Of a DNA stretch of 64,000 bases, positions 1 to 64,000 are shown piece by piece. Both the position numbers and the translations under genes were made by a program. The DNA is from Seonamhaeicola algicola (GTDB lineage: Bacteria; Bacteroidota; Bacteroidia; Flavobacteriales; Flavobacteriaceae), in contig NZ_VOSC01000033.1 in assembly GCF_007997385.1 (NCBI RefSeq), forward strand, positions 248,775 through 312,774, written 5' to 3'. The stretch's first letter is position 1. Each line of letters starts with the position of its first letter. Under the pieces are notes generated by a model. That model had not been told where the DNA came from. It did not search any database and worked only from the letters and a program-made list of their open reading frames with translations.

Positions 1-1903
1 CCATAAGCACACCACAAGTAGTTACACCCGCAAGTAAACCGCCTAACATTTCGGCACCTCCAATAAAACCTACAGCAACAGGTACTGCAATAGCTAATAA
101 ACCTGGCAATACCATTTCTTTAATAGACGCTTGTGTTGATATAGCTACACATTTATCATATTCTGCAACACCATTGGCGGCATCAAAAATCTTTCTATCT
201 GCTTCGGTAGCTTTACTCATATCAGAATCATACTTACGCATTACCTCTAAAGCTGCTTTTAAAGCTGGTATATCTCTAAACTGACGACGAACCTCTTCAA
301 TCATAGCCATGGCAGCTCTACCAACCGCATTCATTGATAAGGCTGAAAACACAAATGGCAACATACCTCCTATTAATAAACCTGCCATAATATCTGGTCT
401 AGATACATCAATAGACGCTACACCTGCAGTTTCCATAAACGCAGCAAACAGAGCCAATGCTGTTAATGCTGCCGATGCTATTGCAAACCCTTTACCAATA
501 GCCGCTGTAGTGTTACCTACTGCATCTAACTTATCAGTACGTTCTCTAACTTCAGGATCTAACTCTGCCATTTCAGCAATACCTCCTGCGTTATCAGAAA
601 TTGGTCCGTAAGCATCTACTGCTAATTGAATACCTGTATTGGCTAACATACCTACGGCAGCAATTGCAATACCGTATAAGCCTGCAAAATGGTGCGACAC
701 TAAAATTGCCGCAGCTATTAAAAGAATTGGGAACATTGTAGACATCATACCTACACCTAAACCAGAAATGATATTGGTAGCTGCACCAGTTTCAGATTGT
801 TTTACAATAGAATTTACTGGTTTTGTGCCAGTACCTGTATAATATTCGGTTACTTTTCCAACAGCTAAACCAGCCACTAAACCAGCCAATGTTGCGTAAA
901 ATACACCCATTGCTCCAAATGGTAATCCTTCAACTTCTGCAGGAATAAAATTTGTTATTAAAAAATAAGATGCTACAAGCATTAACCCCGCAGAACCAAA
1001 CTCGCCAATATTTAAAGCAGCATGTGGTGAACCGCCTTCTTTAACTTTTACAAAAAATGTTCCTATTATAGACATAATAATACCTACTGCTGCTAGGGCT
1101 AGTGGTAAATACACAGCACCTAAACCATCAAAACCAGGTGTTACAATTAAGGCTCCTAAAACCATTGTACCAATAATAGACCCCACGTAAGACTCAAATA
1201 AATCGGCCCCCATACCAGCAACATCTCCTACATTATCACCAACGTTATCGGCAATAGTTGCCGGGTTTAACGGATGATCTTCAGGAATACCTGCTTCAAC
1301 TTTACCAACTAAATCGGCACCAACATCGGCAGCTTTGGTATAAATACCACCACCAACACGCGCAAATAACGCTATAGATGAAGCTCCAAGAGAAAAACCA
1401 GAAAGTACATTTAAAACTTCAGTTATTTCCCAACCTTGGCCGCTATAAATCATAAACAAACCACTTAAGCCTAAAACGCCCAAACCTACAACACCTAAAC
1501 CCATAACGGCTCCTCCTGCAAAAGCAACTTCTAAAGCTTTTCCTAAAGATGTTCTAGCTGCACTTGTAGTGCGCACATTGGCTTTTGTTGCCACCTTCAT
1601 ACCAATAAAACCAGCTAAAGCTGAACAAATAGCTCCAACTATAAATGACACGGCAACCATACCATTTGAGCCAACTTCATTAGCTCCTTTAAAATATAAT
1701 AACACAGCTACAGCTGCTACAAAGATTGATAAAATTTTATACTCTGCTTTTAAGAAAGACATGGCGCCATCTGCAATATTTTTGGCTATTTCTTTCATGG
1801 TATCTGTACCTTGATCTTGTTTGGACACCCAAGCACTTTTAATAAAAACAAATGCTAACGCTAACACGCCAAAAAGCGGTAAAAAGTCTACTATTAATTC
1901 CAT
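1..1903 (-). CDS. hppA: Membrane-bound ion-pumping pyrophosphatase, 3' end cut by window edge
   Basis: Couples PPi hydrolysis to H+ or Na+ transport across the inner membrane. The first 634 codons are present; family members run to roughly 700-800 residues, so the last membrane segments lie outside. The start is ATG at 1901-1903, followed by a hydrophobic N-terminus ([16 protein letters not shown]). The PPi/Mg site is visible near residues 200-250: [11 protein letters not shown], then [18 protein letters not shown] and [10 protein letters not shown] later GNTTAA motif (around 500-517) carries Ala where K+-independent enzymes have Lys, so this should be the K+-dependent class. Whether Na+ or H+ is pumped cannot be told here. 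The soluble pyrophosphatase gene lies just upstream on the same strand behind a terminator. Confidence 0.95.
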
Positions 1904-2130
1904 ATTTTTTATGTTAGTTATTAAGTTAAAAATTAATGCGAATAAAAGTAGGAAAATAAAAGTGATAAAAAAAGCATGATTTAATTAAAGATTATTCATT
2001 TAAACCCCTTCTTAAATTATAATATTACTATTTATATGATATTTGTTAGCTAAAACACGCTTAACCAATTGAATTTTTGTATTGCTTAAAAAGACTTGAT
2101 AGTTAAAACCAATACTACAACAACCCAAAT

Positions 2131-2158
2131 AAAAAAACCACCCTGAATAAGGGTGGCT
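2131..2158 (-). terminator. Rho-independent terminator of ppa
   Basis: A 7-bp stem, CCACCCT (2138-2144) with AGGGTGG (2150-2156), is followed in the minus-strand direction by seven T (2131-2137). It lies 24 bases past the ppa stop and separates ppa from hppA. Confidence 0.85.
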
Positions 2159-2181
2159 TAAAAATTATTTTTAATTATTTC

Positions 2182-2709
2182 TTAAATAGTGTAAGTGCGT
2201 TTCTTTTTATGTTCACTTTCATCATAACGCTTAACACATTCATGATAAATTTTCACAGCTTCTTCGGCATTACCCCAACCACCAACATCTACTTTTTTCT
2301 TTTCTAAATCTTTATAAACTTGAAAAAAGTGTTCAATTTCTTTTAATCTATGCGGATTTAAATCTATTAAATCACTTCTATGACTCCAAACAGGATCTGA
2401 AACTGGTACACAAATTATTTTTTCATCAGGCCCTTTTTCATCGGTCATATGAAAAACTCCAATGGGTCTTACTTCCATTACTACCATTGGGTATGAAGGC
2501 TCTGTTGAAAGTACTAATACATCTAAAGGATCTTGATCTAACGCTAAAGTTTCAGGTACAAATCCGTAATCACCCGGGTACATCATTGATGAAAACAATG
2601 TTCTGTCAAAACGTATCTTATTTAACGTAAAATCGTATTCGTATTTATTTCTACTTCCTTTTGGTATTTCTATTAAAACATCAAATGTTAATTCTTTTTT
2701 CTTACTCAT
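2182..2709 (-). CDS. ppa: Soluble inorganic pyrophosphatase (family I)
   Basis: Cytoplasmic enzyme hydrolysing PPi to two phosphates and pulling biosynthetic reactions forward. It has 175 residues, the usual bacterial family I length. The metal-binding signature DQDPLDVLV is intact near residue 58, preceded by YPGDYGFVP, and the core IEIPKGSRNKYEYD is at the N-terminus. The ATG start at 2709 sits about 15 bases after the likely transcription start set by the -7 element at 2731-2738. It ends in its own terminator before hppA, so two PPi-consuming enzymes of different type are adjacent but probably separately transcribed. Confidence 0.95.
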   Translation of the reverse strand: MSKKKELTFDVLIEIPKGSRNKYEYDFTLNKIRFDRTLFSSMMYPGDYGFVPETLALDQDPLDVLVLSTEPSYPMVVMEVRPIGVFHMTDEKGPDEKIICVPVSDPVWSHRSDLIDLNPHRLKEIEHFFQVYKDLEKKKVDVGGWGNAEEAVKIYHECVKRYDESEHKKKRTYTI

Positions 2710-2730
2710 GTTTGTTCATAATTTGGTTAA

Positions 2731-2761
2731 CAAAGGTACATAACAACCATAGCTTTAACAA
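2731..2761 (-). promoter_or_regulatory. Flavobacterial-type promoter of ppa
   Basis: Read on the minus strand, TTG (2759-2761), a 20-base spacer and TACCTTTG (2731-2738) match the known Bacteroidota pattern TTTG / TAnnTTTG (first box here TTG). It leaves a leader of about 15 bases to the ppa ATG. Confidence 0.6.
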
Positions 2762-2894
2762 CAATAAATTTAAGGTGCTTAAAATTTTTACAAAACCTTA
2801 ATCTTCACATAATTTAAAAAGCAATTTGGTAAAAAATACTTTCAATAATTGCTATATTGTGGCAATTTCTTAATTGTGACTAACTCATTTATAT

Positions 2895-5129
2895 ATGCGA
2901 CTATCCTTAACACTATTAAGCGCTTTCCTTTTTAGCCTATTTTTAAGCGCACAAAACAAACCTTGGCAAGGTAAATTTGAAACAATAGACAATTTAATTG
3001 CACCACCAAACAGTTACCGTTCTGCAAGCGGTGCTCCTGGTAAAGATTATTGGCAACAACGCGCTAATTACAATATTAAAGCCCAATTAAACGAAACCAA
3101 CAACACCCTTTCTGGAGAAGAAACTATTACTTATTTTAATAATTCACCAGACAACTTAACGTATGTTTGGATAATGTTAGAGCAAAATGTAAACAAAAAA
3201 GGGAATGAAGACTTTGGTGGCATAAACAACAATTTAAAAGACAGCATTACTTCTAGAAAAATGCAGTTTTTAACCAGAGCTATTAATTTTCCTGCTGGTT
3301 ACACCATAAAATATGTTAAAGATGGTGCTGGCAAGGATATAAAAACACTGGTTAACAACACCATGATGAAGGTTAAGCTTAACACACCTTTAAAATCTGG
3401 CGAATCTACAGTTATAAACATTGGGTGGTCTTACCACATAACAGACCGTAGTATGTTTTTACTTTCTAGAGAAGGTTATGAATATTTTCCTGAAGATGAC
3501 AATACCGTGTATTTATTAGCACATTGGTTTCCCAGAATGGCTGTATATAGCGATACCGAAGGCTGGCAAAACCAACAATTTCAAAAACTTGGTGAGTTTG
3601 CTTTAGAATTTGGTGATTATAACGTTGAAATAACCGTAGCTGCAGATCATATTGTAGCTGCTACCGGCGCACTACAAAACAGCGAAAATGTATTAACAAA
3701 AAAACAACGCAAACGCTTAAAAGAGGCTTCAAAATCCTATAACAAACCTGTAATGATTATTACTAAAGAAGAAGCTATTACTAACGAAAAAACAAAAAGT
3801 AAAAAGCAAAAAACATGGAAATTTAAAGCTGAAAACGTTCGTGACTTTGCTTTTGCTTCATCAAGAAAGTTTTTATGGGATGCCCAAAACGTTAAACTTC
3901 CTAGTAATAACGTAATGGCTATGTCTTTTTACCCAAAAGAAGGGTTACCTGTTTGGAAAGAAGAATCTACAAAAGCTATTATGCATGCTTTAGAGGTATA
4001 TTCTGAAGCTACTTTTGATTATCCGTATCCTGTTTGTATTTCAGTAAACACATCAAATATTGGTATGGAATTCCCAATGATAAGTTTTAATGGCGGAAGA
4101 CCCAAAAATGGCGAAATGACAAAAAACGCCAAATCTAGAATGATTGGCACCATTATACATGAAGTTGGCCACAACTGGTTTCCTATGATTGTAAGCTCAG
4201 ATGAACGTAAATGGATGTGGATGGATGAAGGCTTAAACACCTTTTTACACCAACGTACAGTAGCTGAAAGGTATCCAGATTTTAATAGCGTAACACCTGC
4301 TACCATAGTACCTTTTATGAGTGGCGATAAAAACATATTACGCCCTATAATGACAAACTCTGACAATGAATTGTTTTCGCAATTTGGCATGAACTTTTAC
4401 GTAAAACCTACCGTTGGCTTGCAAATGCTTAGAAACTCCATTATGGGAAAAGAATTGTTTGATGAAGCTTTTAAAGAATACGCCAACCGCTGGAAATACA
4501 AACACCCAAATCCGGCCGATTTATTTAGAACTTTAGAAGACGCTAGCGCTGTAGATTTAGATTGGTTTTACCGAGGCTGGTTTTTTACCACAGACCATGT
4601 AGACATGGAACTTAGCAACGTAAAATGGTTTAAGATTTTTGAAGAAAACAAAAATATTGAAGACCAACAAAAAACCTCTCAAACCAAAATAGCAAGTAAT
4701 GGAAACAATGCTAATAGTGCCGCTAATGATTTTTCAAACGGACCAGAAATTATTAACATGATTGAAACACCTGATAAAGATTATGGTGGATTTTTATCAA
4801 GATTAAACGAAAGTAGCATTAGAGAACAACTATCGGGCAAAAATTTATACGAAGTTACCATTAAAAACATTGGCGGCCTTGTAATGCCCGTTACTATTGA
4901 ATGGGTTTTTACTGACGGCACAAAAGAAATAGACCAATTACCTGCACAAGTTTGGAGACGTAATGAATACGAAATTCAGCATACTTTTATTAAAAACAAA
5001 GAAGTTGCCAAAGTTAATTTAGATCCTAATTTTGAATTTGCCGATACCAATACAGCTAACAATAGTTTTCCGAAGGTAAATACAGATTCTGAATTTGATA
5101 GCTTTAAAAAAGCGCAATCTAAAAACTAA
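2895..5129 (+). CDS. Secreted M1-family zinc metallopeptidase
   Basis: Probable aminopeptidase, exported by a signal peptide (MRLSLTLLSAFLFSLFLSAQ). The zinc site HEVGHNW, with a second Glu in WMDEGLNTF 19 residues on (near residues 422-445), is the M1 HExxH-x18-E pattern. Just upstream, NIGMEFPMI corresponds to the substrate-binding GxMEN-like motif in altered form. The 744-residue chain has an N-terminal beta domain, the catalytic core and a C-terminal extension with a low-complexity NGNNANSAANDFSNG linker. A TTG-start peroxidase gene follows 15 bases downstream in the same frame, so the two may be cotranscribed. The peptide substrate is unknown. Confidence 0.9.
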   Translation: MRLSLTLLSAFLFSLFLSAQNKPWQGKFETIDNLIAPPNSYRSASGAPGKDYWQQRANYNIKAQLNETNNTLSGEETITYFNNSPDNLTYVWIMLEQNVNKKGNEDFGGINNNLKDSITSRKMQFLTRAINFPAGYTIKYVKDGAGKDIKTLVNNTMMKVKLNTPLKSGESTVINIGWSYHITDRSMFLLSREGYEYFPEDDNTVYLLAHWFPRMAVYSDTEGWQNQQFQKLGEFALEFGDYNVEITVAADHIVAATGALQNSENVLTKKQRKRLKEASKSYNKPVMIITKEEAITNEKTKSKKQKTWKFKAENVRDFAFASSRKFLWDAQNVKLPSNNVMAMSFYPKEGLPVWKEESTKAIMHALEVYSEATFDYPYPVCISVNTSNIGMEFPMISFNGGRPKNGEMTKNAKSRMIGTIIHEVGHNWFPMIVSSDERKWMWMDEGLNTFLHQRTVAERYPDFNSVTPATIVPFMSGDKNILRPIMTNSDNELFSQFGMNFYVKPTVGLQMLRNSIMGKELFDEAFKEYANRWKYKHPNPADLFRTLEDASAVDLDWFYRGWFFTTDHVDMELSNVKWFKIFEENKNIEDQQKTSQTKIASNGNNANSAANDFSNGPEIINMIETPDKDYGGFLSRLNESSIREQLSGKNLYEVTIKNIGGLVMPVTIEWVFTDGTKEIDQLPAQVWRRNEYEIQHTFIKNKEVAKVNLDPNFEFADTNTANNSFPKVNTDSEFDSFKKAQSKN

Positions 5130-5144
5130 TTAACACAAACAAAA

Positions 5145-6314
5145 TTGCTAAACTTAGCAAAGAAAACAGGCATTTTTATATTACTGGTTTTCTTCTTTGG
5201 ATGTAAAAACCCTAAAGAAGAAAACCTTATTTCTACACCCAAAAACACTGTAAGTGCATTACCTTTAAATGCAAAATGGCCAAAAAACAATCCGTTTTCA
5301 AAAGAAAAAGTAAATCTTGGACGCTTACTTTTTTTTGATCCTATTTTATCAGGCAATAAAGATGTTGCTTGTGCCACATGCCACCACCCAACTAATGGAT
5401 ATGCAGAGTTTAAAGATATTTCTATTGGTGTAAACGGCATAGGTTTTGGCAGCAAACGAGTCTTTAACAAACCCAACAGTATACCTTTTGTAAAACGCAA
5501 CGCGCACACCGTTTTAAACACTGCTTTTAATGGTATTGGTATGGCTAATAACTATACCCCAGAAAACGCTCCAATGTTTTGGGACAAAAGAGTGCAAAGT
5601 TTAGAAACACAAGCGCTAGAGCCTATAAAAGCTTTAGAAGAAATGCGCGGCACTAATTTTTCGGAAGCAGAAATTCTTACTGAAGTTGTTAAAAGATTAA
5701 AAGAAATACCTGAATACAAAACACTATTTACTACAGTTTTTTCTGAAGAAAATCCAATTAACACAGTCAATATTGGTAAAGCCATAGCTGCCTTTGAAAG
5801 AACATTAATTACAAACAACACACCTTTTGATAAGTATATGCGTGGTGACTCTACGGCCATATCTTTGGCTGAAAAAGAAGGTTTTAAACTTTTTAAAAAC
5901 GTAGGCTGTATAAATTGCCACAACGGCCCCATGTTTTCAGATTTTAAAACACATATTTTGAGTGTGCCTGAAAACAGTAAATTAGATTCAGCTGATATGG
6001 GTTTTAATAAACAATTCGCGTTTAGAACACCAACGCTTAGAAATTTAAGACATACCGCTCCTTACATGCATAATGGTACCTTATTAACTTTAGAAAAGGT
6101 TTTAGAATTTTATGAAGACCTTACTTTTAAAAAATCTAGAAACCCACATGTAAAGGTTGAAAAAATTGATACTTTGGCTATAACCCAAACCGTAAGAATG
6201 AAGGACATGTCACTCATCATATCATTTTTAAACACATTAAATGATGATGAATTTGATAAAACAGTTCCTGAAAGCGTACCAAGTGGCTTAAAAGTTGGAG
6301 GAGATATTAACTAG
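5145..6314 (+). CDS. Di-heme cytochrome c peroxidase / MauG-family lipoprotein
   Basis: Periplasmic di-heme peroxidase of the CcpA/MauG superfamily. Two heme c attachment motifs are visible: CATCH near residue 75 and CINCH near residue 255. MHNGTLLTLEKVLEFYED near the C-terminus is typical of the family. The N-terminus LLVFFFGC is a lipobox, so the protein is probably a membrane-anchored lipoprotein. No ATG lies between the upstream stop (5127-5129) and this region; TTG at 5145 is the only start that keeps the signal sequence. Whether it reduces H2O2 or modifies a protein partner as MauG does cannot be decided from sequence. Confidence 0.9.
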   Translation: MLNLAKKTGIFILLVFFFGCKNPKEENLISTPKNTVSALPLNAKWPKNNPFSKEKVNLGRLLFFDPILSGNKDVACATCHHPTNGYAEFKDISIGVNGIGFGSKRVFNKPNSIPFVKRNAHTVLNTAFNGIGMANNYTPENAPMFWDKRVQSLETQALEPIKALEEMRGTNFSEAEILTEVVKRLKEIPEYKTLFTTVFSEENPINTVNIGKAIAAFERTLITNNTPFDKYMRGDSTAISLAEKEGFKLFKNVGCINCHNGPMFSDFKTHILSVPENSKLDSADMGFNKQFAFRTPTLRNLRHTAPYMHNGTLLTLEKVLEFYEDLTFKKSRNPHVKVEKIDTLAITQTVRMKDMSLIISFLNTLNDDEFDKTVPESVPSGLKVGGDIN

Positions 6315-6458
6315 TTTTAAAAACTTGATTTTGTAAAAATTTTCAACTAATTCCGTTTAACGTCGGGTATACGTCATTACAACGACACATATTCAGAAAA
6401 ACATTGTGCGTCATCTAAAAACAGTACTCTGAAAATCAATAAATAGAAGAGGAAGGGT

Positions 6459-6504
6459 ATGTAGCTTATCTTTGCGTTGCAAGCAACGCAAAGATAAGCT
6501 ACAT
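6459..6504. repeat. 46-bp perfect inverted repeat with 2-base loop
   Basis: Left arm 6459-6480 and right arm 6483-6504 are exact reverse complements over 22 bases, separated by AA. The arms read outward-in as ATGTAGCTTATCTTTGCGTT plus GC. No T-run follows on either strand, so it is not a typical terminator. It sits at the left edge of the toxin-antitoxin island, 90 bases before the antitoxin gene. Confidence 0.85.
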
Positions 6505-6533
6505 AGTGTTACTTTCCAAATTCATTATTTTTT

Positions 6534-6578
6534 TGTCCAGTTTATTAGTTAAAAAACTGGACATTTTTATTATATTTG
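6534..6578 (+). promoter_or_regulatory. Promoter and candidate autoregulatory operator of the abiE pair
   Basis: A perfect inverted repeat TGTCCAGTTT (6534-6543) / AAACTGGACA (6554-6563) with a 10-base spacer lies directly upstream of a perfect flavobacterial -7 box TATATTTG (6571-6578). The start codon follows 16 bases later. AbiEi-type antitoxins are known to repress their own promoter through inverted repeats, so this is the obvious operator; the binding itself is inferred. Confidence 0.65.
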
Positions 6579-6594
6579 AACAAACAAAAAAACC

Positions 6595-7320
6595 TTGAAA
6601 GCAACTGAATATATTAGAAATACGATAAACCGACTACCAAAAGGATATATTTTCACCTATGAAGACTTTAATGTTGACGTAAATAAAAAAGAAGCTATCA
6701 TCAAAGCCTTAAATCGTATGGCAAATTCAGGCAAAATTAAAAAATTATCAAAAGGAAAGTATTTTAAACCTGAAAAAACCCCTTTTGGGACTCTTCAACC
6801 TAGTCAAGAACAAATAGTTAAAGACTTACTAAATGAAAATGGTAAAGTGATTGGATATTTAACAGGTTATAGCATATATAATAAGTTAGGATTAACAACT
6901 CAAGTTAGTAACATAATACAAATAGGAAAAAATCAAACTCGCCCTAAATTTAAACGAGAGCGTTACACAATATCATTCGTCAAACAAAAAAATATAATTA
7001 CCAAAAGAAATATTCCTCTATTACAGATTCTAGATTCAATTAAGTATGTGAAGAAAATACCCGACACTACCATAAAAACATCTTGTTTAAGATTTTTGGA
7101 AATAATTAGGGACTTAAGTTTAGATGACAAAAAAGAGTTAATACGACTATCTTTAAAGTATCCACCATCTACAAGAGCTTTATTAGGCGCATTATTAGAT
7201 GAAATACAAAATAAATCAATAACGATTAGCTTGAAAGAATCTCTAAATCCTATTACTAAATATGAGATTCCAGGTGCAAAAAAAGCATTAACTAACGCTT
7301 CTAACTGGAATATTACATGA
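6595..7320 (+). CDS. AbiEi-like antitoxin (DUF6088 family), type IV toxin-antitoxin
   Basis: Probable antitoxin and autorepressor. The 241-residue protein begins with a winged-helix-like segment (KGYIFTYEDF through LSKGKYFKP, residues 16-60), followed by a region typical of DUF6088 (GYLTGYSIYNKLGLTTQ). The stop overlaps the toxin start by four bases (ATGA at 7317-7320), the usual sign of translational coupling. The start is taken as TTG at 6595 because no ATG precedes the conserved N-terminus; it is preceded by AAAAAAACC. In type IV systems the antitoxin does not bind the toxin but acts on its target or its gene. Confidence 0.75.
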   Translation: MKATEYIRNTINRLPKGYIFTYEDFNVDVNKKEAIIKALNRMANSGKIKKLSKGKYFKPEKTPFGTLQPSQEQIVKDLLNENGKVIGYLTGYSIYNKLGLTTQVSNIIQIGKNQTRPKFKRERYTISFVKQKNIITKRNIPLLQILDSIKYVKKIPDTTIKTSCLRFLEIIRDLSLDDKKELIRLSLKYPPSTRALLGALLDEIQNKSITISLKESLNPITKYEIPGAKKALTNASNWNIT

Positions 7321-8303
7321 AACTTCATCTAGACAAAAAGCTATTTAGACAAGCTGTACAGTTTACATCTGACCAAATGCAAATACCGGCAATATTTGTA
7401 GAAAAAGACTATTGGGTGACATATGCACTTTTCACAATATTCAATGATAAAATTGGTAGTAATACAGTTTTCAAAGGTGGAACAGCATTATCTAAATGTT
7501 ACAACATAATTGAAAGATTTTCAGAAGATATAGACCTAGTTGTCCTAAGAAGAGAGGGAGAATCAAATAACAAACTTACCACTAAAATTAGAACGATTAG
7601 TAATGTAGTGAGCAATGTCCTGCCAGAAATAGAAATAGCAGGTTTAACTCACAAAATGGGAATGAATCGTAAAACAGCACACTCATACAACAAAGAATTT
7701 AAAGGAGATTATGGTCAAGTAAGAGATGCTATTGTGGTGGAAGCTACTTGGCTTGGATACTTTGAACCCTACACAACTAAAAGTGCTTGCTCTTTTGTAG
7801 GTGAAATGATGATGAACAATGAACAAAGTGAAATCGCTAAAGAACAAAATTTATTACCATTCAATGTACTTGTTTTAGAACCAAGTAGAACTATTTGTGA
7901 AAAAATTATGAGTTTAGTTCGGTTCTCATATGGAGAAAACCCAATTACAGATTTAAAAAATAAAATTAGACACGTATATGACTTAAATCAACTTCTTTCT
8001 GTAAATGAACTGCTTACTTTTTTTAAATCAAAAGAATTTGACATTATGTTATTAAAAGTCGCTCAAGATGATGTAGCAAGCTTTAAAAACAACAATGAAT
8101 GGCTAAAAAATCACCCTATTAATTCACTAATATTTGATTACCCTGAAAAAGTGTGGAGTGATTTGAAAGTTGCATATGAGTCAGACTTTAAAAACTTGGT
8201 TTATGGTTCTTTTCCAGATGAACAGGAATTATTAAATACTTTAATTCTCATTCAGAAAAGAATATCCTCTATTGATTGGAATATAAAATTGGAAAACAAA
8301 TAA
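7317..8303 (+). CDS. AbiEii-like nucleotidyltransferase toxin
   Basis: Toxin of an AbiE-type system, a nucleotidyltransferase-fold protein; studied members transfer nucleotides to target RNA such as tRNA. Residues 53-75 contain FKGGTALSK followed by RFSEDIDLVV, the GG(T/S) and DxD metal-binding motifs of the family. The length of 328 residues is usual. It overlaps the antitoxin by four bases. The ORF is intact with no frameshift, so the system may be active. It is directly followed by an attC-like palindrome, and the pair sits alone between core genes, suggesting horizontal acquisition. Confidence 0.85.
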   Translation: MKLHLDKKLFRQAVQFTSDQMQIPAIFVEKDYWVTYALFTIFNDKIGSNTVFKGGTALSKCYNIIERFSEDIDLVVLRREGESNNKLTTKIRTISNVVSNVLPEIEIAGLTHKMGMNRKTAHSYNKEFKGDYGQVRDAIVVEATWLGYFEPYTTKSACSFVGEMMMNNEQSEIAKEQNLLPFNVLVLEPSRTICEKIMSLVRFSYGENPITDLKNKIRHVYDLNQLLSVNELLTFFKSKEFDIMLLKVAQDDVASFKNNNEWLKNHPINSLIFDYPEKVWSDLKVAYESDFKNLVYGSFPDEQELLNTLILIQKRISSIDWNIKLENK

Positions 8304-8310
8304 AGACGAA

Positions 8311-8442
8311 CGCACAACAATGGCTATAAGTAATTGCTTGTTCTCGCCTACTTTGGAAATCCCTTCGGAATTTCCAACTCGGTATGTACTTGTAAAGTTA
8401 ATCGCTAACCCACACAGCTACTCATAGCCTAAGCCGTTAAAC
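8311..8442 (+). repeat. attC-like imperfect palindromic element downstream of the toxin gene
   Basis: The 218-base gap after the toxin holds a large foldable element. GGCTATAAGTA (8322-8332) pairs imperfectly with TACTCATAGCC near 8419-8429. A central hairpin is formed by TTGGAAAT (8353-8360) and ATTTCCAA (8370-8377). The outer ends are GCACAAC (8312-8318) and GTTAAAC (8436-8442). The right end fits the integron core-site consensus GTTRRRY; the left differs from RYYYAAC at one base. I recall similar elements after single accessory genes in other Flavobacteriia, but that is memory, not a search. Confidence 0.45.
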
Positions 8443-8521
8443 AAACCTACTCAATCACCCATTTAACCGCTCAAGATTTAATTCTATATATCAACAAAAC
8501 CCTCTTCTCTATCCAAGTGAG

Positions 8522-9745
8522 TTAAAAAACAAACACCTTTTCAACCATATTATCTCCAAAACTATAAGGCATAACCCCATAAGAGTTTACAGGTTTAGTT
8601 AATATTAAACGAGCCAATTTACCTTTTGTAATTGAACCTAATTTATCCTGTAACCCCATGGCGTAAGCACCATTTATGGTAGCTGCATTAATGGCCTCTT
8701 CTGGCGTCATCTTCATTTTTATACATGCCGTAGACACCACAAAATTCATATTACCCGAAGGAGCTGAACCTGGGTTATAATCTGTTGCCAAGGCTAATGG
8801 TAAGCCCGCATTTATAAGTTTTCTAGCAGGCGTGTACGGAATACTTAAAAAATAAGAACACCCTGGTAAAGCTACTGGCATAGTCTTACTTGTTTTTAAA
8901 GCTTCAACATCAATATTTCTAATTACTTCTAAATGATCTACAGATAGCGCATTATGCTTTACACCCACTTGAACACCACCAATAGCTGTAAATTGATTTA
9001 CATGTATTTTTGGTATAAAACCATATTGCTTTCCTGCTTGTAGAATACGATTGGTGTCTTCAACAGAGAAATAACCCGTTTCACAAAACACATCTATGTA
9101 TTCAGCTAAATTTTCTTCGGCTACTTTTGGCATCAGTTCATTAATTACCAAATCTAAATAAGCATCTTTATTGTCTTTATATTCCTTAGGAATTGCGTGC
9201 GCTCCTAATAAGGTTGCTTTAATTTCAATTGGATAGTTTTCCTTTAATCTTTTTATAACACGAAGCATTTTTAATTCAGCCTCAACCGTTAAACCGTAAC
9301 CCGATTTAATTTCAACAGCTCCCGTTCCTAAATTTATAATGTTTTCTAACCGAACCTTACTCTGATTATACAATGCTTCTTCTGATGTATCTTGCAATAC
9401 CTTGGCTGAATTTAAAATTCCGCCACCATTATTAGCTATTTCTTCATACGTTAAGCCATTGATTCTATCTACAAACTCCGCTTCTCTGTTTCCGGCGTAT
9501 ACCAAATGCGTATGCGAATCGCACCAAGTAGGCATTAGCATTTTTCCCGTACAATCAATAATAGTATCAAAACTAGAACTAGGACAATCATCCATGGTTC
9601 CAAAATCTGATATTAAACCATTTTCAGCAACTAAAAAGGCATGTTTAATGGTAGGTAAAACACCCATATCTTTCCCTGAAACAAACTTTATTGGTTCGTT
9701 TCTAACCTGAAGCAATTCTTTTATGTTTTTAAATAATAACTTCAT
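8522..9745 (-). CDS. hutI: Imidazolonepropionase
   Basis: Third step of histidine degradation: opens 4-imidazolone-5-propanoate to N-formimino-L-glutamate in the cytoplasm. It belongs to the metal-dependent amidohydrolase superfamily; the metal-binding DSHTHLVYAG is near residue 76, AHAIP and HVNQFTAIGG follow, and ATDYNPGSAPSGN near the C-terminus is typical of HutI. The 407-residue length is normal. Its ATG overlaps the hutU stop by one base, so translation is probably coupled. It is the last gene of hutH-hutU-hutI; the enzyme for the next step (formiminoglutamate) is not in the window. Confidence 0.95.
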   Translation of the reverse strand: MKLLFKNIKELLQVRNEPIKFVSGKDMGVLPTIKHAFLVAENGLISDFGTMDDCPSSSFDTIIDCTGKMLMPTWCDSHTHLVYAGNREAEFVDRINGLTYEEIANNGGGILNSAKVLQDTSEEALYNQSKVRLENIINLGTGAVEIKSGYGLTVEAELKMLRVIKRLKENYPIEIKATLLGAHAIPKEYKDNKDAYLDLVINELMPKVAEENLAEYIDVFCETGYFSVEDTNRILQAGKQYGFIPKIHVNQFTAIGGVQVGVKHNALSVDHLEVIRNIDVEALKTSKTMPVALPGCSYFLSIPYTPARKLINAGLPLALATDYNPGSAPSGNMNFVVSTACIKMKMTPEEAINAATINGAYAMGLQDKLGSITKGKLARLILTKPVNSYGVMPYSFGDNMVEKVFVF

Positions 9746-11742
9746 TAAAACAAATTTTCTAATAACGTTTCATCTACTAAGTTAGGTAAAGTTACTTTTA
9801 AATTGGGCGTTCTTTCCATTTCACGTTTTATAGCAAACATAGCCTCATTGTTTCTTGCCCAACTTCGTCTTGCTATTCCATTATTTACATCATAAAACAA
9901 CATATTTTTTAGTTGCTCTTCAGCTTCTTTAGAGCCATCTAATAACATTCCAAAACCGCCATTAATAACTTCGCCCCAGCCAACACCACCGCCATTGTGA
10001 ATAGATACCCAGGTAGCGCCTCTAAAGCTATCACCAATTACATTATGTATTGCCATGTCTGCTGTAAATTTACTACCATCATAAATATTAGAGGTTTCTC
10101 TAAACGGCGAATCTGTTCCGCTTACATCATGATGATCTCTTCCTAAAACTATAGGCCCAATTTCTCCTTTTTTGATGGCATTATTAAAAGCTATAGCTAT
10201 TTTTATTCTACCTTCTGCATCGGCATATAATATTCGGGCTTGAGACCCAACAACCATATTATTTTGCTTTGCATTTTTTATCCAAGTTATATTGTCTTGC
10301 ATCTGTAGTTTTATTTCCTCTGGAGCATCCTTCATTATGCTTTGCAATACTTGGGCAGCTATAGCATCGGTTTTTTCTAAGTCTTCAGGTTTTCCTGATG
10401 TGCACACCCAACGAAATGGGCCAAAACCATAATCAAAACACATTGGTCCTAAAATATCTTGCACATAAGATGGGTATTTAAAATTACCTTTATTTTTGGC
10501 CATAACCTCAGCTCCTGCTCTAGATGCTTCTAATAAAAAAGCATTGCCATAATCAAAGAAATACGTGCCTCTTTTGGTGTGTTTATTAATGGCATCAGCA
10601 TGTCTTTTTAGTGACTCTTTGACCTTTTGTTTAAACACTTCTGGTGCTTCACTTATCAATTGATTAGCTTCCTTGTAAGTTACACCAACTGGATAATAAC
10701 CGCCTGTATACGGTATATGCAAAGAGGTTTGATCTGACCCTAAATGAATAAAAATATTGTCTTCATAAAAACGCTCCCAAACATTAACAACATTACCAAT
10801 GAAAGCTATAGACACCACCTCATTTTCTGCCTGTGCTTGCTTCACGCGAGTAACCAAATCATCTAAACTTTCAATTAATACATCTACCCAACCTTGTTCA
10901 TAGCGTTTTTTAGCAGCTTTAGGGTTTACCTCTGCTGCTACTGTAATGCAACCCGCAATGTTTCCTGCTTTTGGCTGTGCACCACTCATGCCGCCTAAAC
11001 CTGCTGTTAAAAATATTTTTCCGTTAGGCGTTTCGTTTTTATTTAAAATTTTTCTGAAGGCATTCATCACTGTAATCGTAGTACCGTGTACAATACCTTG
11101 CGGACCAATATACATGAATGAACCAGCAGTCATTTGCCCGTATTGCGTAACCCCAAGTGCATTAAATTTTTCCCAATCATCGGGTTTAGAATAATTAGGA
11201 ATCATCATGCCATTAGTTACCACCACTCTGGGTGCATTTTTAGATGAGGGAAACAACCCCATAGGATGACCAGAATACATATGCAATGTTTGTTCCTCAG
11301 TCATGGTTGCCAAATATTTCATGGTCAACAAATACTGCGCCCAATTTTGAAACACAGCACCATTGCCGCCGTAAGTAATTAGTTCTTCCGGATGTTGCGC
11401 AACTGCTGGATCTAAATTATTCTGGATCATCAGCATAATAGCAGCTGCTTGCGAACAGTTAGAAGGATATGCAAAAATTGGTCTTGCATATATTTTATAA
11501 TCTGGCTTAAATCTATACATATAGATTCTACCATATGCATTTAATTCTTCGGCAAATTCTTTAGCTAGTGCTTTATGCCATTGCTCAGGAAAGTAACGTA
11601 ATGCATTTTTTATTGCTAATTGCTTTTCTTCAACAGTTAAAATATCTTTTCGTTTTGGCGCTCTATTAACGCTTTCTGGGTAGTTTCGCTTTGGTGGCAA
11701 ATTGGTTGGAATACCTTGTAATATCTGTTCTTTAAATGTCAT
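9745..11742 (-). CDS. hutU: Urocanate hydratase
   Basis: Second step of histidine degradation: adds water to urocanate to give imidazolonepropionate, using tightly bound NAD+. The NAD-binding stretch GLGGMSGAQPKA is near residues 247-258. GPFRWVCTSG near residue 445 carries the conserved active-site Cys region, and SGTDSPFRET is also present. At 665 residues it is the longer form common in Bacteroidota, against about 550 in proteobacteria. It starts two bases after hutH ends and overlaps hutI by one base, so all three form a tight operon. Confidence 0.95.
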   Translation of the reverse strand: MTFKEQILQGIPTNLPPKRNYPESVNRAPKRKDILTVEEKQLAIKNALRYFPEQWHKALAKEFAEELNAYGRIYMYRFKPDYKIYARPIFAYPSNCSQAAAIMLMIQNNLDPAVAQHPEELITYGGNGAVFQNWAQYLLTMKYLATMTEEQTLHMYSGHPMGLFPSSKNAPRVVVTNGMMIPNYSKPDDWEKFNALGVTQYGQMTAGSFMYIGPQGIVHGTTITVMNAFRKILNKNETPNGKIFLTAGLGGMSGAQPKAGNIAGCITVAAEVNPKAAKKRYEQGWVDVLIESLDDLVTRVKQAQAENEVVSIAFIGNVVNVWERFYEDNIFIHLGSDQTSLHIPYTGGYYPVGVTYKEANQLISEAPEVFKQKVKESLKRHADAINKHTKRGTYFFDYGNAFLLEASRAGAEVMAKNKGNFKYPSYVQDILGPMCFDYGFGPFRWVCTSGKPEDLEKTDAIAAQVLQSIMKDAPEEIKLQMQDNITWIKNAKQNNMVVGSQARILYADAEGRIKIAIAFNNAIKKGEIGPIVLGRDHHDVSGTDSPFRETSNIYDGSKFTADMAIHNVIGDSFRGATWVSIHNGGGVGWGEVINGGFGMLLDGSKEAEEQLKNMLFYDVNNGIARRSWARNNEAMFAIKREMERTPNLKVTLPNLVDETLLENLF

Positions 11743-11744
11743 AC

Positions 11745-13241
11745 CTATCTTAAATTAAATGCTTGAGTCTTCACTAAATTTATCATGGCATCAATGTCTG
11801 CTTTTAAAGCCCTGTCATCTTCAAGTTTTGTTACTTTACTTCTAATAATTTTAAAGTTTTCCTCTATAATATCAGAGAACGTATTGGGCCTTCTAAATTC
11901 TAAAGCTTGTGCAGCGTACATTAATTCTATAGCCAAAATCTTTTCTAAATTTTCTAAAATTTGGTTGAACTTTCTACCAGAAATACTTCCCATAGACACA
12001 TGATCTTCTTGACCTAAGGAAGTTGGTACACTATCTGCAGATGGCGGAAAACACAAACTTTTATTTTCAGTAACCAAAGCAGCTGTTGTATATTGCGGAA
12101 TCATGAACCCTGAATTTAATCCGCCACCACCTGTGGTTAACAATCTAGGCAACCCATACTTTCCTTCTAGTAACAAGTAACAACGGCGGTCTGCAATATT
12201 TCCCAATTCGGCAGCAGCCACAGAACAATAATCTAGTGCCATTGCCAAAGGCTGCCCATGAAAATTACCGCCAGAAATAGCTTTGGTATCACTCAAAACA
12301 ATAGGGTTGTCTGTAACTGAGTTCATTTCAATTTCAGCTAATTCACTTAAATGATAAAAAGCGTTCCTTGACGCGCCATGTACCTGAGGAATACAGCGCA
12401 TGGAATAAGGGTCTTGCACTCTTCCGCAATTTTCATGAGAATCTACATTCTGTGATTTATACAGCAACATAAACATACGTTCAGCTACCTCAATTGTACC
12501 TTTATATGGGCGAATTTTATGTAATTCGTCTCTAAAAGGCGAAAAACTACCTTGATAACCTTCAATACTCATAGCCCCAGCAACATCGGCCAAATCAAGT
12601 ATATATTCCATTTTTTTTAACCCAATAATAGTATGTGCTAAAATAAATTGTGTGCCGTTAATTAAACCAAGGCCTTCTTTTGCATGTAATTCCATAGCCT
12701 TTAAACCATGTGCTACTAAAACATTATTTGCCGGTTTTATTTGATTATCTACCCAAAATTCACCTTCACCAATTAGAGGTAAAAACAAATGTGATAATGG
12801 CGCTAAGTCTCCTGAAGCCCCAACTGAACCCTGTTCTGGAACCACTGGCAACAAATTATTTTCTATGAAGTAAATGATACGTTCAATTAATTTTAAACGC
12901 ACACCTGAAAACCCTTGACATAACGCATGCACCTTACAAATCATCATAATTTTTGACAATTGCTTATCTATAACTTTACCTACACCAACTGCATGTGTTA
13001 GCAATAAATTTTTCTGTAATGTTTTAGTTTCTTCGGGTGTTATTTGCACTTCACAAAGTGGGCCAAACCCCGTATTTATACCATACACTGCTTTATTACT
13101 ATTAGCCATAGATTCCACTTTTGCTCTGCAAACATTTACTTTCTCTTTGGCTTCAGGTGTTATTTCTGCTTTTAAATTGCCGTTGGCTATTTTTAAAACT
13201 TTATCAACTGTTAAAGTATCTATTCCGTATTTAAACGTCAT
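11745..13241 (-). CDS. hutH: Histidine ammonia-lyase
   Basis: First step of histidine degradation: non-oxidative deamination of L-histidine to trans-urocanate. The MIO prosthetic group forms from the Ala-Ser-Gly in GSVGASGDLAPLSH near residues 140-150. YGINTGFGPLCE and QDPYSMRC are also typical. The open frame extends upstream to 13331, but ATG at 13241 (MTFKYGIDTLTVDKV) gives the normal 498-residue protein and lies about 15-20 bases after a -7 box at 13262-13269; the longer start would run through the LysR promoter. It is the first gene of the hut operon, divergent from a LysR regulator. Confidence 0.95.
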   Translation of the reverse strand: MTFKYGIDTLTVDKVLKIANGNLKAEITPEAKEKVNVCRAKVESMANSNKAVYGINTGFGPLCEVQITPEETKTLQKNLLLTHAVGVGKVIDKQLSKIMMICKVHALCQGFSGVRLKLIERIIYFIENNLLPVVPEQGSVGASGDLAPLSHLFLPLIGEGEFWVDNQIKPANNVLVAHGLKAMELHAKEGLGLINGTQFILAHTIIGLKKMEYILDLADVAGAMSIEGYQGSFSPFRDELHKIRPYKGTIEVAERMFMLLYKSQNVDSHENCGRVQDPYSMRCIPQVHGASRNAFYHLSELAEIEMNSVTDNPIVLSDTKAISGGNFHGQPLAMALDYCSVAAAELGNIADRRCYLLLEGKYGLPRLLTTGGGGLNSGFMIPQYTTAALVTENKSLCFPPSADSVPTSLGQEDHVSMGSISGRKFNQILENLEKILAIELMYAAQALEFRRPNTFSDIIEENFKIIRSKVTKLEDDRALKADIDAMINLVKTQAFNLR

Positions 13242-13261
13242 GCTTATTGTTTTAAGTCTTT

Positions 13262-13303
13262 CAAAGTTATTTGTTATTTTAATTCTTAAAAAGACTATTT
13301 TTG
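13262..13303. promoter_or_regulatory. Overlapping divergent promoters of hutH and the LysR gene
   Basis: Minus strand: TAACTTTG (13262-13269) is a perfect TAnnTTTG box for hutH. Plus strand: TTTG (13270-13273), a 22-base spacer and TATTTTTG (13296-13303) form a full promoter for the LysR gene. The two overlap head to head, so one LysR dimer bound here could control both directions. The AT-rich spacer has several T-N11-A candidates and no clear single best one. Confidence 0.55.
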
Positions 13304-13319
13304 TTATTATTTGATAACT

Positions 13320-14198
13320 GTGAGTAATCAATTAGAATTAAGACATCTTAAATATTTTTTAGCTGTTGCCGAAGAATTACACTTTAGGCGCGCTGCTGAA
13401 CGCTTATATATTTCGCAACCTGGATTAAGCCGCCAAATAAAACAAATGGAAGATGATTTGGGAGTGATACTTTTTGAACGCCATAACCGAAAAGTAATAC
13501 TTACTAAAGCAGGCGAATACCTAAAAAAAGAACTTTCTATAACTTTAAAAAGTTTAGACTACACGTTGCACCATACTAAATTAGTGCATGATGGTAAAAT
13601 AGGCAATTTAAAACTTGGCTACGTAGGTTCTGCAATGCAAAGTGTAATACCTAATTTATTAATTGCTTTTGAAGAAAAACACCCCAATATTGTATTTAGT
13701 TTGAAAGAAATTGATAATGAAACACAAATAAAACATTTACTTTCATTTGATTTAGATGTGGGTTTTGTGCGCTTAGAGCGTGTGCCCAAAGACTTAGAAA
13801 CAAAACCTATTTTAAATGAAAATTTTTGTTTGGTGTTACCTAAGTCTTTTAAAATAAGTTCAAAATCTTTGAAAAACTTGGAATCCTTCAAAAATGAATC
13901 TTTTATACTTTTTGACCCAAAATACAGTGCTTCGTATTATGAAAAAGTCATGCAGATTTTTGACGATAGCGGGTTCTTGCCTATAATATCACATAATACT
14001 ATTCACGCTGGTTCTATCTACAAGTTGGTTGAAAATGGTTTTGGTATTTCTATTGTTCCCAAATCATTGGCTGCAAACAACAATGAAAATTTACAGTTTA
14101 TTGAATTAGATAAAATGAAACAAAAAACAACACTATCTGTGGTTTGGAATAAAAACAATAGAAACCCAATGCTTCAAAACTTCTTAAAACTCATTTAG
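13320..14198 (+). CDS. LysR-family regulator, probably of the hut operon
   Basis: DNA-binding regulator with an N-terminal winged HTH (LRHLKYFLAVAEELHFRRAAERLYISQPGLSRQ in two parts, residues 6-40) and a periplasmic-binding-like effector domain. It is divergent from hutH with a shared 80-base control region, so sensing urocanate or histidine is the likely role; that is inference from position. The frame opens at TTG 13311, but GTG at 13320 fits better, since the -7 box at 13296-13303 would start the transcript near 13310. The gene is convergent with the TetR gene and overlaps it by four bases. Confidence 0.85.
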   Translation: MSNQLELRHLKYFLAVAEELHFRRAAERLYISQPGLSRQIKQMEDDLGVILFERHNRKVILTKAGEYLKKELSITLKSLDYTLHHTKLVHDGKIGNLKLGYVGSAMQSVIPNLLIAFEEKHPNIVFSLKEIDNETQIKHLLSFDLDVGFVRLERVPKDLETKPILNENFCLVLPKSFKISSKSLKNLESFKNESFILFDPKYSASYYEKVMQIFDDSGFLPIISHNTIHAGSIYKLVENGFGISIVPKSLAANNNENLQFIELDKMKQKTTLSVVWNKNNRNPMLQNFLKLI

Positions 14199-14815
14199 GC
14201 ATTTATATAGGCTGTATAAATAGCGCTTCCTTTTTCAGTTAAATAAGGATAAAAACCTTGAGCCATAATTTGAAAATAACTATCTATGGATTCTAAAGTT
14301 ATTTCATTACCTTGAGTTTGGGCTGCAGCAATCCAAAAATCGGAAAGGATGTGTCCGCGTTTGTAAAGGTTCCTATATTCATTTGGCAGCTGTTCTTTTC
14401 TTATAATTTCTTCAGCTTTTAATTGTTCTAATAATTCTAAAAATTGCTGTTCTCTTAATTTTAAAAGCATTGCATAGTGCGCCTTTATCTTTGAGTTTTC
14501 TCTCATTATTTGCACAAAGTCTAATAAAAAAAAACGGTACTCATAAAAACAAAACAACATGCTTTTTGAAATGTTTAAAAAACCTTCTAAAGAATTTCTA
14601 GCTGTTGTGCTATTGTTAATAGTTTTATCAATTTTGGCAACTAACTGAAAATATAAGTCTTCAATAATTTCATCCCGTTTTTTAAAATGGTAGTTAAGGT
14701 TTCCCTGACTAATCCCCATTGTATTAGCTATTGTTCTTAGAGTAACTTTAGGTAAACCTTCATCATTAAATAGTTTAAGTGCTGTTTCTAGAATTATAAC
14801 TTTAGTCCTTTTCAT
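14195..14815 (-). CDS. TetR/AcrR-family repressor
   Basis: Transcription factor of 206 residues. The N-terminal HTH is visible at about residues 20-52 (TLRTIANTMGISQGNLNYHF then KKRDEIIEDLY); the remainder is helical, as in the ligand-binding domain. It is divergent from the DUF2867 gene across 75 bases that contain a palindrome and two direct repeats, so it most likely represses that gene and itself. On the minus strand a perfect TATATTTG (14820-14827) lies only four bases before the ATG, implying a leaderless or nearly leaderless transcript. The ligand is unknown. Confidence 0.85.
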   Translation of the reverse strand: MKRTKVIILETALKLFNDEGLPKVTLRTIANTMGISQGNLNYHFKKRDEIIEDLYFQLVAKIDKTINNSTTARNSLEGFLNISKSMLFCFYEYRFFLLDFVQIMRENSKIKAHYAMLLKLREQQFLELLEQLKAEEIIRKEQLPNEYRNLYKRGHILSDFWIAAAQTQGNEITLESIDSYFQIMAQGFYPYLTEKGSAIYTAYINA

Positions 14816-14819
14816 TTCA

Positions 14820-14882
14820 CAAATATAATAATTTAGTACACCTGACCTAATTTAATTAGAATTAGTATATTTGACCTAATTT
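14820..14882. promoter_or_regulatory. Divergent promoters with shared TetR-type operator
   Basis: Perfect -7 boxes exist on both strands: TATATTTG at 14866-14873 (plus) and at 14820-14827 (minus). Between them lies the palindrome CTAATTTAATTAG (14847-14859), and TGACCTAATTT occurs twice as a direct repeat (14843-14853 and 14872-14882). The second copy overlaps the plus-strand -7 box. Confidence 0.6.
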
Positions 14883-14890
14883 TTAAAGCT

Positions 14891-15385
14891 ATGAAAGTAA
14901 AAGAAGAAAATACCCCGAAAACCGAAGCCATTAAAAACGCCTTAAAGCAAGTTGATTTTAAAGACACCTTTTCTACCACCAACCATAAAGATGACTTAAA
15001 AACGGTAGCACACTTAATTTTTGGAACATTCCCAAAGTGGGTTAGCACACTAATGAAACTACGCAACACGCTTGTAAAACCTTTTGGTTTAAAAGTAGAA
15101 ATGCCAAAAGATTATAATTTAGACTATAAAGTTGGCAGCTATTCTGGTTTTTTTAAAATTTTTGATATTCTTGATAATGAACTTGTGCTTGGTGCAGATG
15201 ATAAACATCTTAACTTTAGAGTCAGTGTTTACGATTCCAAAGAACCCAGTTTTAACATTAAAGTAACCACTTTAGTAGAATACAAAAATACCTTTGGGAA
15301 GGTTTATATGGCTATTGTAGCACCGTTTCATAGAGTGGTGGTTAAGAGTATGGTGAAGCAGGCTTATAAAAATGCGTATGTTTAA
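14891..15385 (+). CDS. DUF2867-like small protein, probable TetR target
   Basis: A 164-residue soluble protein with no signal peptide. The middle and end (VGSYSGFFKIFDILDNELVL, then FRVSVYDS and TTLVEYKNTFGKVYMAIVAP) resemble DUF2867, a SRPBCC-like fold family that may bind a hydrophobic ligand. No catalytic residues can be named. It is divergent from the TetR repressor and ends six bases before the cysteine-hydrolase lipoprotein gene, so the two are probably cotranscribed. The function is unknown. Confidence 0.65.
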   Translation: MKVKEENTPKTEAIKNALKQVDFKDTFSTTNHKDDLKTVAHLIFGTFPKWVSTLMKLRNTLVKPFGLKVEMPKDYNLDYKVGSYSGFFKIFDILDNELVLGADDKHLNFRVSVYDSKEPSFNIKVTTLVEYKNTFGKVYMAIVAPFHRVVVKSMVKQAYKNAYV

Positions 15386-15390
15386 TATCT

Positions 15391-16062
15391 ATGTTGTTTA
15401 TTTGCTATTTAAAACTATTAAAATTGAAACACTTAAAATTTACAGTTTACGTACTTACACTTGCATTATTTTTTGGTTGTAATTCATCAAACATCAAAAA
15501 TGGCGATATTGTTTTTAGAGGTATTAGTAATAGTGAATTATCTGAAGCAATAAACGATGTTACACAAACATCTAAAAGAAGTAATTACGCACACATGGGC
15601 GTATGCGAAGTTGAAAATAACACTGTGTATGTTTATCATGCCGATAGTAAAAAAGGTGTAATAAAAGAACCTCTTAATAAATTTTGCAAAACAAAAGAAA
15701 CCAATTATACCGTTGATGTATACCGTATTAAAAATGCAACTAACACACAAATAGAAATTGCTTTAAAACAGGCAAAAAAATTAATTGGAACGCCATACAA
15801 TACAACTTATATTTTAGAAGATGAAGGTGTTTATTGTTCAGAATATATTTATGAAATATATAAAACAGATAGTATTTTTAAACTAGAACCAATGACGTTT
15901 AAAAACCCAAAAACAAATGCGTTTCATGACGGTTGGATAAAACATTATGCTGCATTAGGCATTGAAATTCCAGAAGGCAAATTAGGCTGTAACCCAAACG
16001 GAATGGCTAATAGCAATGAGTTGAAGTTTATTAAATCAATTCAAAAAAACCTAACACACTGA
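15391..16062 (+). CDS. YiiX/YebB-like NlpC/P60 cysteine hydrolase lipoprotein
   Basis: Predicted papain-like hydrolase of the permuted NlpC/P60 group. His is in YAHMGV (about residue 69) and Cys in YCSEYIYEIY (about residue 150), the order expected for the permuted fold; NGDIVFRG precedes them. The N-terminus ends in LTLALFFGC, a lipobox, so the protein is membrane anchored. The ATG at 15391 gives an unusually long n-region; an in-frame TTG at 15421 gives a more typical lipoprotein signal and may be the true start. Related proteins cleave amide bonds in peptidoglycan or lipids; the substrate here is unknown. Confidence 0.75.
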   Translation: MLFICYLKLLKLKHLKFTVYVLTLALFFGCNSSNIKNGDIVFRGISNSELSEAINDVTQTSKRSNYAHMGVCEVENNTVYVYHADSKKGVIKEPLNKFCKTKETNYTVDVYRIKNATNTQIEIALKQAKKLIGTPYNTTYILEDEGVYCSEYIYEIYKTDSIFKLEPMTFKNPKTNAFHDGWIKHYAALGIEIPEGKLGCNPNGMANSNELKFIKSIQKNLTH

Positions 16063-16160
16063 TTAACAATAAACAGCATATCAAATTTTAATGTCGTTTA
16101 TCGATAAAAAGATTTTCCTACACGCAAATTGTATACATTTATTTTATAAATTTTTACATT

Positions 16161-16466
16161 ATGAAAACAAAAAACTACTCAGTTTCAAAAATCTTAACAT
16201 CATTAATGGTTGTTATTGCACTAACTTTTTCAACAAATATTTATGCAAAAAAAGATAACAAAGGAAATAATGGTAAAGGCAATGCCGATGGAACAACAAC
16301 AGGTTCCAATAAAGGTGATCATGGAGAAAACACTGGCAACCAAGGTAACGACAAACAAAAAGGTAACACAAATAAAAAAACACCTTCAGCTCCTTTAGAT
16401 GGTGGTTTAGGTATATTGGTTCTTGGAGCTGCAGCTTTTGGGTATAAAAAGCTTCGTAATAAATAA
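16161..16466 (+). CDS. Small Gly/Asn/Lys-rich secreted protein with PxDGG C-terminal sorting signal
   Basis: A 101-residue protein with a signal peptide ending near TNIYAKK. A low-complexity middle is rich in Gly, Asn, Lys and Asp. The C-terminus has three parts: the motif PSAPLDGGLG, a short hydrophobic segment (ILVLGAAAFGY) and a basic end (KKLRNK). This layout resembles the PID-CTERM type of sorting tag in Bacteroidota, so the protein may be processed and displayed on the surface. TTTATCGATAAA, a perfect 12-bp palindrome, lies at 16097-16108 upstream. A bidirectional terminator follows. Confidence 0.75.
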   Translation: MKTKNYSVSKILTSLMVVIALTFSTNIYAKKDNKGNNGKGNADGTTTGSNKGDHGENTGNQGNDKQKGNTNKKTPSAPLDGGLGILVLGAAAFGYKKLRNK

Positions 16467-16495
16467 AAACAATCTAGTAGTTTTCCCTATAAAAC

Positions 16496-16523
16496 AAAGG
16501 CTACCTTAAAACGGTAGCCTTTT
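16496..16523. terminator. Bidirectional terminator between the small sorted protein and the DUF5686 gene
   Basis: AAAGGCTACC (16496-16505) and GGTAGCCTTT (16513-16522) form a 10-bp stem with a 7-base loop. A and T flanks on both sides let it work on both strands, between convergent genes. Confidence 0.85.
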
Positions 16524-16531
16524 CTATTTTA

Positions 16532-19033
16532 TTAAAAATAAAAACCAAACGTACCCGTTACACCAAATTTTCTAACATCAGGGTTATCAAGGTAATTACC
16601 TCTAAAATTAAAATCTATACGGAATACCTTAAAAATATTACCAATACCAAAACCATATTCATAATACAACGTATCGGTAGGCGCTATTAACTGTAAATTT
16701 GCAGGATTACTTGGTACATTACTAAGCGCTTTATTTTCATCTGATAATTCTCCCCAAACACCGCGTACGCTAACAATTTCACGTAAATTTAGTTTTCGTA
16801 AAAATGGAATTCTAGAAAACAAACGTCCATTAAAATTATGTTCAACATGAAATGATGAATACGTATCAGACACAAACTCGTAAAAATCTAGTTGTGAAAA
16901 GGTATTGTAAATTGAAAAATAAGATTGATTACCAGGAATAACACTTAACAAACCAAGTGGTACTTCGCCAAAAGTTTTACCTGCTTCAATAGAAGTTGTT
17001 AGCCTACCAAAACCTCCTAACTGCCATGGTTGCACATAAGAAAATTGTACTTTGGTATAATCAAAATCACTATTAAAAATAGTTTTATCACCGCGACTAA
17101 CTTGGGCAAAAATACGTAAGTAATCATCATTAGCATCACGTCTTTCAACACCAAAACCTGTTGTTTTTCTACCGGGGAAATAAAATAATGAAGCCGATGT
17201 TTCAAACTGTTTAATTTCAGAAGCAATGCCGTTAGGTGTATTGTAATCTAAACTAAAGGTTGGTGATGCAGATTCTAGCGTTCTGTAGTTAGCACCAATT
17301 CTAAAAATAAGATTACGCCAAGGTTCTGCTTCAATAGCAAAACTTGTTAAGTTAATTGATGTTAATTTATCATTTGAACCTGTACCAACAACTGCCGATG
17401 ACGCTAAACTTCTGCCTAAAACATCGGTACTTGTGGTTAAACTAGCGCCTATTTGCTCAACATCGCGCCTATTGCCACCAGAAATTATGAGTCGGCTTTT
17501 TTTATCTAATAGCCATTTACCCGAAATACCATATTTAAATTTATCATCTTTAAAACCGTATGCCAAAAAGCCCTCTAAACGCCACAAATCATTTCTACCA
17601 AAATAGGTACGCCCACCGGTGCGCAAACGCAAACCTTCTACTTCGTTAAAGCCAAAGGTTGAAAAAATTGGTCCATAATCTAACGGTAGTGTGTTAAATT
17701 CAATATAACCTGATGATAAAATGCTACCTAAATTATATAGTTGTTTAAACTTTTTTACAGTTTTTAAGGTGTCTAGCATTTTATAAACACCCTTTTCATC
17801 TTTGTTTAAATCTTCTAGTCTGTTTTGCTCCCAAAAGGCATCATCACGGTTGTAAACATCTTCATTATAATTATAAACTTCGCTTTCGTAAAATTTTTTA
17901 TCCTTCGGAATATCAAATTTATAGTTATCATAAAGCGTGGTACGTTTACCGTAAACCCCTCGTGATTTTTCTTTTTTATTGAAGGCGAAATCAGACATCA
18001 TATAATCACGCTTAACAAGAAACAATGAGTCGTTTAGCACTTCAAATTCTTGTTCTATATAAATTTCTTTTACCCAATTTATATTGGCACTTTTTGATGC
18101 TTGCAGGTTAATTTCTTTAATGGCGTAGGTGGTATCTGCCACCCAAAAATCGCCTTTAAAGGTTAATTCATTTTTTCGGCGTGGGTAATAAACAATATTG
18201 AAACACATTTTGTTATCAATAAAGGCGGTATCTGCCAATACATAATTGTAGGTGTTAATACCAGTTTTTGACAGCGGACTTACAAAACTTTTATCAAAAA
18301 ATTTCAGGTAGTTATCATACACATCAAAATCTGAGTATAAATCATCAATAAAATCAATAATTATTTGATTGTTACTAAAACCAGAGTTTTTATTACCCTT
18401 TAAAACAGCTTTTTCTTTGTTAATTACATTATCACCATACACGCGTGATGCCGCTTCATTAATAAACATAGGCAAATAGGTTTTGCCTGTTACATTTGAG
18501 GTGTCAACCTTATCAAAAACAAACTCCATGCCTTTAAACAAACGGCTATTTATTAAGGCACTATCTATGGTATTTATATCAAACTCTACTTTTTCGTATT
18601 TATCAAATTCATATTGATTAAATTGTTTTAAACCGTTTTTACGTTTGTGTTCCCAAATTTTACGAAGTATATCAATTGCAGGATTATTTTTTTTAGATTG
18701 CTTTCCGGTTGTTAACACAACAGCATCTAACTGAGCCGCTTCTTCTTTTAATACAAACTCTAAATTATAGTTTACTTTTTTAGGAAGTGTTACAACCAAT
18801 GTTTCATAACCTATAAAAGACAGTGTTAGTTGTTGCCAAGTTTCATCAGATTCTAAATAAAACTTACCATCTTCATTGGTAATAGTTCCTTCTGTAGAAC
18901 CTTGAAAAATTACGTTAGCAAAGGGTATTGGTTGGTTGTTTTCATCAAACACATAACCACTTACTTTTGTTTGAGATAACACAACATTTGTAATAGCTAC
19001 AAATAGAAAAGGGGCAAAAAATCTTATATTCAT
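16532..19033 (-). CDS. DUF5686 outer-membrane protein with carboxypeptidase-regulatory-like domain
   Basis: Large surface protein. After a signal peptide (MNIRFFAPFLFVAITNVVLS) comes a CarboxypepD_reg-like beta sandwich (VSGYVFDENNQPIPFANV to about residue 100). Then follow the DUF5686 region (NPAIDILRKIWEHKRKNGL) and a long beta-strand-rich C-terminal half ending in VTGTFGFYF. The terminal Phe is typical of outer-membrane barrels. The frame opens at 19057 (MLMKFF), but ATG at 19033 gives a clean signal peptide and is used here. A few members affect cell-envelope traits; the role in this organism is unknown. It is followed by a bidirectional terminator and preceded by pdhB 64 bases upstream on the same strand. 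Confidence 0.85.
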   Translation of the reverse strand: MNIRFFAPFLFVAITNVVLSQTKVSGYVFDENNQPIPFANVIFQGSTEGTITNEDGKFYLESDETWQQLTLSFIGYETLVVTLPKKVNYNLEFVLKEEAAQLDAVVLTTGKQSKKNNPAIDILRKIWEHKRKNGLKQFNQYEFDKYEKVEFDINTIDSALINSRLFKGMEFVFDKVDTSNVTGKTYLPMFINEAASRVYGDNVINKEKAVLKGNKNSGFSNNQIIIDFIDDLYSDFDVYDNYLKFFDKSFVSPLSKTGINTYNYVLADTAFIDNKMCFNIVYYPRRKNELTFKGDFWVADTTYAIKEINLQASKSANINWVKEIYIEQEFEVLNDSLFLVKRDYMMSDFAFNKKEKSRGVYGKRTTLYDNYKFDIPKDKKFYESEVYNYNEDVYNRDDAFWEQNRLEDLNKDEKGVYKMLDTLKTVKKFKQLYNLGSILSSGYIEFNTLPLDYGPIFSTFGFNEVEGLRLRTGGRTYFGRNDLWRLEGFLAYGFKDDKFKYGISGKWLLDKKSRLIISGGNRRDVEQIGASLTTSTDVLGRSLASSAVVGTGSNDKLTSINLTSFAIEAEPWRNLIFRIGANYRTLESASPTFSLDYNTPNGIASEIKQFETSASLFYFPGRKTTGFGVERRDANDDYLRIFAQVSRGDKTIFNSDFDYTKVQFSYVQPWQLGGFGRLTTSIEAGKTFGEVPLGLLSVIPGNQSYFSIYNTFSQLDFYEFVSDTYSSFHVEHNFNGRLFSRIPFLRKLNLREIVSVRGVWGELSDENKALSNVPSNPANLQLIAPTDTLYYEYGFGIGNIFKVFRIDFNFRGNYLDNPDVRKFGVTGTFGFYF

Positions 19034-19096
19034 AATACAAAAAAACTTCATCAACAATCATGCTAATGAAGTTTATATAACGTAAAAAGTTTTATT

Positions 19097-20074
19097 TTAT
19101 TTGTAAAGTACCTTTTTTACAGCTTTAATTACATCTTCATGGTTTGGTAACCACTCAGCTAATAAAACTGGAGAATAAGGTGCTGGTGTATCGGCTGTAT
19201 TTAATTTTACTACCGGAGCATCTAAATAATCAAAAGCTTCGGCTTGTACTGTATATGTAATTTCGGTAGCAACACTTCCAAAAGGCCATGCTTCTTCTAA
19301 AACTACTAAACGGTTTGTTTTTTTAACCGATTCTATAATAGTTTTTCTATCCATTGGGCGCACAGTACGCAAATCTATAATTTCGCAAGAAATACCTTCT
19401 TTTGCTAATTCATCGGCAGCTTTGTAGGCTTCTTTTATAATTTTCCCAAAAGATACTATAGTAACATCGTCTCCTTTTCTTTTTATGTCTGCCACACCAA
19501 TAGGAATAAGGTATTCACCTTCTGGCACTTCACCTTTATCACCATACATTTGCTCACTTTCCATAAAAATAACGGGGTCATCATCACGGATAGCAGATTT
19601 TAATAATCCTTTAGCATCGGCTGGGTTTGAAGGTACTACAACTTTTAAACCCGGTGTATTTGCAAACCAGTTTTCAAAAGCTTGCGAGTGTGTAGCTCCT
19701 AACTGACCTGCAGATGCTGTTGGCCCTCTAAATACAATTGGACATTTAAATTGCCCACCAGACATTTGCCTAATTTTAGCGGCATTATTTATAATTTGGT
19801 CAATACCAACAAGAGAAAAGTTAAAAGTCATGTACTCCACAATGGGTCTATTACCTGTCATGGTAGAACCTACTGCAATACCTGCAAAACCAAGCTCAGC
19901 AATTGGTGTATCTATAACACGTTTTGGCCCAAATTCATCTAACATACCCTTAGAAGCTTTATACGCTCCGTTATACTCTGCTACTTCTTCACCCATTAAG
20001 TATACGCTTTCGTCTCTGCGCATTTCTTCACTCATGGCTTCACAAACAGCCTCTCTAAATTGAATTGTCTTCAT
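19097..20074 (-). CDS. pdhB: Pyruvate dehydrogenase E1 component, beta subunit
   Basis: Forms the alpha2beta2 thiamine-diphosphate E1 enzyme that decarboxylates pyruvate for acetyl-CoA synthesis. At 325 residues it has the family length. Visible family features are REAVCEAMSEEMRRD, GEEVAEYNGAYKAS, the TPP-contact Glu in DTPIAELGFAG, and DLRTVRPMD in the C-terminal domain. The E1-alpha and E2 genes are not adjacent, so they must lie outside the window; in flavobacteria pdhB alone is common. A minus-strand TATTTTTG box (20097-20104) lies about 25 bases before the ATG and is a likely promoter. Confidence 0.93.
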   Translation of the reverse strand: MKTIQFREAVCEAMSEEMRRDESVYLMGEEVAEYNGAYKASKGMLDEFGPKRVIDTPIAELGFAGIAVGSTMTGNRPIVEYMTFNFSLVGIDQIINNAAKIRQMSGGQFKCPIVFRGPTASAGQLGATHSQAFENWFANTPGLKVVVPSNPADAKGLLKSAIRDDDPVIFMESEQMYGDKGEVPEGEYLIPIGVADIKRKGDDVTIVSFGKIIKEAYKAADELAKEGISCEIIDLRTVRPMDRKTIIESVKKTNRLVVLEEAWPFGSVATEITYTVQAEAFDYLDAPVVKLNTADTPAPYSPVLLAEWLPNHEDVIKAVKKVLYK

Positions 20075-20399
20075 TTAAATTGTTTTATTCAAAAAGCAAA
20101 AATAGTAATTATTGCTAACAAATTCCTATAAAAATAAACACTAAAGTTGCGTGCTTTTAAAAATTAATAATTTTACACTAAAAGGGTTATTATTATTAAA
20201 AATTGCCACTATTATGTGGTTTATTTTTTTTATTCATCTTTAAAATATGGTGTTATTGTGTTGTAAATTCACAAATAATCAACCCTTTTTATAAGCTTTT
20301 CATCAATTTTTGTTAAAATTTATTATGCGCGCATAGTATTTTTGAAAATAAATACCTAAATTCGTAACCGTTAAAAATATCTTTTATAAACTATATGAT
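20075..20399. promoter_or_regulatory. 325-base divergent control region between pdhB and etfB
   Basis: No gene is seen here. The region holds a minus-strand -7 box for pdhB (CAAAAATA at 20097-20104, reverse of TATTTTTG). For etfB it holds a plus-strand promoter: TTTG (20309-20312), a 24-base spacer and TATTTTTG (20337-20344), which leaves a leader of about 50 bases. A weak hairpin CCAC/GTGG followed by T lies near 20205-20230. Confidence 0.5.
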
Positions 20400-21146
20400 A
20401 TGAATATTTTAGTATGCATAAGTCATGTTCCAGACACGACTTCAAAAATAAACTTTAGTGAGAACAATACAAAATTTGACACCAATGGTGTACAATTTGT
20501 TATAAACCCGAATGACGAATTTGGCCTTACAAGAGCCATGTGGTTTAAAGAAAAACAAGGAGCAAAAGTAACGGTTGTTAATGTTGGGGGCGCTGAAACT
20601 GAGCCTACTTTAAGAAAAGCTTTAGCTATAGGTGCCGATGCTGCCATTAGAGTAAACGCGGCTGCTACCGATGGTTTTTCTGTAGCTAAACAACTTGCAA
20701 AAGTAGCTACCGATGGTGGTTACGACCTGATTATTGCAGGAAGAGAATCTATTGACTACAATGGTGGTATGGTACCTGGTATGTTAGCAGCTTTATTAGA
20801 TGCTAATTTTGTGAACAACTGTATTGGTTTAGATGTTGATGGCACCACTGCCAAAGCTACCAGAGAAATTGATGGTGGTAAAGAAACTGTTGCTACAAGT
20901 TTACCTTTAGTTGTTGGAGGCCAAAAAGGTTTGGTTGAAGAAAGTGATTTACGCATACCAAACATGCGAGGTATTATGATGGCACGCCAAAAACCGCTAA
21001 CCGTTGTTGATGGTGTAGAAACCACTGACCAAACTACTTCTGTATCATTTGAAAAACCAGCGCCTAAAGGTGCTGTAAAATTAGTTGCAGAAGATAATTT
21101 AGACGAACTAATTAGCTTACTTCACAACGAAGCTAAAGTTATTTAA
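20400..21146 (+). CDS. etfB: Electron transfer flavoprotein, beta subunit
   Basis: With EtfA it carries electrons from acyl-CoA and related dehydrogenases toward the quinone pool. At 248 residues it has the usual length and binds AMP in the ETF fold. Recognisable parts are LVCISHVPDTTSKI at the start, DEFGLTRAMWFKEK, and the ETF-beta signature region DGGKETVATSLPLVVGGQKGL-like stretch near residues 158-180 with RIPNMRGIMMARQKPL after it. EtfA follows after 101 bases that contain two small hairpins, one at 21211-21229; no separate strong promoter is obvious there, so the two are probably one transcript. Confidence 0.93.
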   Translation: MNILVCISHVPDTTSKINFSENNTKFDTNGVQFVINPNDEFGLTRAMWFKEKQGAKVTVVNVGGAETEPTLRKALAIGADAAIRVNAAATDGFSVAKQLAKVATDGGYDLIIAGRESIDYNGGMVPGMLAALLDANFVNNCIGLDVDGTTAKATREIDGGKETVATSLPLVVGGQKGLVEESDLRIPNMRGIMMARQKPLTVVDGVETTDQTTSVSFEKPAPKGAVKLVAEDNLDELISLLHNEAKVI

Positions 21147-21247
21147 TTGAAAATAAATCATCCCAAATTTAGTTTGGAATCTTTTCAAATAAACTTAAAG
21201 TTTAATGAAGCCCTGAAACAAGTTTAGGGTTACAAAACAAAAAAAAT

Positions 21248-22207
21248 ATGTCAGTTTTAGTATATACAGAATCAGATCAAGGAAACTTAAAAAAAGGGGC
21301 TTTTGAAGTAGCCTCATACGCCAAAGCCGTAGCAGACCAATTAGGCACTACTGTTACTGCTTTAGCTATAAATGCTAGCAATACAAATGAGCTTGGTAAT
21401 TATGGTGTTAATAAAGTTTTAACTGTAAATAATAACGATTTAAACAGTTTTAGCGCCAAAGTTTACGCTAACGTAGTAAAACAAGCTGCTGAAAAAGAAA
21501 ATGCGCAGGTAGTAATTGTTAGCTCTAGTGCAGATAGTAAATATCTAGCTCCGCTTTTAGCTGTTAGTTTAAATGCTGGTTACGCATCAAATGTTATTGA
21601 AGCTCCAAGTAACACAGCACCTTTTACTGTAAAAAGAAATGCGTTTACCAATAAAGCGTTTGAAGTAACTCAAATTAACACCAACGTTAAAATTATTGGT
21701 GTATCAAACAATGCTTTTGGCTTAGTTGAAAATAGTGCTAGTGCAACTTCTGAAGATTTTTCGCCAGCAATTGAAGCTTCAACTGTAACAGTTGAAGCTG
21801 TTGATAAAGCTACCGATAAAGTAACCATTGCAGATGCTGATGTTGTAGTATCTGGTGGACGCGGATTAAAAGGACCTGAAAACTGGGGCATGATAGAAGA
21901 GTTAGCCGATGTTTTAGGCGCTGCAACTGCCTGCTCTAAACCCGTGTCAGATTTAGGCTGGAGACCTCACAGTGAACACGTTGGGCAAACCGGAAAACCC
22001 GTAGCCTCTAACCTTTATATTGCTATTGGTATTTCTGGTGCTATTCAACATTTAGCAGGCGTTAACGCTTCTAAAGTAAAAGTAGTAATTAATACAGATG
22101 CTGAAGCTCCTTTCTTTAAAGCTGCCGACTACGGCGTTGTTGGTGATGCCTTCACTGTAGTGCCGCAACTAATTGAAAAATTAAAAGCTTTTAAGGCTCA
22201 ACAATAA
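21248..22207 (+). CDS. etfA: Electron transfer flavoprotein, alpha subunit
   Basis: FAD-binding partner of EtfB. The C-terminal FAD domain is clear: SGGRGLKGPENW, then WRPHSEHVGQTGK, LYIAIGISGAIQHLAG and NTDAEAPFFKAADYGVVGD (residues 200-305). At 319 residues it has the normal length. The N-terminal half starts SVLVYTESDQGNLKKGAFE as in the family. The dehydrogenases and ETF:quinone oxidoreductase it serves are not in the window. A large hairpin follows before the nuclease gene. Confidence 0.94.
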   Translation: MSVLVYTESDQGNLKKGAFEVASYAKAVADQLGTTVTALAINASNTNELGNYGVNKVLTVNNNDLNSFSAKVYANVVKQAAEKENAQVVIVSSSADSKYLAPLLAVSLNAGYASNVIEAPSNTAPFTVKRNAFTNKAFEVTQINTNVKIIGVSNNAFGLVENSASATSEDFSPAIEASTVTVEAVDKATDKVTIADADVVVSGGRGLKGPENWGMIEELADVLGAATACSKPVSDLGWRPHSEHVGQTGKPVASNLYIAIGISGAIQHLAGVNASKVKVVINTDAEAPFFKAADYGVVGDAFTVVPQLIEKLKAFKAQQ

Positions 22208-22232
22208 ATTATTTTTTATAAATTGTAAGCTA

Positions 22233-22317
22233 AAAGAACTGTTTATTTTTGGCATAATTTCCAATAATCTGCCTTAGGCAGTTGGTAAATTCCGAATTTA
22301 AACAGTTCTTTGCGTTT
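22233..22317 (+). terminator. Nested hairpin after etfA, probable terminator or leader structure
   Basis: A 13-bp perfect outer stem (22233-22245 with 22299-22311) encloses an inner palindrome CTGCCTTAGGCAG (22269-22281) and further partial pairing. T-rich sequence (GCGTTTTTT) follows at once. The next start codon is at 22328, so the structure could end etfA transcription or act in the leader of the nuclease gene. Confidence 0.6.
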
Positions 22318-22327
22318 TTTATAAATT

Positions 22328-22954
22328 ATGAGCCTAGTAAGATTAAATATTAAGGGAATTTCTTATAGTCAAACCCAAAATGGTGCTTATGCACTTATAT
22401 TGAATGAAGTTGATGGTGAACGAAAACTACCAATAGTTATTGGTGCTTTTGAAGCCCAATCTATTGCCATTGCTCTAGAAAAAGAAATTAGGCCTCCAAG
22501 ACCTTTAACCCATGATTTATTTAAAAATTTTGCCGATAGGTTTGACATTGTTGTTAAACAAGTTATAATTCACAAACTAGTTGATGGTGTTTTTTATTCA
22601 AGTTTAATTTGTGAACGCGATAAAATTGAAGAAATTATTGATGCCAGAACTAGTGATGCTATTGCATTAGCACTACGTTTTGAAGCTCCTATTTTTACAT
22701 ACAAAAACATTTTAGATAAAGCTGGTATTTACCTTAAAGTAAACCCAGAAAAAGAAACCGAAGACGATACTAATATTGAAGATATTTTAGGTGACGATTT
22801 AGTTGCTGATGAATTAGAAACTACCAACACACAACAACAAAATTACGCAAACAAAACACTACAAGAACTTCAAAACCTCTTAGACGAAGCTGTTTCAAAT
22901 GAAGACTATGAAAAAGCGGCACATATTAGAGATGAAATTTCAAAACGAAAATAA
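22328..22954 (+). CDS. Bifunctional nuclease family protein (BFN/DUF151) with UVR motif
   Basis: A 208-residue cytoplasmic protein. Residues 1-135 are a BFN (DUF151) domain: GAYALILNEVDGERKLPIVIG, then EAQSIAIALE and ARTSDAIALALRFEAPIF. The C-terminal 35 residues (LQELQNLLDEAVSNEDYEKA, then AHIRDEI) are a UvrB/UvrC (UVR) interaction motif, a combination typical of Bacteroidota members. Plant BFN proteins have DNase and RNase activity; the bacterial role is not settled. The nucleoside transporter gene starts six bases downstream, so they form an operon, possibly linking nucleic-acid turnover with nucleoside uptake (inference). Confidence 0.85.
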   Translation: MSLVRLNIKGISYSQTQNGAYALILNEVDGERKLPIVIGAFEAQSIAIALEKEIRPPRPLTHDLFKNFADRFDIVVKQVIIHKLVDGVFYSSLICERDKIEEIIDARTSDAIALALRFEAPIFTYKNILDKAGIYLKVNPEKETEDDTNIEDILGDDLVADELETTNTQQQNYANKTLQELQNLLDEAVSNEDYEKAAHIRDEISKRK

Positions 22955-22960
22955 TTAATT

Positions 22961-24454
22961 ATGAAACAACTTTTTCTGTTTTTCACAGCCGTTTTGTTGG
23001 CTTTTTCTACTACAACTTTTGCCCAAAACACAGAAAAAGAGCTATTTTCAGAAAATACTGCTGAAACATTAGAAATCAATGTTAATGATACGGCAGCTAG
23101 CACAATATTAACAAACAATCATGAACCTGAAACCACAATAATAGCCAGTCAGGGCTTTTCGTTCAACAGCCTATGGCGTGGTGTTTTAGGCATGATTTCT
23201 CTTGTTTTTATTGCATTTCTGTTTAGCAGCAATCGCAAAGCTATAGATTGGAAAATTGTTGGTATTGGCTTAGCTTTTCAGCTACTCATTGCTATAGGCG
23301 TTCTAAAAATAGATTTTGTAAAAGCTATTTTTGAATTCATAGGAAGCCTTTTTGTAAGCGTACTAGATTTTACCCGTGCTGGTAGTAAGTTTTTATTTGA
23401 AGGTTTAGTGGTAGACATGGATACTTTTGGCTTCATCTTCGCATTTCAAGTTTTACCAACCATCATATTCTTTTCGGCATTAACCTCTGTTCTATTCTAC
23501 TTAGGTATTATTCAAAAAGTAGTAAAAGCAATGGCATGGTTACTTTCAAAAGCCTTAAAAATTTCAGGTGCCGAAAGTTTAAGTGTTGCCGGAAACATTT
23601 TTTTAGGTCAAACCGAAGCGCCGCTATTAATAAAAGCCTATTTAGAAAAAATGAACAAATCTGAAATGCTTTTAGTTATGATTGGTGGTATGGCAACCGT
23701 TGCTGGCGCAGTATTAGCTGCATACATTGGCTTTTTAGGAGGTGATGACCCTGAGCTTAGGTTATTTTATGCAAAACATTTATTAGCCGCTTCTGTAATG
23801 GCTGCACCTGGCGCTATCGTTATTTCAAAAATACTCTTTCCTCAAACCGACGATATTAATACCGATGTAAAAGTTTCTCAAGAAAAAATAGGAGCTAACT
23901 TTTTAGATGCTATTGCCAATGGTACTACCGAAGGTTTAAAACTAGCCGTAAATGTTGGGGCAATGCTTTTGGTTTTTGTAGCTTTTATAGCCATGTTTAA
24001 CGGTATTTTAGGGTGGGTTGGCGATGTTTCAAACATCAATAATTGGATTGCCAAAAATACTGCTTACCAAAGTCTTTCGCTAGAATTAATTCTTGGTTAT
24101 GCCTTTGCGCCTTTAATGTGGTTAATAGGTGTAGCAAGCGAAGACATGGCACTTATGGGGCAATTACTTGGCATAAAATTAGCTGCCAGCGAATTTATAG
24201 GTTACATCCAACTATCCGATTTAAAAAATGCATCAAACACCATTCACCTTAATTATGAAAAATCTATAATTATGGCCACTTACATGCTTTGTGGTTTTGC
24301 AAATTTTGCGTCTATTGGTATTCAAATTGGAGGTATTGGCTCATTAGCTCCTGGGCAACGTAAAGTGCTATCACAATTTGGCATTAAAGCCTTAATTGGC
24401 GGCACTATAGCATCATTAGTTTCGGCTACAATTGCTGGTATGATTATAGGCTAA
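22961..24454 (+). CDS. CNT-family concentrative nucleoside transporter (NupC-like)
   Basis: Inner-membrane cation-coupled nucleoside importer. Characteristic motifs are GQTEAPLLIKAYL and, near the C-terminus, CGFANFASIGIQIGGIG with LAPGQR. About eight to ten hydrophobic segments are visible from residue 75 on. It carries an N-terminal signal-peptide-like segment (MKQLFLFFTAVLLAFSTTTFAQ) and a 50-residue polar stretch before the first transport helix, an extension seen in Bacteroidota CNT proteins, making the chain 497 residues against about 400 for E. coli NupC. It is just upstream of thyA. Confidence 0.9.
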   Translation: MKQLFLFFTAVLLAFSTTTFAQNTEKELFSENTAETLEINVNDTAASTILTNNHEPETTIIASQGFSFNSLWRGVLGMISLVFIAFLFSSNRKAIDWKIVGIGLAFQLLIAIGVLKIDFVKAIFEFIGSLFVSVLDFTRAGSKFLFEGLVVDMDTFGFIFAFQVLPTIIFFSALTSVLFYLGIIQKVVKAMAWLLSKALKISGAESLSVAGNIFLGQTEAPLLIKAYLEKMNKSEMLLVMIGGMATVAGAVLAAYIGFLGGDDPELRLFYAKHLLAASVMAAPGAIVISKILFPQTDDINTDVKVSQEKIGANFLDAIANGTTEGLKLAVNVGAMLLVFVAFIAMFNGILGWVGDVSNINNWIAKNTAYQSLSLELILGYAFAPLMWLIGVASEDMALMGQLLGIKLAASEFIGYIQLSDLKNASNTIHLNYEKSIIMATYMLCGFANFASIGIQIGGIGSLAPGQRKVLSQFGIKALIGGTIASLVSATIAGMIIG

Positions 24455-24554
24455 TCAAAACATAAACAAACAATTAACAACTTTATCACATTAAAACAAC
24501 CTTTTGTTTGAGGTTTTTTATATTTTTATTTCAGAAGAAGATAATAATGATTTT

Positions 24555-25379
24555 ATGAAGCAATATCACGACTTAGTTAAGCATGTTTTAGAAAATGGAA
24601 ACGAAAAAGGAGACCGTACAGGTACTGGTACTAAAAGTGTTTTTGGTTATCAAATGCGCTTTAATTTAAGTGAAGGTTTTCCAATGGTTACAACAAAAAA
24701 ACTACACTTAAAATCTATAATTTATGAGTTACTTTGGTTTTTAAAAGGTGATACTAATATTAAATATTTAACAGATAACGGTGTTAGAATTTGGAATGAA
24801 TGGGCTGATGAAAATGGTAATTTAGGGCCTGTATATGGGCACCAATGGCGCAATTGGAATAGTGATGAAATAGACCAAATTAAAGACGTTATTGAAACGC
24901 TAAAAAACAACCCTAACAGTAGAAGAATGTTGGTTTCTGCTTGGAATCCTTCGGTTTTGCCCGATACTTCAAAATCATTCTCTGAAAATGTTGCCAATGG
25001 TAAAGCCGCTTTACCTCCGTGTCATGCTTTTTTTCAATTTTATGTAGCTAATGGTAAACTATCATGTCAATTATATCAACGAAGTGCCGATATTTTCTTA
25101 GGTGTTCCGTTTAATATTGCGTCTTACGCTCTATTTACTATGATGATGGCACAGGTTTGTGGCTACCAACCAGGAGATTTTATACACACTTTTGGCGACG
25201 CTCATATTTACAGCAACCATATGGAGCAGCTAGAACTTCAATTATCAAGAGACCCAAAACCACTTCCAAAAATGGTTTTAAATCCAGATATTAAAGATAT
25301 TTTCAATTTTAAATTTGAAGATTTTACGCTATTAAATTATGATCCGCATCCGCACATAAAAGGTACCGTGGCTGTGTAA
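24555..25379 (+). CDS. thyA: Thymidylate synthase
   Basis: Makes dTMP from dUMP using methylene-tetrahydrofolate. The active-site Cys is in [12 protein letters not shown] near residue 155, with [20 protein letters not shown] after it, [13 protein letters not shown] near the start and [10 protein letters not shown] toward the end. The frame opens at 24504, but ATG at 24555 ([15 protein letters not shown]) gives the normal 274-residue enzyme. DHFR, which recycles the folate product, is encoded 3.5 kb downstream at 28860 with two genes between. Confidence 0.96.
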
Positions 25380-25402
25380 ACTAAAAACCCACCTGTTTTA
25401 TT

Positions 25403-28174
25403 ATGAAAAAAAAATTACTCTTAGCTTCCTTAGCGCTCTTTGCAATTATTGCTTTTTGTATTGTTAGTGTTTCAAACAACGACAACCAAAAAATCGTGAA
25501 GGTTGAAAGAAAAAACATTAACCCTACAAAAAAAGGGAAGAAAAAAACACCTGAAGAGCGTGCTTTGTATAATGAAGCTAGAAATTTATATGAATACTAC
25601 AGACAGGTAAACCCCAACACTGGTATAATTTCAAAAAACGATAAAAAACGTGAATTTAAACAAGCCAAAAACGCTAAACTAAGAGCTAATATAAATTTAA
25701 CTGCAAAAGTTCCACAAGCAGCCTACATTAGTCGTGGCCCAAGCAATATGGGTGGAAGAACCCGAGCTTTGGTGGTTGACAAAAGTGATAACACTGGTAA
25801 TACAATAATTGCTGGCGGTGTAAGCGGTGGTGTTTTTAGAACTACCGATGGCGGCGCTAATTGGACTAAAGTTTCACCAAATGACGAAATACATAATGTA
25901 ACTGCCATTGCTCAAGACCCTAGAGCTGGTTTTGAGAATGTTTGGTATTATGCTACAGGTGAAGGTTTGGGCAATTCTGCAAGTTCAAGTGCTCAACAAA
26001 CATCTGGAGCCTATTTTTTTGGTCAAGGTATTTGGCAATCCATAAATGGTGGTGTTACATGGGTACAAATGCCCTCAACTGACAGTAACTATGAAAGCTT
26101 TGATTCTGATTTTGATGTTACTTATAGTTTAGCTGTACATCCTTTAACTGGGCATTTATATGCTGCTTCAATAGGTTTAATTGCTAGATTTGATGGATCT
26201 AGCTGGACTACTGAAATTGACGGTAACCCAAGCTCAACAGGACAAGCTACCGATATTGTTATAACAACCTCAGGAAGGTGTTACGCTGCTTTTTCTGGCA
26301 TACATGATACAGCTACAGAAGGTATTTGGACCTCTCCCACAGGTGTAGGGTCATGGACTAGAATTAATGACGATGGTATTAGCGCCGATTTTACTCCTGA
26401 AGGAAGAGTTGTTTTAGCACTAGCGCCTTCTAACGAAAATAAATTATATACGTTATTTGTTAACGGAAATAGTATAGATTGTAATGACCCAACTCCTTTA
26501 CAAGAAGCTGATTTATGGATGTGGAATCAAAGTACCACAAACTGGACCAATTATTCTAGTAAATTACCTGATGAAGCAGGTTGCTCTGAAGGGAATGATC
26601 CTTTTGCTGCTCAAGATGGGTATGATTTGGTTGTAAACGTTAAACCTGATAATGAGAACTTTGTTGTAATTGGCGGCACAAATGCTTACAAAATTGAAAA
26701 CATTACTACTGATGCCATGTTTTCAAGAATTGGTGGTTACGCAAGCTCTTCAGGATATACATCTTACAGTAATCATCACCCAGATATACACGCTTTAGTT
26801 TTTAATCCGTTTAATAATAATGTTCTTTTTTCTGGAACAGATGGTGGCGTGCATGTTACAAATGATATAACAGCTAACACAATATCGTGGACTAGTTTAA
26901 ATAACAACTATCAAACATTTCAGTTTTATCATGTAGATATTGATCCTGGAAACGGTTCTGATTTTGTTATTGGCGGGGCTCAAGACAATGGTTGTGTACT
27001 TGGTGGAACCTTCATATCGCTTCCTAATTTAACTGAACAACTTAATATTGCTAATGGAGATGGTGCTTCAACAGCAATATCAAGAGACACCAATTGTAAC
27101 TCAGGAATTGGTTTTTTCATTAGCCTTCAAAATGGTGTAACGTATCGTAATTGTGGCACATATGTTGAAATAACCCCGGAATCTGCCCCTGGCACTCCTT
27201 ATGACAGCCAATTTGTTACTTATTTTCATTTAGACCCTGATAACAACAACGCCTTATACTTTGCTTCATTAGATAAATTATTAAGAACTACCGATGCTAC
27301 AAATGTAACCCAAGATAACTGGACAGATTTAGGTAATACAACTGCTGCTTTTGGGCACAATGATCAGTTTGAAATTTTCTCAACTACTCGTGGCACATAT
27401 AACCCTGCTTCAAGTTATTTATTAATGGGTGGCGATAGTGGACATATTTACAGGTTAAATGATCCGCAAAATGCAACAAACATATCTTCAGCGGTAGATA
27501 TTACACCACCAACAGCTAGCACAACATTTCCATCAATTGTATCTGGTTTAGCTATTCACCCCACTAATAACGATATTGTTTTAGCCACGTACTCAAACTA
27601 TGGTATAAACAGTATTTACTTAACAACAAATGCCACATCTGCATCACCAAACTGGACACTTGTAGAGCGTAATCTTTCATCACATTCAATACGTTCAGCA
27701 GCCATTACTGAGGTTGCAGGACAAACACTCTATTTTGTTGGTACAGCAAGAGGTTTATACAGTACTACAGATCCTACTAGCATTGATTGGGTGAGAGAAG
27801 CTCCAAATCAAATTGGTTTTGCAGTAGTAAGTTCTTTAGCATATAGACCTTCTGATAATCATTTATTAATAGGCACACACGGTAACGGTATGTATGAAGC
27901 CACTGTTAGTGATGTTTTAGGCATTGAAGATGTTAATGATGTTAGCTCAGAAATTAAACTTTACCCCAACCCTGTTGCCAACCAAATTAATTTAGATTTA
28001 CCTGTTTTAAATAATAAATACAATTATAGTATTATTGATATGTCTGGAAAAACTATAACAAATGGCACTACAGACAGTAAACAAATTAACGTATCTACTT
28101 TAAGTAGTGGTATGTATTTTATCAAATTAAATTTTGATGGAAAAACAGGCGTAAAAAGGTTTATTAAGAAATAG
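25403..28174 (+). CDS. Large secreted beta-propeller-like protein with type IX secretion tail
   Basis: A 923-residue exported protein. The signal segment (MKKKLLLASLALFAIIAFC) is followed by a charged region. A long stretch of BNR/VPS10-like repeats comes next: GGVSGGVFRTTDGGANWTKV, IWQSINGGVTWVQM and SGTDGGVHVTND repeat the DGG.W pattern of sialidase-type propellers. The last 80 residues (IKLYPNPVANQINLDLP, MYFIKLNFDGKTGVKRFIKK) are a type A T9SS C-terminal domain, so it is exported across the outer membrane and probably anchored at the surface. No catalytic residues are recognised; binding or adhesion is possible. A strong terminator follows. Confidence 0.85.
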   Translation: MKKKLLLASLALFAIIAFCIVSVSNNDNQKIVKVERKNINPTKKGKKKTPEERALYNEARNLYEYYRQVNPNTGIISKNDKKREFKQAKNAKLRANINLTAKVPQAAYISRGPSNMGGRTRALVVDKSDNTGNTIIAGGVSGGVFRTTDGGANWTKVSPNDEIHNVTAIAQDPRAGFENVWYYATGEGLGNSASSSAQQTSGAYFFGQGIWQSINGGVTWVQMPSTDSNYESFDSDFDVTYSLAVHPLTGHLYAASIGLIARFDGSSWTTEIDGNPSSTGQATDIVITTSGRCYAAFSGIHDTATEGIWTSPTGVGSWTRINDDGISADFTPEGRVVLALAPSNENKLYTLFVNGNSIDCNDPTPLQEADLWMWNQSTTNWTNYSSKLPDEAGCSEGNDPFAAQDGYDLVVNVKPDNENFVVIGGTNAYKIENITTDAMFSRIGGYASSSGYTSYSNHHPDIHALVFNPFNNNVLFSGTDGGVHVTNDITANTISWTSLNNNYQTFQFYHVDIDPGNGSDFVIGGAQDNGCVLGGTFISLPNLTEQLNIANGDGASTAISRDTNCNSGIGFFISLQNGVTYRNCGTYVEITPESAPGTPYDSQFVTYFHLDPDNNNALYFASLDKLLRTTDATNVTQDNWTDLGNTTAAFGHNDQFEIFSTTRGTYNPASSYLLMGGDSGHIYRLNDPQNATNISSAVDITPPTASTTFPSIVSGLAIHPTNNDIVLATYSNYGINSIYLTTNATSASPNWTLVERNLSSHSIRSAAITEVAGQTLYFVGTARGLYSTTDPTSIDWVREAPNQIGFAVVSSLAYRPSDNHLLIGTHGNGMYEATVSDVLGIEDVNDVSSEIKLYPNPVANQINLDLPVLNNKYNYSIIDMSGKTITNGTTDSKQINVSTLSSGMYFIKLNFDGKTGVKRFIKK

Positions 28175-28202
28175 ATAGTACAAACCTACATTAAGAACAA
28201 AA

Positions 28203-28244
28203 CAAAGGCGCTTCAACTTATTTTTTGAAGCGCCTTTGTTTTTA
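28203..28244. terminator. Bidirectional terminator, 14-bp perfect stem
   Basis: CAAAGGCGCTTCAA (28203-28216) pairs exactly with TTGAAGCGCCTTTG (28225-28238) around an 8-base loop, followed by TTTTTAT. It lies between the T9SS protein gene and the convergent CBM48 gene. Confidence 0.9.
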
Positions 28245-28263
28245 TATCTTTAATTTAACTAAT

Positions 28264-28560
28264 TTATACGTTTACCACGCTATTTTCAGCATTAGCAAAA
28301 TCATTCCAAGCATAAGCATCGGCAGCCGTATCATTAATGTACTCACCATCTACTAAATACTTAAATTCATATGAGTGGTCTTTATCTAAATCTACAGTAC
28401 CTTTAAAAGTACCATTTTTTAATTTTTTTAAAGGTGCTTTTTTAGCATTCCATTCATTAAAACTTCCTACTACAGAAACATTTTTAGCCGCTTCAGCTTC
28501 AATAGAAAAAGTAACTTTGCAAATTGGTTTACTTTTCAAATATTGTTTTTTAATAGCCAT
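28264..28560 (-). CDS. Small stand-alone glycogen-binding (CBM48 / isoamylase early-set) protein
   Basis: A 98-residue protein made of a single early-set domain: KVTFSIEAEAAKNVSVVGSF, NEWNAKKAPLKKLKNG, then YEFKYLVDGEYINDTAADAY. This matches the glycogen-binding fold of AMPK-beta and branching enzymes. No catalytic domain is attached, so it may bind glycogen-like polymers or act as a partner of another protein. It is a single gene facing a terminator. A perfect minus-strand TAAATTTG box (28592-28599) gives a leader of about 25 bases. Confidence 0.85.
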   Translation of the reverse strand: MAIKKQYLKSKPICKVTFSIEAEAAKNVSVVGSFNEWNAKKAPLKKLKNGTFKGTVDLDKDHSYEFKYLVDGEYINDTAADAYAWNDFANAENSVVNV

Positions 28561-28591
28561 AATTTAAAATTTTTGCGTGTTGTTTATTAAG

Positions 28592-28599
28592 CAAATTTA
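28592..28599 (-). promoter_or_regulatory. Likely -7 promoter box of the CBM48 gene
   Basis: CAAATTTA on the plus strand reads TAAATTTG on the minus strand, a perfect TAnnTTTG match 32 bases before the ATG. The rest of the 300-base gap to 28859 is AT-rich with no gene seen; a near match TAACTTTA (28832-28839) may serve the DHFR gene. Confidence 0.5.
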
Positions 28600-28859
28600 T
28601 AAAACTAATTCCTACAGGTTAGTAAATAACCCTTTAAACACTAAAGAATTATCAATTTAATAATATAGCTTAACAATATTTTAAACTAACAAAAAAAAGC
28701 AATTAAAAAATACACTTTTTGCAACACAAAAACCCCTGTTTTAACACTGATTTTCAGAAAGTTCACACCAAAACAAAACCAAAACTCAAAGGCAAATTCT
28801 ATAAAACTAATAAAGTATTCATTTAAAATAGTAACTTTACATTTCATATTTTTTAATAT

Positions 28860-29771
28860 ATGTTTGGAAAAAAGAAAAACGTTCCTCAAATAGATAAAGA
28901 ACAACTAGAGCTAATACAAAATGCCCAAAAACGCATTAAACAAAAAAAACGTTTATATGCTCATTTTGTTGTGTTTTTAATAGGCGCCTTATTTTTAATA
29001 TTAGCAAACACCGTTTTAGGTATTGGTAAGAATTTTAAAATTGCTGAAATTGAGTGGTTTGTATTTGCCATTTTATTATGGCTATTCTTTTTATTATATC
29101 ATATTTTTAATGTTTTTGTAACCCATAAATTTATGGGTAAAGCTTGGGAACAAAAACAATTAGACAAGCTAGTAGCGCTTCAAAAAAATAGAATTGAAAA
29201 AATTAAAACTGAATTAAAAAAAGAAGCACCACACATTGCCAAAAGTGAAGTTTATAATGAACAATTAAACAACAAAAAAACACAAGAGCTAACTATAATT
29301 GTTGCTGCTGCCGAAAACAATGCTATTGGCAAAGATAACAAGCTTATTTGGCATTTAAGTAATGATTTAAAACGCTTTAAAACTCTTACCAACGGGCATC
29401 ATATTATTATGGGACGCAAAACTTTTGAAAGTTTCCCAAAACCCTTGCCTAATAGAACTCATGTTGTTATTACTAGGCAACAAAACTACAAGGTACCTGA
29501 AGGCGTTATCACTGTTAATAGTTTAGAAGCAGCCATTGAAGCTTGTAAAACCGATGCGCAACCGTTTATTATTGGTGGCGGACAAATTTATGAACAAGCT
29601 ATGAATATTGCTGATAAAATTGAACTTACAAGAGTACATGAAACTTTTGAAGCCGATGCTTTTTTTCCTGAAATTGACACAAATATTTGGAAAGAAACAA
29701 GCAATACGTTTCATAAAAAAGACGATAACCATAAACACGAATTCTCATTTATTACCTACACAAGAAAATAA
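28860..29771 (+). CDS. Dihydrofolate reductase fused to an N-terminal two-helix membrane domain
   Basis: Reduces dihydrofolate to tetrahydrofolate with NADPH. The DHFR domain occupies about residues 142-303: ELTIIVAAAENNAIGKDNKL, IWHLSNDLKRFKTLTNG, IIMGRKTFESF and PFIIGGGQIYEQAM are all typical. In front is a 105-residue domain with two hydrophobic helices (YAHFVVFLIGALFLILANTV and FVFAILLWLFFLLYHIFNVF), like the stand-alone 2TM proteins of Bacteroidota, joined by a charged linker. The open frame is continuous, so the enzyme should be membrane-tethered, facing the cytoplasm. The kelch gene begins three bases after it. Confidence 0.85.
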   Translation: MFGKKKNVPQIDKEQLELIQNAQKRIKQKKRLYAHFVVFLIGALFLILANTVLGIGKNFKIAEIEWFVFAILLWLFFLLYHIFNVFVTHKFMGKAWEQKQLDKLVALQKNRIEKIKTELKKEAPHIAKSEVYNEQLNNKKTQELTIIVAAAENNAIGKDNKLIWHLSNDLKRFKTLTNGHHIIMGRKTFESFPKPLPNRTHVVITRQQNYKVPEGVITVNSLEAAIEACKTDAQPFIIGGGQIYEQAMNIADKIELTRVHETFEADAFFPEIDTNIWKETSNTFHKKDDNHKHEFSFITYTRK

Positions 29772-29774
29772 ATT

Positions 29775-31067
29775 ATGAAACACGCCTTATTTTGTTGTTT
29801 AACGCTTTTAACCTTATCGTGCGCTACAAATGCACAAATAAAAGACCAATGGATTGATAAAAACGAAGCCGAAAATTATACCGCACGCCATGAATGTTCT
29901 TTTGTTCAAGCAGGCGATAAGTTTTACATGTTTGGAGGTAGAGAATCTGCGCAAAAGTTAGATGTCTATGATTATAAAAGCAACACATGGCAAGTGGCGC
30001 AAAACAAAGCACCAAAACAATTTAATCATTTTCAAGCAACATTTTATAAAGGGTTTATTTGGGTAATTGGCGCTTTTAAAACCAATACGTTTCCGCGTGA
30101 AATTCCTGAAGACAACGTTTGGCTATACCACCCACCAACAGACACCTGGATTCAAGGCCCCGAAATTCCTGAAAACAGAAGACGTGGCGGTGCCGGATTA
30201 GTTGTTTACAACAATAAATTTTACCTAGTTGGAGGTAACACAATTGGGCATGATGGCGGTTTTGTTAATTGGTTTGATGAGTATGATCCTGCAAAAAACA
30301 CTTGGAAAGTTCTTGAAAACGCTTCGCAAGCCAGAGATCATTTCAGTGCGGCAGTAATACACAATAAACTTTATGCTGTTGCAGGAAGGCAATCTGGTGG
30401 TAAAGGTGGTGTTTTTGCACCTTTAGTTAGTGTTGTTGATGTTTATGATTTTTCAACAAAAAAATGGTCGGTTTTAAAAGATAACATCCCCACACCTCGC
30501 GCTGCACCTGGTGTTACAGTTTTAAATAATGAACTTTTTGTAATGGGTGGCGAAGGCGAAAAACATGGGCCCGCCTATAATATTGTTGAAGCATACAACC
30601 CACAAACAAAGCAATGGGTAAACAAAGCTAATATGCATTACCCAAGACACGGCACACAAGCTATTCTATCTGGAAATGGTATTTATGTTGCCGCTGGTTC
30701 GCCAACAAGAGGTGGTGGAAGACAACATAACATGGAGGTTTATAATGAAGACACTCCCGAAGGTTTCACCTTAAAAACATCTTACTTTAAAGCTCCTAAA
30801 AAAGTAGTTATTTCTAAAGAATCAACTTCATCTATTAAAATTAAAAATGAAGGTGGTAATACGGGTAGTTTTATTAGTAACATTAAACTAACAGATCCAA
30901 CTAATAGCTTCAGAATAATAAATAATTTAAATTTCACCCTTGTTGATGCCAATACAACTTTTGAAATTAACGTAAAAAGCACATCAAAAAGCAAAAACAA
31001 TAAGGCTACCATTGATATTACCTATAATGGCAATTCAAAAGAAACTATAACCGTTATTAGCAAGTAA
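29775..31067 (+). CDS. Exported kelch-repeat beta-propeller protein
   Basis: A 430-residue protein with a signal sequence (MKHALFCCLTLLTLSCATNA) that could be cleaved by signal peptidase II at the Cys. Residues 40-330 hold about six kelch repeats, for example FYMFGGRESAQKLDVYDYKS, FYLVGGNTIG, LYAVAGRQSGGKGG and LFVMGGEGEK, each with the Gly-Gly and spaced Tyr/Trp pattern. The last 90 residues form an Ig-like beta domain. Kelch propellers bind glycans or proteins; no active site is recognisable. It is translated right after the DHFR gene. Confidence 0.85.
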   Translation: MKHALFCCLTLLTLSCATNAQIKDQWIDKNEAENYTARHECSFVQAGDKFYMFGGRESAQKLDVYDYKSNTWQVAQNKAPKQFNHFQATFYKGFIWVIGAFKTNTFPREIPEDNVWLYHPPTDTWIQGPEIPENRRRGGAGLVVYNNKFYLVGGNTIGHDGGFVNWFDEYDPAKNTWKVLENASQARDHFSAAVIHNKLYAVAGRQSGGKGGVFAPLVSVVDVYDFSTKKWSVLKDNIPTPRAAPGVTVLNNELFVMGGEGEKHGPAYNIVEAYNPQTKQWVNKANMHYPRHGTQAILSGNGIYVAAGSPTRGGGRQHNMEVYNEDTPEGFTLKTSYFKAPKKVVISKESTSSIKIKNEGGNTGSFISNIKLTDPTNSFRIINNLNFTLVDANTTFEINVKSTSKSKNNKATIDITYNGNSKETITVISK

Positions 31068-31112
31068 AAAGCAATACTACCTGTATAGTTACTTAAAAAC
31101 TAATAATATTGC

Positions 31113-31120
31113 TATTTTTG
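31113..31120 (+). promoter_or_regulatory. -7 promoter box upstream of fabD
   Basis: TATTTTTG matches TAnnTTTG perfectly and leaves about 14 bases from the predicted transcription start to the fabD ATG. The -33 element is weak. It suggests fabD-lspA is transcribed apart from the kelch gene. Confidence 0.5.
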
Positions 31121-31140
31121 CAGCACAAAAAAAGAAACAA

Positions 31141-32034
31141 ATGAACGCTTACATATTCCCTGGGCAAGGCGCCCAATTTACAGGCATGGGTTTAGACCTT
31201 TATGAAAACTCTGCCATTGCACAAGAATTATTTGAAAAAGCTAATGATATTTTAGGTTTTAATATCACAGATATTATGTTTGAAGGTTCTGCTGAAGACT
31301 TAAAACAAACAAAAGTTACACAACCTGCTATATTTTTACACTCTGTTATTTTAGCTAAAACCCTAGGAGATAGTTTTAAACCAGATATGGTTGCAGGGCA
31401 TTCTTTAGGTGAATTTTCTGCTTTAGTTGCTAATGGTACTTTAAATTTTGAAGACGGATTAAAACTAGTTTCACAACGTGCCATGGCCATGCAAAAAGCT
31501 TGTGAAATAACACCAAGCACCATGGCTGCCGTTTTAGGTTTAGATGATGATATTGTTGAAAAAGTGTGCGCTACTACCAGCGGTGTTGTGGTTGCCGCTA
31601 ATTACAATTGCCCTGGCCAGTTAGTTATTTCAGGTGAAGTTGAAGCTATTAACAAAGCATGCGAAACTTTAAAAGAAGAAGGCGCCCGAAGAGCTTTAGT
31701 ACTACCTGTTGGAGGAGCGTTCCACTCGCCTTTAATGGAACCAGCACGCGAGGAATTAGCAGCTGCAATTGAGAATACTACGTTTAGTAAACCTAACTGC
31801 CCAATATATCAAAATGTAACGGCTAATGCGGTTGTTGATGCGTCTGAAATAAAAACAAACTTAATTTCTCAACTTACAGCACCAGTACGCTGGACACAAT
31901 CTGTACAACAAATGATTGCCGATGGAGCAACACATTTTACCGAAGTTGGCCCAGGTAAAGTTTTACAAGGTTTGGTTAAGAAAATTAACAGAACATCAGA
32001 AACTGTTTCAGCAACTTTTGAAGGTACTTTATAA
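31141..32034 (+). CDS. fabD: Malonyl-CoA:acyl carrier protein transacylase
   Basis: Loads malonyl groups onto acyl carrier protein for fatty-acid synthesis. The nucleophile Ser is in GHSLGEFSAL near residues 85-94; FPGQGAQFTGMG is at the N-terminus and the His of GGAFHSPLMEPA near residue 200 completes the dyad. At 297 residues it has the normal length. Its stop codon is directly followed by the lspA ATG with no spacer. No other fatty-acid synthesis genes adjoin. Confidence 0.96.
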   Translation: MNAYIFPGQGAQFTGMGLDLYENSAIAQELFEKANDILGFNITDIMFEGSAEDLKQTKVTQPAIFLHSVILAKTLGDSFKPDMVAGHSLGEFSALVANGTLNFEDGLKLVSQRAMAMQKACEITPSTMAAVLGLDDDIVEKVCATTSGVVVAANYNCPGQLVISGEVEAINKACETLKEEGARRALVLPVGGAFHSPLMEPAREELAAAIENTTFSKPNCPIYQNVTANAVVDASEIKTNLISQLTAPVRWTQSVQQMIADGATHFTEVGPGKVLQGLVKKINRTSETVSATFEGTL

Positions 32035-32544
32035 ATGAAAATGTCTCGTCGTTCACTTTTTATAATAATAACCATTATAGCTACCATTGCACTTGATCAG
32101 GTTTCAAAAATTTGGGTGAGAGCTAATGTAGAACCGGGTAGCCAATCATCTATAATTGGCAATTATTTTTCATTACATAATGTTGAAAATACAGGTGCTT
32201 TTTTAGGCATGGGAAGCGATTTAAATGAACCCATGCGTATTATTTTACTTTTAATTTTACCTATTGTAGTTTTAGGTTTTGTATTACGCTACATTTTTAA
32301 AGATAAAAGCCTAGACAATTGGTCTTTGTTTGCTTTTTCAAGTATTATTGGTGGTGGTATTGCTAATGTTTATGATAGATTTATGTACGGAAGCGTTACC
32401 GATTTTTGGTACGTAAAATTAACGGATACTTTAAGAACTGGTATTTTTAATCTTGCCGATGTTTCAGTAACTACGGGCATGATTATACTGGTTTTTGTAA
32501 CACTTTTTAAAAAGAAACCTCAAAACATAAAAAAAACCGATTAA
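32035..32544 (+). CDS. lspA: Lipoprotein signal peptidase (signal peptidase II)
   Basis: Inner-membrane aspartic protease that removes signal peptides from prolipoproteins, of which this window encodes several. The catalytic Asp motifs are NVYDRF near residue 113 and FNLADV near residue 138, with FSLHNVENTGAFLG before them. Four hydrophobic helices are visible. At 169 residues it has the family length. It starts on the base after the fabD stop. Its own stop codon lies inside the left arm of the downstream terminator hairpin. Confidence 0.96.
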   Translation: MKMSRRSLFIIITIIATIALDQVSKIWVRANVEPGSQSSIIGNYFSLHNVENTGAFLGMGSDLNEPMRIILLLILPIVVLGFVLRYIFKDKSLDNWSLFAFSSIIGGGIANVYDRFMYGSVTDFWYVKLTDTLRTGIFNLADVSVTTGMIILVFVTLFKKKPQNIKKTD

Positions 32545-32565
32545 CATTCTAATCGGTTTTTTTTA
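32534..32565. terminator. Terminator overlapping the lspA stop codon
   Basis: AAACCGATTA (32534-32543) pairs with TAATCGGTTT (32550-32559) around ACATTC, with A and T runs on the two sides. The lspA TAA (32542-32544) lies in the stem. It also serves the convergent galE gene. Confidence 0.9.
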
Positions 32566-32584
32566 TTTAATATTTATACTCTTC

Positions 32585-33607
32585 TTACTTTCCTCTTACT
32601 TTTTGTTCCCATTTCCAAGCTGAAAGCATAGCATCATCAAGTGATAATTTGGTTTCCCAGCCTAATTCATTTTTAGCTTTATTAGTATCAGCATAAGCCG
32701 ATATTATATCACCTTCTCTTCTTCCTACAATTTTATAGTTTAATTTTTCACCTGATACGCGTTCAAAAGCATTAACAACTTCTAAAACAGAGCTTCCTTT
32801 ACCAGTTCCTAAATTAAATGTTTCGTAAGCAGCTTTGTTTTTATTGCTAAGCAATCTTTCAAGAGCTACAACGTGTGCTTTTGCCAAATCTACTACATGA
32901 ATATAATCTCTAATACAAGTGCCATCTGGCGTTGGATAATCATCACCAAAAACAGATAATTGTTCTCTAATACCAATAGCTGTTTGTGTTATAAAAGGCA
33001 CTAAATTTTGCGGCACACCAATTGGAAGTTCTCCTATTTCAGTAGACGCATGCGCCCCAATAGGGTTAAAATAACGTAATGCAATGGCTTTTAGTGTTGG
33101 TACTACTTTACACGTATCTCTAATAATTTCTTCACCAATTTGCTTGGTATTTCCATACGGAGATTCTGCCTGTTTTACTGGTGCACTTTCTGTAATTGGC
33201 AATTCATCAGCTTGCCCATAAACAGTACATGATGAGCTAAAAATAAAACTAGCCTCAGGTAATTTTTTTAATTCTTTAAGTAAGTAAACAAGTGTACCAA
33301 TATTGTTTTCATAATATAATAATGGCTCATTTACACTCTCGCCTACAGCTTTACTTGCTGCAAAGTGAATAACACCTTTAACGTTGTTGTGCTTTTTAAA
33401 AAACGCCTCAACATCGGTTTTTTCTTTTAAATCAATCTTTTCAAAAATTGGTGTTTTTCCAGTAATGGCAGTTATACCATCTAATACTTTTTCTGAAGAG
33501 TTTGATAAGTCATCAATAATAACAACTTCATAACCTGCTTCTTGTAATTCTACTACGGTATGAGATCCAATAAAGCCTAAACCTCCTGTAACTAGTATTT
33601 TATCCAT
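32585..33607 (-). CDS. galE: UDP-glucose 4-epimerase
   Basis: Interconverts UDP-glucose and UDP-galactose (or the N-acetyl forms) with bound NAD+. The Rossmann motif GGLGFIGSH is at residues 7-15, the catalytic SSSCTVYG near 125, and YGNTK supplies YxxxK. NLGTGKGSSVLEV in the C-terminal part is also typical. ATG at 33607 (MDKILVTGG) is chosen over an in-frame TTG at 33613. It overlaps the end of the upstream aminotransferase gene by eight bases, so the two are coupled. The pair points to sugar-nucleotide synthesis for cell-surface glycans. Confidence 0.93.
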   Translation of the reverse strand: MDKILVTGGLGFIGSHTVVELQEAGYEVVIIDDLSNSSEKVLDGITAITGKTPIFEKIDLKEKTDVEAFFKKHNNVKGVIHFAASKAVGESVNEPLLYYENNIGTLVYLLKELKKLPEASFIFSSSCTVYGQADELPITESAPVKQAESPYGNTKQIGEEIIRDTCKVVPTLKAIALRYFNPIGAHASTEIGELPIGVPQNLVPFITQTAIGIREQLSVFGDDYPTPDGTCIRDYIHVVDLAKAHVVALERLLSNKNKAAYETFNLGTGKGSSVLEVVNAFERVSGEKLNYKIVGRREGDIISAYADTNKAKNELGWETKLSLDDAMLSAWKWEQKVRGK

Positions 33608-34757
33608 TGACAAATTTTATAACGGTTGATGTAATATGTTCTATTTGCTCATCATCTAGCTCTGTATGCATTGGCAATGAAATTACCTCTTTAACTAGTT
33701 GATTTGTTACTGTAAAATCAGCTTCATTATAACGCGCATCTGCATAAGCTTTTTGCTTATGTAATGGTATTGGGTAATATACACCGCATGGTATACCATT
33801 TTCATTTAAATGCTTTACTAAAGCATCTCTTTTTCCGCCTTTTATTTTAAGGGTATATTGATGAAATACGTGGCAATCGCAAGTATTGCAAATATTTTCT
33901 CTACAACCACCAGTTATAGAAGGTGTAATAATGGTTTCAATATCTTTAAAAGCTTCATTATATTTTTTTGCAGCAGTTTGTCTTGCTTTGTTATAGCTAT
34001 CAAGCTTTGGTAATTTAGCATCTAAAACAGCTGCTTGAATGCTATCTAATCTAGAATTTACACCTACAACATCGTGATGGTAACGCTCATACATACCATG
34101 GTTAACTATGCCTCTAATGGTGTGTGCTAAATCATCATTATTGGTAAAAATAGCACCACCATCGCCATAACATCCTAAATTTTTTGATGGAAAAAACGAT
34201 GTTGCTCCAACATGCCCTATAGTTCCTGCCTTAACTTTATTACCATTGCTATAGGTATAATTTGCACCTATAGCTTGGGCATTATCTTCAATAACAAATA
34301 AATTATGTTCTTTTGCTATTTGCATAACAGCTTCCATGTTGGCACATTGACCAAACAAATGCACGGGCACAATAGCTTTAGTTTTAGGTGTAATGGCTTT
34401 TTTTAGTGCTTCAATATTAATGTTGAAATCATCTTCATTAACATCAACCAAAACAGGTGTTAAATTTAAAAGCGCAATAACTTCAACAGTTGCTGCAAAA
34501 GTAAAATTGGCAGTAATAACCTCATCTCCTGGTTTTAAACCAAGCCCCATCATGGCTATTTGCAAAGCATCAGTACCATTAGCACATGGTATTACATGTT
34601 TTACACCAAGGTAGGTTTCTAAATTCTTTTGAAATTCATGAACTTTCGGTCCGTTTATAAATGATGTGGTTTCAATTACTTGCTGTATAGAAGGGTTTAC
34701 AACGTCTTTTATAGCGTTATACTGACCTTTGAGGTCTACCATTTGAATCTTCTTCAT
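33600..34757 (-). CDS. DegT/DnrJ/EryC1-family PLP sugar aminotransferase
   Basis: Transfers an amino group to a keto sugar nucleotide, as in surface polysaccharide synthesis. The PLP Lys is in FFPSKNLGCYGDGGA near residue 190. ANGTDALQIAMMGLG, VHLFGQC and IEDNAQAIGA are typical, and the overall pattern resembles WbpE-type enzymes acting on UDP-3-keto-GlcNAc uronates. An unusual cluster, GGCRENICNTCDCHVFHQYT near residues 280-296, has four Cys (C-x4-C-x2-C-x-C) just before the conserved HQYT. It is the first gene of a pair with galE. Confidence 0.88.
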   Translation of the reverse strand: MKKIQMVDLKGQYNAIKDVVNPSIQQVIETTSFINGPKVHEFQKNLETYLGVKHVIPCANGTDALQIAMMGLGLKPGDEVITANFTFAATVEVIALLNLTPVLVDVNEDDFNINIEALKKAITPKTKAIVPVHLFGQCANMEAVMQIAKEHNLFVIEDNAQAIGANYTYSNGNKVKAGTIGHVGATSFFPSKNLGCYGDGGAIFTNNDDLAHTIRGIVNHGMYERYHHDVVGVNSRLDSIQAAVLDAKLPKLDSYNKARQTAAKKYNEAFKDIETIITPSITGGCRENICNTCDCHVFHQYTLKIKGGKRDALVKHLNENGIPCGVYYPIPLHKQKAYADARYNEADFTVTNQLVKEVISLPMHTELDDEQIEHITSTVIKFVNG

Positions 34758-34827
34758 CTGAAAAAATTAGAACTCTTTTTTTGAGTTTTTACACTACGAA
34801 ATTACAAAAAATCATATAGGTAAACCA

Positions 34828-36108
34828 ATGAAATTACGTAAAGAAATGTATTTTAGCAACAAACAAATAATATTGGGTTTTCTTTATAACATTGGTATCA
34901 GTTTAGCGGGGTTTGCCTTAAAATGTTTAACACCTTTTAATGATAAAATTAAACTTGGTGTAAACGGCCGCAAACAAACTTTTAATGTGCTTAAAACACA
35001 TTTAAATAATGAAGATAAAACACTTTGGTTTCATTGCGCTTCATTGGGCGAATATGAACAGGGTCTTCCGGTTTTTAAAGAACTTAGAAACTACCATAAA
35101 AATCACAAAATTGTACTAAGTTTTTTTTCACCATCGGGTTATGAAATTAGAAAAAATACACCTGTTGCTGATGTTGTTGTGTATTTACCCTTAGATACTC
35201 TTAAAAACGCATCAAAATTTATAAATATGGTTAAACCTGAATTAACCATTTTTGTAAAGTATGATATTTGGCCTAATATTTTAAACACCTTAAAAGAAAA
35301 GCAGTTAAAGGCTATTTTAATATCGGCTAATTTTAGGGCTAATCAGTCTTATTTTAAATTTTATGGTAAAAAATTAAAAAATGCGCTTTTTGCTTTTGAC
35401 CATATATTTACACAAAACGAAACTTCAAAAAAACTACTAAACTCAATAAACTACAAAAATGTTACTGTTACTGGCGATACTCGTTTTGATAGAGTTTACA
35501 GCCAATTACAGCAAAATAATACACTCAACTTTATTGAAACTTTTAAAAACAATCAATTGTGTGTAGTTGCTGGTAGCACTTGGCCTGAAGACGAAGCGCT
35601 TTTAATTGATTTTATAAATAATACCGAGCACAAAAACGTAAAATTTATAATTGCGCCTCACAATATAAAGGCAAACCAAATAAACAACTTAAAAGAACAG
35701 TTACACCCAAAAACTGTTTTATTTACTGAAAAAGAAAATAGCAATTTACCCAATGCTCAAGTGTTTATTATAAACACCATAGGTATATTAAGCAAAATTT
35801 ACAACTATGCAAATATAGCTTATGTTGGAGGCGCTATGGGCAATACAGGCTTACACAATACATTAGAACCTGCCGTTTTTGGAGTACCTATTATTATTGG
35901 TAAAAATTATGATAAATTCCCCGAAGCAGCTGATATGATTAATTTTGGAGGCATGTTTTCTATTGCTAACAATCAAGAATTATCTGAAATTTTAAGCAAG
36001 CTCATTACTAAAAGTGACTTTTGTAATAAAGCGGGGTCTAAAAATTTAAACTATATAAAAAATAATAAGGGAGCCGTAATCCAAATTCTTAGTTATTTAC
36101 GTATATAG
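34828..36108 (+). CDS. waaA: 3-deoxy-D-manno-octulosonic acid (Kdo) transferase
   Basis: Inner-membrane glycosyltransferase that adds Kdo to lipid A precursors. LWFHCASLGEYEQGLPVFKE near residues 65-84 contains the conserved Ser and base Glu of WaaA. The N-terminal hydrophobic helix (IILGFLYNIGISLAGFALKC) anchors it. SFFSPSGYE, GDTRFDRVY and the C-terminal VGGAMGNTGLHNTLEPA are typical. At 426 residues it has the family length. It is divergent from the sugar aminotransferase gene, consistent with a small envelope-glycan locus. Confidence 0.93.
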   Translation: MKLRKEMYFSNKQIILGFLYNIGISLAGFALKCLTPFNDKIKLGVNGRKQTFNVLKTHLNNEDKTLWFHCASLGEYEQGLPVFKELRNYHKNHKIVLSFFSPSGYEIRKNTPVADVVVYLPLDTLKNASKFINMVKPELTIFVKYDIWPNILNTLKEKQLKAILISANFRANQSYFKFYGKKLKNALFAFDHIFTQNETSKKLLNSINYKNVTVTGDTRFDRVYSQLQQNNTLNFIETFKNNQLCVVAGSTWPEDEALLIDFINNTEHKNVKFIIAPHNIKANQINNLKEQLHPKTVLFTEKENSNLPNAQVFIINTIGILSKIYNYANIAYVGGAMGNTGLHNTLEPAVFGVPIIIGKNYDKFPEAADMINFGGMFSIANNQELSEILSKLITKSDFCNKAGSKNLNYIKNNKGAVIQILSYLRI

Positions 36109-36165
36109 TTAAATAAATTTCTATATTTGATAGAAGAATCTTAATTAACACTAAAACGAAAAATC

Positions 36166-36486
36166 ATGAAAAAATTAATTTTAAGCACTGTTGTTTTATT
36201 AGCTTTAGCTTTATCATTTACTTCTTGTAGAGATACAAAAAAAGCTGAAGATGCACAAGAATCTGTTGAGCAAGCTGTAGAAGATGCAACTGAAGCTGTT
36301 GAAGAAACTGCTGAAGACGCTGCTAACGCCGCTGAAGAAGCTGCTGATTCTGTAAAAGAAGCCGCTGAAGATGCTGTAGACGCTGCTGGTGAAGCTGTAA
36401 ACGATGCTGCTGATGCTGCAGGTGAAGCCGTAGACAACGCTGCAAATGCAACTAAAGATAAAATTAAAGAAGTTTCTGGTCACTAA
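36166..36486 (+). CDS. Small Ala/Glu/Asp-rich helical lipoprotein
   Basis: A 106-residue protein. The signal sequence ends in the lipobox SFTSC (Cys near residue 21). The mature part is almost entirely Ala, Glu, Asp and Val with an approximately 11-residue periodicity (AAEEAADSVKE, AAEDAVDAAGE, AVNDAADAAGE, AVDNAANATKD), expected to form one long amphipathic helix or coiled coil. The layout recalls LEA-like or apolipoprotein-like helices. The function is unknown. Its biased repeats create long false open frames on the other strand. A terminator follows. Confidence 0.85.
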   Translation: MKKLILSTVVLLALALSFTSCRDTKKAEDAQESVEQAVEDATEAVEETAEDAANAAEEAADSVKEAAEDAVDAAGEAVNDAADAAGEAVDNAANATKDKIKEVSGH

Positions 36487-36510
36487 TTAATAGCAGACCA
36501 TATAATATTG

Positions 36511-36536
36511 AAAAAGCAGCCTATGGCTGCTTTTTT
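36511..36536. terminator. Bidirectional terminator after the helical lipoprotein
   Basis: AAAAAGCAGCC (36511-36521) pairs with GGCTGC and the following T-run around a three-base loop. It lies between convergent genes. The same core stem, GCAGCC/GGCTGC, recurs at 41300-41315. Confidence 0.88.
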
Positions 36537-36542
36537 ATTTTA

Positions 36543-37823
36543 TCACTTAAAACTATTAATATATTTTTTGTTAGTTTTTAAATCTTTTAAGCGTAAATTA
36601 TCTAGCATACCTGAGCCTTTAAAAATAATTTCAAGCCCAACAATATTTCCGTTTGGTTTGGTATAAGACCCTTCAAAAATTTTATTTCGATTTATATAAA
36701 CTTGAGCAAACCTGTTATTGGTTTTAATTTTTAAATAATTCCAAGTGTTGAGGTTAAATTTAAATGCCGATAAATCTTTATTTACGCCACTTAAAACAGT
36801 TTCTCCAATTTTCATTCCAGAAAATTGCGAACAACCATTTTCCATGAGCTTAATATTATTTGTTTCGTTTTCACAAATAATTCTAATAATAAAATCAAAA
36901 CATGTTATGCCTCCTAAATCTTCAGAGTTTTTAAATTTTGCATTAAGTTCAAAATTATCGCCATCAATATTAAACTCATTATAAAACCTATTGCTTAAAT
37001 AATATACTTGGTTTGTGTTAAACCCTACAGAATCTAAATACCTAGGTGCGTAATAAAGGTTATTTAACATGGCCGATTTTGGTATTTTATTATCTAACCA
37101 ATAATCTCCAATTGCAATTTCAGGATTAAAAAAACTTTCCCAACCATCAGATTTAGCAAGAACTTTCTTTTTTACTACGTTTTTTCCTTCACTTTTTAAT
37201 TTTATGACATATTGTCCTGGGATTTGATAAGTAAAGTTTCGCATAAATTCGTTTTTATCAAGCAAAACTGTTTGATTACCTTTTATAGGATGATTGAAAC
37301 CAAAATCAATAAAAGTGCTATCAAACTTCACATCCTTCAAATTATAATTTACAGATACTGTATACGGTACAATACCCACAGAATCTGCCAATGAAAATTT
37401 AAAAAAGGTGTCTTTTAGTGGTTTATTTTTGTTATTGCCAAACAAAAAAACACCCAACAAAACAATTAAAACACCAACAATTACAAGCACTAAAGGTTTT
37501 TGTAATTTATGTTTACTTTTTAGCTTTGTTGTTGTTACTTGCTTTTCTTTTTTTATTGAAAACACAAACGCTTCCCAATCACTATACTCTAAAAATTTAG
37601 CCAGTGCATCTTTAGTTGCTTGCTGCGGATTGTAATACTTTTTATATTTAATTTTTCCGAAAAGGCGCTTTAAGGTATGTGAACTTATTGAAATATTTGC
37701 CTTTTGGGTTATAATTTCAGAAAGCTTAATAAAGTCTGATTCTTTCCATGCTGCTGATGGTTTCCAACCTAAACTTTCTTCTATTTTTTCTAGACAATAT
37801 TTAAGATACTCCTGCTCTATCAT
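36543..37823 (-). CDS. Membrane-spanning protein with N-terminal HTH-like domain and extracytoplasmic sensor region
   Basis: Possible one-component membrane regulator of 426 residues. Residues 1-85 (DFIKLSEIITQKANISISSH, TLKRLFGKIKYKKYYNPQQA, TKDALAKFLEYSDWEAFVF) resemble a helical N-terminal domain common in Bacteroidota that looks like a DNA-binding module. A single transmembrane helix follows (PLVLVIVGVLIVLLGVFLFG, about 103-123). Outside are a PKD-like region (DSVGIVPYTVSVNYNL) and a C-terminal jelly-roll/LamG-like region (NTWNYLKIKTNNRFAQVYIN). It is divergent from the DUF5107-TPR gene with a 124-base gap, so that gene is the likely target. DNA binding is inferred, not shown. Confidence 0.6.
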   Translation of the reverse strand: MIEQEYLKYCLEKIEESLGWKPSAAWKESDFIKLSEIITQKANISISSHTLKRLFGKIKYKKYYNPQQATKDALAKFLEYSDWEAFVFSIKKEKQVTTTKLKSKHKLQKPLVLVIVGVLIVLLGVFLFGNNKNKPLKDTFFKFSLADSVGIVPYTVSVNYNLKDVKFDSTFIDFGFNHPIKGNQTVLLDKNEFMRNFTYQIPGQYVIKLKSEGKNVVKKKVLAKSDGWESFFNPEIAIGDYWLDNKIPKSAMLNNLYYAPRYLDSVGFNTNQVYYLSNRFYNEFNIDGDNFELNAKFKNSEDLGGITCFDFIIRIICENETNNIKLMENGCSQFSGMKIGETVLSGVNKDLSAFKFNLNTWNYLKIKTNNRFAQVYINRNKIFEGSYTKPNGNIVGLEIIFKGSGMLDNLRLKDLKTNKKYINSFK

Positions 37824-37947
37824 GTATTATATGCAAACTTTGTACACATTTTGCACAGCAATTTAATGCATTATTTATAAATATCAAGCTAATTTAATAA
37901 TCACTTTTTTTAAGAAACACCAACAAAAACCACTAAACTAAAAAAAC

Positions 37948-40900
37948 ATGAAACTGTATAATGCTATACAAATAAAAGTACTGGCTGCTTTTATTTTTCT
38001 TTTGAATGTAAGTGTAAGTGCCCAAGTAAAAATTTATGAAGGCACTGAAATAATACCAACTTACAAAACAGGCAACAATTTAAAAAGTCCTATTTTTTAT
38101 ACAGGCCGTGGCGTACAAGGTGCCGAAGGGCATGTTTACCCATACCCTGCACAAACCAATTTAACCAGAACGCTTGTAGATGAAACTTACAACATGGTGT
38201 ACTTAGAAAATGAGTATGTTAAAGTTAAAGTGTTGCCTGCTTTTGGTGGGCGACTTTTTTCAGCTATTGACAAAACTAATGGGCATGAATTATTTCACAC
38301 AAACAGTGTTATAAAACCCGATTTAATTGGCACTCTAGGTGCATGGGTTTCTGGTGGTATTGAATGGTGCTTTCCGCATCATCACAGAACTACAACTATG
38401 CTTCCAAGTGATTACAGATTGGTAAAAAATGATGATGGTAGTGCAACTATTTGGATTGGTGAAACCGAAAAAACTATTAGAGCACGCGGTATAGTAGGCA
38501 TGACATTACACCCAGGAAAATCATATATTGAAGTTGACTACAAGCTTAATAACACCAGTACCAAAACACAAGCTTTTTTATTTTGGGCTAATGTTGCCAT
38601 TACTGCAAATGATAACTTTAGAACTTTTTGGCCTCCTAGCCAAGAAATTGGGGTTTTTCATAATAATAGTAGTTTTATAAAGTGGCCCTTAGCTAATGAA
38701 ACTAATGATTACGGAAGAACTAGTTATAAAGAAGGTGTAGATTTAACTTGGTGGAAAAATCACCCTAATCCTGTATCATTTTTTATGTGGGATATAAAAG
38801 AAGGTTTTATTGGTGGTTATGATTATGGTGTTAAAGCAGGTACCGTTCATGTAGGCAATCCTTATAAAAATAACGCCTCAAAACTTTGGCAATTTGGCCC
38901 TGGCTTACAAGGACAAAACGCTAGAAGAAAGTTAACCGATGACGGTAAAGCATATGTTGAATTAATGACTGGCACGTTCTCTAACAATCAACCAGATTAT
39001 AGCTGGAATATGCCACATGCCGTAAAAGACGCCAAAAACTACTGGTATGCTATTAGAGGTTTAGAGGTTGTTAAAAACTCAAACATTGAAGCTTCAGTAA
39101 CACTTCAAAAAAGAAACAATAAACAGGTGTTTTTTGGTTTTAACACTACTAAAAATCATGATAACGCCAAATATATTTTAAAATATAACTCTGAAATCAT
39201 TTCTGAAAAACTTATAAATATTAATCCTGCTAAACCATTTACTTCAACATATAAATTTAAAAAGGATATTGATGAGTATAAACTAGAAATTACATTACTT
39301 GATGGCAACGGTAAAACACTTATTTCATATACACCACACAGACCTTTAAATCCTGACTTACCAAAACCTCAAGAAAAGGTAAAAAAACCAGAAGCTATAG
39401 AAACTGTTGAAGACCTTTACTTAACTGGTAGATTTGTAGACCAATTTAACAGACCCGGCATGAATGCAGATGATTATTATTTGGCTGCTCTTAAAAAATC
39501 GCCCACAGATTACAGAACAAACATAGCATTAGGTATTCGTCGCATTACTCAAACAAGATACAAAGAAGGATTAGCATACCTTGAAACAGCTTCAAAAAAA
39601 CTAAACATTAAATACTACCAACCTAAGGAAGGTGAAATTTATTACTACAAAGGTTTAGCTTACAGGTATTTGGGAGAAACCGATAAGGCTTATGCTAATT
39701 TTGCACGAGCCACTTGGTACTACCAATGGTTTGCCGCTGCAAATTACCAACTTGCACAACTAGAAAGCACTGCTGGAAATTACAATAAAGCATTACAATA
39801 CATTAAAGATGCTTATTCTACAAACACAAGAGATGGCAGAATTAACATACTTTACAGCGCTTTACTTAGGCAAACAAACAATACGGAAAAAGCAAAAACA
39901 TTAATAAATGATATTTTAGAATATGACCCTTTAAATTTTTCTGCTCTATATGAAAAAAGTCAACTAAACAATTCCCACCCCTTAAAAAATTGGCATAAAA
40001 ACATGCAAGATTTAGATAATAACTATCTTGAAATTGCTACAAATTACATGAATGCCGGTTTATATAATGATGGCATACAACTACTTTCTTCATTAAAAGA
40101 AGTTAAAAACCCACTAATACACTATTATCTTTCATGGTTTTACAATAAAAATGGAAACAATGAAAATGCATACAAACATATTGAACTATCAAAAAAAATT
40201 AGTGTAGATTATTGTTTCCCATACAGAGAAGAATCTGAAGTTGTTTTAAAATATATAATTAGTGAAGATACCAATAACGCTACAGCCCATTACTTATTAG
40301 GAAATTTACTTTACAACACAAGAAAAGAAGAAGCCATAAACGCCTGGAAAAAAGCTGTAACGTTTGATGAAAATTTTGCCATGGCCCACAGAAACCTAGC
40401 TTTTAGTGCTTATTACCATGAAAAAAATATAGAAAAAGCCATAAACACCATTAGTAAAGCTATTACTATTAATAACAAAATACCGCTGTGGTTTTCAGAA
40501 TTATCAAAGTATTTTGATGTTTCAAAAAGCAACTATAAAAAATGCTTAGCCATTTTAGAAAAAAATATTGAAACGGTTAAAAAAGATGTACAAGCACCTA
40601 AAACACTTGTTGCGCTTTACAATTTAGATGGAAATTATGATGCCGCACTTGCGTTTTTAAAATCACACCAGTTTAGAACTTGGGAAGGCGGAAGAGACAT
40701 TTATTGGCATTACGTTGATGCCAACGTTTTAAAAGCTTTACAACTAACAAAAAACAAAAAATACACTGAAGCTTTATTACACTTAGATGCTGCTATGCTA
40801 TACCCTGAAAACTTAGAAGTTGGTAAACCTACACACGATGAAAAAAATGCTATGATACATTTTTTTAAAGGTGAAGTTTATAGCAAAATGAATGATGTTA

Positions 40901-41259
40901 AAAAAGCCAACGCTAGTTATACAAAAAGCACCCAATCCATTAATAATTGGCGTATGTATGACTTACTATATTTTCAAGCAGCAGCACACAAAAAGCTTGG
41001 AAACATTGAAAAAGCTAATGAATTATTTAATGATTTAATTGAAAAAGCCAAAGCCTACAGAGAAAAAGGCTCTGATAACACTTTAATTGCAGTTGAAGAA
41101 GGCGAAGCTACTAATAACAAATTTTTGTCGCACGCTTATTACCTAGAAGCTTTGGGCTACAAAGGCTTAGGTAATAAAACCGATTATGAGACATATTTAA
41201 ATAAAGCACTAAGCCAATACCAAAACAACCTTTGGGCAAACGCTTTTAAAAATTTATAG
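37948..41259 (+). CDS. Exported DUF5107 protein with tetratricopeptide repeats
   Basis: A 1103-residue protein with a signal peptide (LAAFIFLLNVSVSAQ). Residues 40-340 form the DUF5107 domain, a mutarotase-like beta supersandwich expected to bind carbohydrate (YLENEYVKVKVLPAFGGRLF, SGGIEWCFPHHH, FGPGLQGQNARRK). From about residue 480 to the end are many TPR units, for example EIYYYKGLAYRYLGETDKAY and AHYLLGNLLYNTRKEEAINA. The His/Glu-rich IEWCFPHHHR is a candidate active or binding site. It stands between core genes and the carbohydrate region and is divergent from the membrane regulator; an enzymatic role is possible but unproven. Confidence 0.85.
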   Translation: MKLYNAIQIKVLAAFIFLLNVSVSAQVKIYEGTEIIPTYKTGNNLKSPIFYTGRGVQGAEGHVYPYPAQTNLTRTLVDETYNMVYLENEYVKVKVLPAFGGRLFSAIDKTNGHELFHTNSVIKPDLIGTLGAWVSGGIEWCFPHHHRTTTMLPSDYRLVKNDDGSATIWIGETEKTIRARGIVGMTLHPGKSYIEVDYKLNNTSTKTQAFLFWANVAITANDNFRTFWPPSQEIGVFHNNSSFIKWPLANETNDYGRTSYKEGVDLTWWKNHPNPVSFFMWDIKEGFIGGYDYGVKAGTVHVGNPYKNNASKLWQFGPGLQGQNARRKLTDDGKAYVELMTGTFSNNQPDYSWNMPHAVKDAKNYWYAIRGLEVVKNSNIEASVTLQKRNNKQVFFGFNTTKNHDNAKYILKYNSEIISEKLININPAKPFTSTYKFKKDIDEYKLEITLLDGNGKTLISYTPHRPLNPDLPKPQEKVKKPEAIETVEDLYLTGRFVDQFNRPGMNADDYYLAALKKSPTDYRTNIALGIRRITQTRYKEGLAYLETASKKLNIKYYQPKEGEIYYYKGLAYRYLGETDKAYANFARATWYYQWFAAANYQLAQLESTAGNYNKALQYIKDAYSTNTRDGRINILYSALLRQTNNTEKAKTLINDILEYDPLNFSALYEKSQLNNSHPLKNWHKNMQDLDNNYLEIATNYMNAGLYNDGIQLLSSLKEVKNPLIHYYLSWFYNKNGNNENAYKHIELSKKISVDYCFPYREESEVVLKYIISEDTNNATAHYLLGNLLYNTRKEEAINAWKKAVTFDENFAMAHRNLAFSAYYHEKNIEKAINTISKAITINNKIPLWFSELSKYFDVSKSNYKKCLAILEKNIETVKKDVQAPKTLVALYNLDGNYDAALAFLKSHQFRTWEGGRDIYWHYVDANVLKALQLTKNKKYTEALLHLDAAMLYPENLEVGKPTHDEKNAMIHFFKGEVYSKMNDVKKANASYTKSTQSINNWRMYDLLYFQAAAHKKLGNIEKANELFNDLIEKAKAYREKGSDNTLIAVEEGEATNNKFLSHAYYLEALGYKGLGNKTDYETYLNKALSQYQNNLWANAFKNL

Positions 41260-41293
41260 TTAGTTTTAATTTTCTATTTTTATGTTAGTAAGT

Positions 41294-41323
41294 AAAAAAG
41301 CAGCCAAAAGGCTGCTTTTTTTT
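41294..41323. terminator. Bidirectional terminator between the DUF5107 gene and the sugar operon
   Basis: AAAAAAGCAGCC (41294-41305) pairs with GGCTGCTTTTTT (41310-41321) around AAAA. It ends the DUF5107 gene on the plus strand and the seven-gene operon on the minus strand. Confidence 0.92.
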
Positions 41324-41343
41324 ATACGTTAAAATACTAGCTT

Positions 41344-41688
41344 TTAAACTAATTGAAAAACTTTTTCAAGTTCAATCCATTTTTCACCTGGTTTAGCCCA
41401 TGGTAGTTCTTGTTGGTAATTCCACATAAGTTTTTCCCATTCTTGCACCTTAGGGTTATTAGCATCCATTTGGGCCTTTTTAGCAGGGTTAAACGTTTCA
41501 TCAACCTCCATAATCATAAACATACGGTTACCTGTTAAATAAATCTGCATATCAACAATACCAGCATCCTTAATACTTTTAGTAATCTCGGGCCATGCAT
41601 TACCTGCTGCATGGTATTCTTTATATTCTTCAATTAGTTTTGGGTTATCCTTTAAATCGCAAGAATAACAATATCTTTTTGTACTCAT
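41344..41688 (-). CDS. RhaM-family sugar mutarotase (L-rhamnose/L-fucose type)
   Basis: Interconverts alpha and beta anomers of a free sugar so the next enzyme can use it. The 114-residue protein matches the small RhaM (DUF718) family: KRYCYSCDLKDNPKLIEEYKE, YHAAGNAWPEI, IYLTGNRMFMIMEV. It is the last gene of the operon, three bases after the FucP-type permease. Family members act on L-rhamnose or L-fucose; with the neighbouring enzymes, L-galactose or L-fucose is the likely substrate here. Confidence 0.85.
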   Translation of the reverse strand: MSTKRYCYSCDLKDNPKLIEEYKEYHAAGNAWPEITKSIKDAGIVDMQIYLTGNRMFMIMEVDETFNPAKKAQMDANNPKVQEWEKLMWNYQQELPWAKPGEKWIELEKVFQLV

Positions 41689-41691
41689 TTT

Positions 41692-43017
41692 TTAGTTTTT
41701 TAAATTTCTTTTGTAACTAGCGTAACCATATAATGCAACTACAGCTAAACATATTAGAGGTAAAATAAACGAAAAGTTAACCTCTGGTATAAAACCTAAT
41801 ACTTGTACATCGGCAAAACCATCACCACCCCAATCTAAAATAGCACCTTGCGCCACTGGCATTAAAGCCCCACCAACAATGGCCATAACTAATCCAGCAG
41901 AACCAATTTTAGCTTCGTCACCCATATCTTTTAGGGCAATACCGTAAATGGTTGGGAACATAATAGACATAAATACTGAAATACCAACTAAAGATAGTAA
42001 CCCTGCAATGCCTGGTAATAATATGGCGCCTGCACACATTACAACACCACCAACACCAAATAGCATTAATAGTCTTGATGGGTTTATTTTTTTCATTAAA
42101 GCTGTACCAATCCAACGGCCACATAAAAATGAAATCATAGCAGCTATGTTAAAGTATGTTGCCGTATACTCAGTACCGTTGGTAATATTTAAATTATCTA
42201 CATATTGAAAAATATAGGTCCAACACATAATTTGTGCACCCACGTAAAATGCCTGACTTAAAACACCTTGTAAATAATTTTTGTTAGCAAATAATTTTTT
42301 GAAAGATTCAGACAAAGACATTTTATCCTCCTCAGCCGTTTTAGGCATTTTTGTAGCTATAATAATTCCCATAATAACTAATACTAAAACACCTAAAGCT
42401 ATATATGGCACACTAATAACGCCCAAATCATTTTCTCTAATAGCAGCTAATTCTTCCGAAGATAATGCGTTATAAGCCTCAGCTGTATAATCATCTGAAC
42501 GTAATGCGCCAATTACAAAAACCTGCGCTATTATCATTCCTGTTAATGAGCCTATTGGGTTAAAGGCCTGAGCTAAATTTAAACGTTGTGTAGCTGTTTC
42601 TTTATCACCTAACGCTAAAATTAATGGATTTGACGTGGTTTCTAAAAAAGCCAAACCACAAGTAATAACCCATAATGAAATTAAAAAGTAGTTAAACTCT
42701 TCATTTGCTGCTGCAGGATAAAACAAAAACGCTCCAATTGCATATAAACACAGCCCTAAAATAATACCCGATTTATAACTGTATTTTCTAATAAAAAGTG
42801 CTGCTGGTAATGCCATAAAAAAGTACCCAAAATAGAATGCAAATTGTACTAATGATGCTTGTACATTTGATAGCTCTGGCATAACTTTTTTAAATGCCGA
42901 TACCATAGGGTTAGTTAAATCGTTGGCAATTCCCCAAAGGGCAAATAACGATGTTATAATTATAAAAGGAAACAACAACTCCTTTTTAACAACTGGTATT
43001 TTTTTTAGTTTATTCAT
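41692..43017 (-). CDS. FucP-family sugar/H+ symporter (MFS)
   Basis: Inner-membrane importer of a free sugar. The 441-residue protein has about twelve hydrophobic helices and strong FucP features: LFALWGIANDLTNPM near the start, VQASLVQFAFYFGYFFMALP, ETTSNPLILALG and LNLAQAFNPIGSL. E. coli FucP carries L-fucose and also accepts L-galactose and D-arabinose, which fits the pathway proposed here. It is separated from the SDR gene by 94 bases that contain a strong hairpin, so its expression may be reduced or driven separately; the mutarotase gene follows three bases later. Confidence 0.9.
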   Translation of the reverse strand: MNKLKKIPVVKKELLFPFIIITSLFALWGIANDLTNPMVSAFKKVMPELSNVQASLVQFAFYFGYFFMALPAALFIRKYSYKSGIILGLCLYAIGAFLFYPAAANEEFNYFLISLWVITCGLAFLETTSNPLILALGDKETATQRLNLAQAFNPIGSLTGMIIAQVFVIGALRSDDYTAEAYNALSSEELAAIRENDLGVISVPYIALGVLVLVIMGIIIATKMPKTAEEDKMSLSESFKKLFANKNYLQGVLSQAFYVGAQIMCWTYIFQYVDNLNITNGTEYTATYFNIAAMISFLCGRWIGTALMKKINPSRLLMLFGVGGVVMCAGAILLPGIAGLLSLVGISVFMSIMFPTIYGIALKDMGDEAKIGSAGLVMAIVGGALMPVAQGAILDWGGDGFADVQVLGFIPEVNFSFILPLICLAVVALYGYASYKRNLKN

Positions 43018-43055
43018 TTTTTAGTTTAATTAGTTAGAATTACTTGTTGCAAAAT

Positions 43056-43087
43056 AAAGAAGCCAAAAGATATATTTTGGCTTCTTT
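43056..43087 (-). terminator. 13-bp hairpin inside the sugar operon, between SDR and permease genes
   Basis: AAAGAAGCCAAAA (43056-43068) pairs exactly with TTTTGGCTTCTTT (43075-43087) around a 6-base loop. On the minus strand it follows the SDR stop by 25 bases and is followed by a T-rich stretch. It may be a partial terminator or an RNA-processing site. Confidence 0.65.
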
Positions 43088-43111
43088 GTCTTTTATTAGA
43101 CAACAAATGTT

Positions 43112-43903
43112 TTATTCGGTTAGTAAAGATCGGTCTAAATGTACGTAACCACCATCAACTGTGATGAACTGTCCTGTGGTGTGTGATGATTTTTCTGAAA
43201 TAGCAAATAAACACTGATCTGCAATTTCTTGTGGTGTTGTCATTCTATTTTCTAAAGGAATTTTTTTAACAATAGATTTTAGTTTTTCTTCACCATTTTC
43301 TAAAGTTTTAATCCATGCATCATAAGCTGGTGTCCAACTTTCGGCAATAATGATGGCGTTAGAACGGATACCTTCTTTTATTAAATCTACAGCCCATTCT
43401 CTTGTTAAACCTAAAACGCCACCTTTAGCTGCTGCGTAACCCGATGTGCCTCCTTGGCCGGTTAACGCTACTTTTGAGCCCACATTTAAGATGTTTCCTT
43501 TTACCTTTTTTATCATTGGTAAACAAAATTTGGTCATGGCAAAAAAGCTAACCATATTTAGCTTTAATGAATACATAAAGTCATCCATTGATGCATCTAA
43601 GCCTGCTCCATCATTAACTCCAACGTTATTAATTAAAGCATCTACTCTGCCATATTTTTCTTCAATTTTTTTTGCTGCAGCTTCAATTTGTGTATAATCT
43701 GATAAATCTGTTTTTATAAAAACACTATCAATACCTTTAGCTTGTAATGCTTCGGCATAGCCAAAACCTCTATCGTTTCTATCTACAATAACAGGTGTTG
43801 CACCTTCATTGGCTAAAGCTTGTACAATAGTTTCGCCAATGCTTCCTTTAATACCAGCTGCTCCTGTTACAACAACCACTTTATTTTTTAATCCTAAATC
43901 CAT
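43112..43903 (-). CDS. SDR-family sugar dehydrogenase (L-fucose/L-galactose 1-dehydrogenase type)
   Basis: Likely oxidises the sugar at C1 to its lactone with NAD(P)+. The 263-residue short-chain dehydrogenase has the nucleotide motif TGAAGIKGSIG at residues 14-24 and NNVGVNDGAG. The catalytic Ser is in NVGSKVALTGQGG and the YxxxK in GYAAAKGG. SHTTGQFITVDGGYVHLDRSL at the end is typical of Bacteroidota proteins I recall being called L-fucose dehydrogenases. It is not KduD-like. It sits three bases after the lactonase gene, which supports a C1-oxidation step followed by lactone opening. Confidence 0.8.
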   Translation of the reverse strand: MDLGLKNKVVVVTGAAGIKGSIGETIVQALANEGATPVIVDRNDRGFGYAEALQAKGIDSVFIKTDLSDYTQIEAAAKKIEEKYGRVDALINNVGVNDGAGLDASMDDFMYSLKLNMVSFFAMTKFCLPMIKKVKGNILNVGSKVALTGQGGTSGYAAAKGGVLGLTREWAVDLIKEGIRSNAIIIAESWTPAYDAWIKTLENGEEKLKSIVKKIPLENRMTTPQEIADQCLFAISEKSSHTTGQFITVDGGYVHLDRSLLTE

Positions 43904-43906
43904 ATT

Positions 43907-44734
43907 CTATAAGTTATAAAACTCTATAGCATTTTGCCCCATAACCTTAGCTTGTTCGGTAGCACTTAAATTTGCTATAAAATTTGTAATTAATGCTTTT
44001 ACTTGTTTATAATTTCCGGCTACCAAACACACAGGCCAATCTGAACCAAACATAATTCTTTCTGCCCCAAAGGCTTCAAAAACCAGTTCTAAATATGGTT
44101 TAATTTGCGCTGGTGTCCATGTTTTAAAATCGGCTTCAGTAACAATACCAGATACTTTACAATACACGTTATCATGTTTGCCTATTTCTTTCATTAAAGT
44201 TGCCCAACCATTATAAAACCCTTCTTTTATATAGGGCTTTGCTATATGATCTATAACAAAGCGCATATTAGGGAAACACTTAACAAACTCTAAAGCTGCT
44301 CCTAATTGGTGCGGAAATATTAAAATATCGTACGTATAATTATGTTTTTCTAAAACTGAAATACCTCTTAAAAAGTTTGGACGTAATAGAAAATTATGAT
44401 CTGGCTCACCTTGGACAACATGCCTAAACCCCTTTAAAATATTAGTGTTAGCGTAGGTTTCTAAAGTGCTTTCAATAGCATCATTTCTTAAATCTACCCA
44501 ACCAACAACACCTTTAATAAATGCGTTTTCTTTGGCAAGTTGTATTAAAAAATTGGTTTCAGTTAATGTTTGATCTGCCTGAACAGCTACACACCCATCA
44601 ATACCATTTTCATTATAAACTTGCTCTAAATCTGATGGTAAAAAATCGCGACGAATCACTTTCATAGATTCATCAATCCATTCGTGCTTTTTAGGTTCGT
44701 AATGCCAGAAATGTTGGTGCGAATCTATTACCAT
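43907..44734 (-). CDS. L-fuconolactonase-type amidohydrolase (COG3618)
   Basis: Hydrolyses a sugar-acid lactone, the product of the SDR enzyme, to the free aldonate. The 275-residue TIM-barrel protein begins MVIDSHQHFWHYEPKKHEWI with the HxH metal motif at residues 6-8. Other family features are CVAVQADQTLTETNFLIQLA, FRHVVQGEPD, FVIDHIAKP, CKVSGIVTEAD and the late Asp in MFGSDWPVC. Known members open L-fucono-, L-galactono- and related lactones. It lies three bases from both neighbours, so it is translationally close to the SDR and the tagaturonate reductase. Confidence 0.85.
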   Translation of the reverse strand: MVIDSHQHFWHYEPKKHEWIDESMKVIRRDFLPSDLEQVYNENGIDGCVAVQADQTLTETNFLIQLAKENAFIKGVVGWVDLRNDAIESTLETYANTNILKGFRHVVQGEPDHNFLLRPNFLRGISVLEKHNYTYDILIFPHQLGAALEFVKCFPNMRFVIDHIAKPYIKEGFYNGWATLMKEIGKHDNVYCKVSGIVTEADFKTWTPAQIKPYLELVFEAFGAERIMFGSDWPVCLVAGNYKQVKALITNFIANLSATEQAKVMGQNAIEFYNL

Positions 44735-44737
44735 TAC

Positions 44738-46174
44738 TTACTTTACAAAATTTTCTAAAGTTGCTTTCATGCCTTTATTCACAATATCTTCAAGGTTTTT
44801 AGTAACCGTTTCTAAAAGCCCGTTGTACTGTGTTAAATCTTCACCCCAAAAATCAGTATTTTGTAGTGTAGCTTTTGCTACGTTAGCAACGTTACCTGTT
44901 GCCCATTGTGTTTTAAAGAAATCTAAAGCAGATTGATCATCTTTTAACGGAATACTCTCTCCGTTTCTATCACCTTTATAAAACGCTATTAATGATGCTA
45001 AAGAGAATAGTAAACGTTGTGGCAGCGCTCCTTTTCTTTTAATATATTCTAACACCGATGGTAATACTCTTGTTTTATATTTTGAAGTAGAATTTAATGA
45101 AATACTAATTAAAGCATGCTCTAAATATGGGTTTCTAAATCTATCAATAACATCATTAGCAAACTGATTTAGTTCTGCTTCAGGCAAATCTAAAGTTGGG
45201 CAAATTTCTTCAAAAATGGCATCTTTTAAAAAACCACCAACAACGTCATCTTCTAATGATTCACGCACTTTATCAATACCATATAAATAGCCAACTGGCA
45301 CCAAACTGGTGTGTGCACCATTAAGAATACGTACTTTTCGTGTTCTGTATGGTTCCATATTATCTGTAAATACAATATTTAAACCACAAGCTTCAGCTGG
45401 AATTTCTTCTTTTACAGCTTCGGGTCCTTCAATTACCCATAAATGGAACTGTTCACCTTCAACTACTAAATTATCTTTGTAACCTAATTCTTCGGTTATT
45501 TTATCCATTTTATCACGCGGATACCCTGGCACAATTCTATCTACCAATGTATTGCAGAAAATGTTATCATCATTAATCCACTCTGTAAATTCGGCTCCTA
45601 AATTCCAATCATTTGCATATTGAAGTATGATGCGCTTTAGGTTATCTCCGTTTCTATCAATTAATTCACAAGGAATAATAATTAGTCCTTTATCTGAAGC
45701 TCCACCAAATGTTTGAAAACGCTTGTATAAAAGCGCTGTTAATTTACCAGGAAAACTTGATTGTGGCGCATCATCTAATTTATCGTTTTCATTGTAAGCA
45801 ATACCCGCTTCTGTAGTATTTGAAATTACAAAACGAAGTTCTGGGTTTTCAGCAATTGCCAAATAATCGGCAGGATTTTCATACGGATTAACACCTCTCT
45901 GAATACAATCTACAATTTGATGTTCGCTTATAGCTTCACCGTTTTTAATACCGTTAAGGTAAAGTGTGTACAAACCATCTTGGTCGTTTAGCATTTTAAT
46001 TAAACCTTGATTAATTGGCTGAACGGCTACAACACCGGCATCAAAACCAGCTTGTTTATTCATTTCGTGTATCATCCAATTGGCAAAGGCTCTTAAAAAA
46101 TTACCTTCTCCAAATTGAACTATTCTTTCTGTATATGTATTTACAGATGCTGTATTTCTATTTAATAAATTCAT
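44738..46174 (-). CDS. uxaB: Tagaturonate reductase (altronate oxidoreductase)
   Basis: NADH-dependent reduction of D-tagaturonate to D-altronate. The 478-residue member of the mannitol dehydrogenase family starts with TERIVQFGEGNFLRAFANWM. The family signature region VDRIVPGYPRD lies near residue 210, and KVRILNGAHTSLVPVGYLYG near residue 280 contains the catalytic Lys-Asn-His type motif of UxaB. In hexuronate use the keto acid comes from UxaC, but no uxaC is seen in the window. The neighbouring Zn dehydrogenase can supply tagaturonate from L-galactonate instead. Confidence 0.93.
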   Translation of the reverse strand: MNLLNRNTASVNTYTERIVQFGEGNFLRAFANWMIHEMNKQAGFDAGVVAVQPINQGLIKMLNDQDGLYTLYLNGIKNGEAISEHQIVDCIQRGVNPYENPADYLAIAENPELRFVISNTTEAGIAYNENDKLDDAPQSSFPGKLTALLYKRFQTFGGASDKGLIIIPCELIDRNGDNLKRIILQYANDWNLGAEFTEWINDDNIFCNTLVDRIVPGYPRDKMDKITEELGYKDNLVVEGEQFHLWVIEGPEAVKEEIPAEACGLNIVFTDNMEPYRTRKVRILNGAHTSLVPVGYLYGIDKVRESLEDDVVGGFLKDAIFEEICPTLDLPEAELNQFANDVIDRFRNPYLEHALISISLNSTSKYKTRVLPSVLEYIKRKGALPQRLLFSLASLIAFYKGDRNGESIPLKDDQSALDFFKTQWATGNVANVAKATLQNTDFWGEDLTQYNGLLETVTKNLEDIVNKGMKATLENFVK

Positions 46175-46190
46175 TCTATGTCTTTACTTT

Positions 46191-47843
46191 TTATAATGAA
46201 ACGCCTCTTTTCCAAGGAATAAAATCGTTATTACCATGTAGTACCGCTTTTGATGGTACTTCGCCGCTAGCTACCTTAATAATGTGGTCTAATATTTTCT
46301 CGCCCATAGATTCTATGGTATCTTCTCCGGTAATTACTGTACCTGCGTTAATATCAATAATATCATTCATACGTTCGTATAAATTGGTATTACTAGACAT
46401 TTTTAAAACGGGTGCAACGGGGTTACCTGTTGGCGTACCTAAACCTGTGGTAAACACTACCACATTGCAACCAGAGCCTACTAAACCTGTGGTGGACTCT
46501 ACGTCATTACCTGGTGTGCACAATAAATTTAAACCTGGTTTTGTTACTTGTTCTGCATAATCTAGCACCTCAACTACTGGCGATGTGCCGCCCTTTTTTG
46601 CAGCCCCAGCAGATTTCATAGCATCTGTAATTAAGCCGTCTTTTATGTTTCCTGGTGATGGATTGTTTTCAAAACCAGAACCCACAGCCACAGCAGCAGC
46701 CGAATAAGCACGCATTAAACCAGAGAATTTTTTAGCATCTTCTTCGGTTTTACATCTATTGATTAACTCTTGTTCTACACCATTCAATTCAGGAAACTCT
46801 GCTAATACTGGTGACCCACCTAAACCGACTAATAAATCTGAGGCATAACCAAGTGCTGGGTTTGCTGAAATGCCTGAAAAACCATCAGATCCGCCACACT
46901 CTAAACCTAAAACTAGCTTACTTAACGGTGCTGGTTTTCGTTCTAATTTATTGGCTTCAACTAAACCTAAAAACGTATGCTTTACGGCTTCTTCAATTAA
47001 AGCACGCTCACTTGAGCTTTGTTGTTGCTCTAAATAATGAACCGGTTTTGTATTGTTTGGTGCAATAGCTTTAATAGCATTTTGTAACATGCTAATTTGT
47101 GCGTTTTGGCAGCCTAAACTAAAAATAGTTGCGCCAGCTACATTTGGGTTTGCTATATATCCTGCTAATAATTGGCATAACACCTCAGAATCTTGACGAA
47201 TACCACCGCAACCACCATCGTGTTTTAAAAATTTTATGCCATCTACATTTGGAAACAATCTGTTTTTAGTCATTTCCTCTTTTGTAGTAATAATCGGTGT
47301 ATTTAAAATGGCATCGTTTGATGCGCCTGCTTTGTATTGCTCTATTAGTGCATCTGTATTTACAGCAAAATCTTTTTTAGTTTGATAGCCTAATTTTTCA
47401 GAAAGTGCGCCTTCTAAAACATCAACATTTCTGTTTTCACAAAACGTTAAAGGAATTACTAACCAATAATTTGCAGTACCTACTTTACCATCTTCTCTAT
47501 GATATCCGTTAAAGGTTCTGCCTTCAAATTTTGACACATCAGGTGCAGACCAACTGTAAGCCTCTTTGGTATCTTGAAATGCTGCCGAAGCATGTTTAAC
47601 ATTATCAATAGTAATAGCACAACCCTCTTGAATTGGCTTTGTTGCTTTACCAATTAAAACACCGTACATGTAAATTTGGTCGCCTACTTCAAAATTATTT
47701 AAAGCGTATTTGTGTTTTTGTTTAATATCTTCTTTTAAAACAACTTCTTTACCTGCTACTTGAGTTTTTAACCCTTTTTCTAAAGGTGTAATAGCAACAA
47801 TAATGTTGTCTTTTGGGTCTATTTGAACGTAACTTGCTGACAT
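46191..47843 (-). CDS. uxaA: Altronate dehydratase
   Basis: Dehydrates D-altronate to 2-keto-3-deoxy-D-gluconate (KDG). The 550-residue protein is the full-length form. The N-terminal SAF domain (KYALNNFEVGDQIYMYGVLI, GKATKPIQEG, about residues 40-85) is joined to the catalytic UxaA domain with GYHREDGKVGTANYW near residue 115, HDGGCGGIRQDSEVLCQLL, GLECGGSDGFSG and LLCTPGNDVESTTG. The Cys residues in these motifs are the expected metal ligands. It sits 16 bases before uxaB. A related dehydratase acting on another aldonate is possible, but the uxaB neighbour favours altronate. Confidence 0.93.
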   Translation of the reverse strand: MSASYVQIDPKDNIIVAITPLEKGLKTQVAGKEVVLKEDIKQKHKYALNNFEVGDQIYMYGVLIGKATKPIQEGCAITIDNVKHASAAFQDTKEAYSWSAPDVSKFEGRTFNGYHREDGKVGTANYWLVIPLTFCENRNVDVLEGALSEKLGYQTKKDFAVNTDALIEQYKAGASNDAILNTPIITTKEEMTKNRLFPNVDGIKFLKHDGGCGGIRQDSEVLCQLLAGYIANPNVAGATIFSLGCQNAQISMLQNAIKAIAPNNTKPVHYLEQQQSSSERALIEEAVKHTFLGLVEANKLERKPAPLSKLVLGLECGGSDGFSGISANPALGYASDLLVGLGGSPVLAEFPELNGVEQELINRCKTEEDAKKFSGLMRAYSAAAVAVGSGFENNPSPGNIKDGLITDAMKSAGAAKKGGTSPVVEVLDYAEQVTKPGLNLLCTPGNDVESTTGLVGSGCNVVVFTTGLGTPTGNPVAPVLKMSSNTNLYERMNDIIDINAGTVITGEDTIESMGEKILDHIIKVASGEVPSKAVLHGNNDFIPWKRGVSL

Positions 47844-47861
47844 TTTTTCTTTTTCGCTTTC

Positions 47862-48872
47862 TTAATTAAAATTTACTGTGGCTTTCATAACGCCTGTTTC
47901 TGGCTTTAACCAACTATCAAAATTTTCAATCATTTCAGTAAATGGCACATTGTGTGTAATAAATGATTCTGTTGGGAACTGATTTAACACGCTAATTACA
48001 TGCTCAAAATCTTCGGTAGTTGCGTTTCTACTGCACATTAATGTCATTTCTTTTGCATGTACTTTTGGGTGTGTATATGTTAATTCACCTTTTGATAAAC
48101 CAACTAATACAAAACGACCACCATGCGACATATAATCAGGGCAAGCCTCTAAGGCATATTTGTTACCTGATGCATCAAAAACCGCCGTACATAAATCGCC
48201 GTTTGTTATATCTTCAACCTCTTTTACTGCATTTTCGCCCGCTTTAACAATATAATCTACGCCTATTTTTTCTTTAGCGTATTGTAAACGCTGCTCATTC
48301 ATATCAATTGCAATTACTTTAGCTCCTGCTATTTGGGCAAGTTTCATAATACCAATACCTATTGGTCCGCAACCAACAACTGCTACAGTTTCGCCTGGTT
48401 TAATATTTGCTCTTCTTATAGAATGTGCACCAATAGCTAAAGGCTCAACAATAGCCATTTCATCATCACTTAAATTGTTTGCTGGTAATAAAATATTTGC
48501 AGGCACTGTTATTTGTTCTTGCATGCCGCCATCACCATGCACACCCAAAACTGTAATGTTTGTACAACAGTTGGTTTTTCCGTTGCGGCAAGCAATACAT
48601 TTTCCACAGCTAACGTAAGGCATAACCACTACTTTGTCGCCTGCTTTAATACCGCGTTCGTTTTCACCAATTTCAAGTACTTCAGAAGCTAACTCATGCC
48701 CTAGAATTCTTGGGTATGTAAAAAATGCCTGATTTCCTGCATAAGCATGCAAATCTGTACCACAAATACCAACTTTTTTAATTTTCAATAACGCTTCACC
48801 TTCTTTTCTTACCGGTGCTTCTTTTTCTTTTAAAAGAAACTCACCTGGCTTTTCGCAAACAATGTATTTCAT
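47862..48872 (-). CDS. Zinc alcohol dehydrogenase, L-galactonate 5-dehydrogenase (LgoD/YjjN)-like
   Basis: Proposed to oxidise L-galactonate at C5 to D-tagaturonate. The 336-residue medium-chain dehydrogenase has the catalytic zinc site VGICGTDLHAYAGNQAFF and GHE (residues 35-62). It also has the structural zinc cluster CGKCIACRNGKTNCC near 90-104, the Rossmann motif VVGCGPIGIG near 168 and GLSKGELTY with SRNATTEDF in the C-terminal part. These stretches resemble E. coli YjjN (LgoD) as I remember it. It is the first gene of the operon, directly behind the LacI operator region. Other sugar-acid or polyol dehydrogenase roles are possible. Confidence 0.8.
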   Translation of the reverse strand: MKYIVCEKPGEFLLKEKEAPVRKEGEALLKIKKVGICGTDLHAYAGNQAFFTYPRILGHELASEVLEIGENERGIKAGDKVVVMPYVSCGKCIACRNGKTNCCTNITVLGVHGDGGMQEQITVPANILLPANNLSDDEMAIVEPLAIGAHSIRRANIKPGETVAVVGCGPIGIGIMKLAQIAGAKVIAIDMNEQRLQYAKEKIGVDYIVKAGENAVKEVEDITNGDLCTAVFDASGNKYALEACPDYMSHGGRFVLVGLSKGELTYTHPKVHAKEMTLMCSRNATTEDFEHVISVLNQFPTESFITHNVPFTEMIENFDSWLKPETGVMKATVNFN

Positions 48873-48934
48873 TAGTTTATGTTTATAATATTAGCCCGAA
48901 TGGAGCACGCTCTTTCGGTTCAAATTCTTATTAA

Positions 48935-48950
48935 GTTCAAACGATTGAAC
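48935..48950. promoter_or_regulatory. Second, imperfect LacI-type operator near the Zn dehydrogenase gene
   Basis: GTTCAAACGATTGAAC differs by one base from the core of the perfect operator at 49045-49074. It lies 63 bases before the Zn dehydrogenase ATG (minus strand). The two sites are centred about 117 bases apart, a spacing that would allow looping or independent control of the operon and of the lacI gene. Confidence 0.6.
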
Positions 48951-49044
48951 AAAGTAACCTCAAAAAAGAACAAAAACACAAAAAACCTACAACACACAAG
49001 GCTTAAGGTTACATGCGTAGTTTTGTTTATATTAAAAAAACTAC

Positions 49045-49074
49045 TATTTTTGTTCAAACGTTTGAACAAAAATA
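49045..49074. promoter_or_regulatory. 30-bp perfect palindrome, LacI-family operator
   Basis: The left half TATTTTTGTTCAAAC (49045-49059) is the exact reverse complement of the right half (49060-49074), with the central CG typical of LacI-family sites. It lies just before the LacI gene that starts at about 49090. Confidence 0.8.
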
Positions 49075-49089
49075 TAAAAATATTTTACA

Positions 49090-50115
49090 ATCAAGAAAAA
49101 AACAACCATAAAAGATATTGCTGAAGCTTTAGGTTTAACACCATCGGGAGTTTCAAAAGCGCTTAATAATCATCCAAGAATTAGTGATAAAACTAAAGAC
49201 GATGTGCGCAAAATGGCAAAGAAACTAAACTACCAACCTAACCGTTTAGCTACAGCTTTACGTAAAGGCAAAAGTAACTTGGTTGGGGTTATTATTCCTA
49301 GAAATAATAGTAATTTCTTTTCTTCGGTAGTTGAAAATATTGAAGGTGTTTTAAATGAAAAAGGCTATAATGTTATCATTTCACAATCTAACGAATCACA
49401 CAAAAAAGAATGTGATTGTATTGATGCACTTTTAAGCGCTCAAGTTGATGGTATTATTGCTTCTATGGCTAACGAAACTACTAATTTAAAATACTACGAA
49501 AAAATTAAAGAAAAAGGCACACCTCTGGTGCTTTTTGATAGAGGTGAAAATGATTTAAACGTTGATTATATTTGTATTGACGATTATAATAGTAGCCACA
49601 AAGTAGTTGAACATTTGGTTAACCAAGGCTGCAAACGTATAGCGCATATTGCTGGTTCAAAACATATTAGAATTTACAAAGAACGTGAAATTGGTTATAG
49701 AGATGCGTTAAAAAAGCATAATTTACCAATTGAAGACGAACTTATAGTTGAAAGCAGTTTGAGGCTGGAAGATGGCAGACGTATTATGCAACAGCTTTTA
49801 GAGTTAAAAGACAGACCTGATGCCGTGTATGCTTCAGGAGATTATGCCGCTTTGGGCGCATTGCAAGTAATGCAAGAAAACAATATAAACGTACCTGAAG
49901 ATATTGCTTTAATTGGTTTTAGTAATGAACCTTTTACATCGTTTGTGTCGCCGGCTATTTCAACGGTAAATCAGCATAGTGAAGCCATGGGAAAATTGGC
50001 TGCCGAAACATTTTTAAAACGTATTGATGCTCCAAATAAAAAGGTAACTTTAAATAAAATTACCTTAAATACTGAATTGATTATTAGAATGTCTTCAAAT
50101 AAAACTAATTGTTAA
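49090..50115 (+). CDS. LacI-family regulator with an apparent non-standard (ATC) start
   Basis: Likely repressor of the divergent sugar operon. The HTH is complete: KKKTTIKDIAEALGLTPSGV, SKALNNHPRISDKTKDDVRK, followed by the hinge YQPNRLATALRKGKSNLVGV and a periplasmic-binding-like domain. The frame closes at a stop at 49075-49077, and between it and the HTH there is no ATG, GTG or TTG; the first is GTG at 49204, which would remove most of the HTH. ATC at 49090 stands exactly where ATG is expected and gives 341 residues, against 340 for the LacI paralogue at 52293. It overlaps the convergent DUF4861 gene by 11 bases. Confidence 0.8.
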   Translation: MKKKTTIKDIAEALGLTPSGVSKALNNHPRISDKTKDDVRKMAKKLNYQPNRLATALRKGKSNLVGVIIPRNNSNFFSSVVENIEGVLNEKGYNVIISQSNESHKKECDCIDALLSAQVDGIIASMANETTNLKYYEKIKEKGTPLVLFDRGENDLNVDYICIDDYNSSHKVVEHLVNQGCKRIAHIAGSKHIRIYKEREIGYRDALKKHNLPIEDELIVESSLRLEDGRRIMQQLLELKDRPDAVYASGDYAALGALQVMQENNINVPEDIALIGFSNEPFTSFVSPAISTVNQHSEAMGKLAAETFLKRIDAPNKKVTLNKITLNTELIIRMSSNKTNC

Positions 50116-51274
50116 TTAGCTTTACTTTTAATGGGTTTTCTACTTTTATAGCAAACGCACTTAAATACTGCTCCCAAGCTTGTTGGTTTTTAAACTGATT
50201 GCTTTTACTCCATGTAAAACCTGCATAATAAACCACACTATTATTAACTGCTTTTAAGTGTATAAAAGCATTGCTTAAATCTTTTTTATCTGTTTCGTAT
50301 TTTTCATTACCAGCATAATAAATTGACGGTGCTACTAGGGCTGTTCCTAACTCTGCATTGGCATGAGGTTGCCAGTAGTTAAGCCAAGTTTCTCCGTTTT
50401 TTGATGTAACAACACCATCATTTTCATGTAATGTTAAACCTGCCGAAATTGTATCAATACCTTGAATATTTACTTCAAACTTTGATAAATTGTTACCATA
50501 ATCTAAACTTATAATTCTAGATTCTTTAATTGGTGTACCTTCTGGCCCCCACAAATCATATTCAACATAAAAACTTGTTCTTATAGGCCCTGTGGTGATG
50601 GTTTTATGTTTTATGAAATTTTTTGAAATATAATATATACTATCTTTTTTATAGGCTAAACCACCAACACCTCTACTTTTACCAACATGAAAATTATCTA
50701 AACCTTCACCAGTATCTTCATGATAGCTACCTGTTTTTTCAGTATATTTTTTATACCATTTATTTATAATTGGGTATTCTACTTTTTTTAACCATGCATC
50801 AACTCCGCTAGATAAAGTGGGTTCTGGCAGATTATTTTCAAATCGGTATTGAGCATTTGGGCCAAAAATTCTGAAAGCCACTTTATTGTTTTCCCAGGCA
50901 TAATCATCAGTTCTTTCAGGAACAAATCTTGAATAGCATATAACAGCAGCACTATCATTTTTAGTTGCTTTAACTATTTTATATGTATTTGTTTGTTTTG
51001 CCTTTATTTTGGGTTGAAAAAGCAACAAATCGTTCACACCATCTGCATCTGTATCAACTAATTGTGATGTTACAACATTGTTGTTTTCAATATTTTTTAT
51101 TGCTAAGCCTTCTAAATTCTGAAGGTTTAAAACAGATTTTGAAAGCTCTATGGTTTCAAAACTTCGGTCTATATCAAGGGTGTTTTCAACTTGAAATGTT
51201 GTATTATTATCTTTTTCACAAGAAAAAAACATACTTAAAATAGATGCAACGGTTAATACCTTTAAAGCTTTCAT
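50105..51274 (-). CDS. DUF4861 lipoprotein of a polysaccharide-use locus
   Basis: An exported protein of 389 residues, anchored as a lipoprotein (SILSMFFSC lipobox near residue 19). The rest is a beta-sandwich-like fold with family features FVPERTDDYAWENNKVAFRI, FGPNAQYR, EDTGEGLDNFHVGKSRGVGG and LHENDGVV. DUF4861 proteins are commonly found beside uronate and pectin-type degradation genes; the catalytic role is not known to me, though the conserved Glu/Asp/His stretch ERTDDYAWEN and YHEDTGEGLDNFH could form a site. It is the second gene of the kduI operon, 18 bases after kduI. Confidence 0.8.
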   Translation of the reverse strand: MKALKVLTVASILSMFFSCEKDNNTTFQVENTLDIDRSFETIELSKSVLNLQNLEGLAIKNIENNNVVTSQLVDTDADGVNDLLLFQPKIKAKQTNTYKIVKATKNDSAAVICYSRFVPERTDDYAWENNKVAFRIFGPNAQYRFENNLPEPTLSSGVDAWLKKVEYPIINKWYKKYTEKTGSYHEDTGEGLDNFHVGKSRGVGGLAYKKDSIYYISKNFIKHKTITTGPIRTSFYVEYDLWGPEGTPIKESRIISLDYGNNLSKFEVNIQGIDTISAGLTLHENDGVVTSKNGETWLNYWQPHANAELGTALVAPSIYYAGNEKYETDKKDLSNAFIHLKAVNNSVVYYAGFTWSKSNQFKNQQAWEQYLSAFAIKVENPLKVKLINN

Positions 51275-51292
51275 ATCTGTTTATTTTAGTTG

Positions 51293-52132
51293 TTATCTTA
51301 GTTCTGAAATATTGGCCATATCCATATCTGAATAATCTAAATTTTCGCCTGCCATTCCCCAAATAAATGTATAATTACTGGTTCCTGCCCCAGAGTGTAT
51401 AGACCATGGTGGCGATATTACTGCTTGTTCATTTTGCATCCAAATATGTCTAGTTTCATTAGGCTGCCCCATGAAATGACAAACCGATTGCCCTTCAGGA
51501 ACTTCAATGTAAAAATACACCTCCATACGGCGGTCATGCACGTGTGCAGGCATTGTATTCCAAACGTTACCTGTTTTTAAAGATGTCATTCCCATTTGTA
51601 ATTGGCATACATCAACAACGCTATTTACAATGTATTTTCTTAGCGTTCTGGCATTTGCTGTTTCATTGGCGCCTAGTTCAACTACCTCAACATCTTCAAT
51701 TCCTATTTTTTTATTTGGAAATGCTTTATGCGCAGGTGTTGAGTTTAAATAAAACTTAGCCGGGGTATTAGCATGGGCACTAGAAAATACCACTATTTTA
51801 TTGCCTTGCCCCAAGTAAAGTGCTTCTTTGTTTTCTAGTTCATAAACAGTGCCGTCTACATTTACGGCTCCTTTTCCGCCAATGTTTATAATACCTAATT
51901 CTCTTCGTTCTAAAAAAAACTCAGATTTTAATTCATCTACAGTTTCAAGTGTTACTTCGTTTTTAGGCACAACGCCAGCAACCATAAACCTATCATAATG
52001 CGAATACACCCATTTTATGGTATTAACCGTCATAACGTCTTCTACCAAAAACTCATCTCTGAGTGCTTTTGTATCCATTTGTTTTACTTCTCTTGGAGAA
52101 GTCGCATATCTTACCTGGCTATTGTTTATCAT
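51293..52132 (-). CDS. kduI: 5-keto-4-deoxyuronate isomerase
   Basis: Isomerises 5-keto-4-deoxyuronate, the rearranged product of unsaturated uronates released by polysaccharide lyases, to 2,5-diketo-3-deoxygluconate. The 279-residue cupin has zinc ligands in PAHVHDRRMEVYFY (H-x-H-x4-E, near residues 197-204) and a later His in SIHSGAGTSNYTFIWGMAGE. YATSPREVKQMDT and DRFMVAGVVP are typical near the N-terminus. KduD, the next step, is not in the window. It starts behind a 34-bp palindrome shared with a divergent LacI gene. Confidence 0.94.
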   Translation of the reverse strand: MINNSQVRYATSPREVKQMDTKALRDEFLVEDVMTVNTIKWVYSHYDRFMVAGVVPKNEVTLETVDELKSEFFLERRELGIINIGGKGAVNVDGTVYELENKEALYLGQGNKIVVFSSAHANTPAKFYLNSTPAHKAFPNKKIGIEDVEVVELGANETANARTLRKYIVNSVVDVCQLQMGMTSLKTGNVWNTMPAHVHDRRMEVYFYIEVPEGQSVCHFMGQPNETRHIWMQNEQAVISPPWSIHSGAGTSNYTFIWGMAGENLDYSDMDMANISELR

Positions 52133-52171
52133 TTTAGTTTTGTTTGATTATGATTGTAAAATTAGTAATTT

Positions 52172-52205
52172 ATTTTAAAAATACAATCGATTGTATTTTT
52201 AAAAT
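52172..52205. promoter_or_regulatory. 34-bp perfect palindrome, operator of the second LacI regulator
   Basis: The left half ATTTTAAAAATACAATC (52172-52188) is the exact reverse complement of the right half (52189-52205), with core TACAATCGATTGTA and central CG. It lies between kduI (minus) and lacI (plus), 40 bases from the kduI start. The core differs fully from the first operator, so the two LacI proteins should not cross-bind. Confidence 0.8.
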
Positions 52206-52292
52206 TCACTATATTAAACATCTATTTACATATATTAGCCACTTTATTAAAAAAGGCTCTTTTTATTTAACCTAACACTTAGGCTTTTAAGT

Positions 52293-53315
52293 ATGAAAAA
52301 AGGTGAACAAGTAACTATACACGACATAGCTAAAGCTTTAGGCATTGATAGTTCTACGGTTTCTAGAGCCTTAAATAATAGTACGCGTGTTTCAAAAACA
52401 ACAAAGCAAAAAATACTTGATAAGGCTACTGAACTTGGGTACCAACGCAACACTTTAGCTTCAAACTTAAGAACCAATAAAACCAATACCATTGGTGTTA
52501 TAGTACCAAGAATTTCACGTAATTTCTTTTCTAGTGTTATTTCAGGTATTGAAGAAACGGCACAAAAAGCCGGTTATAATGTTATTATTTGCCAATCTTT
52601 TGAAGATTTTGAAAAAGAACAAAAACTGATGGAAACTTTATTATCAAATAGAGTTGATGGTGTTTTAATTTCAATATCAATGCAAACCGAAACGTTTGAT
52701 CATTTAATGCCCTACTTAAACCATGGTGGCCCTATTGTTTTTTATGATAGACCTTGCTATATTGAAAATTGCTCTAGTATTAGTGTTGATGATTACAAAG
52801 CCAGCTTTATGGCTACCGAACATTTAATAGAAAATGGCTGTAAAAATATTGTTCATTTTTCGGGGCCACAAATAAATCCGCTATATAAAAACCGAAAACG
52901 TGGCTATGTTGATGCCTTAAAAAAGCATGGTTTAAATTTTAATGAAAATTATTGTTTAGAGTCTAAATTATCAGAGAATGATGGTATTGTATTTGCTAAA
53001 GAAATAATAAAAATGGGGCATATTGATGGTATTTATTCATCAAATGACACTGCTGCTATTGCTGCAATTCAGTATTTAAAAAGCAAAGGTGTTAATATAC
53101 CCAAAGATATAGCTGTAGTGGGTTTTAATAACGACCCTATATCATCGGTTATTGAGCCTTCACTTACAACTATTAATCAGCCTGATTTTGAAATGGGAAA
53201 AACAGCTGCATCTTTATTAATACAACAAATACAAGATACATCATTTAAAAAAACATCAAAGGTTTTAGATGTTGAATTAATTGTTAGGCAATCTTCTCAA
53301 CATAAAAAAGTTTAA
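52293..53315 (+). CDS. LacI-family regulator of the kduI block
   Basis: A 340-residue repressor-type protein. The HTH VTIHDIAKALGIDSSTVSRA, LNNSTRVSK is at residues 7-35, the hinge region GYQRNTLASNLRTNKTNTIG follows, and the ligand domain resembles ribose-binding proteins. Start ATG at 52293. It is divergent from kduI-DUF4861 across a perfect palindrome and convergent with the GH95 gene, ending three bases before that gene's stop. Its inducer is probably a uronate intermediate such as KDG or a deoxy-keto-uronate; that is inference from the target operon. Confidence 0.88.
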   Translation: MKKGEQVTIHDIAKALGIDSSTVSRALNNSTRVSKTTKQKILDKATELGYQRNTLASNLRTNKTNTIGVIVPRISRNFFSSVISGIEETAQKAGYNVIICQSFEDFEKEQKLMETLLSNRVDGVLISISMQTETFDHLMPYLNHGGPIVFYDRPCYIENCSSISVDDYKASFMATEHLIENGCKNIVHFSGPQINPLYKNRKRGYVDALKKHGLNFNENYCLESKLSENDGIVFAKEIIKMGHIDGIYSSNDTAAIAAIQYLKSKGVNIPKDIAVVGFNNDPISSVIEPSLTTINQPDFEMGKTAASLLIQQIQDTSFKKTSKVLDVELIVRQSSQHKKV

Positions 53316-53317
53316 AA

Positions 53318-55789
53318 CTACCATGTTATTTTTATGGTTTTGGTTTCACCTGCACTAAAATTAAGTGTAAAATTATTATCTTCTACTTTATGTATTTTAG
53401 TGTTAACTTTAACTTGGGTTATTTTTTTTTGTAATTGAAATGTAATTGTTTGCTGTTTACCACTAGCAACTTTGGCCAGTAATGTTTTTTGTGGCATATT
53501 CCACTCTAAATATTTAATTTTAGCTTGTGTTCTGCATAAAATACCTGATATATTCCCTTTTTGAAATTTATTTGATAATGCTGGTAAAAACTCAATAACA
53601 CCAGGTTTTGAAAACACTAACATTTCTAAAACAACTGCAGGAATAGCATGAAGTGCATCTGTATTATAAATAATTCCTGGATTGTGCGATGTTACCAAAC
53701 TATTATAGAGGTAATTATTTTTCATTAAAAATAGCAAATTACCATATACCAAATTAGCCTTTTTTAATCGGGTTGCAATTAATGCGGTATGTGCTAAACC
53801 ATGTGCACTACCATTACCTTTCCCTCTCTTTTCAATGGCTATATTAGATGCGTTAAAAAGTGTTTTATTTTCAGGAGAAATTTCTAGACCAGGCCAAACA
53901 GGATATAAATGTGAAATGTGCCTATGGTTATAATTATCTGCCAAATCTGCTCTTGCCCATTCTTTTAGTGCCCCATCGTTATTTATTAAATACGGTGGTA
54001 GTTTATTTAGAATAGCTTTCCAAAGGTTTACTTTTTCATCATTTAACTGCAGTTCATTGTTAATAGTAATTAAATTTGAAAGCAGTTCTTTTATAACTGC
54101 AATATCCATGGTTGCATTTGCCACAGCACCAATTTTTTCACCATTAGGCAAAATTGCCTTGTTTTCTGGTGAGTATGATGGCCCAATTAAATAATTGCCA
54201 TTAGCATCATAAGTATCTAAAAAATCTTCATAAAACAAAGCTGTTTTTTTCATCATAGGATACAATCTTTCCTTCATAAAGCGTGTATCACCTGTACATT
54301 GGTAATATTCAAAACAAGGTAATAACAACCACTCAACTCCTGCTGTCCAGTAATTCCCTGGCCACTCACCAAAGTGTGTATGCAAATTACGTCTTCCAGA
54401 TGTTCTGGTTCCAGAGACATAACCACGGCAACCAAAAAGATTTTTAGCGTTTATTTCCCAATCTGGTGCAATGCGCTCTAATAAAGACATGTAGCTATAA
54501 ATAGCTTCTTTCTGGTTGGCTAAATTAGCAGCTGCAATTTGTAAATTTATATTAGCATCAAGTGTAAAATCTCCAGACCACCTAGGCCTCCAAGTACCAT
54601 TCCATATACCCATTAAATTTGGTGGGTTTTTGCCGCTACTGGAAATTAAACCGTAAATACCCATATTAAAAACTTTTTCTAAAAGATAAGGGTTAATGTC
54701 TGTTTCAGATTTTTGATTGTTTATTAATGCTTCGTTTGAACCATCATGAAACCCTGTTTTATCTAAATGTAATGTTATACGGTTAAACATTTCACCATGA
54801 ATTTTGGCGTGTGATTTTAAAAGATTATCATAAGAAGACAAATTATTTATTTCTGCTTTTGCCTTTGAAATAACAGATTTTGAATAAGGCTCAACGGGTA
54901 TTACTTTTGCAATAATTTCAATAGTATTGGCATTTTTAACCGAAATTTTTTTACCATTAGATGATAGCTTACCGCCTTCATTTTTAACACACATAATAAC
55001 TTCATACCCTCTATCTACTAGTTGATATTTGCTACGGAAAGTTATCCAATTTTCATTTAAACTTGTTTCTGGAAACTCTACTAAGGGATTATTAAGTTGC
55101 TGCCATTTATCTGGAAATAACATTTTTACATTTTCCTCAATACCAGACTCTTTTGCTTTTTCAGATTGATTTGTATCAATTTGATGTGCTAGTGTAAAAG
55201 ATGCATTAATAGCTTGTGATTTACTACTTTTAAGTTTGGTTGCTATTACATTGTTTGGCCTAGACACAAACGATGTTCTTGTATATTTTATATTGTTTGC
55301 AAGCCATTGTATGGTTATTTCACCATTTTCATAATTTAATAGTCTTTTATATTTTGAAACTTCACCAACAAAATCTTGGTTTATGTTTAACACACATGCC
55401 GGATGGTATGGATCTGTCCATAAAATATCTTGATATCCTCGTTTTTTAGCCAGTTGTAGTATTTCGTTTTTAGCTTCTTTGTATTTAGTATCTTTAATTA
55501 ATTTTTTAATTTTTGGCATAATATCGCCAACCACCGGTGGCTCTATTGCCTCAGTACCAATATATTCGTAAAGCATTTCATGGTTAAAAATAATTTTTTC
55601 TTTATGTGTATTTCCATACACCATTATACCCATTTCACCATTACCACTTATAAGCGCATCTTGCCACCTAGTTGCCTCAGTATCTGAAAAATTTGTACTG
55701 GCTGTATGATTATTTTCAACTTGTTTATGGCAAGAAATAACAACAAATATTATGGCGCTTAAACAGTAATTTTTTATAGATATTTTCAT
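53318..55789 (-). CDS. GH95-family glycosidase lipoprotein (alpha-L-fucosidase or alpha-L-galactosidase)
   Basis: Exported 823-residue glycosidase, lipoprotein-anchored (IIFVVISC lipobox). The GH95 frame is clear. The N-terminal beta domain starts at ATRWQDALISGNGEMGIMVY, followed by GIWNGTWRPRWSGDFTLDAN with the N-I-N pair. The catalytic-acid region is GPSYSPENK, and NHRHISHLYPVWPG lies near the C-terminal end of the (alpha/alpha) barrel. After N-I-N the usual aromatic NYWP-type stretch is replaced by LQIAAANLAN, so this is a divergent branch. GH95 members release alpha-L-fucose or alpha-L-galactose; the adjoining L-galactonate-type genes favour L-galactose. No LacI operator is visible in front of it. 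Confidence 0.85.
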   Translation of the reverse strand: MKISIKNYCLSAIIFVVISCHKQVENNHTASTNFSDTEATRWQDALISGNGEMGIMVYGNTHKEKIIFNHEMLYEYIGTEAIEPPVVGDIMPKIKKLIKDTKYKEAKNEILQLAKKRGYQDILWTDPYHPACVLNINQDFVGEVSKYKRLLNYENGEITIQWLANNIKYTRTSFVSRPNNVIATKLKSSKSQAINASFTLAHQIDTNQSEKAKESGIEENVKMLFPDKWQQLNNPLVEFPETSLNENWITFRSKYQLVDRGYEVIMCVKNEGGKLSSNGKKISVKNANTIEIIAKVIPVEPYSKSVISKAKAEINNLSSYDNLLKSHAKIHGEMFNRITLHLDKTGFHDGSNEALINNQKSETDINPYLLEKVFNMGIYGLISSSGKNPPNLMGIWNGTWRPRWSGDFTLDANINLQIAAANLANQKEAIYSYMSLLERIAPDWEINAKNLFGCRGYVSGTRTSGRRNLHTHFGEWPGNYWTAGVEWLLLPCFEYYQCTGDTRFMKERLYPMMKKTALFYEDFLDTYDANGNYLIGPSYSPENKAILPNGEKIGAVANATMDIAVIKELLSNLITINNELQLNDEKVNLWKAILNKLPPYLINNDGALKEWARADLADNYNHRHISHLYPVWPGLEISPENKTLFNASNIAIEKRGKGNGSAHGLAHTALIATRLKKANLVYGNLLFLMKNNYLYNSLVTSHNPGIIYNTDALHAIPAVVLEMLVFSKPGVIEFLPALSNKFQKGNISGILCRTQAKIKYLEWNMPQKTLLAKVASGKQQTITFQLQKKITQVKVNTKIHKVEDNNFTLNFSAGETKTIKITW

Positions 55790-55847
55790 TAGGAATTGTT
55801 TATTAAGTAGTTTTTTACTGTACTTTAAACTTTTTAAATTTACATAA

Positions 55848-57524
55848 TTATTGTAATACTTGTTGTTTCCAAATTTCCCAGTTGTTTAAGGCATCATCTA
55901 ACCAAGTGGGTCTTTCACCAAGTCTATATGTTAATTGTGCTTCAAACAGCGATTCTGGATACACTTTTTTACCTAAACTCTCTTTATAACCAATACTAGA
56001 TGCTACAAACGTAGTTTTAGAGCCATGAAACCCAACTACTACTGGTTGTGCTATAGCAAAACCCCAATACAAGCTTTTTGGTGCTTCGCTTTTTGGTTTC
56101 AAAGACCAATAATTATAATTTTTAACGGCAGGCCCTGTTTGTTTAAAATTCCATAATGTAAAACCTTTTAAGTGGTGTGGCTCCACTTTATAATTACCAC
56201 CGTTACCAGACATGTTGTATGCCTCATAACAATCGTATAACGTAGCTCTGGTGTACCCCGAATGCAAATCAAAACCTCTACCCTGTGGTGCCGATATTCT
56301 CCATGCTACATTACCGGCCGCCATATGCGAGGCATCAATTCCGTGCCATTGCCCAAGGTTTGTTTTATCTAACCATAAGCCTGTAAAATTACGGGTACCA
56401 AACGTCATTTCTACCGAACCATGTCCTTGGTTACCATCTATTATATTCATAATAACTGAGCATGATATACTGCCAGTTATTCTTACAGCACTATTTACAT
56501 TTGTAAATACACACCGGCGTACCCAACCATTAGCTATATGCGCCATATTTACACCTTTCCAGCCACTATCATGAATTTTGTTTTTATGATGAACAAATGG
56601 TTCTTGAAAATTTCCAATAACATGAATGTCTTCAAAACCACATTCTGATATTACTTGATGCGGTGCTACATACCAGTTATAATCAGGCTTTACATCAGTT
56701 AACAAAGGGTGTTCAAAAACAATGGTATTCCCCTTAATTCTTTTTATTTTATGAATTTCATTGGCGGTAATACCTTTATTATTTAATCGTTCCCATTGTG
56801 GGCGTGTTGGTACGTTTCCTAAAAAATCTGTAATACTTTCTGTGTTATATGGCATAACCAAAATAATATAAGGCTGATTTTTAAATTTACTGGCATCATC
56901 TACCTCAATCTCATAACTTCCTTCAGCAGCAAACTTAACAACCTTACTTTTTATTTTATAGGGTCTAGAAGATGTGGTTGTTGAGCAAAATGCATCATAA
57001 TCTAAGCCCTTGGGCCTAAATGTAAACATATGAGGCCCTATCCATTTAAAAATTGTTTTATCATGGCGCATATAATCTTGCATGAAAATTTCTGTTCCGC
57101 CTGCCCAAGCGCCTTCGCCTTTAATCACAATATTAGAATGATTAATTTCAAATCCTTTAAAATTAACCCCTTTACTAACTATATAACGCCCTTTAGGAAT
57201 AAATACAACACCTCCTTTAGCATTTTCGGCGGCACGTATTGCTGCGTGAATTGCATCATCATCAGCAATGGTATCATTGGCTTTGGCTCCGTAATGAGTT
57301 ATATCAAAATATTTGTAACTTAATTTAGAAACTTCGGGTATGCCTTCATTACCAAAAGCATAACCAGCATGAGAATAATCTATTAAAACAGATTTCTTTC
57401 CTTTTTTTACATCTTTCTTATAAGCCTTCCAAACCTTAGCCTCTTTTTGTGCTACTGCTTGGTTTATCACACTAAAAGATATTAACAGAATAGTTATTAA
57501 GTTTATGGGGTATATAAATTTCAT
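55848..57524 (-). CDS. Secreted right-handed beta-helix protein (DUF4955 / pectate-lyase-3-like)
   Basis: Probable polysaccharide-active enzyme. After a signal peptide (MKFIYPINLITILLISFSVI, cut after AVAQ) comes FDITHYGAKANDTIADDDAI followed by GGVVFIPKGRYIVSKG, the pectate-lyase-3 / GH28-like N-terminal cap. Repeated beta-helix strands and a DUF4955-like C-terminal part (GGNYKVEPHHLKGFTLWNF) follow. The frame opens at 57557, but ATG at 57524 gives the clean signal peptide. Whether it is a lyase or hydrolase is not clear; KduI nearby suggests that some lyase in the system makes unsaturated uronates. It lies 58 bases upstream of the GH95 gene on the same strand. Confidence 0.75.
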   Translation of the reverse strand: MKFIYPINLITILLISFSVINQAVAQKEAKVWKAYKKDVKKGKKSVLIDYSHAGYAFGNEGIPEVSKLSYKYFDITHYGAKANDTIADDDAIHAAIRAAENAKGGVVFIPKGRYIVSKGVNFKGFEINHSNIVIKGEGAWAGGTEIFMQDYMRHDKTIFKWIGPHMFTFRPKGLDYDAFCSTTTSSRPYKIKSKVVKFAAEGSYEIEVDDASKFKNQPYIILVMPYNTESITDFLGNVPTRPQWERLNNKGITANEIHKIKRIKGNTIVFEHPLLTDVKPDYNWYVAPHQVISECGFEDIHVIGNFQEPFVHHKNKIHDSGWKGVNMAHIANGWVRRCVFTNVNSAVRITGSISCSVIMNIIDGNQGHGSVEMTFGTRNFTGLWLDKTNLGQWHGIDASHMAAGNVAWRISAPQGRGFDLHSGYTRATLYDCYEAYNMSGNGGNYKVEPHHLKGFTLWNFKQTGPAVKNYNYWSLKPKSEAPKSLYWGFAIAQPVVVGFHGSKTTFVASSIGYKESLGKKVYPESLFEAQLTYRLGERPTWLDDALNNWEIWKQQVLQ

Positions 57525-57698
57525 AATGCTTATTGGCTTTAAAGTTTGGTTATGCAATATCTATTTTTTTTAGGGTTTTAACAGGGTATTTATTGTGCTT
57601 TTTGGGGTATGTATTATGTATTTTAAAAGAAAATAATAGTTGCGTTATTAGTGCTTAACTTAACAAAACTAAATAAACTTAACCAACACGTTTTCAGT

Positions 57699-57708
57699 AT
57701 TCGCGAAT
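57699..57708. promoter_or_regulatory. Short palindrome in the susC upstream region
   Basis: ATTCGCGAAT is a perfect 10-bp palindrome about 90 bases before the SusC start, in the 273-base gap between the divergent DUF4955 and susC genes. It is the most GC-dense spot in an AT-rich stretch and could be part of a regulator site, for example of the hybrid sensor. No perfect TAnnTTTG box was found here. Confidence 0.3.
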
Positions 57709-57797
57709 GATTTACCCCCTTTATTAAAATTCATATTACCTCGGTTTTAGTTAATTATTAATGTTCTTTGAAACACCAACAATTAACTAATTATTTT

Positions 57798-60700
57798 ATG
57801 AAACAAACTAAACTCAAAACATCAGTAAGCAATTATGTTTTGCTGTGCTTTTTTGCACTTTTAACAAGCATGACTGCTATTGCTCAAAAATCTATTAAGG
57901 GAACAATCTCTGATAGCAGTGGCCCTTTACCTGGAGCTAATATTATTGTAAAAAATACTAGTAATGGTACTCAAACAGATTTTGATGGTAACTTCACCCT
58001 AAACAACGTTAATAATAGTGACATATTAGTAATTAGCTTTTTAGGTTATAAAACCAAGGAAGTTACCGTTGGAAACCAAACTACTTTAAATATAGCTTTA
58101 GAGGAAGACAACCAATCTTTAGACGAAGTGGTAGTTGTAGGTTACGGCACCCAAAGAAAAGCAGATTTAACAGGCTCAGTTTCTACAATTAAAGGTAACT
58201 CATTTACAAAAGCAGCTACACCTAACTTAAATGCAAGTTTAGCGGGTAAAATTACTGGTGTAACAGCCATGTCTAGATCTGGTAGCCCAGGTTCTGAAGA
58301 TATTGATTTCTTCATTAGAGGTAAAAGTACTTTTAATGACGGTAACAACTCACCTTTAATTTTAGTTGATGGGGTTGAACGTGGTATGAGCCGCATTAAC
58401 CCAAATGATATTGAAAGTGTAACTGTTTTAAAAGATGCTGCATCGGCTGCAATTTACGGAGTAAAAGGTGCAAATGGTGTAATTTTAATTACCACTAAAC
58501 GTGCTAAAGAAGGTGTTGCTCAAATTAGCTACTCTGGTAGTTTTGGTGTACAAGACCCGCTTTTTTTACCTAAAAGAATGAACTCTTATGAGTATGCTAC
58601 ACATTTAAATGAAGCTCTTTTTAATCTTGCTGAACGTTCTGGAGGCGAATATGTTCCTGAATTTACAGATGAACAATTAGCAGCTTTTAAGGACGGTACA
58701 GGCACTAGTACAGATTGGTGGAGAGAAGCTATGAATGATACTGCACCTATTCAAACACACAATCTTACTATTTCTAACGGTAATAAAAGCATACGCTATT
58801 TAACATCTTTAGAATATTTAAAACAAGATGGTTTATATGATATTTCGTCATACAAACGCTATAATTTTAGAGCAAATATTGATAGTGACCTTTCTAAAAA
58901 CTTAAGCATGTCTTTAAATCTTGCCGGACGTGTTGACGACAGGAACGAATCGGCCGATGAAAACTTCGGGTTAATTAACCAAAGTTACCCAACTTTTGAA
59001 CCTTATATTGATATAAATGGCCAACGTGAATTACATTGGAACGGGTTAAATGCCTCACCAATAGGAACTTTAAACAATTCAGGATATAACAGAAACAAAA
59101 ATTCTAGTTTTCAAAGCACCCTAAGCTTTACATATAAAGTTCCTTTTATTGAAGGTTTAACTGCTAAATATGCATACTCTTTTGATAGAGATGTACTAAA
59201 ACGCAAACAATTTAAAACACCGTATACATTTTACACAGGAAGTGACCCTATTGCTGATAAAAAACAATCCATTCCTTCAACAGAACTTACCCAACGCATG
59301 ACGGAAAGAACACGTAAAACAGGGCAATTTACCTTAAACTATCAAAAAACATTAGGAGATCATTCATTTGGCGGTTTATTTGTTTTTGAACATTCAGATT
59401 ATTTTAATGAATGGATTGAGGTGTTTAGAGATGGCTTCCTTTCAGAATCTATAGACCAAATATTTGCTGGCTCAACAAACCGTATTGGAAATGATGGTTC
59501 AGCCAATGAAAACGCTCGTTTAGGGTACGCTATTCGTGGTAATTACAACTACAAAGACAAATACTTATTTCAATTAAACACACGTTATGACAAGTCTTTT
59601 AACTTTCCAAAAGATAATGCCGGTGGATGGTTTCCTGCTTTATCTGCTGCTTGGAGAATTTCAAACGAGGCTTTTCTGGAAAATACAGACTGGTTATCTA
59701 ATTTAAAACTACGTTTTGGTTGGGGTATTTATGGTAATGACCGTATTACGCCATATCAATACTTATCGCTGTTTGAATTTAGTGAAAACCGCAACAACCC
59801 ATCAGGTACCGTAACTGCCGATGGCTATCAACAAGCTATTTCACCCGATGTTATTCCAAACCCTTTTGTTACATGGGAAAGAGCAAAAATTTACAATATT
59901 GGGTTAGATTATGGTTTGCTTAACAACAAAATAACTGGTGATTTAGAAATATTTAAAAAACGAACAGAAGATTTACTTATTGCCAGAAGAGATATTCCAA
60001 GAGAAGTTGGGGCTAGTCTTGCACCTTCAAACCTAGGTATTGTTGAAAATAGAGGTATTGAAGCATCAATACGCTACAAAAATAACTTTGGCGATTTAAA
60101 CATGAGCCTACAAGGAACCTTTACTTATGCAACAAGTGAAATTATTGAAATGTCTGAAGCTGCAAACATTCCTGATGGTTTAAGGCAAACAGGCCGTCCG
60201 TTTGATTCGCGTTACGGCTACGTTTCATTAGGGCTTTTTAAAGATGCTGATGATGTAGCAAACTCACCAGACCAATCATTCTTTGGTGATTATCAATCAG
60301 GTGATATTAAGTACAAAGATATTTCAGGGCCCGATGGCGTGCCCGATGGTAAAATTGATGCCAACGATAGAACTTATATTGGGCGCGGTGGTGTACCTGA
60401 AATTGTTTTTGGGCTAAACACCTATTTTGCCTACAAAGGTTTTGAATTAAGTGCCGATTTTCAGGGAGGAACACGTTTTACGCACAGATGGAAACCCTCG
60501 CCTTTTGTTAATGATAGTAATGGGCCTGCAGCTTTTACTGATGCTTGGACAACAGAAAACACCAACGCATGGTTACCAAGACTGTACCAAGGAAACTCAA
60601 GTAATAATGATGCCAATTCTGATTATTGGTTAACTGATGGATGGTTTGTAAAATTACGAAATGCTGAGTTAGCCTATAACGTACCCAACCTACCCGTTTT

Positions 60701-60866
60701 AAAAAACTTAGGTATTGATGCCTTACGTTTAGCTGTAACAGGTAATAACCTTTTATCTGTATCTAATATAGATTTTTGGGATCCTGAAGCATCAGACCTC
60801 GGCACACACCCTTGGTACTATATGCAAATGAGAACCGTAAGTTTTGCTATAAACGTAACTTTTTAA
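57798..60866 (+). CDS. SusC/RagA-family TonB-dependent outer-membrane transporter
   Basis: Imports oligosaccharides captured by its SusD partner. The 1022-residue protein has a signal peptide (LLCFFALLTSMTAIAQ), a CarboxypepD_reg-like domain (IKGTISDSSGPLPGANIIVK, about 32-105), the link DEVVVVGYGTQRKADLTGSV and the plug (VEYKGANGVILITTK-like; here YGVKGANGVILITTKRA). The large barrel ends in MRTVSFAINVTF. The frame opens at TTG 57768; ATG at 57798 is chosen for its normal signal peptide. SusD follows 16 bases after the stop. Substrate: see the GH95, DUF4955 and catabolic genes. Confidence 0.94.
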   Translation: MKQTKLKTSVSNYVLLCFFALLTSMTAIAQKSIKGTISDSSGPLPGANIIVKNTSNGTQTDFDGNFTLNNVNNSDILVISFLGYKTKEVTVGNQTTLNIALEEDNQSLDEVVVVGYGTQRKADLTGSVSTIKGNSFTKAATPNLNASLAGKITGVTAMSRSGSPGSEDIDFFIRGKSTFNDGNNSPLILVDGVERGMSRINPNDIESVTVLKDAASAAIYGVKGANGVILITTKRAKEGVAQISYSGSFGVQDPLFLPKRMNSYEYATHLNEALFNLAERSGGEYVPEFTDEQLAAFKDGTGTSTDWWREAMNDTAPIQTHNLTISNGNKSIRYLTSLEYLKQDGLYDISSYKRYNFRANIDSDLSKNLSMSLNLAGRVDDRNESADENFGLINQSYPTFEPYIDINGQRELHWNGLNASPIGTLNNSGYNRNKNSSFQSTLSFTYKVPFIEGLTAKYAYSFDRDVLKRKQFKTPYTFYTGSDPIADKKQSIPSTELTQRMTERTRKTGQFTLNYQKTLGDHSFGGLFVFEHSDYFNEWIEVFRDGFLSESIDQIFAGSTNRIGNDGSANENARLGYAIRGNYNYKDKYLFQLNTRYDKSFNFPKDNAGGWFPALSAAWRISNEAFLENTDWLSNLKLRFGWGIYGNDRITPYQYLSLFEFSENRNNPSGTVTADGYQQAISPDVIPNPFVTWERAKIYNIGLDYGLLNNKITGDLEIFKKRTEDLLIARRDIPREVGASLAPSNLGIVENRGIEASIRYKNNFGDLNMSLQGTFTYATSEIIEMSEAANIPDGLRQTGRPFDSRYGYVSLGLFKDADDVANSPDQSFFGDYQSGDIKYKDISGPDGVPDGKIDANDRTYIGRGGVPEIVFGLNTYFAYKGFELSADFQGGTRFTHRWKPSPFVNDSNGPAAFTDAWTTENTNAWLPRLYQGNSSNNDANSDYWLTDGWFVKLRNAELAYNVPNLPVLKNLGIDALRLAVTGNNLLSVSNIDFWDPEASDLGTHPWYYMQMRTVSFAINVTF

Positions 60867-60882
60867 ACTAAAAAAATTGAAA

Positions 60883-62673
60883 ATGATGAAACATATAAAA
60901 ATAGTATTCTTTATAGCATTATCAGCATTAACACTAGCTGGTTGTGCCGAAGATTATCTTGAAAAAGAGCCTCTTAATAAAATATCTAGCGCAGCAGTTT
61001 TTGAAAACGAAGGCTACACCGAAGCTCTTTTGTATGATATTTATAGCTACATGCCTAATGGCTTTGGCTGGGAGTCTACAGGGCACAAAGCACGTGGCTA
61101 TGGCAGACGCAGTTTTTTAGATTGCACAACAGATATTATTGCAAATAAAAGTGGTTATGTTGAAGCATGGAGGTATGTAGAAGCAGGACAATCAGCCACA
61201 CAAAGTTGGGAGTTTAGCAATTGGAATGAAAACTACACAGCCATTTTTGAATGTAACACTTTAATTGAAGGTATAAATGGATCTTCACTGTCTAACAGCC
61301 CTAAAATGCAATTAATAAAATCTGAAGCCCGTTTTTTACGTGCATTTTTTTACTTTGATTTAGTGAGAAGATATGGAGGCGTACCTTTAATTACCGAAGT
61401 ACCAGACATATCTAACGTTGAAACCTTATACAGAGCAAGAACAGCCGAATCTGAAATTTATGATTTTATAAATACTGAATTTACTGAGGTAGTCGAAATG
61501 CTTCCGTTAGCAAAAAACATTAACGCAGCAGGCTCAAAATGGGGGCGTGTTTGTAAAGAAGCTGTTTGGGGGTTTCATGGGCGCATGTTGTTACATGCTA
61601 AAAGATATGCAGAGTCTGCTACTATGTCTAAAAAAGTAATTGATGCTGTAAATAGTGGTGAAAGTGACCGTGAAATGGCCGCAGATTACGAAGCATTATT
61701 CATATCTAAAGGTAATAATAAAGAAGTACTTTTTGAAATACTTTTTGATGGTGTAAATAAAGGCGGTACAGTTGACAATTTTTCGCGCCCGCCAAGTAAC
61801 AGAGGCTCTTGGGGCGGACAACACAACCCCACCGAAGACTTAGTTGCGTCATATGAGCTTGCAAACGGTTTACCAGCAACCATTGAAAATGGTCACGATC
61901 CACAAAACCCATATGTAAACAGAGACCCACGATTAAGCCAAACAGTACTACACCACGGCTCTACGTTTTTTGGGCGTACTTATGATTTTGCTTGGGTTTA
62001 TGATAACAGCAATAACACTTGGGGGCCAATAGCTAATACTGATGCGCCTCATGCCCAAGGTTTAGCTACAATTACGGGCTATTACTTACGTAAATTTATG
62101 GATCCGGATGTAGCTGTTGGAGATTTTGGTATGTCATCTCAAAGCTGGATTGTGCTGCGCTTAGGTGAAGTATACCTAAACTACGCCGAAGCACAAAATG
62201 AAGCTGCTGGCCCAGACCAATCTGTATATGATGCAGTAAATGTTGTTAGAAACCGTTCAAACATGCCAGATTTAGAAGTAAATTATCCAGGATTGGACAA
62301 AACAGGAATGTTTGAAAGAATTAAACACGAACGTAAAGTTGAATTAGCTTTTGAAGGACATCGCTTTTGGGATATTCGCCGTTGGAGAATTGGAGATCAA
62401 ATTTGTAATGGTAGTGTACCTATTAATCCTTTAAACCCACAAGAAGGGGGCTACGTTTCTTGTTGTTATCCGCTAAAACAAGCCGATGGCTCTATTATGT
62501 ATTTAACACCAAGCACCAAAGATGATGTGTTAGCTCCTGGTGATGAAATTTTTAGAGAACCATACACAAACTTTAGAAGAGCCTACATATGGAATGACAG
62601 AAATTATTTAATGCCTATTCCTCAAGCTGCAATGGACAGAAACCCTGAGTTAGACCAAAATCCTGGATATTAA
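60883..62673 (+). CDS. SusD/RagB-family glycan-binding lipoprotein
   Basis: Surface lipoprotein that closes over the SusC channel and binds the glycan. The lipobox is LSALTLAGC near residue 22, followed by the usual CAEDYLEKEPLNKISSAAVF. Typical SusD features are EARFLRAFFYFDLVRRYGGV, GEVYLNYAEAQNE and KHERKVELAFEGHRFWDIRR, RW. The chosen start is ATG 60883, with a second ATG directly after it; the frame also opens at TTG 60877. At 596 residues it has the family length. The pair forms the import unit of the carbohydrate locus. Confidence 0.94.
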   Translation: MMKHIKIVFFIALSALTLAGCAEDYLEKEPLNKISSAAVFENEGYTEALLYDIYSYMPNGFGWESTGHKARGYGRRSFLDCTTDIIANKSGYVEAWRYVEAGQSATQSWEFSNWNENYTAIFECNTLIEGINGSSLSNSPKMQLIKSEARFLRAFFYFDLVRRYGGVPLITEVPDISNVETLYRARTAESEIYDFINTEFTEVVEMLPLAKNINAAGSKWGRVCKEAVWGFHGRMLLHAKRYAESATMSKKVIDAVNSGESDREMAADYEALFISKGNNKEVLFEILFDGVNKGGTVDNFSRPPSNRGSWGGQHNPTEDLVASYELANGLPATIENGHDPQNPYVNRDPRLSQTVLHHGSTFFGRTYDFAWVYDNSNNTWGPIANTDAPHAQGLATITGYYLRKFMDPDVAVGDFGMSSQSWIVLRLGEVYLNYAEAQNEAAGPDQSVYDAVNVVRNRSNMPDLEVNYPGLDKTGMFERIKHERKVELAFEGHRFWDIRRWRIGDQICNGSVPINPLNPQEGGYVSCCYPLKQADGSIMYLTPSTKDDVLAPGDEIFREPYTNFRRAYIWNDRNYLMPIPQAAMDRNPELDQNPGY

Positions 62674-62735
62674 TACACTTAAAAACATGAAAACACTTTT
62701 TTTTAAGCAATTGTAAGTTAGTTTTAGTTAATGTA

Positions 62736-62778
62736 ATAAACCCTATTCTAAATTATAGTATAGGGTTTATTCTTGTTA
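62736..62778 (+). terminator. Terminator after susD
   Basis: ATAAACCCTAT (62736-62746) pairs with ATAGGGTTTAT (62760-62770), followed by TCTTGTT. It lies between susD and the hybrid sensor gene and suggests the sensor is transcribed on its own. Confidence 0.75.
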
Positions 62779-62812
62779 AATTTTTATATTTATAAACCTT
62801 CAAAAAATATAA

Positions 62813-64000
62813 ATGACGTATATATTAAAAATAAAAAACAGTTCAACACCAAAACACAAGATTAAATTTATGTGGCTGTTTTTATTATTATTTTGTGTTT
62901 TTTGGGGTTTCAGCCAAAGTGATACTGCATTTAAAAATCAGCTAATTTTTAAAAATATTACCACAAATGATGGCTTATCGCAAAGGTCTGTAGTTAAAAT
63001 TCTTCAAGACAAAAAAGGCTTTTTATGGTTTGGCACAAGATATGGCCTTAATAAATTTAATGGCACCGAATTTAAGGTTTACAACTTTAGCACTAATGAT
63101 AGTACTAGTTTAAGCCATAACCGCATTACTTCTTTATCATTAGATAAAACGGGCAATTTATGGGTAGGCACAGAAACTGGAGCTAATATTTATAATAATG
63201 AAGAAGACAATTTTATTCGTGTAAAAAAATCTAAAAGTTTAAATACATACTACACTAGCAGTATTAGAGATATAGTTGGTTGTGATAGTGTGTTTGTTTG
63301 GATAGCTTCAAACAACGGCTTAGATAAATACAACACAAAAACTAATGAGGCCTACAGCGTTGCTAATTTTACAAAAAATGGTCTTGCTTCAAATAACATA
63401 ACCTCTATCCTTTCAGAAAAAAAAGATATTTTATGGATTTGTAATGCTGAAAAAATTCAATTATTAAACGAAAAAAATAAATTACTAAAAACATATAACT
63501 ATCCCAATAACGCTAACCCCAATACAACAAAAAATTATACTACTGCATTATTTAAAGACAACGAAAATAATATTTGGTTAGGTTACAATGGTGGTCTTGC
63601 TTTTTTTAATAACGTTACCAAAACGTTTGAAGATTATACTATAAACAAAAATAAAGTTTTTAGCACACCAGTAAGAACTATTAACCAAGACAAACATGGG
63701 TATTTATGGGTAGGTAGTTATGATGGCCTGTATCAGTTAAATTTAGAAACCAAGAACATTAACAAATACCAGAATGAGGTTAACAACCCTAAAAGCTTAA
63801 GTCAAAATTCTGTTTATAGTATTATTGAAGATACCCGAGGCGATTTATGGGTGGGCACTTGGGCAGGTGGCGTGAATTATATTGACCGAAGTTCAAACAA
63901 TTTTACAACATATACTGTTGGCAACACCAACAAACACCTAAATTACAAAGTAGTTAGTGCTATTGTTGAAGACGCAAATGAAAACTTATGGATTGCTACC
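62813..64000 (+). CDS. Hybrid two-component sensor (HTCS) N-terminal part, cut by window edge
   Basis: Only the first 396 codons lie in the window. A signal/anchor helix (FMWLFLLLFCVFWGFSQ) is followed by repeated two-component-regulator propeller blades with the pattern I-x-x-D-x-x-G-x-L-W-x-G-T, for example ILQDKKGFLWFGTRYGLNKF, LSLDKTGNLWVGTETGANIY, INQDKHGYLWVGSYDGLYQL and IIEDTRGDLWVGTWAGG. About seven blades are visible. In HTCS proteins a Y_Y_Y domain, histidine kinase, receiver and AraC-type HTH follow; these would be downstream of the window. ATG at 62813 is used; an internal Met at 62870 is possible. It probably activates susC-susD in response to an oligosaccharide. Confidence 0.88.
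   Translation, partial: MTYILKIKNSSTPKHKIKFMWLFLLLFCVFWGFSQSDTAFKNQLIFKNITTNDGLSQRSVVKILQDKKGFLWFGTRYGLNKFNGTEFKVYNFSTNDSTSLSHNRITSLSLDKTGNLWVGTETGANIYNNEEDNFIRVKKSKSLNTYYTSSIRDIVGCDSVFVWIASNNGLDKYNTKTNEAYSVANFTKNGLASNNITSILSEKKDILWICNAEKIQLLNEKNKLLKTYNYPNNANPNTTKNYTTALFKDNENNIWLGYNGGLAFFNNVTKTFEDYTINKNKVFSTPVRTINQDKHGYLWVGSYDGLYQLNLETKNINKYQNEVNNPKSLSQNSVYSIIEDTRGDLWVGTWAGGVNYIDRSSNNFTTYTVGNTNKHLNYKVVSAIVEDANENLWIAT

Follow-up and report, generated by a model that had tools for sequence, protein, structure and literature searches.

A predicted self-contained, LacI-controlled operon for L-galactose use in Seonamhaeicola algicola

In this study, we analysed a 64,000-nucleotide stretch of the Seonamhaeicola algicola genome, referred to here as the window, in which seven open reading frames lie on the minus strand at positions 41344–48872. 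Their positions, strand and family profile matches confirm the seven-gene operon, in the same gene order, that an earlier note on this DNA had described; the frames are separated, in gene order, by 18, 16, 3, 3, 94 and 3 bases, and a scan immediately 3′ of the operon found no terminator. The first gene (47862–48872) encodes an LgoD-type Zn dehydrogenase with ADH_N and ADH_zinc_N matches, which is predicted to convert L-galactonate to D-tagaturonate. It is followed by genes for a UxaA-type altronate dehydratase (46191–47843; altronate/galactarate dehydratase family, PF04295 and PF20629) and a UxaB-type tagaturonate reductase (44738–46174; tagaturonate reductase model 694 bits, cut-off 359), which are the sole matches in the genome to PF04295 and PF08125, respectively. 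Next are an amidohydrolase-family aldonolactonase (43907–44734), which scores 270 bits against the L-fucono-1,5-lactonase model, under the cut-off of 400, and has 4dlf as its nearest solved relative by sequence, and an SDR of the L-fucose dehydrogenase family (43112–43903; 352 bits, cut-off 300; nearest solved relative 4gkb/4gvx), which we propose to be an L-galactose 1-dehydrogenase. The operon ends with a FucP-type sugar:proton symporter (41692–43017; FucP model 505 bits, cut-off 280) and a RhaM-family sugar mutarotase (41344–41688; PF05336), for which the L-rhamnose-mutarotase equivalog model gives 25 bits, far under its cut-off of 99.6.

A divergent gene on the plus strand, lacI1 (49090–50115), encodes a LacI-family regulator. 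Its start is inferred, as the listed GTG start (49204) is too far downstream and the open frame extends to about 49090, with no in-frame ATG, GTG or TTG ahead of the HTH region. Between lgoD and lacI1 lie two palindromic predicted LacI-type operators, a perfect 20-bp palindrome, TTGTTCAAACGTTTGAACAA, at 49050–49069 and, 117 bp from it, a second site with two mismatches to the pattern at 48933–48952; at three or fewer mismatches, 0.02 matches to this pattern are expected in the window. The divergent gene and the two operators, which are conserved, are in line with the proposal that the operon has its own LacI control.

The most likely role of these seven genes is to take up L-galactose, a rare sugar of seaweeds, and convert it to a common metabolic intermediate, and on the sequence evidence we give a probability of about 0.84 to a self-contained, LacI-controlled L-galactose operon. 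The catalytic steps, substrates, repression and inducer that we infer from gene content, gene order, operators, conservation and co-occurrence are as follows. L-galactose would enter through FucP, and the RhaM-family protein would accelerate the exchange of its anomers. The SDR would oxidise the sugar at C1 to the lactone, which the lactonase would open to L-galactonate; the LgoD-type enzyme would then oxidise C5 to form D-tagaturonate, UxaB would reduce this to D-altronate, resulting in a net C5 epimerisation, and UxaA would dehydrate D-altronate to KDG. In gene content this chain is complete, as the earlier note had claimed. KDG would be processed further by a KDG kinase and a KDPG aldolase whose genes lie outside the operon; the genome contains two matches to the KDPG aldolase family, while a KDG kinase gene was not located. 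LacI1 would bind both operators in the divergent intergenic region to repress the operon, and a sugar of the pathway would release it.

The Zn dehydrogenase is 41% identical to Escherichia coli LgoD over 337 positions and 33% identical to RspB. Its best NCBIfam model is PRK10083, with 206 bits under a cut-off of 376; however, E. coli LgoD also scores 206 bits and RspB 694 bits, so that PRK10083 is in effect an RspB model, and we rejected the low score as an argument against an LgoD function. Residues C37, H59, E60, C89, C92, C95 and C103, which presumably have roles in zinc binding, are unchanged across 22 aligned sequences. Nevertheless, LgoD alone is no marker of L-galactose, since relatives with 49–70% identity are present in fucose-type operons (12 of 131 loci) and since at two further loci (L049 and L050) an LgoD that is 87–88% identical belongs to an operon without UxaB, with FAH and KDF-type SDR genes close by on the opposite strand.

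A co-occurrence search had been proposed as a check, and we ran it for LgoD, UxaA and UxaB. LgoD is present in 55 of 249 sampled genomes of the family (one by a weak, 35% match), all 55 of which also have UxaB and UxaA, and in none of 170 genomes without UxaB; these are raw counts over related genomes, with genome size uncontrolled. We also assembled 131 distinct LgoD loci (140 rows less seven duplicates and two loci without LgoD at 40% identity), which are not independent and several of which are cut by contig ends, and called operons mechanically as the longest non-overlapping ORFs on the same strand with gaps of at most 300 bases. Sixty-one operons contain UxaB and 12 contain L-fucose-route genes (FAH hydrolase/KDF-type SDR), with no overlap between the two. 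The whole set, with either the SDR or an aldo/keto reductase (AKR) as first dehydrogenase, is found in a single operon at 37 of the 131 loci, which indicates that the grouping is more than chance; at one of them, the named Seonamhaeicola MAG locus L100, the operon also has the same flanking genes as in the window. KDG kinase/KDPG aldolase genes are present in 17 operons, including 15 of the 61 with UxaB and none of the 12 fucose-type operons. A C6 kinase requires a 6-hydroxyl, which L-fucose does not have, and the KDG kinase in sister operons argues against L-fucose because a 6-deoxy acid cannot be phosphorylated at C6. GH29 genes occur in 25 operons, 22 with UxaB and none with FAH, although not in the window operon, and two GH29 proteins, one encoded within and one adjoining a UxaB operon, score higher with the exo-alpha-L-galactosidases 7snk/7ljj than with any fucosidase (361 versus 295 and 442 versus 292 bits).

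By family profile matches, the first enzyme in the window is an SDR and lies outside the plant L-galactose dehydrogenase cluster, whose members, including BVU_0219 of Bacteroides (Phocaeicola) vulgatus, we take to be AKRs. In the sister operons both types are used: an AKR takes the place of the SDR in eight of the 61 UxaB operons, the SDR is present in 40, and the two never occur together. One such AKR, from a sister UxaB operon, has an L-galactose dehydrogenase as its best solved match. Searched at 1e-50 against 395 genomes of the class, an AKR query found only a paralogue in its own genome, and we therefore do not claim orthology with BVU_0219. In an LgoD tree built with the careful method for 49 operons, the AKR/SDR label changes at least seven times (bootstrap range 7–8), with the starred branches forcing four changes. 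SDRs of FAH operons are placed in at least three spots among those of UxaB operons (three changes, clustered compared with shuffles), on a quick-method tree with long branches. One step of the pathway is here probably carried out by an enzyme unrelated to that of the known route. We lean slightly towards the wider view that in most such operons L-galactose is physiologically oxidised by an SDR of the L-fucose-dehydrogenase family, repeatedly exchanged with an unrelated AKR-type L-galactose dehydrogenase, and that marine Bacteroidota commonly rely on the self-contained operon to use the L-galactose that exo-alpha-L-galactosidases free from porphyran-like seaweed galactans. A second, dehydrate-first L-galactose route may exist in the same genome (L095).

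The E. coli LgoD-UxaB-UxaA route follows the same C5 epimerisation logic as the window operon, and in B. vulgatus, which belongs to the same phylum, Hobbs et al. in 2014 reportedly described the lactonase BVU_0220 between BVU_0219 and BVU_0222, but no uxaA/uxaB, permease and mutarotase in a single operon. The E. coli route, which is named in PMC12632266, begins at L-galactonate, and lgoD lies beside lgoR and lgoT with no uxa genes in the 12 kb examined, whereas in the window all three genes are linked in one operon. For B. vulgatus, PMC12632266 gives a pathway published in 2014, in which BVU_0219/0222 convert L-galactose to D-tagaturonate as L-galactose dehydrogenase and L-galactonate dehydrogenase, and places BVU_0219 in the plant cluster; compared with this description, the window has a gene set of the same families (sugar dehydrogenase, aldonolactonase and L-galactonate 5-dehydrogenase together), but with an SDR as the counterpart of BVU_0219. 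No Phocaeicola locus was found among the best 80 named loci, which are biased to close relatives. In Luteolibacter LG18, the lguABCDEF cluster likewise leads from L-galactose to KDG, with a sugar dehydrogenase, an NAD-dependent aldonate C5 dehydrogenase, a tagaturonate reductase and an altronate dehydratase, and lgu mutants show impaired growth on L-galactose (Yachida et al. 2025; PMC12632266). It differs in its LguA, which groups with the plant L-galactose dehydrogenase and is inactive on L-fucose, in a proposed activator, LguR, in having KDPG aldolase and fructokinase within the cluster, in serving L-glucose as well, with LguG, and in that no lactonase, permease or mutarotase is named (PMC12632266). 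The earlier note had regarded an operon of this kind as unfamiliar; the pathway itself is known from both bacteria, and what sets the window apart is the proposed first step by an SDR, together with an operon that is self-contained, includes a transporter and is linked to a LacI gene, an SDR-type form for which our searches of the open-licence PMC literature showed no description in flavobacteria.

L-galactose is the reading best supported by the occurrence of LgoD only with UxaB and UxaA, the separation of fucose-route genes from UxaB operons, the KDG kinase/KDPG aldolase pattern, the SDR/AKR exchange, the exo-alpha-L-galactosidase-like GH29 proteins and the conserved operators. The operon may additionally be used for L-fucose or D-galacturonate. 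It is possible, though doubtful, that L-galactose and L-fucose share the transporter, mutarotase, SDR and lactonase, with only L-galactonate passing through LgoD, UxaB and UxaA and L-fuconate being handled elsewhere or excreted. The SDR and FucP exceed the cut-offs of fucose-family models, and the suggestion that such proteins can accept L-galactose agrees with two reports, according to which a mammalian L-fucose dehydrogenase uses it (PMC11293516) and FucP carries it (PMC13406643), both less well. Fucose-type sister operons share LgoD, the lactonase, the SDR and often FucP and RhaM with the window, the SDRs of FAH operons fall in several places among those of UxaB operons, as described above, and lgoD, uxaA and uxaB also lie within Halomonas fucose loci (PMC5507952). 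However, the FucI family has no match in the genome (a control search matched in three of 14 genomes), no close FAH hydrolase is present in it, with just weak matches of 32–37% in frames of about 205 residues, and UxaB is absent from all 12 FAH operons. Non-phosphorylating L-fucose operons (Burkholderia, Xanthomonas and the fucose-type loci) have the SDR and lactonase families in common with the window, and many fucose-type loci FucP and RhaM as well, but they use KDF dehydrogenase, FAH hydrolase and fuconate dehydratase. In agreement with the earlier note, family profile searches found no KDF 4-dehydrogenase, FAH-type hydrolase or fuconate dehydratase in the operon. The genome has seven enolase-superfamily matches, of which six were scanned (one from a shortened frame), none exceeding any listed cut-off. 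The note's contrast with L-fucose holds for the gene set, which has no FAH/KDF genes, but is less certain for the individual enzymes, since activity of fucose dehydrogenases on both sugars and transport of both by FucP have been reported and LgoD relatives occur in fucose-type operons.

We consider it unlikely that the operon serves also or mainly for D-galacturonate, with UxaC encoded elsewhere supplying D-tagaturonate to the only UxaB and UxaA of the genome. The single copies of these two genes, two UxaC matches (contigs C25 and C30) and two GH28-family genes about 11–14 kb beyond the window end would fit such a role; however, the operon differs from a UxaCBA operon in that the uronate isomerase lies outside it, the lactonase, SDR, FucP, RhaM and LgoD would be left unexplained, and the seven-gene set stays together at 37 of 131 loci.

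L-galactonate and D-altronate have an identical C2–C4 configuration, and in a different order of steps, which we regard as improbable, UxaA would dehydrate L-galactonate to 2-keto-3-deoxy-L-galactonate, the Zn enzyme would oxidise C5 and UxaB would reduce the product, giving KDG in the manner of the 3,6-anhydro-L-galactose route. PMC10163077 describes an agar locus with an annotated 2-keto-3-deoxy-L-galactonate 5-dehydrogenase (EC 1.1.1.389), whose closest characterised protein is 1E3J, and the Zn dehydrogenase of the window also has 1e3j among its relatives; on the other hand, UxaB scores as a tagaturonate reductase (694 bits against a cut-off of 359), the Zn dehydrogenase shares 41% identity with E. 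coli LgoD, and Luteolibacter LguD acts on L-galactonate (PMC12632266). That the operon is simply one for L-fucose whose late enzymes have diverged is highly improbable, and we rejected this reading: although fucose-named models are among the best for three of the seven genes (lactonase, SDR and FucP), FAH and KDF dehydrogenase genes are missing from the operon, UxaB, UxaA and LgoD would have no explanation, FAH genes occur in none of the 61 UxaB operons, and a 6-deoxy acid would offer the KDG kinase encoded in sister operons no hydroxyl to phosphorylate at C6.

Porphyran and related galactans of red algae are built in part from L-galactose. Enzymes that free this sugar are known from gut bacteria (PMC12316285), and its fate in marine bacteria is little described in the literature we found. 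If the L-galactose reading is correct, lgoD beside uxaB, together with an SDR or AKR, could serve as a gene marker for L-galactose use, the label ‘fucose’ on SDR, lactonase and permease genes at such loci may be misleading, and the first step would be an example from nature of an exchange between two unrelated enzymes. A neighbouring GH95 protein has Thr at the L-galactosidase position, where Thr/His has been taken to mark L-galactose release (PMC4491172). However, an Asp stands opposite one catalytic Asn, and Thr occupies the same position in 8zbv, a deposited alpha-L-fucosidase, so that this neighbour speaks for neither sugar. Two further minus-strand neighbours, recognised by profile matches, lie outside the proposed pathway, a DUF4861/BT3233-family gene (50105–51274), which L100 and L128 retain close to the operon, and a gene for KduI (51293–52132), which L100, L118 and L128 retain there. 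The KduI route likewise leads to KDG.

Seven closely spaced genes on the minus strand (41344–48872) encode, in order of transcription and by family matches, an LgoD-type Zn dehydrogenase, UxaA, UxaB, an amidohydrolase lactonase, an SDR of the L-fucose-dehydrogenase family, a FucP-type symporter and a RhaM-family mutarotase. An earlier note had read them as a pathway from L-galactose to KDG rather than from L-fucose, and this is most likely right, considering gene co-occurrence, the partners of LgoD, an exchange of the first enzyme and the GH29 genes; we infer every step from sequence, which does not fix their order (dehydration versus C5 epimerisation). The reactions are those of Luteolibacter LG18 (PMC12632266) and, as far as the summary of Hobbs et al. 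2014 in that paper goes, of the Bacteroides vulgatus L-galactose pathway, joined here to the LgoD–UxaB–UxaA route of E. coli. Whole-genome searches gave no second match to PF04295 (UxaA) or PF08125 (UxaB family) and no FucI; the genome has two UxaC genes, both outside the operon, and two KDPG-aldolase-family genes.

The Zn dehydrogenase shares 41% identity with E. coli LgoD (291 bits), against 33% with the E. coli paralogue RspB (171 bits). Its best NCBIfam model, PRK10083, matches at 206 bits, below the cut-off; since E. coli LgoD also scores 206 bits and RspB 694, the model is in effect one of RspB and the missed cut-off is no evidence against LgoD function. The nearest solved relatives are 4dlf for the lactonase and 4gkb and 4gvx for the SDR, the last being the Burkholderia multivorans L-fucose dehydrogenase, as far as the account in PMC11293516 goes.

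Among 249 genomes of the family, LgoD (E ≤1e-60) is found in 55, UxaB in 79 and UxaA in 88. For UxaA/UxaB the co-occurrence proposed as a check is borne out, with both UxaB and UxaA present in 55/55 LgoD genomes and LgoD in none of the 170 genomes lacking UxaB (Fisher p ~1e-36, a guide only, as genomes are related and genome size is uncorrected). This fits an enzyme whose product requires UxaB and UxaA, even in genomes whose LgoD operon contains neither.

We compared 131 distinct LgoD loci, drawn from 60 genome regions and the best 80 named loci among the matches listed (140, less 7 duplicates and 2 without LgoD at 40% identity). UxaB is present in 61 operons and an FAH hydrolase or KDF-type SDR, indicative of the L-fucose route, in 12, and the two kinds never occur together (0/131); 37 operons hold the complete seven-gene set and 34 no scored partner. 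A KDG kinase or KDPG aldolase occurs in 17 (15 with UxaB, none with FAH); a C6 kinase fits L-galactose, not 6-deoxy L-fucose. It is possible that the operon enzymes are shared with the use of D-galacturonate or L-fucose. The partner counts are complicated by two observations: the 12 fucose-type operons carry an LgoD 49–70% identical to that of the window, and two loci, L049 and L050, with an LgoD 87–88% identical, have an operon without UxaB and FAH/KDF-type genes close by on the opposite strand; LgoD alone is therefore not a marker of L-galactose. L049 also carries lactate-oxidation-type genes. The simplest account is a dual fucose/galactose locus, a make-up reported for Halomonas loci (PMC5507952). 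An enolase-type fuconate dehydratase was not recognised beside FAH and KDF-type SDR in the 12 operons (L074, L078, L134, L166, L169, L171, L177 and five others), where the scan of unlabelled ORFs covered five, one of these coming from a locus outside the 12; a UxaA-family gene (63%) adjoins LgoD in two of the fucose-type operons, L079 and L135, and could be the dehydratase.

The L-galactose reading is further favoured by the first enzyme, which in the 61 UxaB operons is an SDR in 40, an aldo/keto reductase (AKR) in 8 and neither in 13 as called, and never both (0/61). The best solved match of the one AKR tested, from L042, is L-galactose dehydrogenase (7lh6, 7smi). A careful LgoD tree covering 49 operons (8 AKR and 41 SDR, the window included) requires a minimum of 7 AKR/SDR changes (bootstrap range 7–8), with starred branches forcing at least 4; a quick tree, setting AKR against all other UxaB operons, likewise gives 7. 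LguA, which groups with plant L-galactose dehydrogenase, is inactive on L-fucose (PMC12632266), and together with the exchange this argues that the window SDR most likely fills the same role as the L-galactose-dehydrogenase-like AKR. The suggestion that the operon was undescribed holds in part: the pathway is already published, but our searches turned up no earlier account of an SDR as the enzyme of the first step, of its replacement by an AKR and vice versa, or of a self-contained operon that in marine Bacteroidota also brings together permease, mutarotase, LacI1 and operators.

GH29 genes occur in 25 of the 131 operons (22 with UxaB, none with FAH), and the two compared with solved structures, one within the L039 operon and one adjoining lgoD in L059, both match exo-alpha-L-galactosidases best. 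One such structure, 7snk, carries the PDB label alpha-L-fucosidase, but PMC12316285 describes it as BpGH29, which acts in porphyran breakdown as an exo-alpha-L-galactosidase. The window operon holds no GH29, and the GH95 in the window favours neither L-galactose nor L-fucose. A second cluster of the genome, L095 (contig C1:319914-337921), has three, the one tested being exo-alpha-L-galactosidase-like, along with genes for an AKR, an enolase-superfamily protein, a KduD-like SDR, an LgoD-like protein (42%), FucP-like and RhaM proteins, a GH2 and a sulfatase, which would fit a dehydrate-first L-galactose or anhydrogalactose-like route.

Own LacI control had also been proposed; dedicated LacI1 control via predicted operators is supported, short of proof, by the sequence that separates lgoD from the divergently oriented lacI1. 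A perfect 20-bp palindrome lies at 49050–49069 and another copy (2 mismatches) at 48933–48952, with 0.02 matches expected in the window; the rest of the genome has a single further match, with 3 mismatches, no better than a reversed control pattern. At least one site lies within 400 bases upstream of lgoD in 14/131 relative loci, and two in 11/131. All 14 belong to the 20 relatives with a divergent lacI1; in L106, which makes fifteen, two sites immediately precede the matched lgoD start, and the remaining five of the 20 have none upstream of lgoD at ≤3 mismatches. Between an in-frame TAA at 49075 and the helix-turn-helix region, lacI1 (49075–49204, plus strand) has no in-frame ATG, GTG or TTG. 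An ATC at 49090 lies near the position of TTG in most orthologues shown, and the identical ATC in a Seonamhaeicola MAG (L100) lowers the chance of a sequencing error, so that lacI1 may use a non-standard start codon.

The closest named relative locus among the matches listed, L100 from a Seonamhaeicola MAG (LgoD 96% identical), keeps the gene order through LacI1, DUF4861 and KduI, with a LacI2 relative beyond. KduI and LacI2 lie near the LgoD operon in L100, L118 and L128, and DUF4861 too in L100 and L128; loci of this kind belong to Seonamhaeicola, Maribacter and Pricia. In the corresponding part of the window, 50105–53315, a scan found no LacI1-type operator. In the adjacent GH95 (53318–55789, minus strand), Asp replaces one of two catalytic asparagines in alignment to 4ufc, and its activity may differ from that of known GH95 enzymes. 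GH28, GH43-like and sulfatase genes past the window end, together with KduI, suggest a uronate-containing polymer as a possible substrate of the adjacent polysaccharide locus. Elsewhere in the window are an AbiEi/AbiEii-type toxin–antitoxin pair (6595–8303, plus strand) and, by eye, what is presumably a histidine utilisation operon with hutI, hutU and hutH (8522–13331, minus strand).
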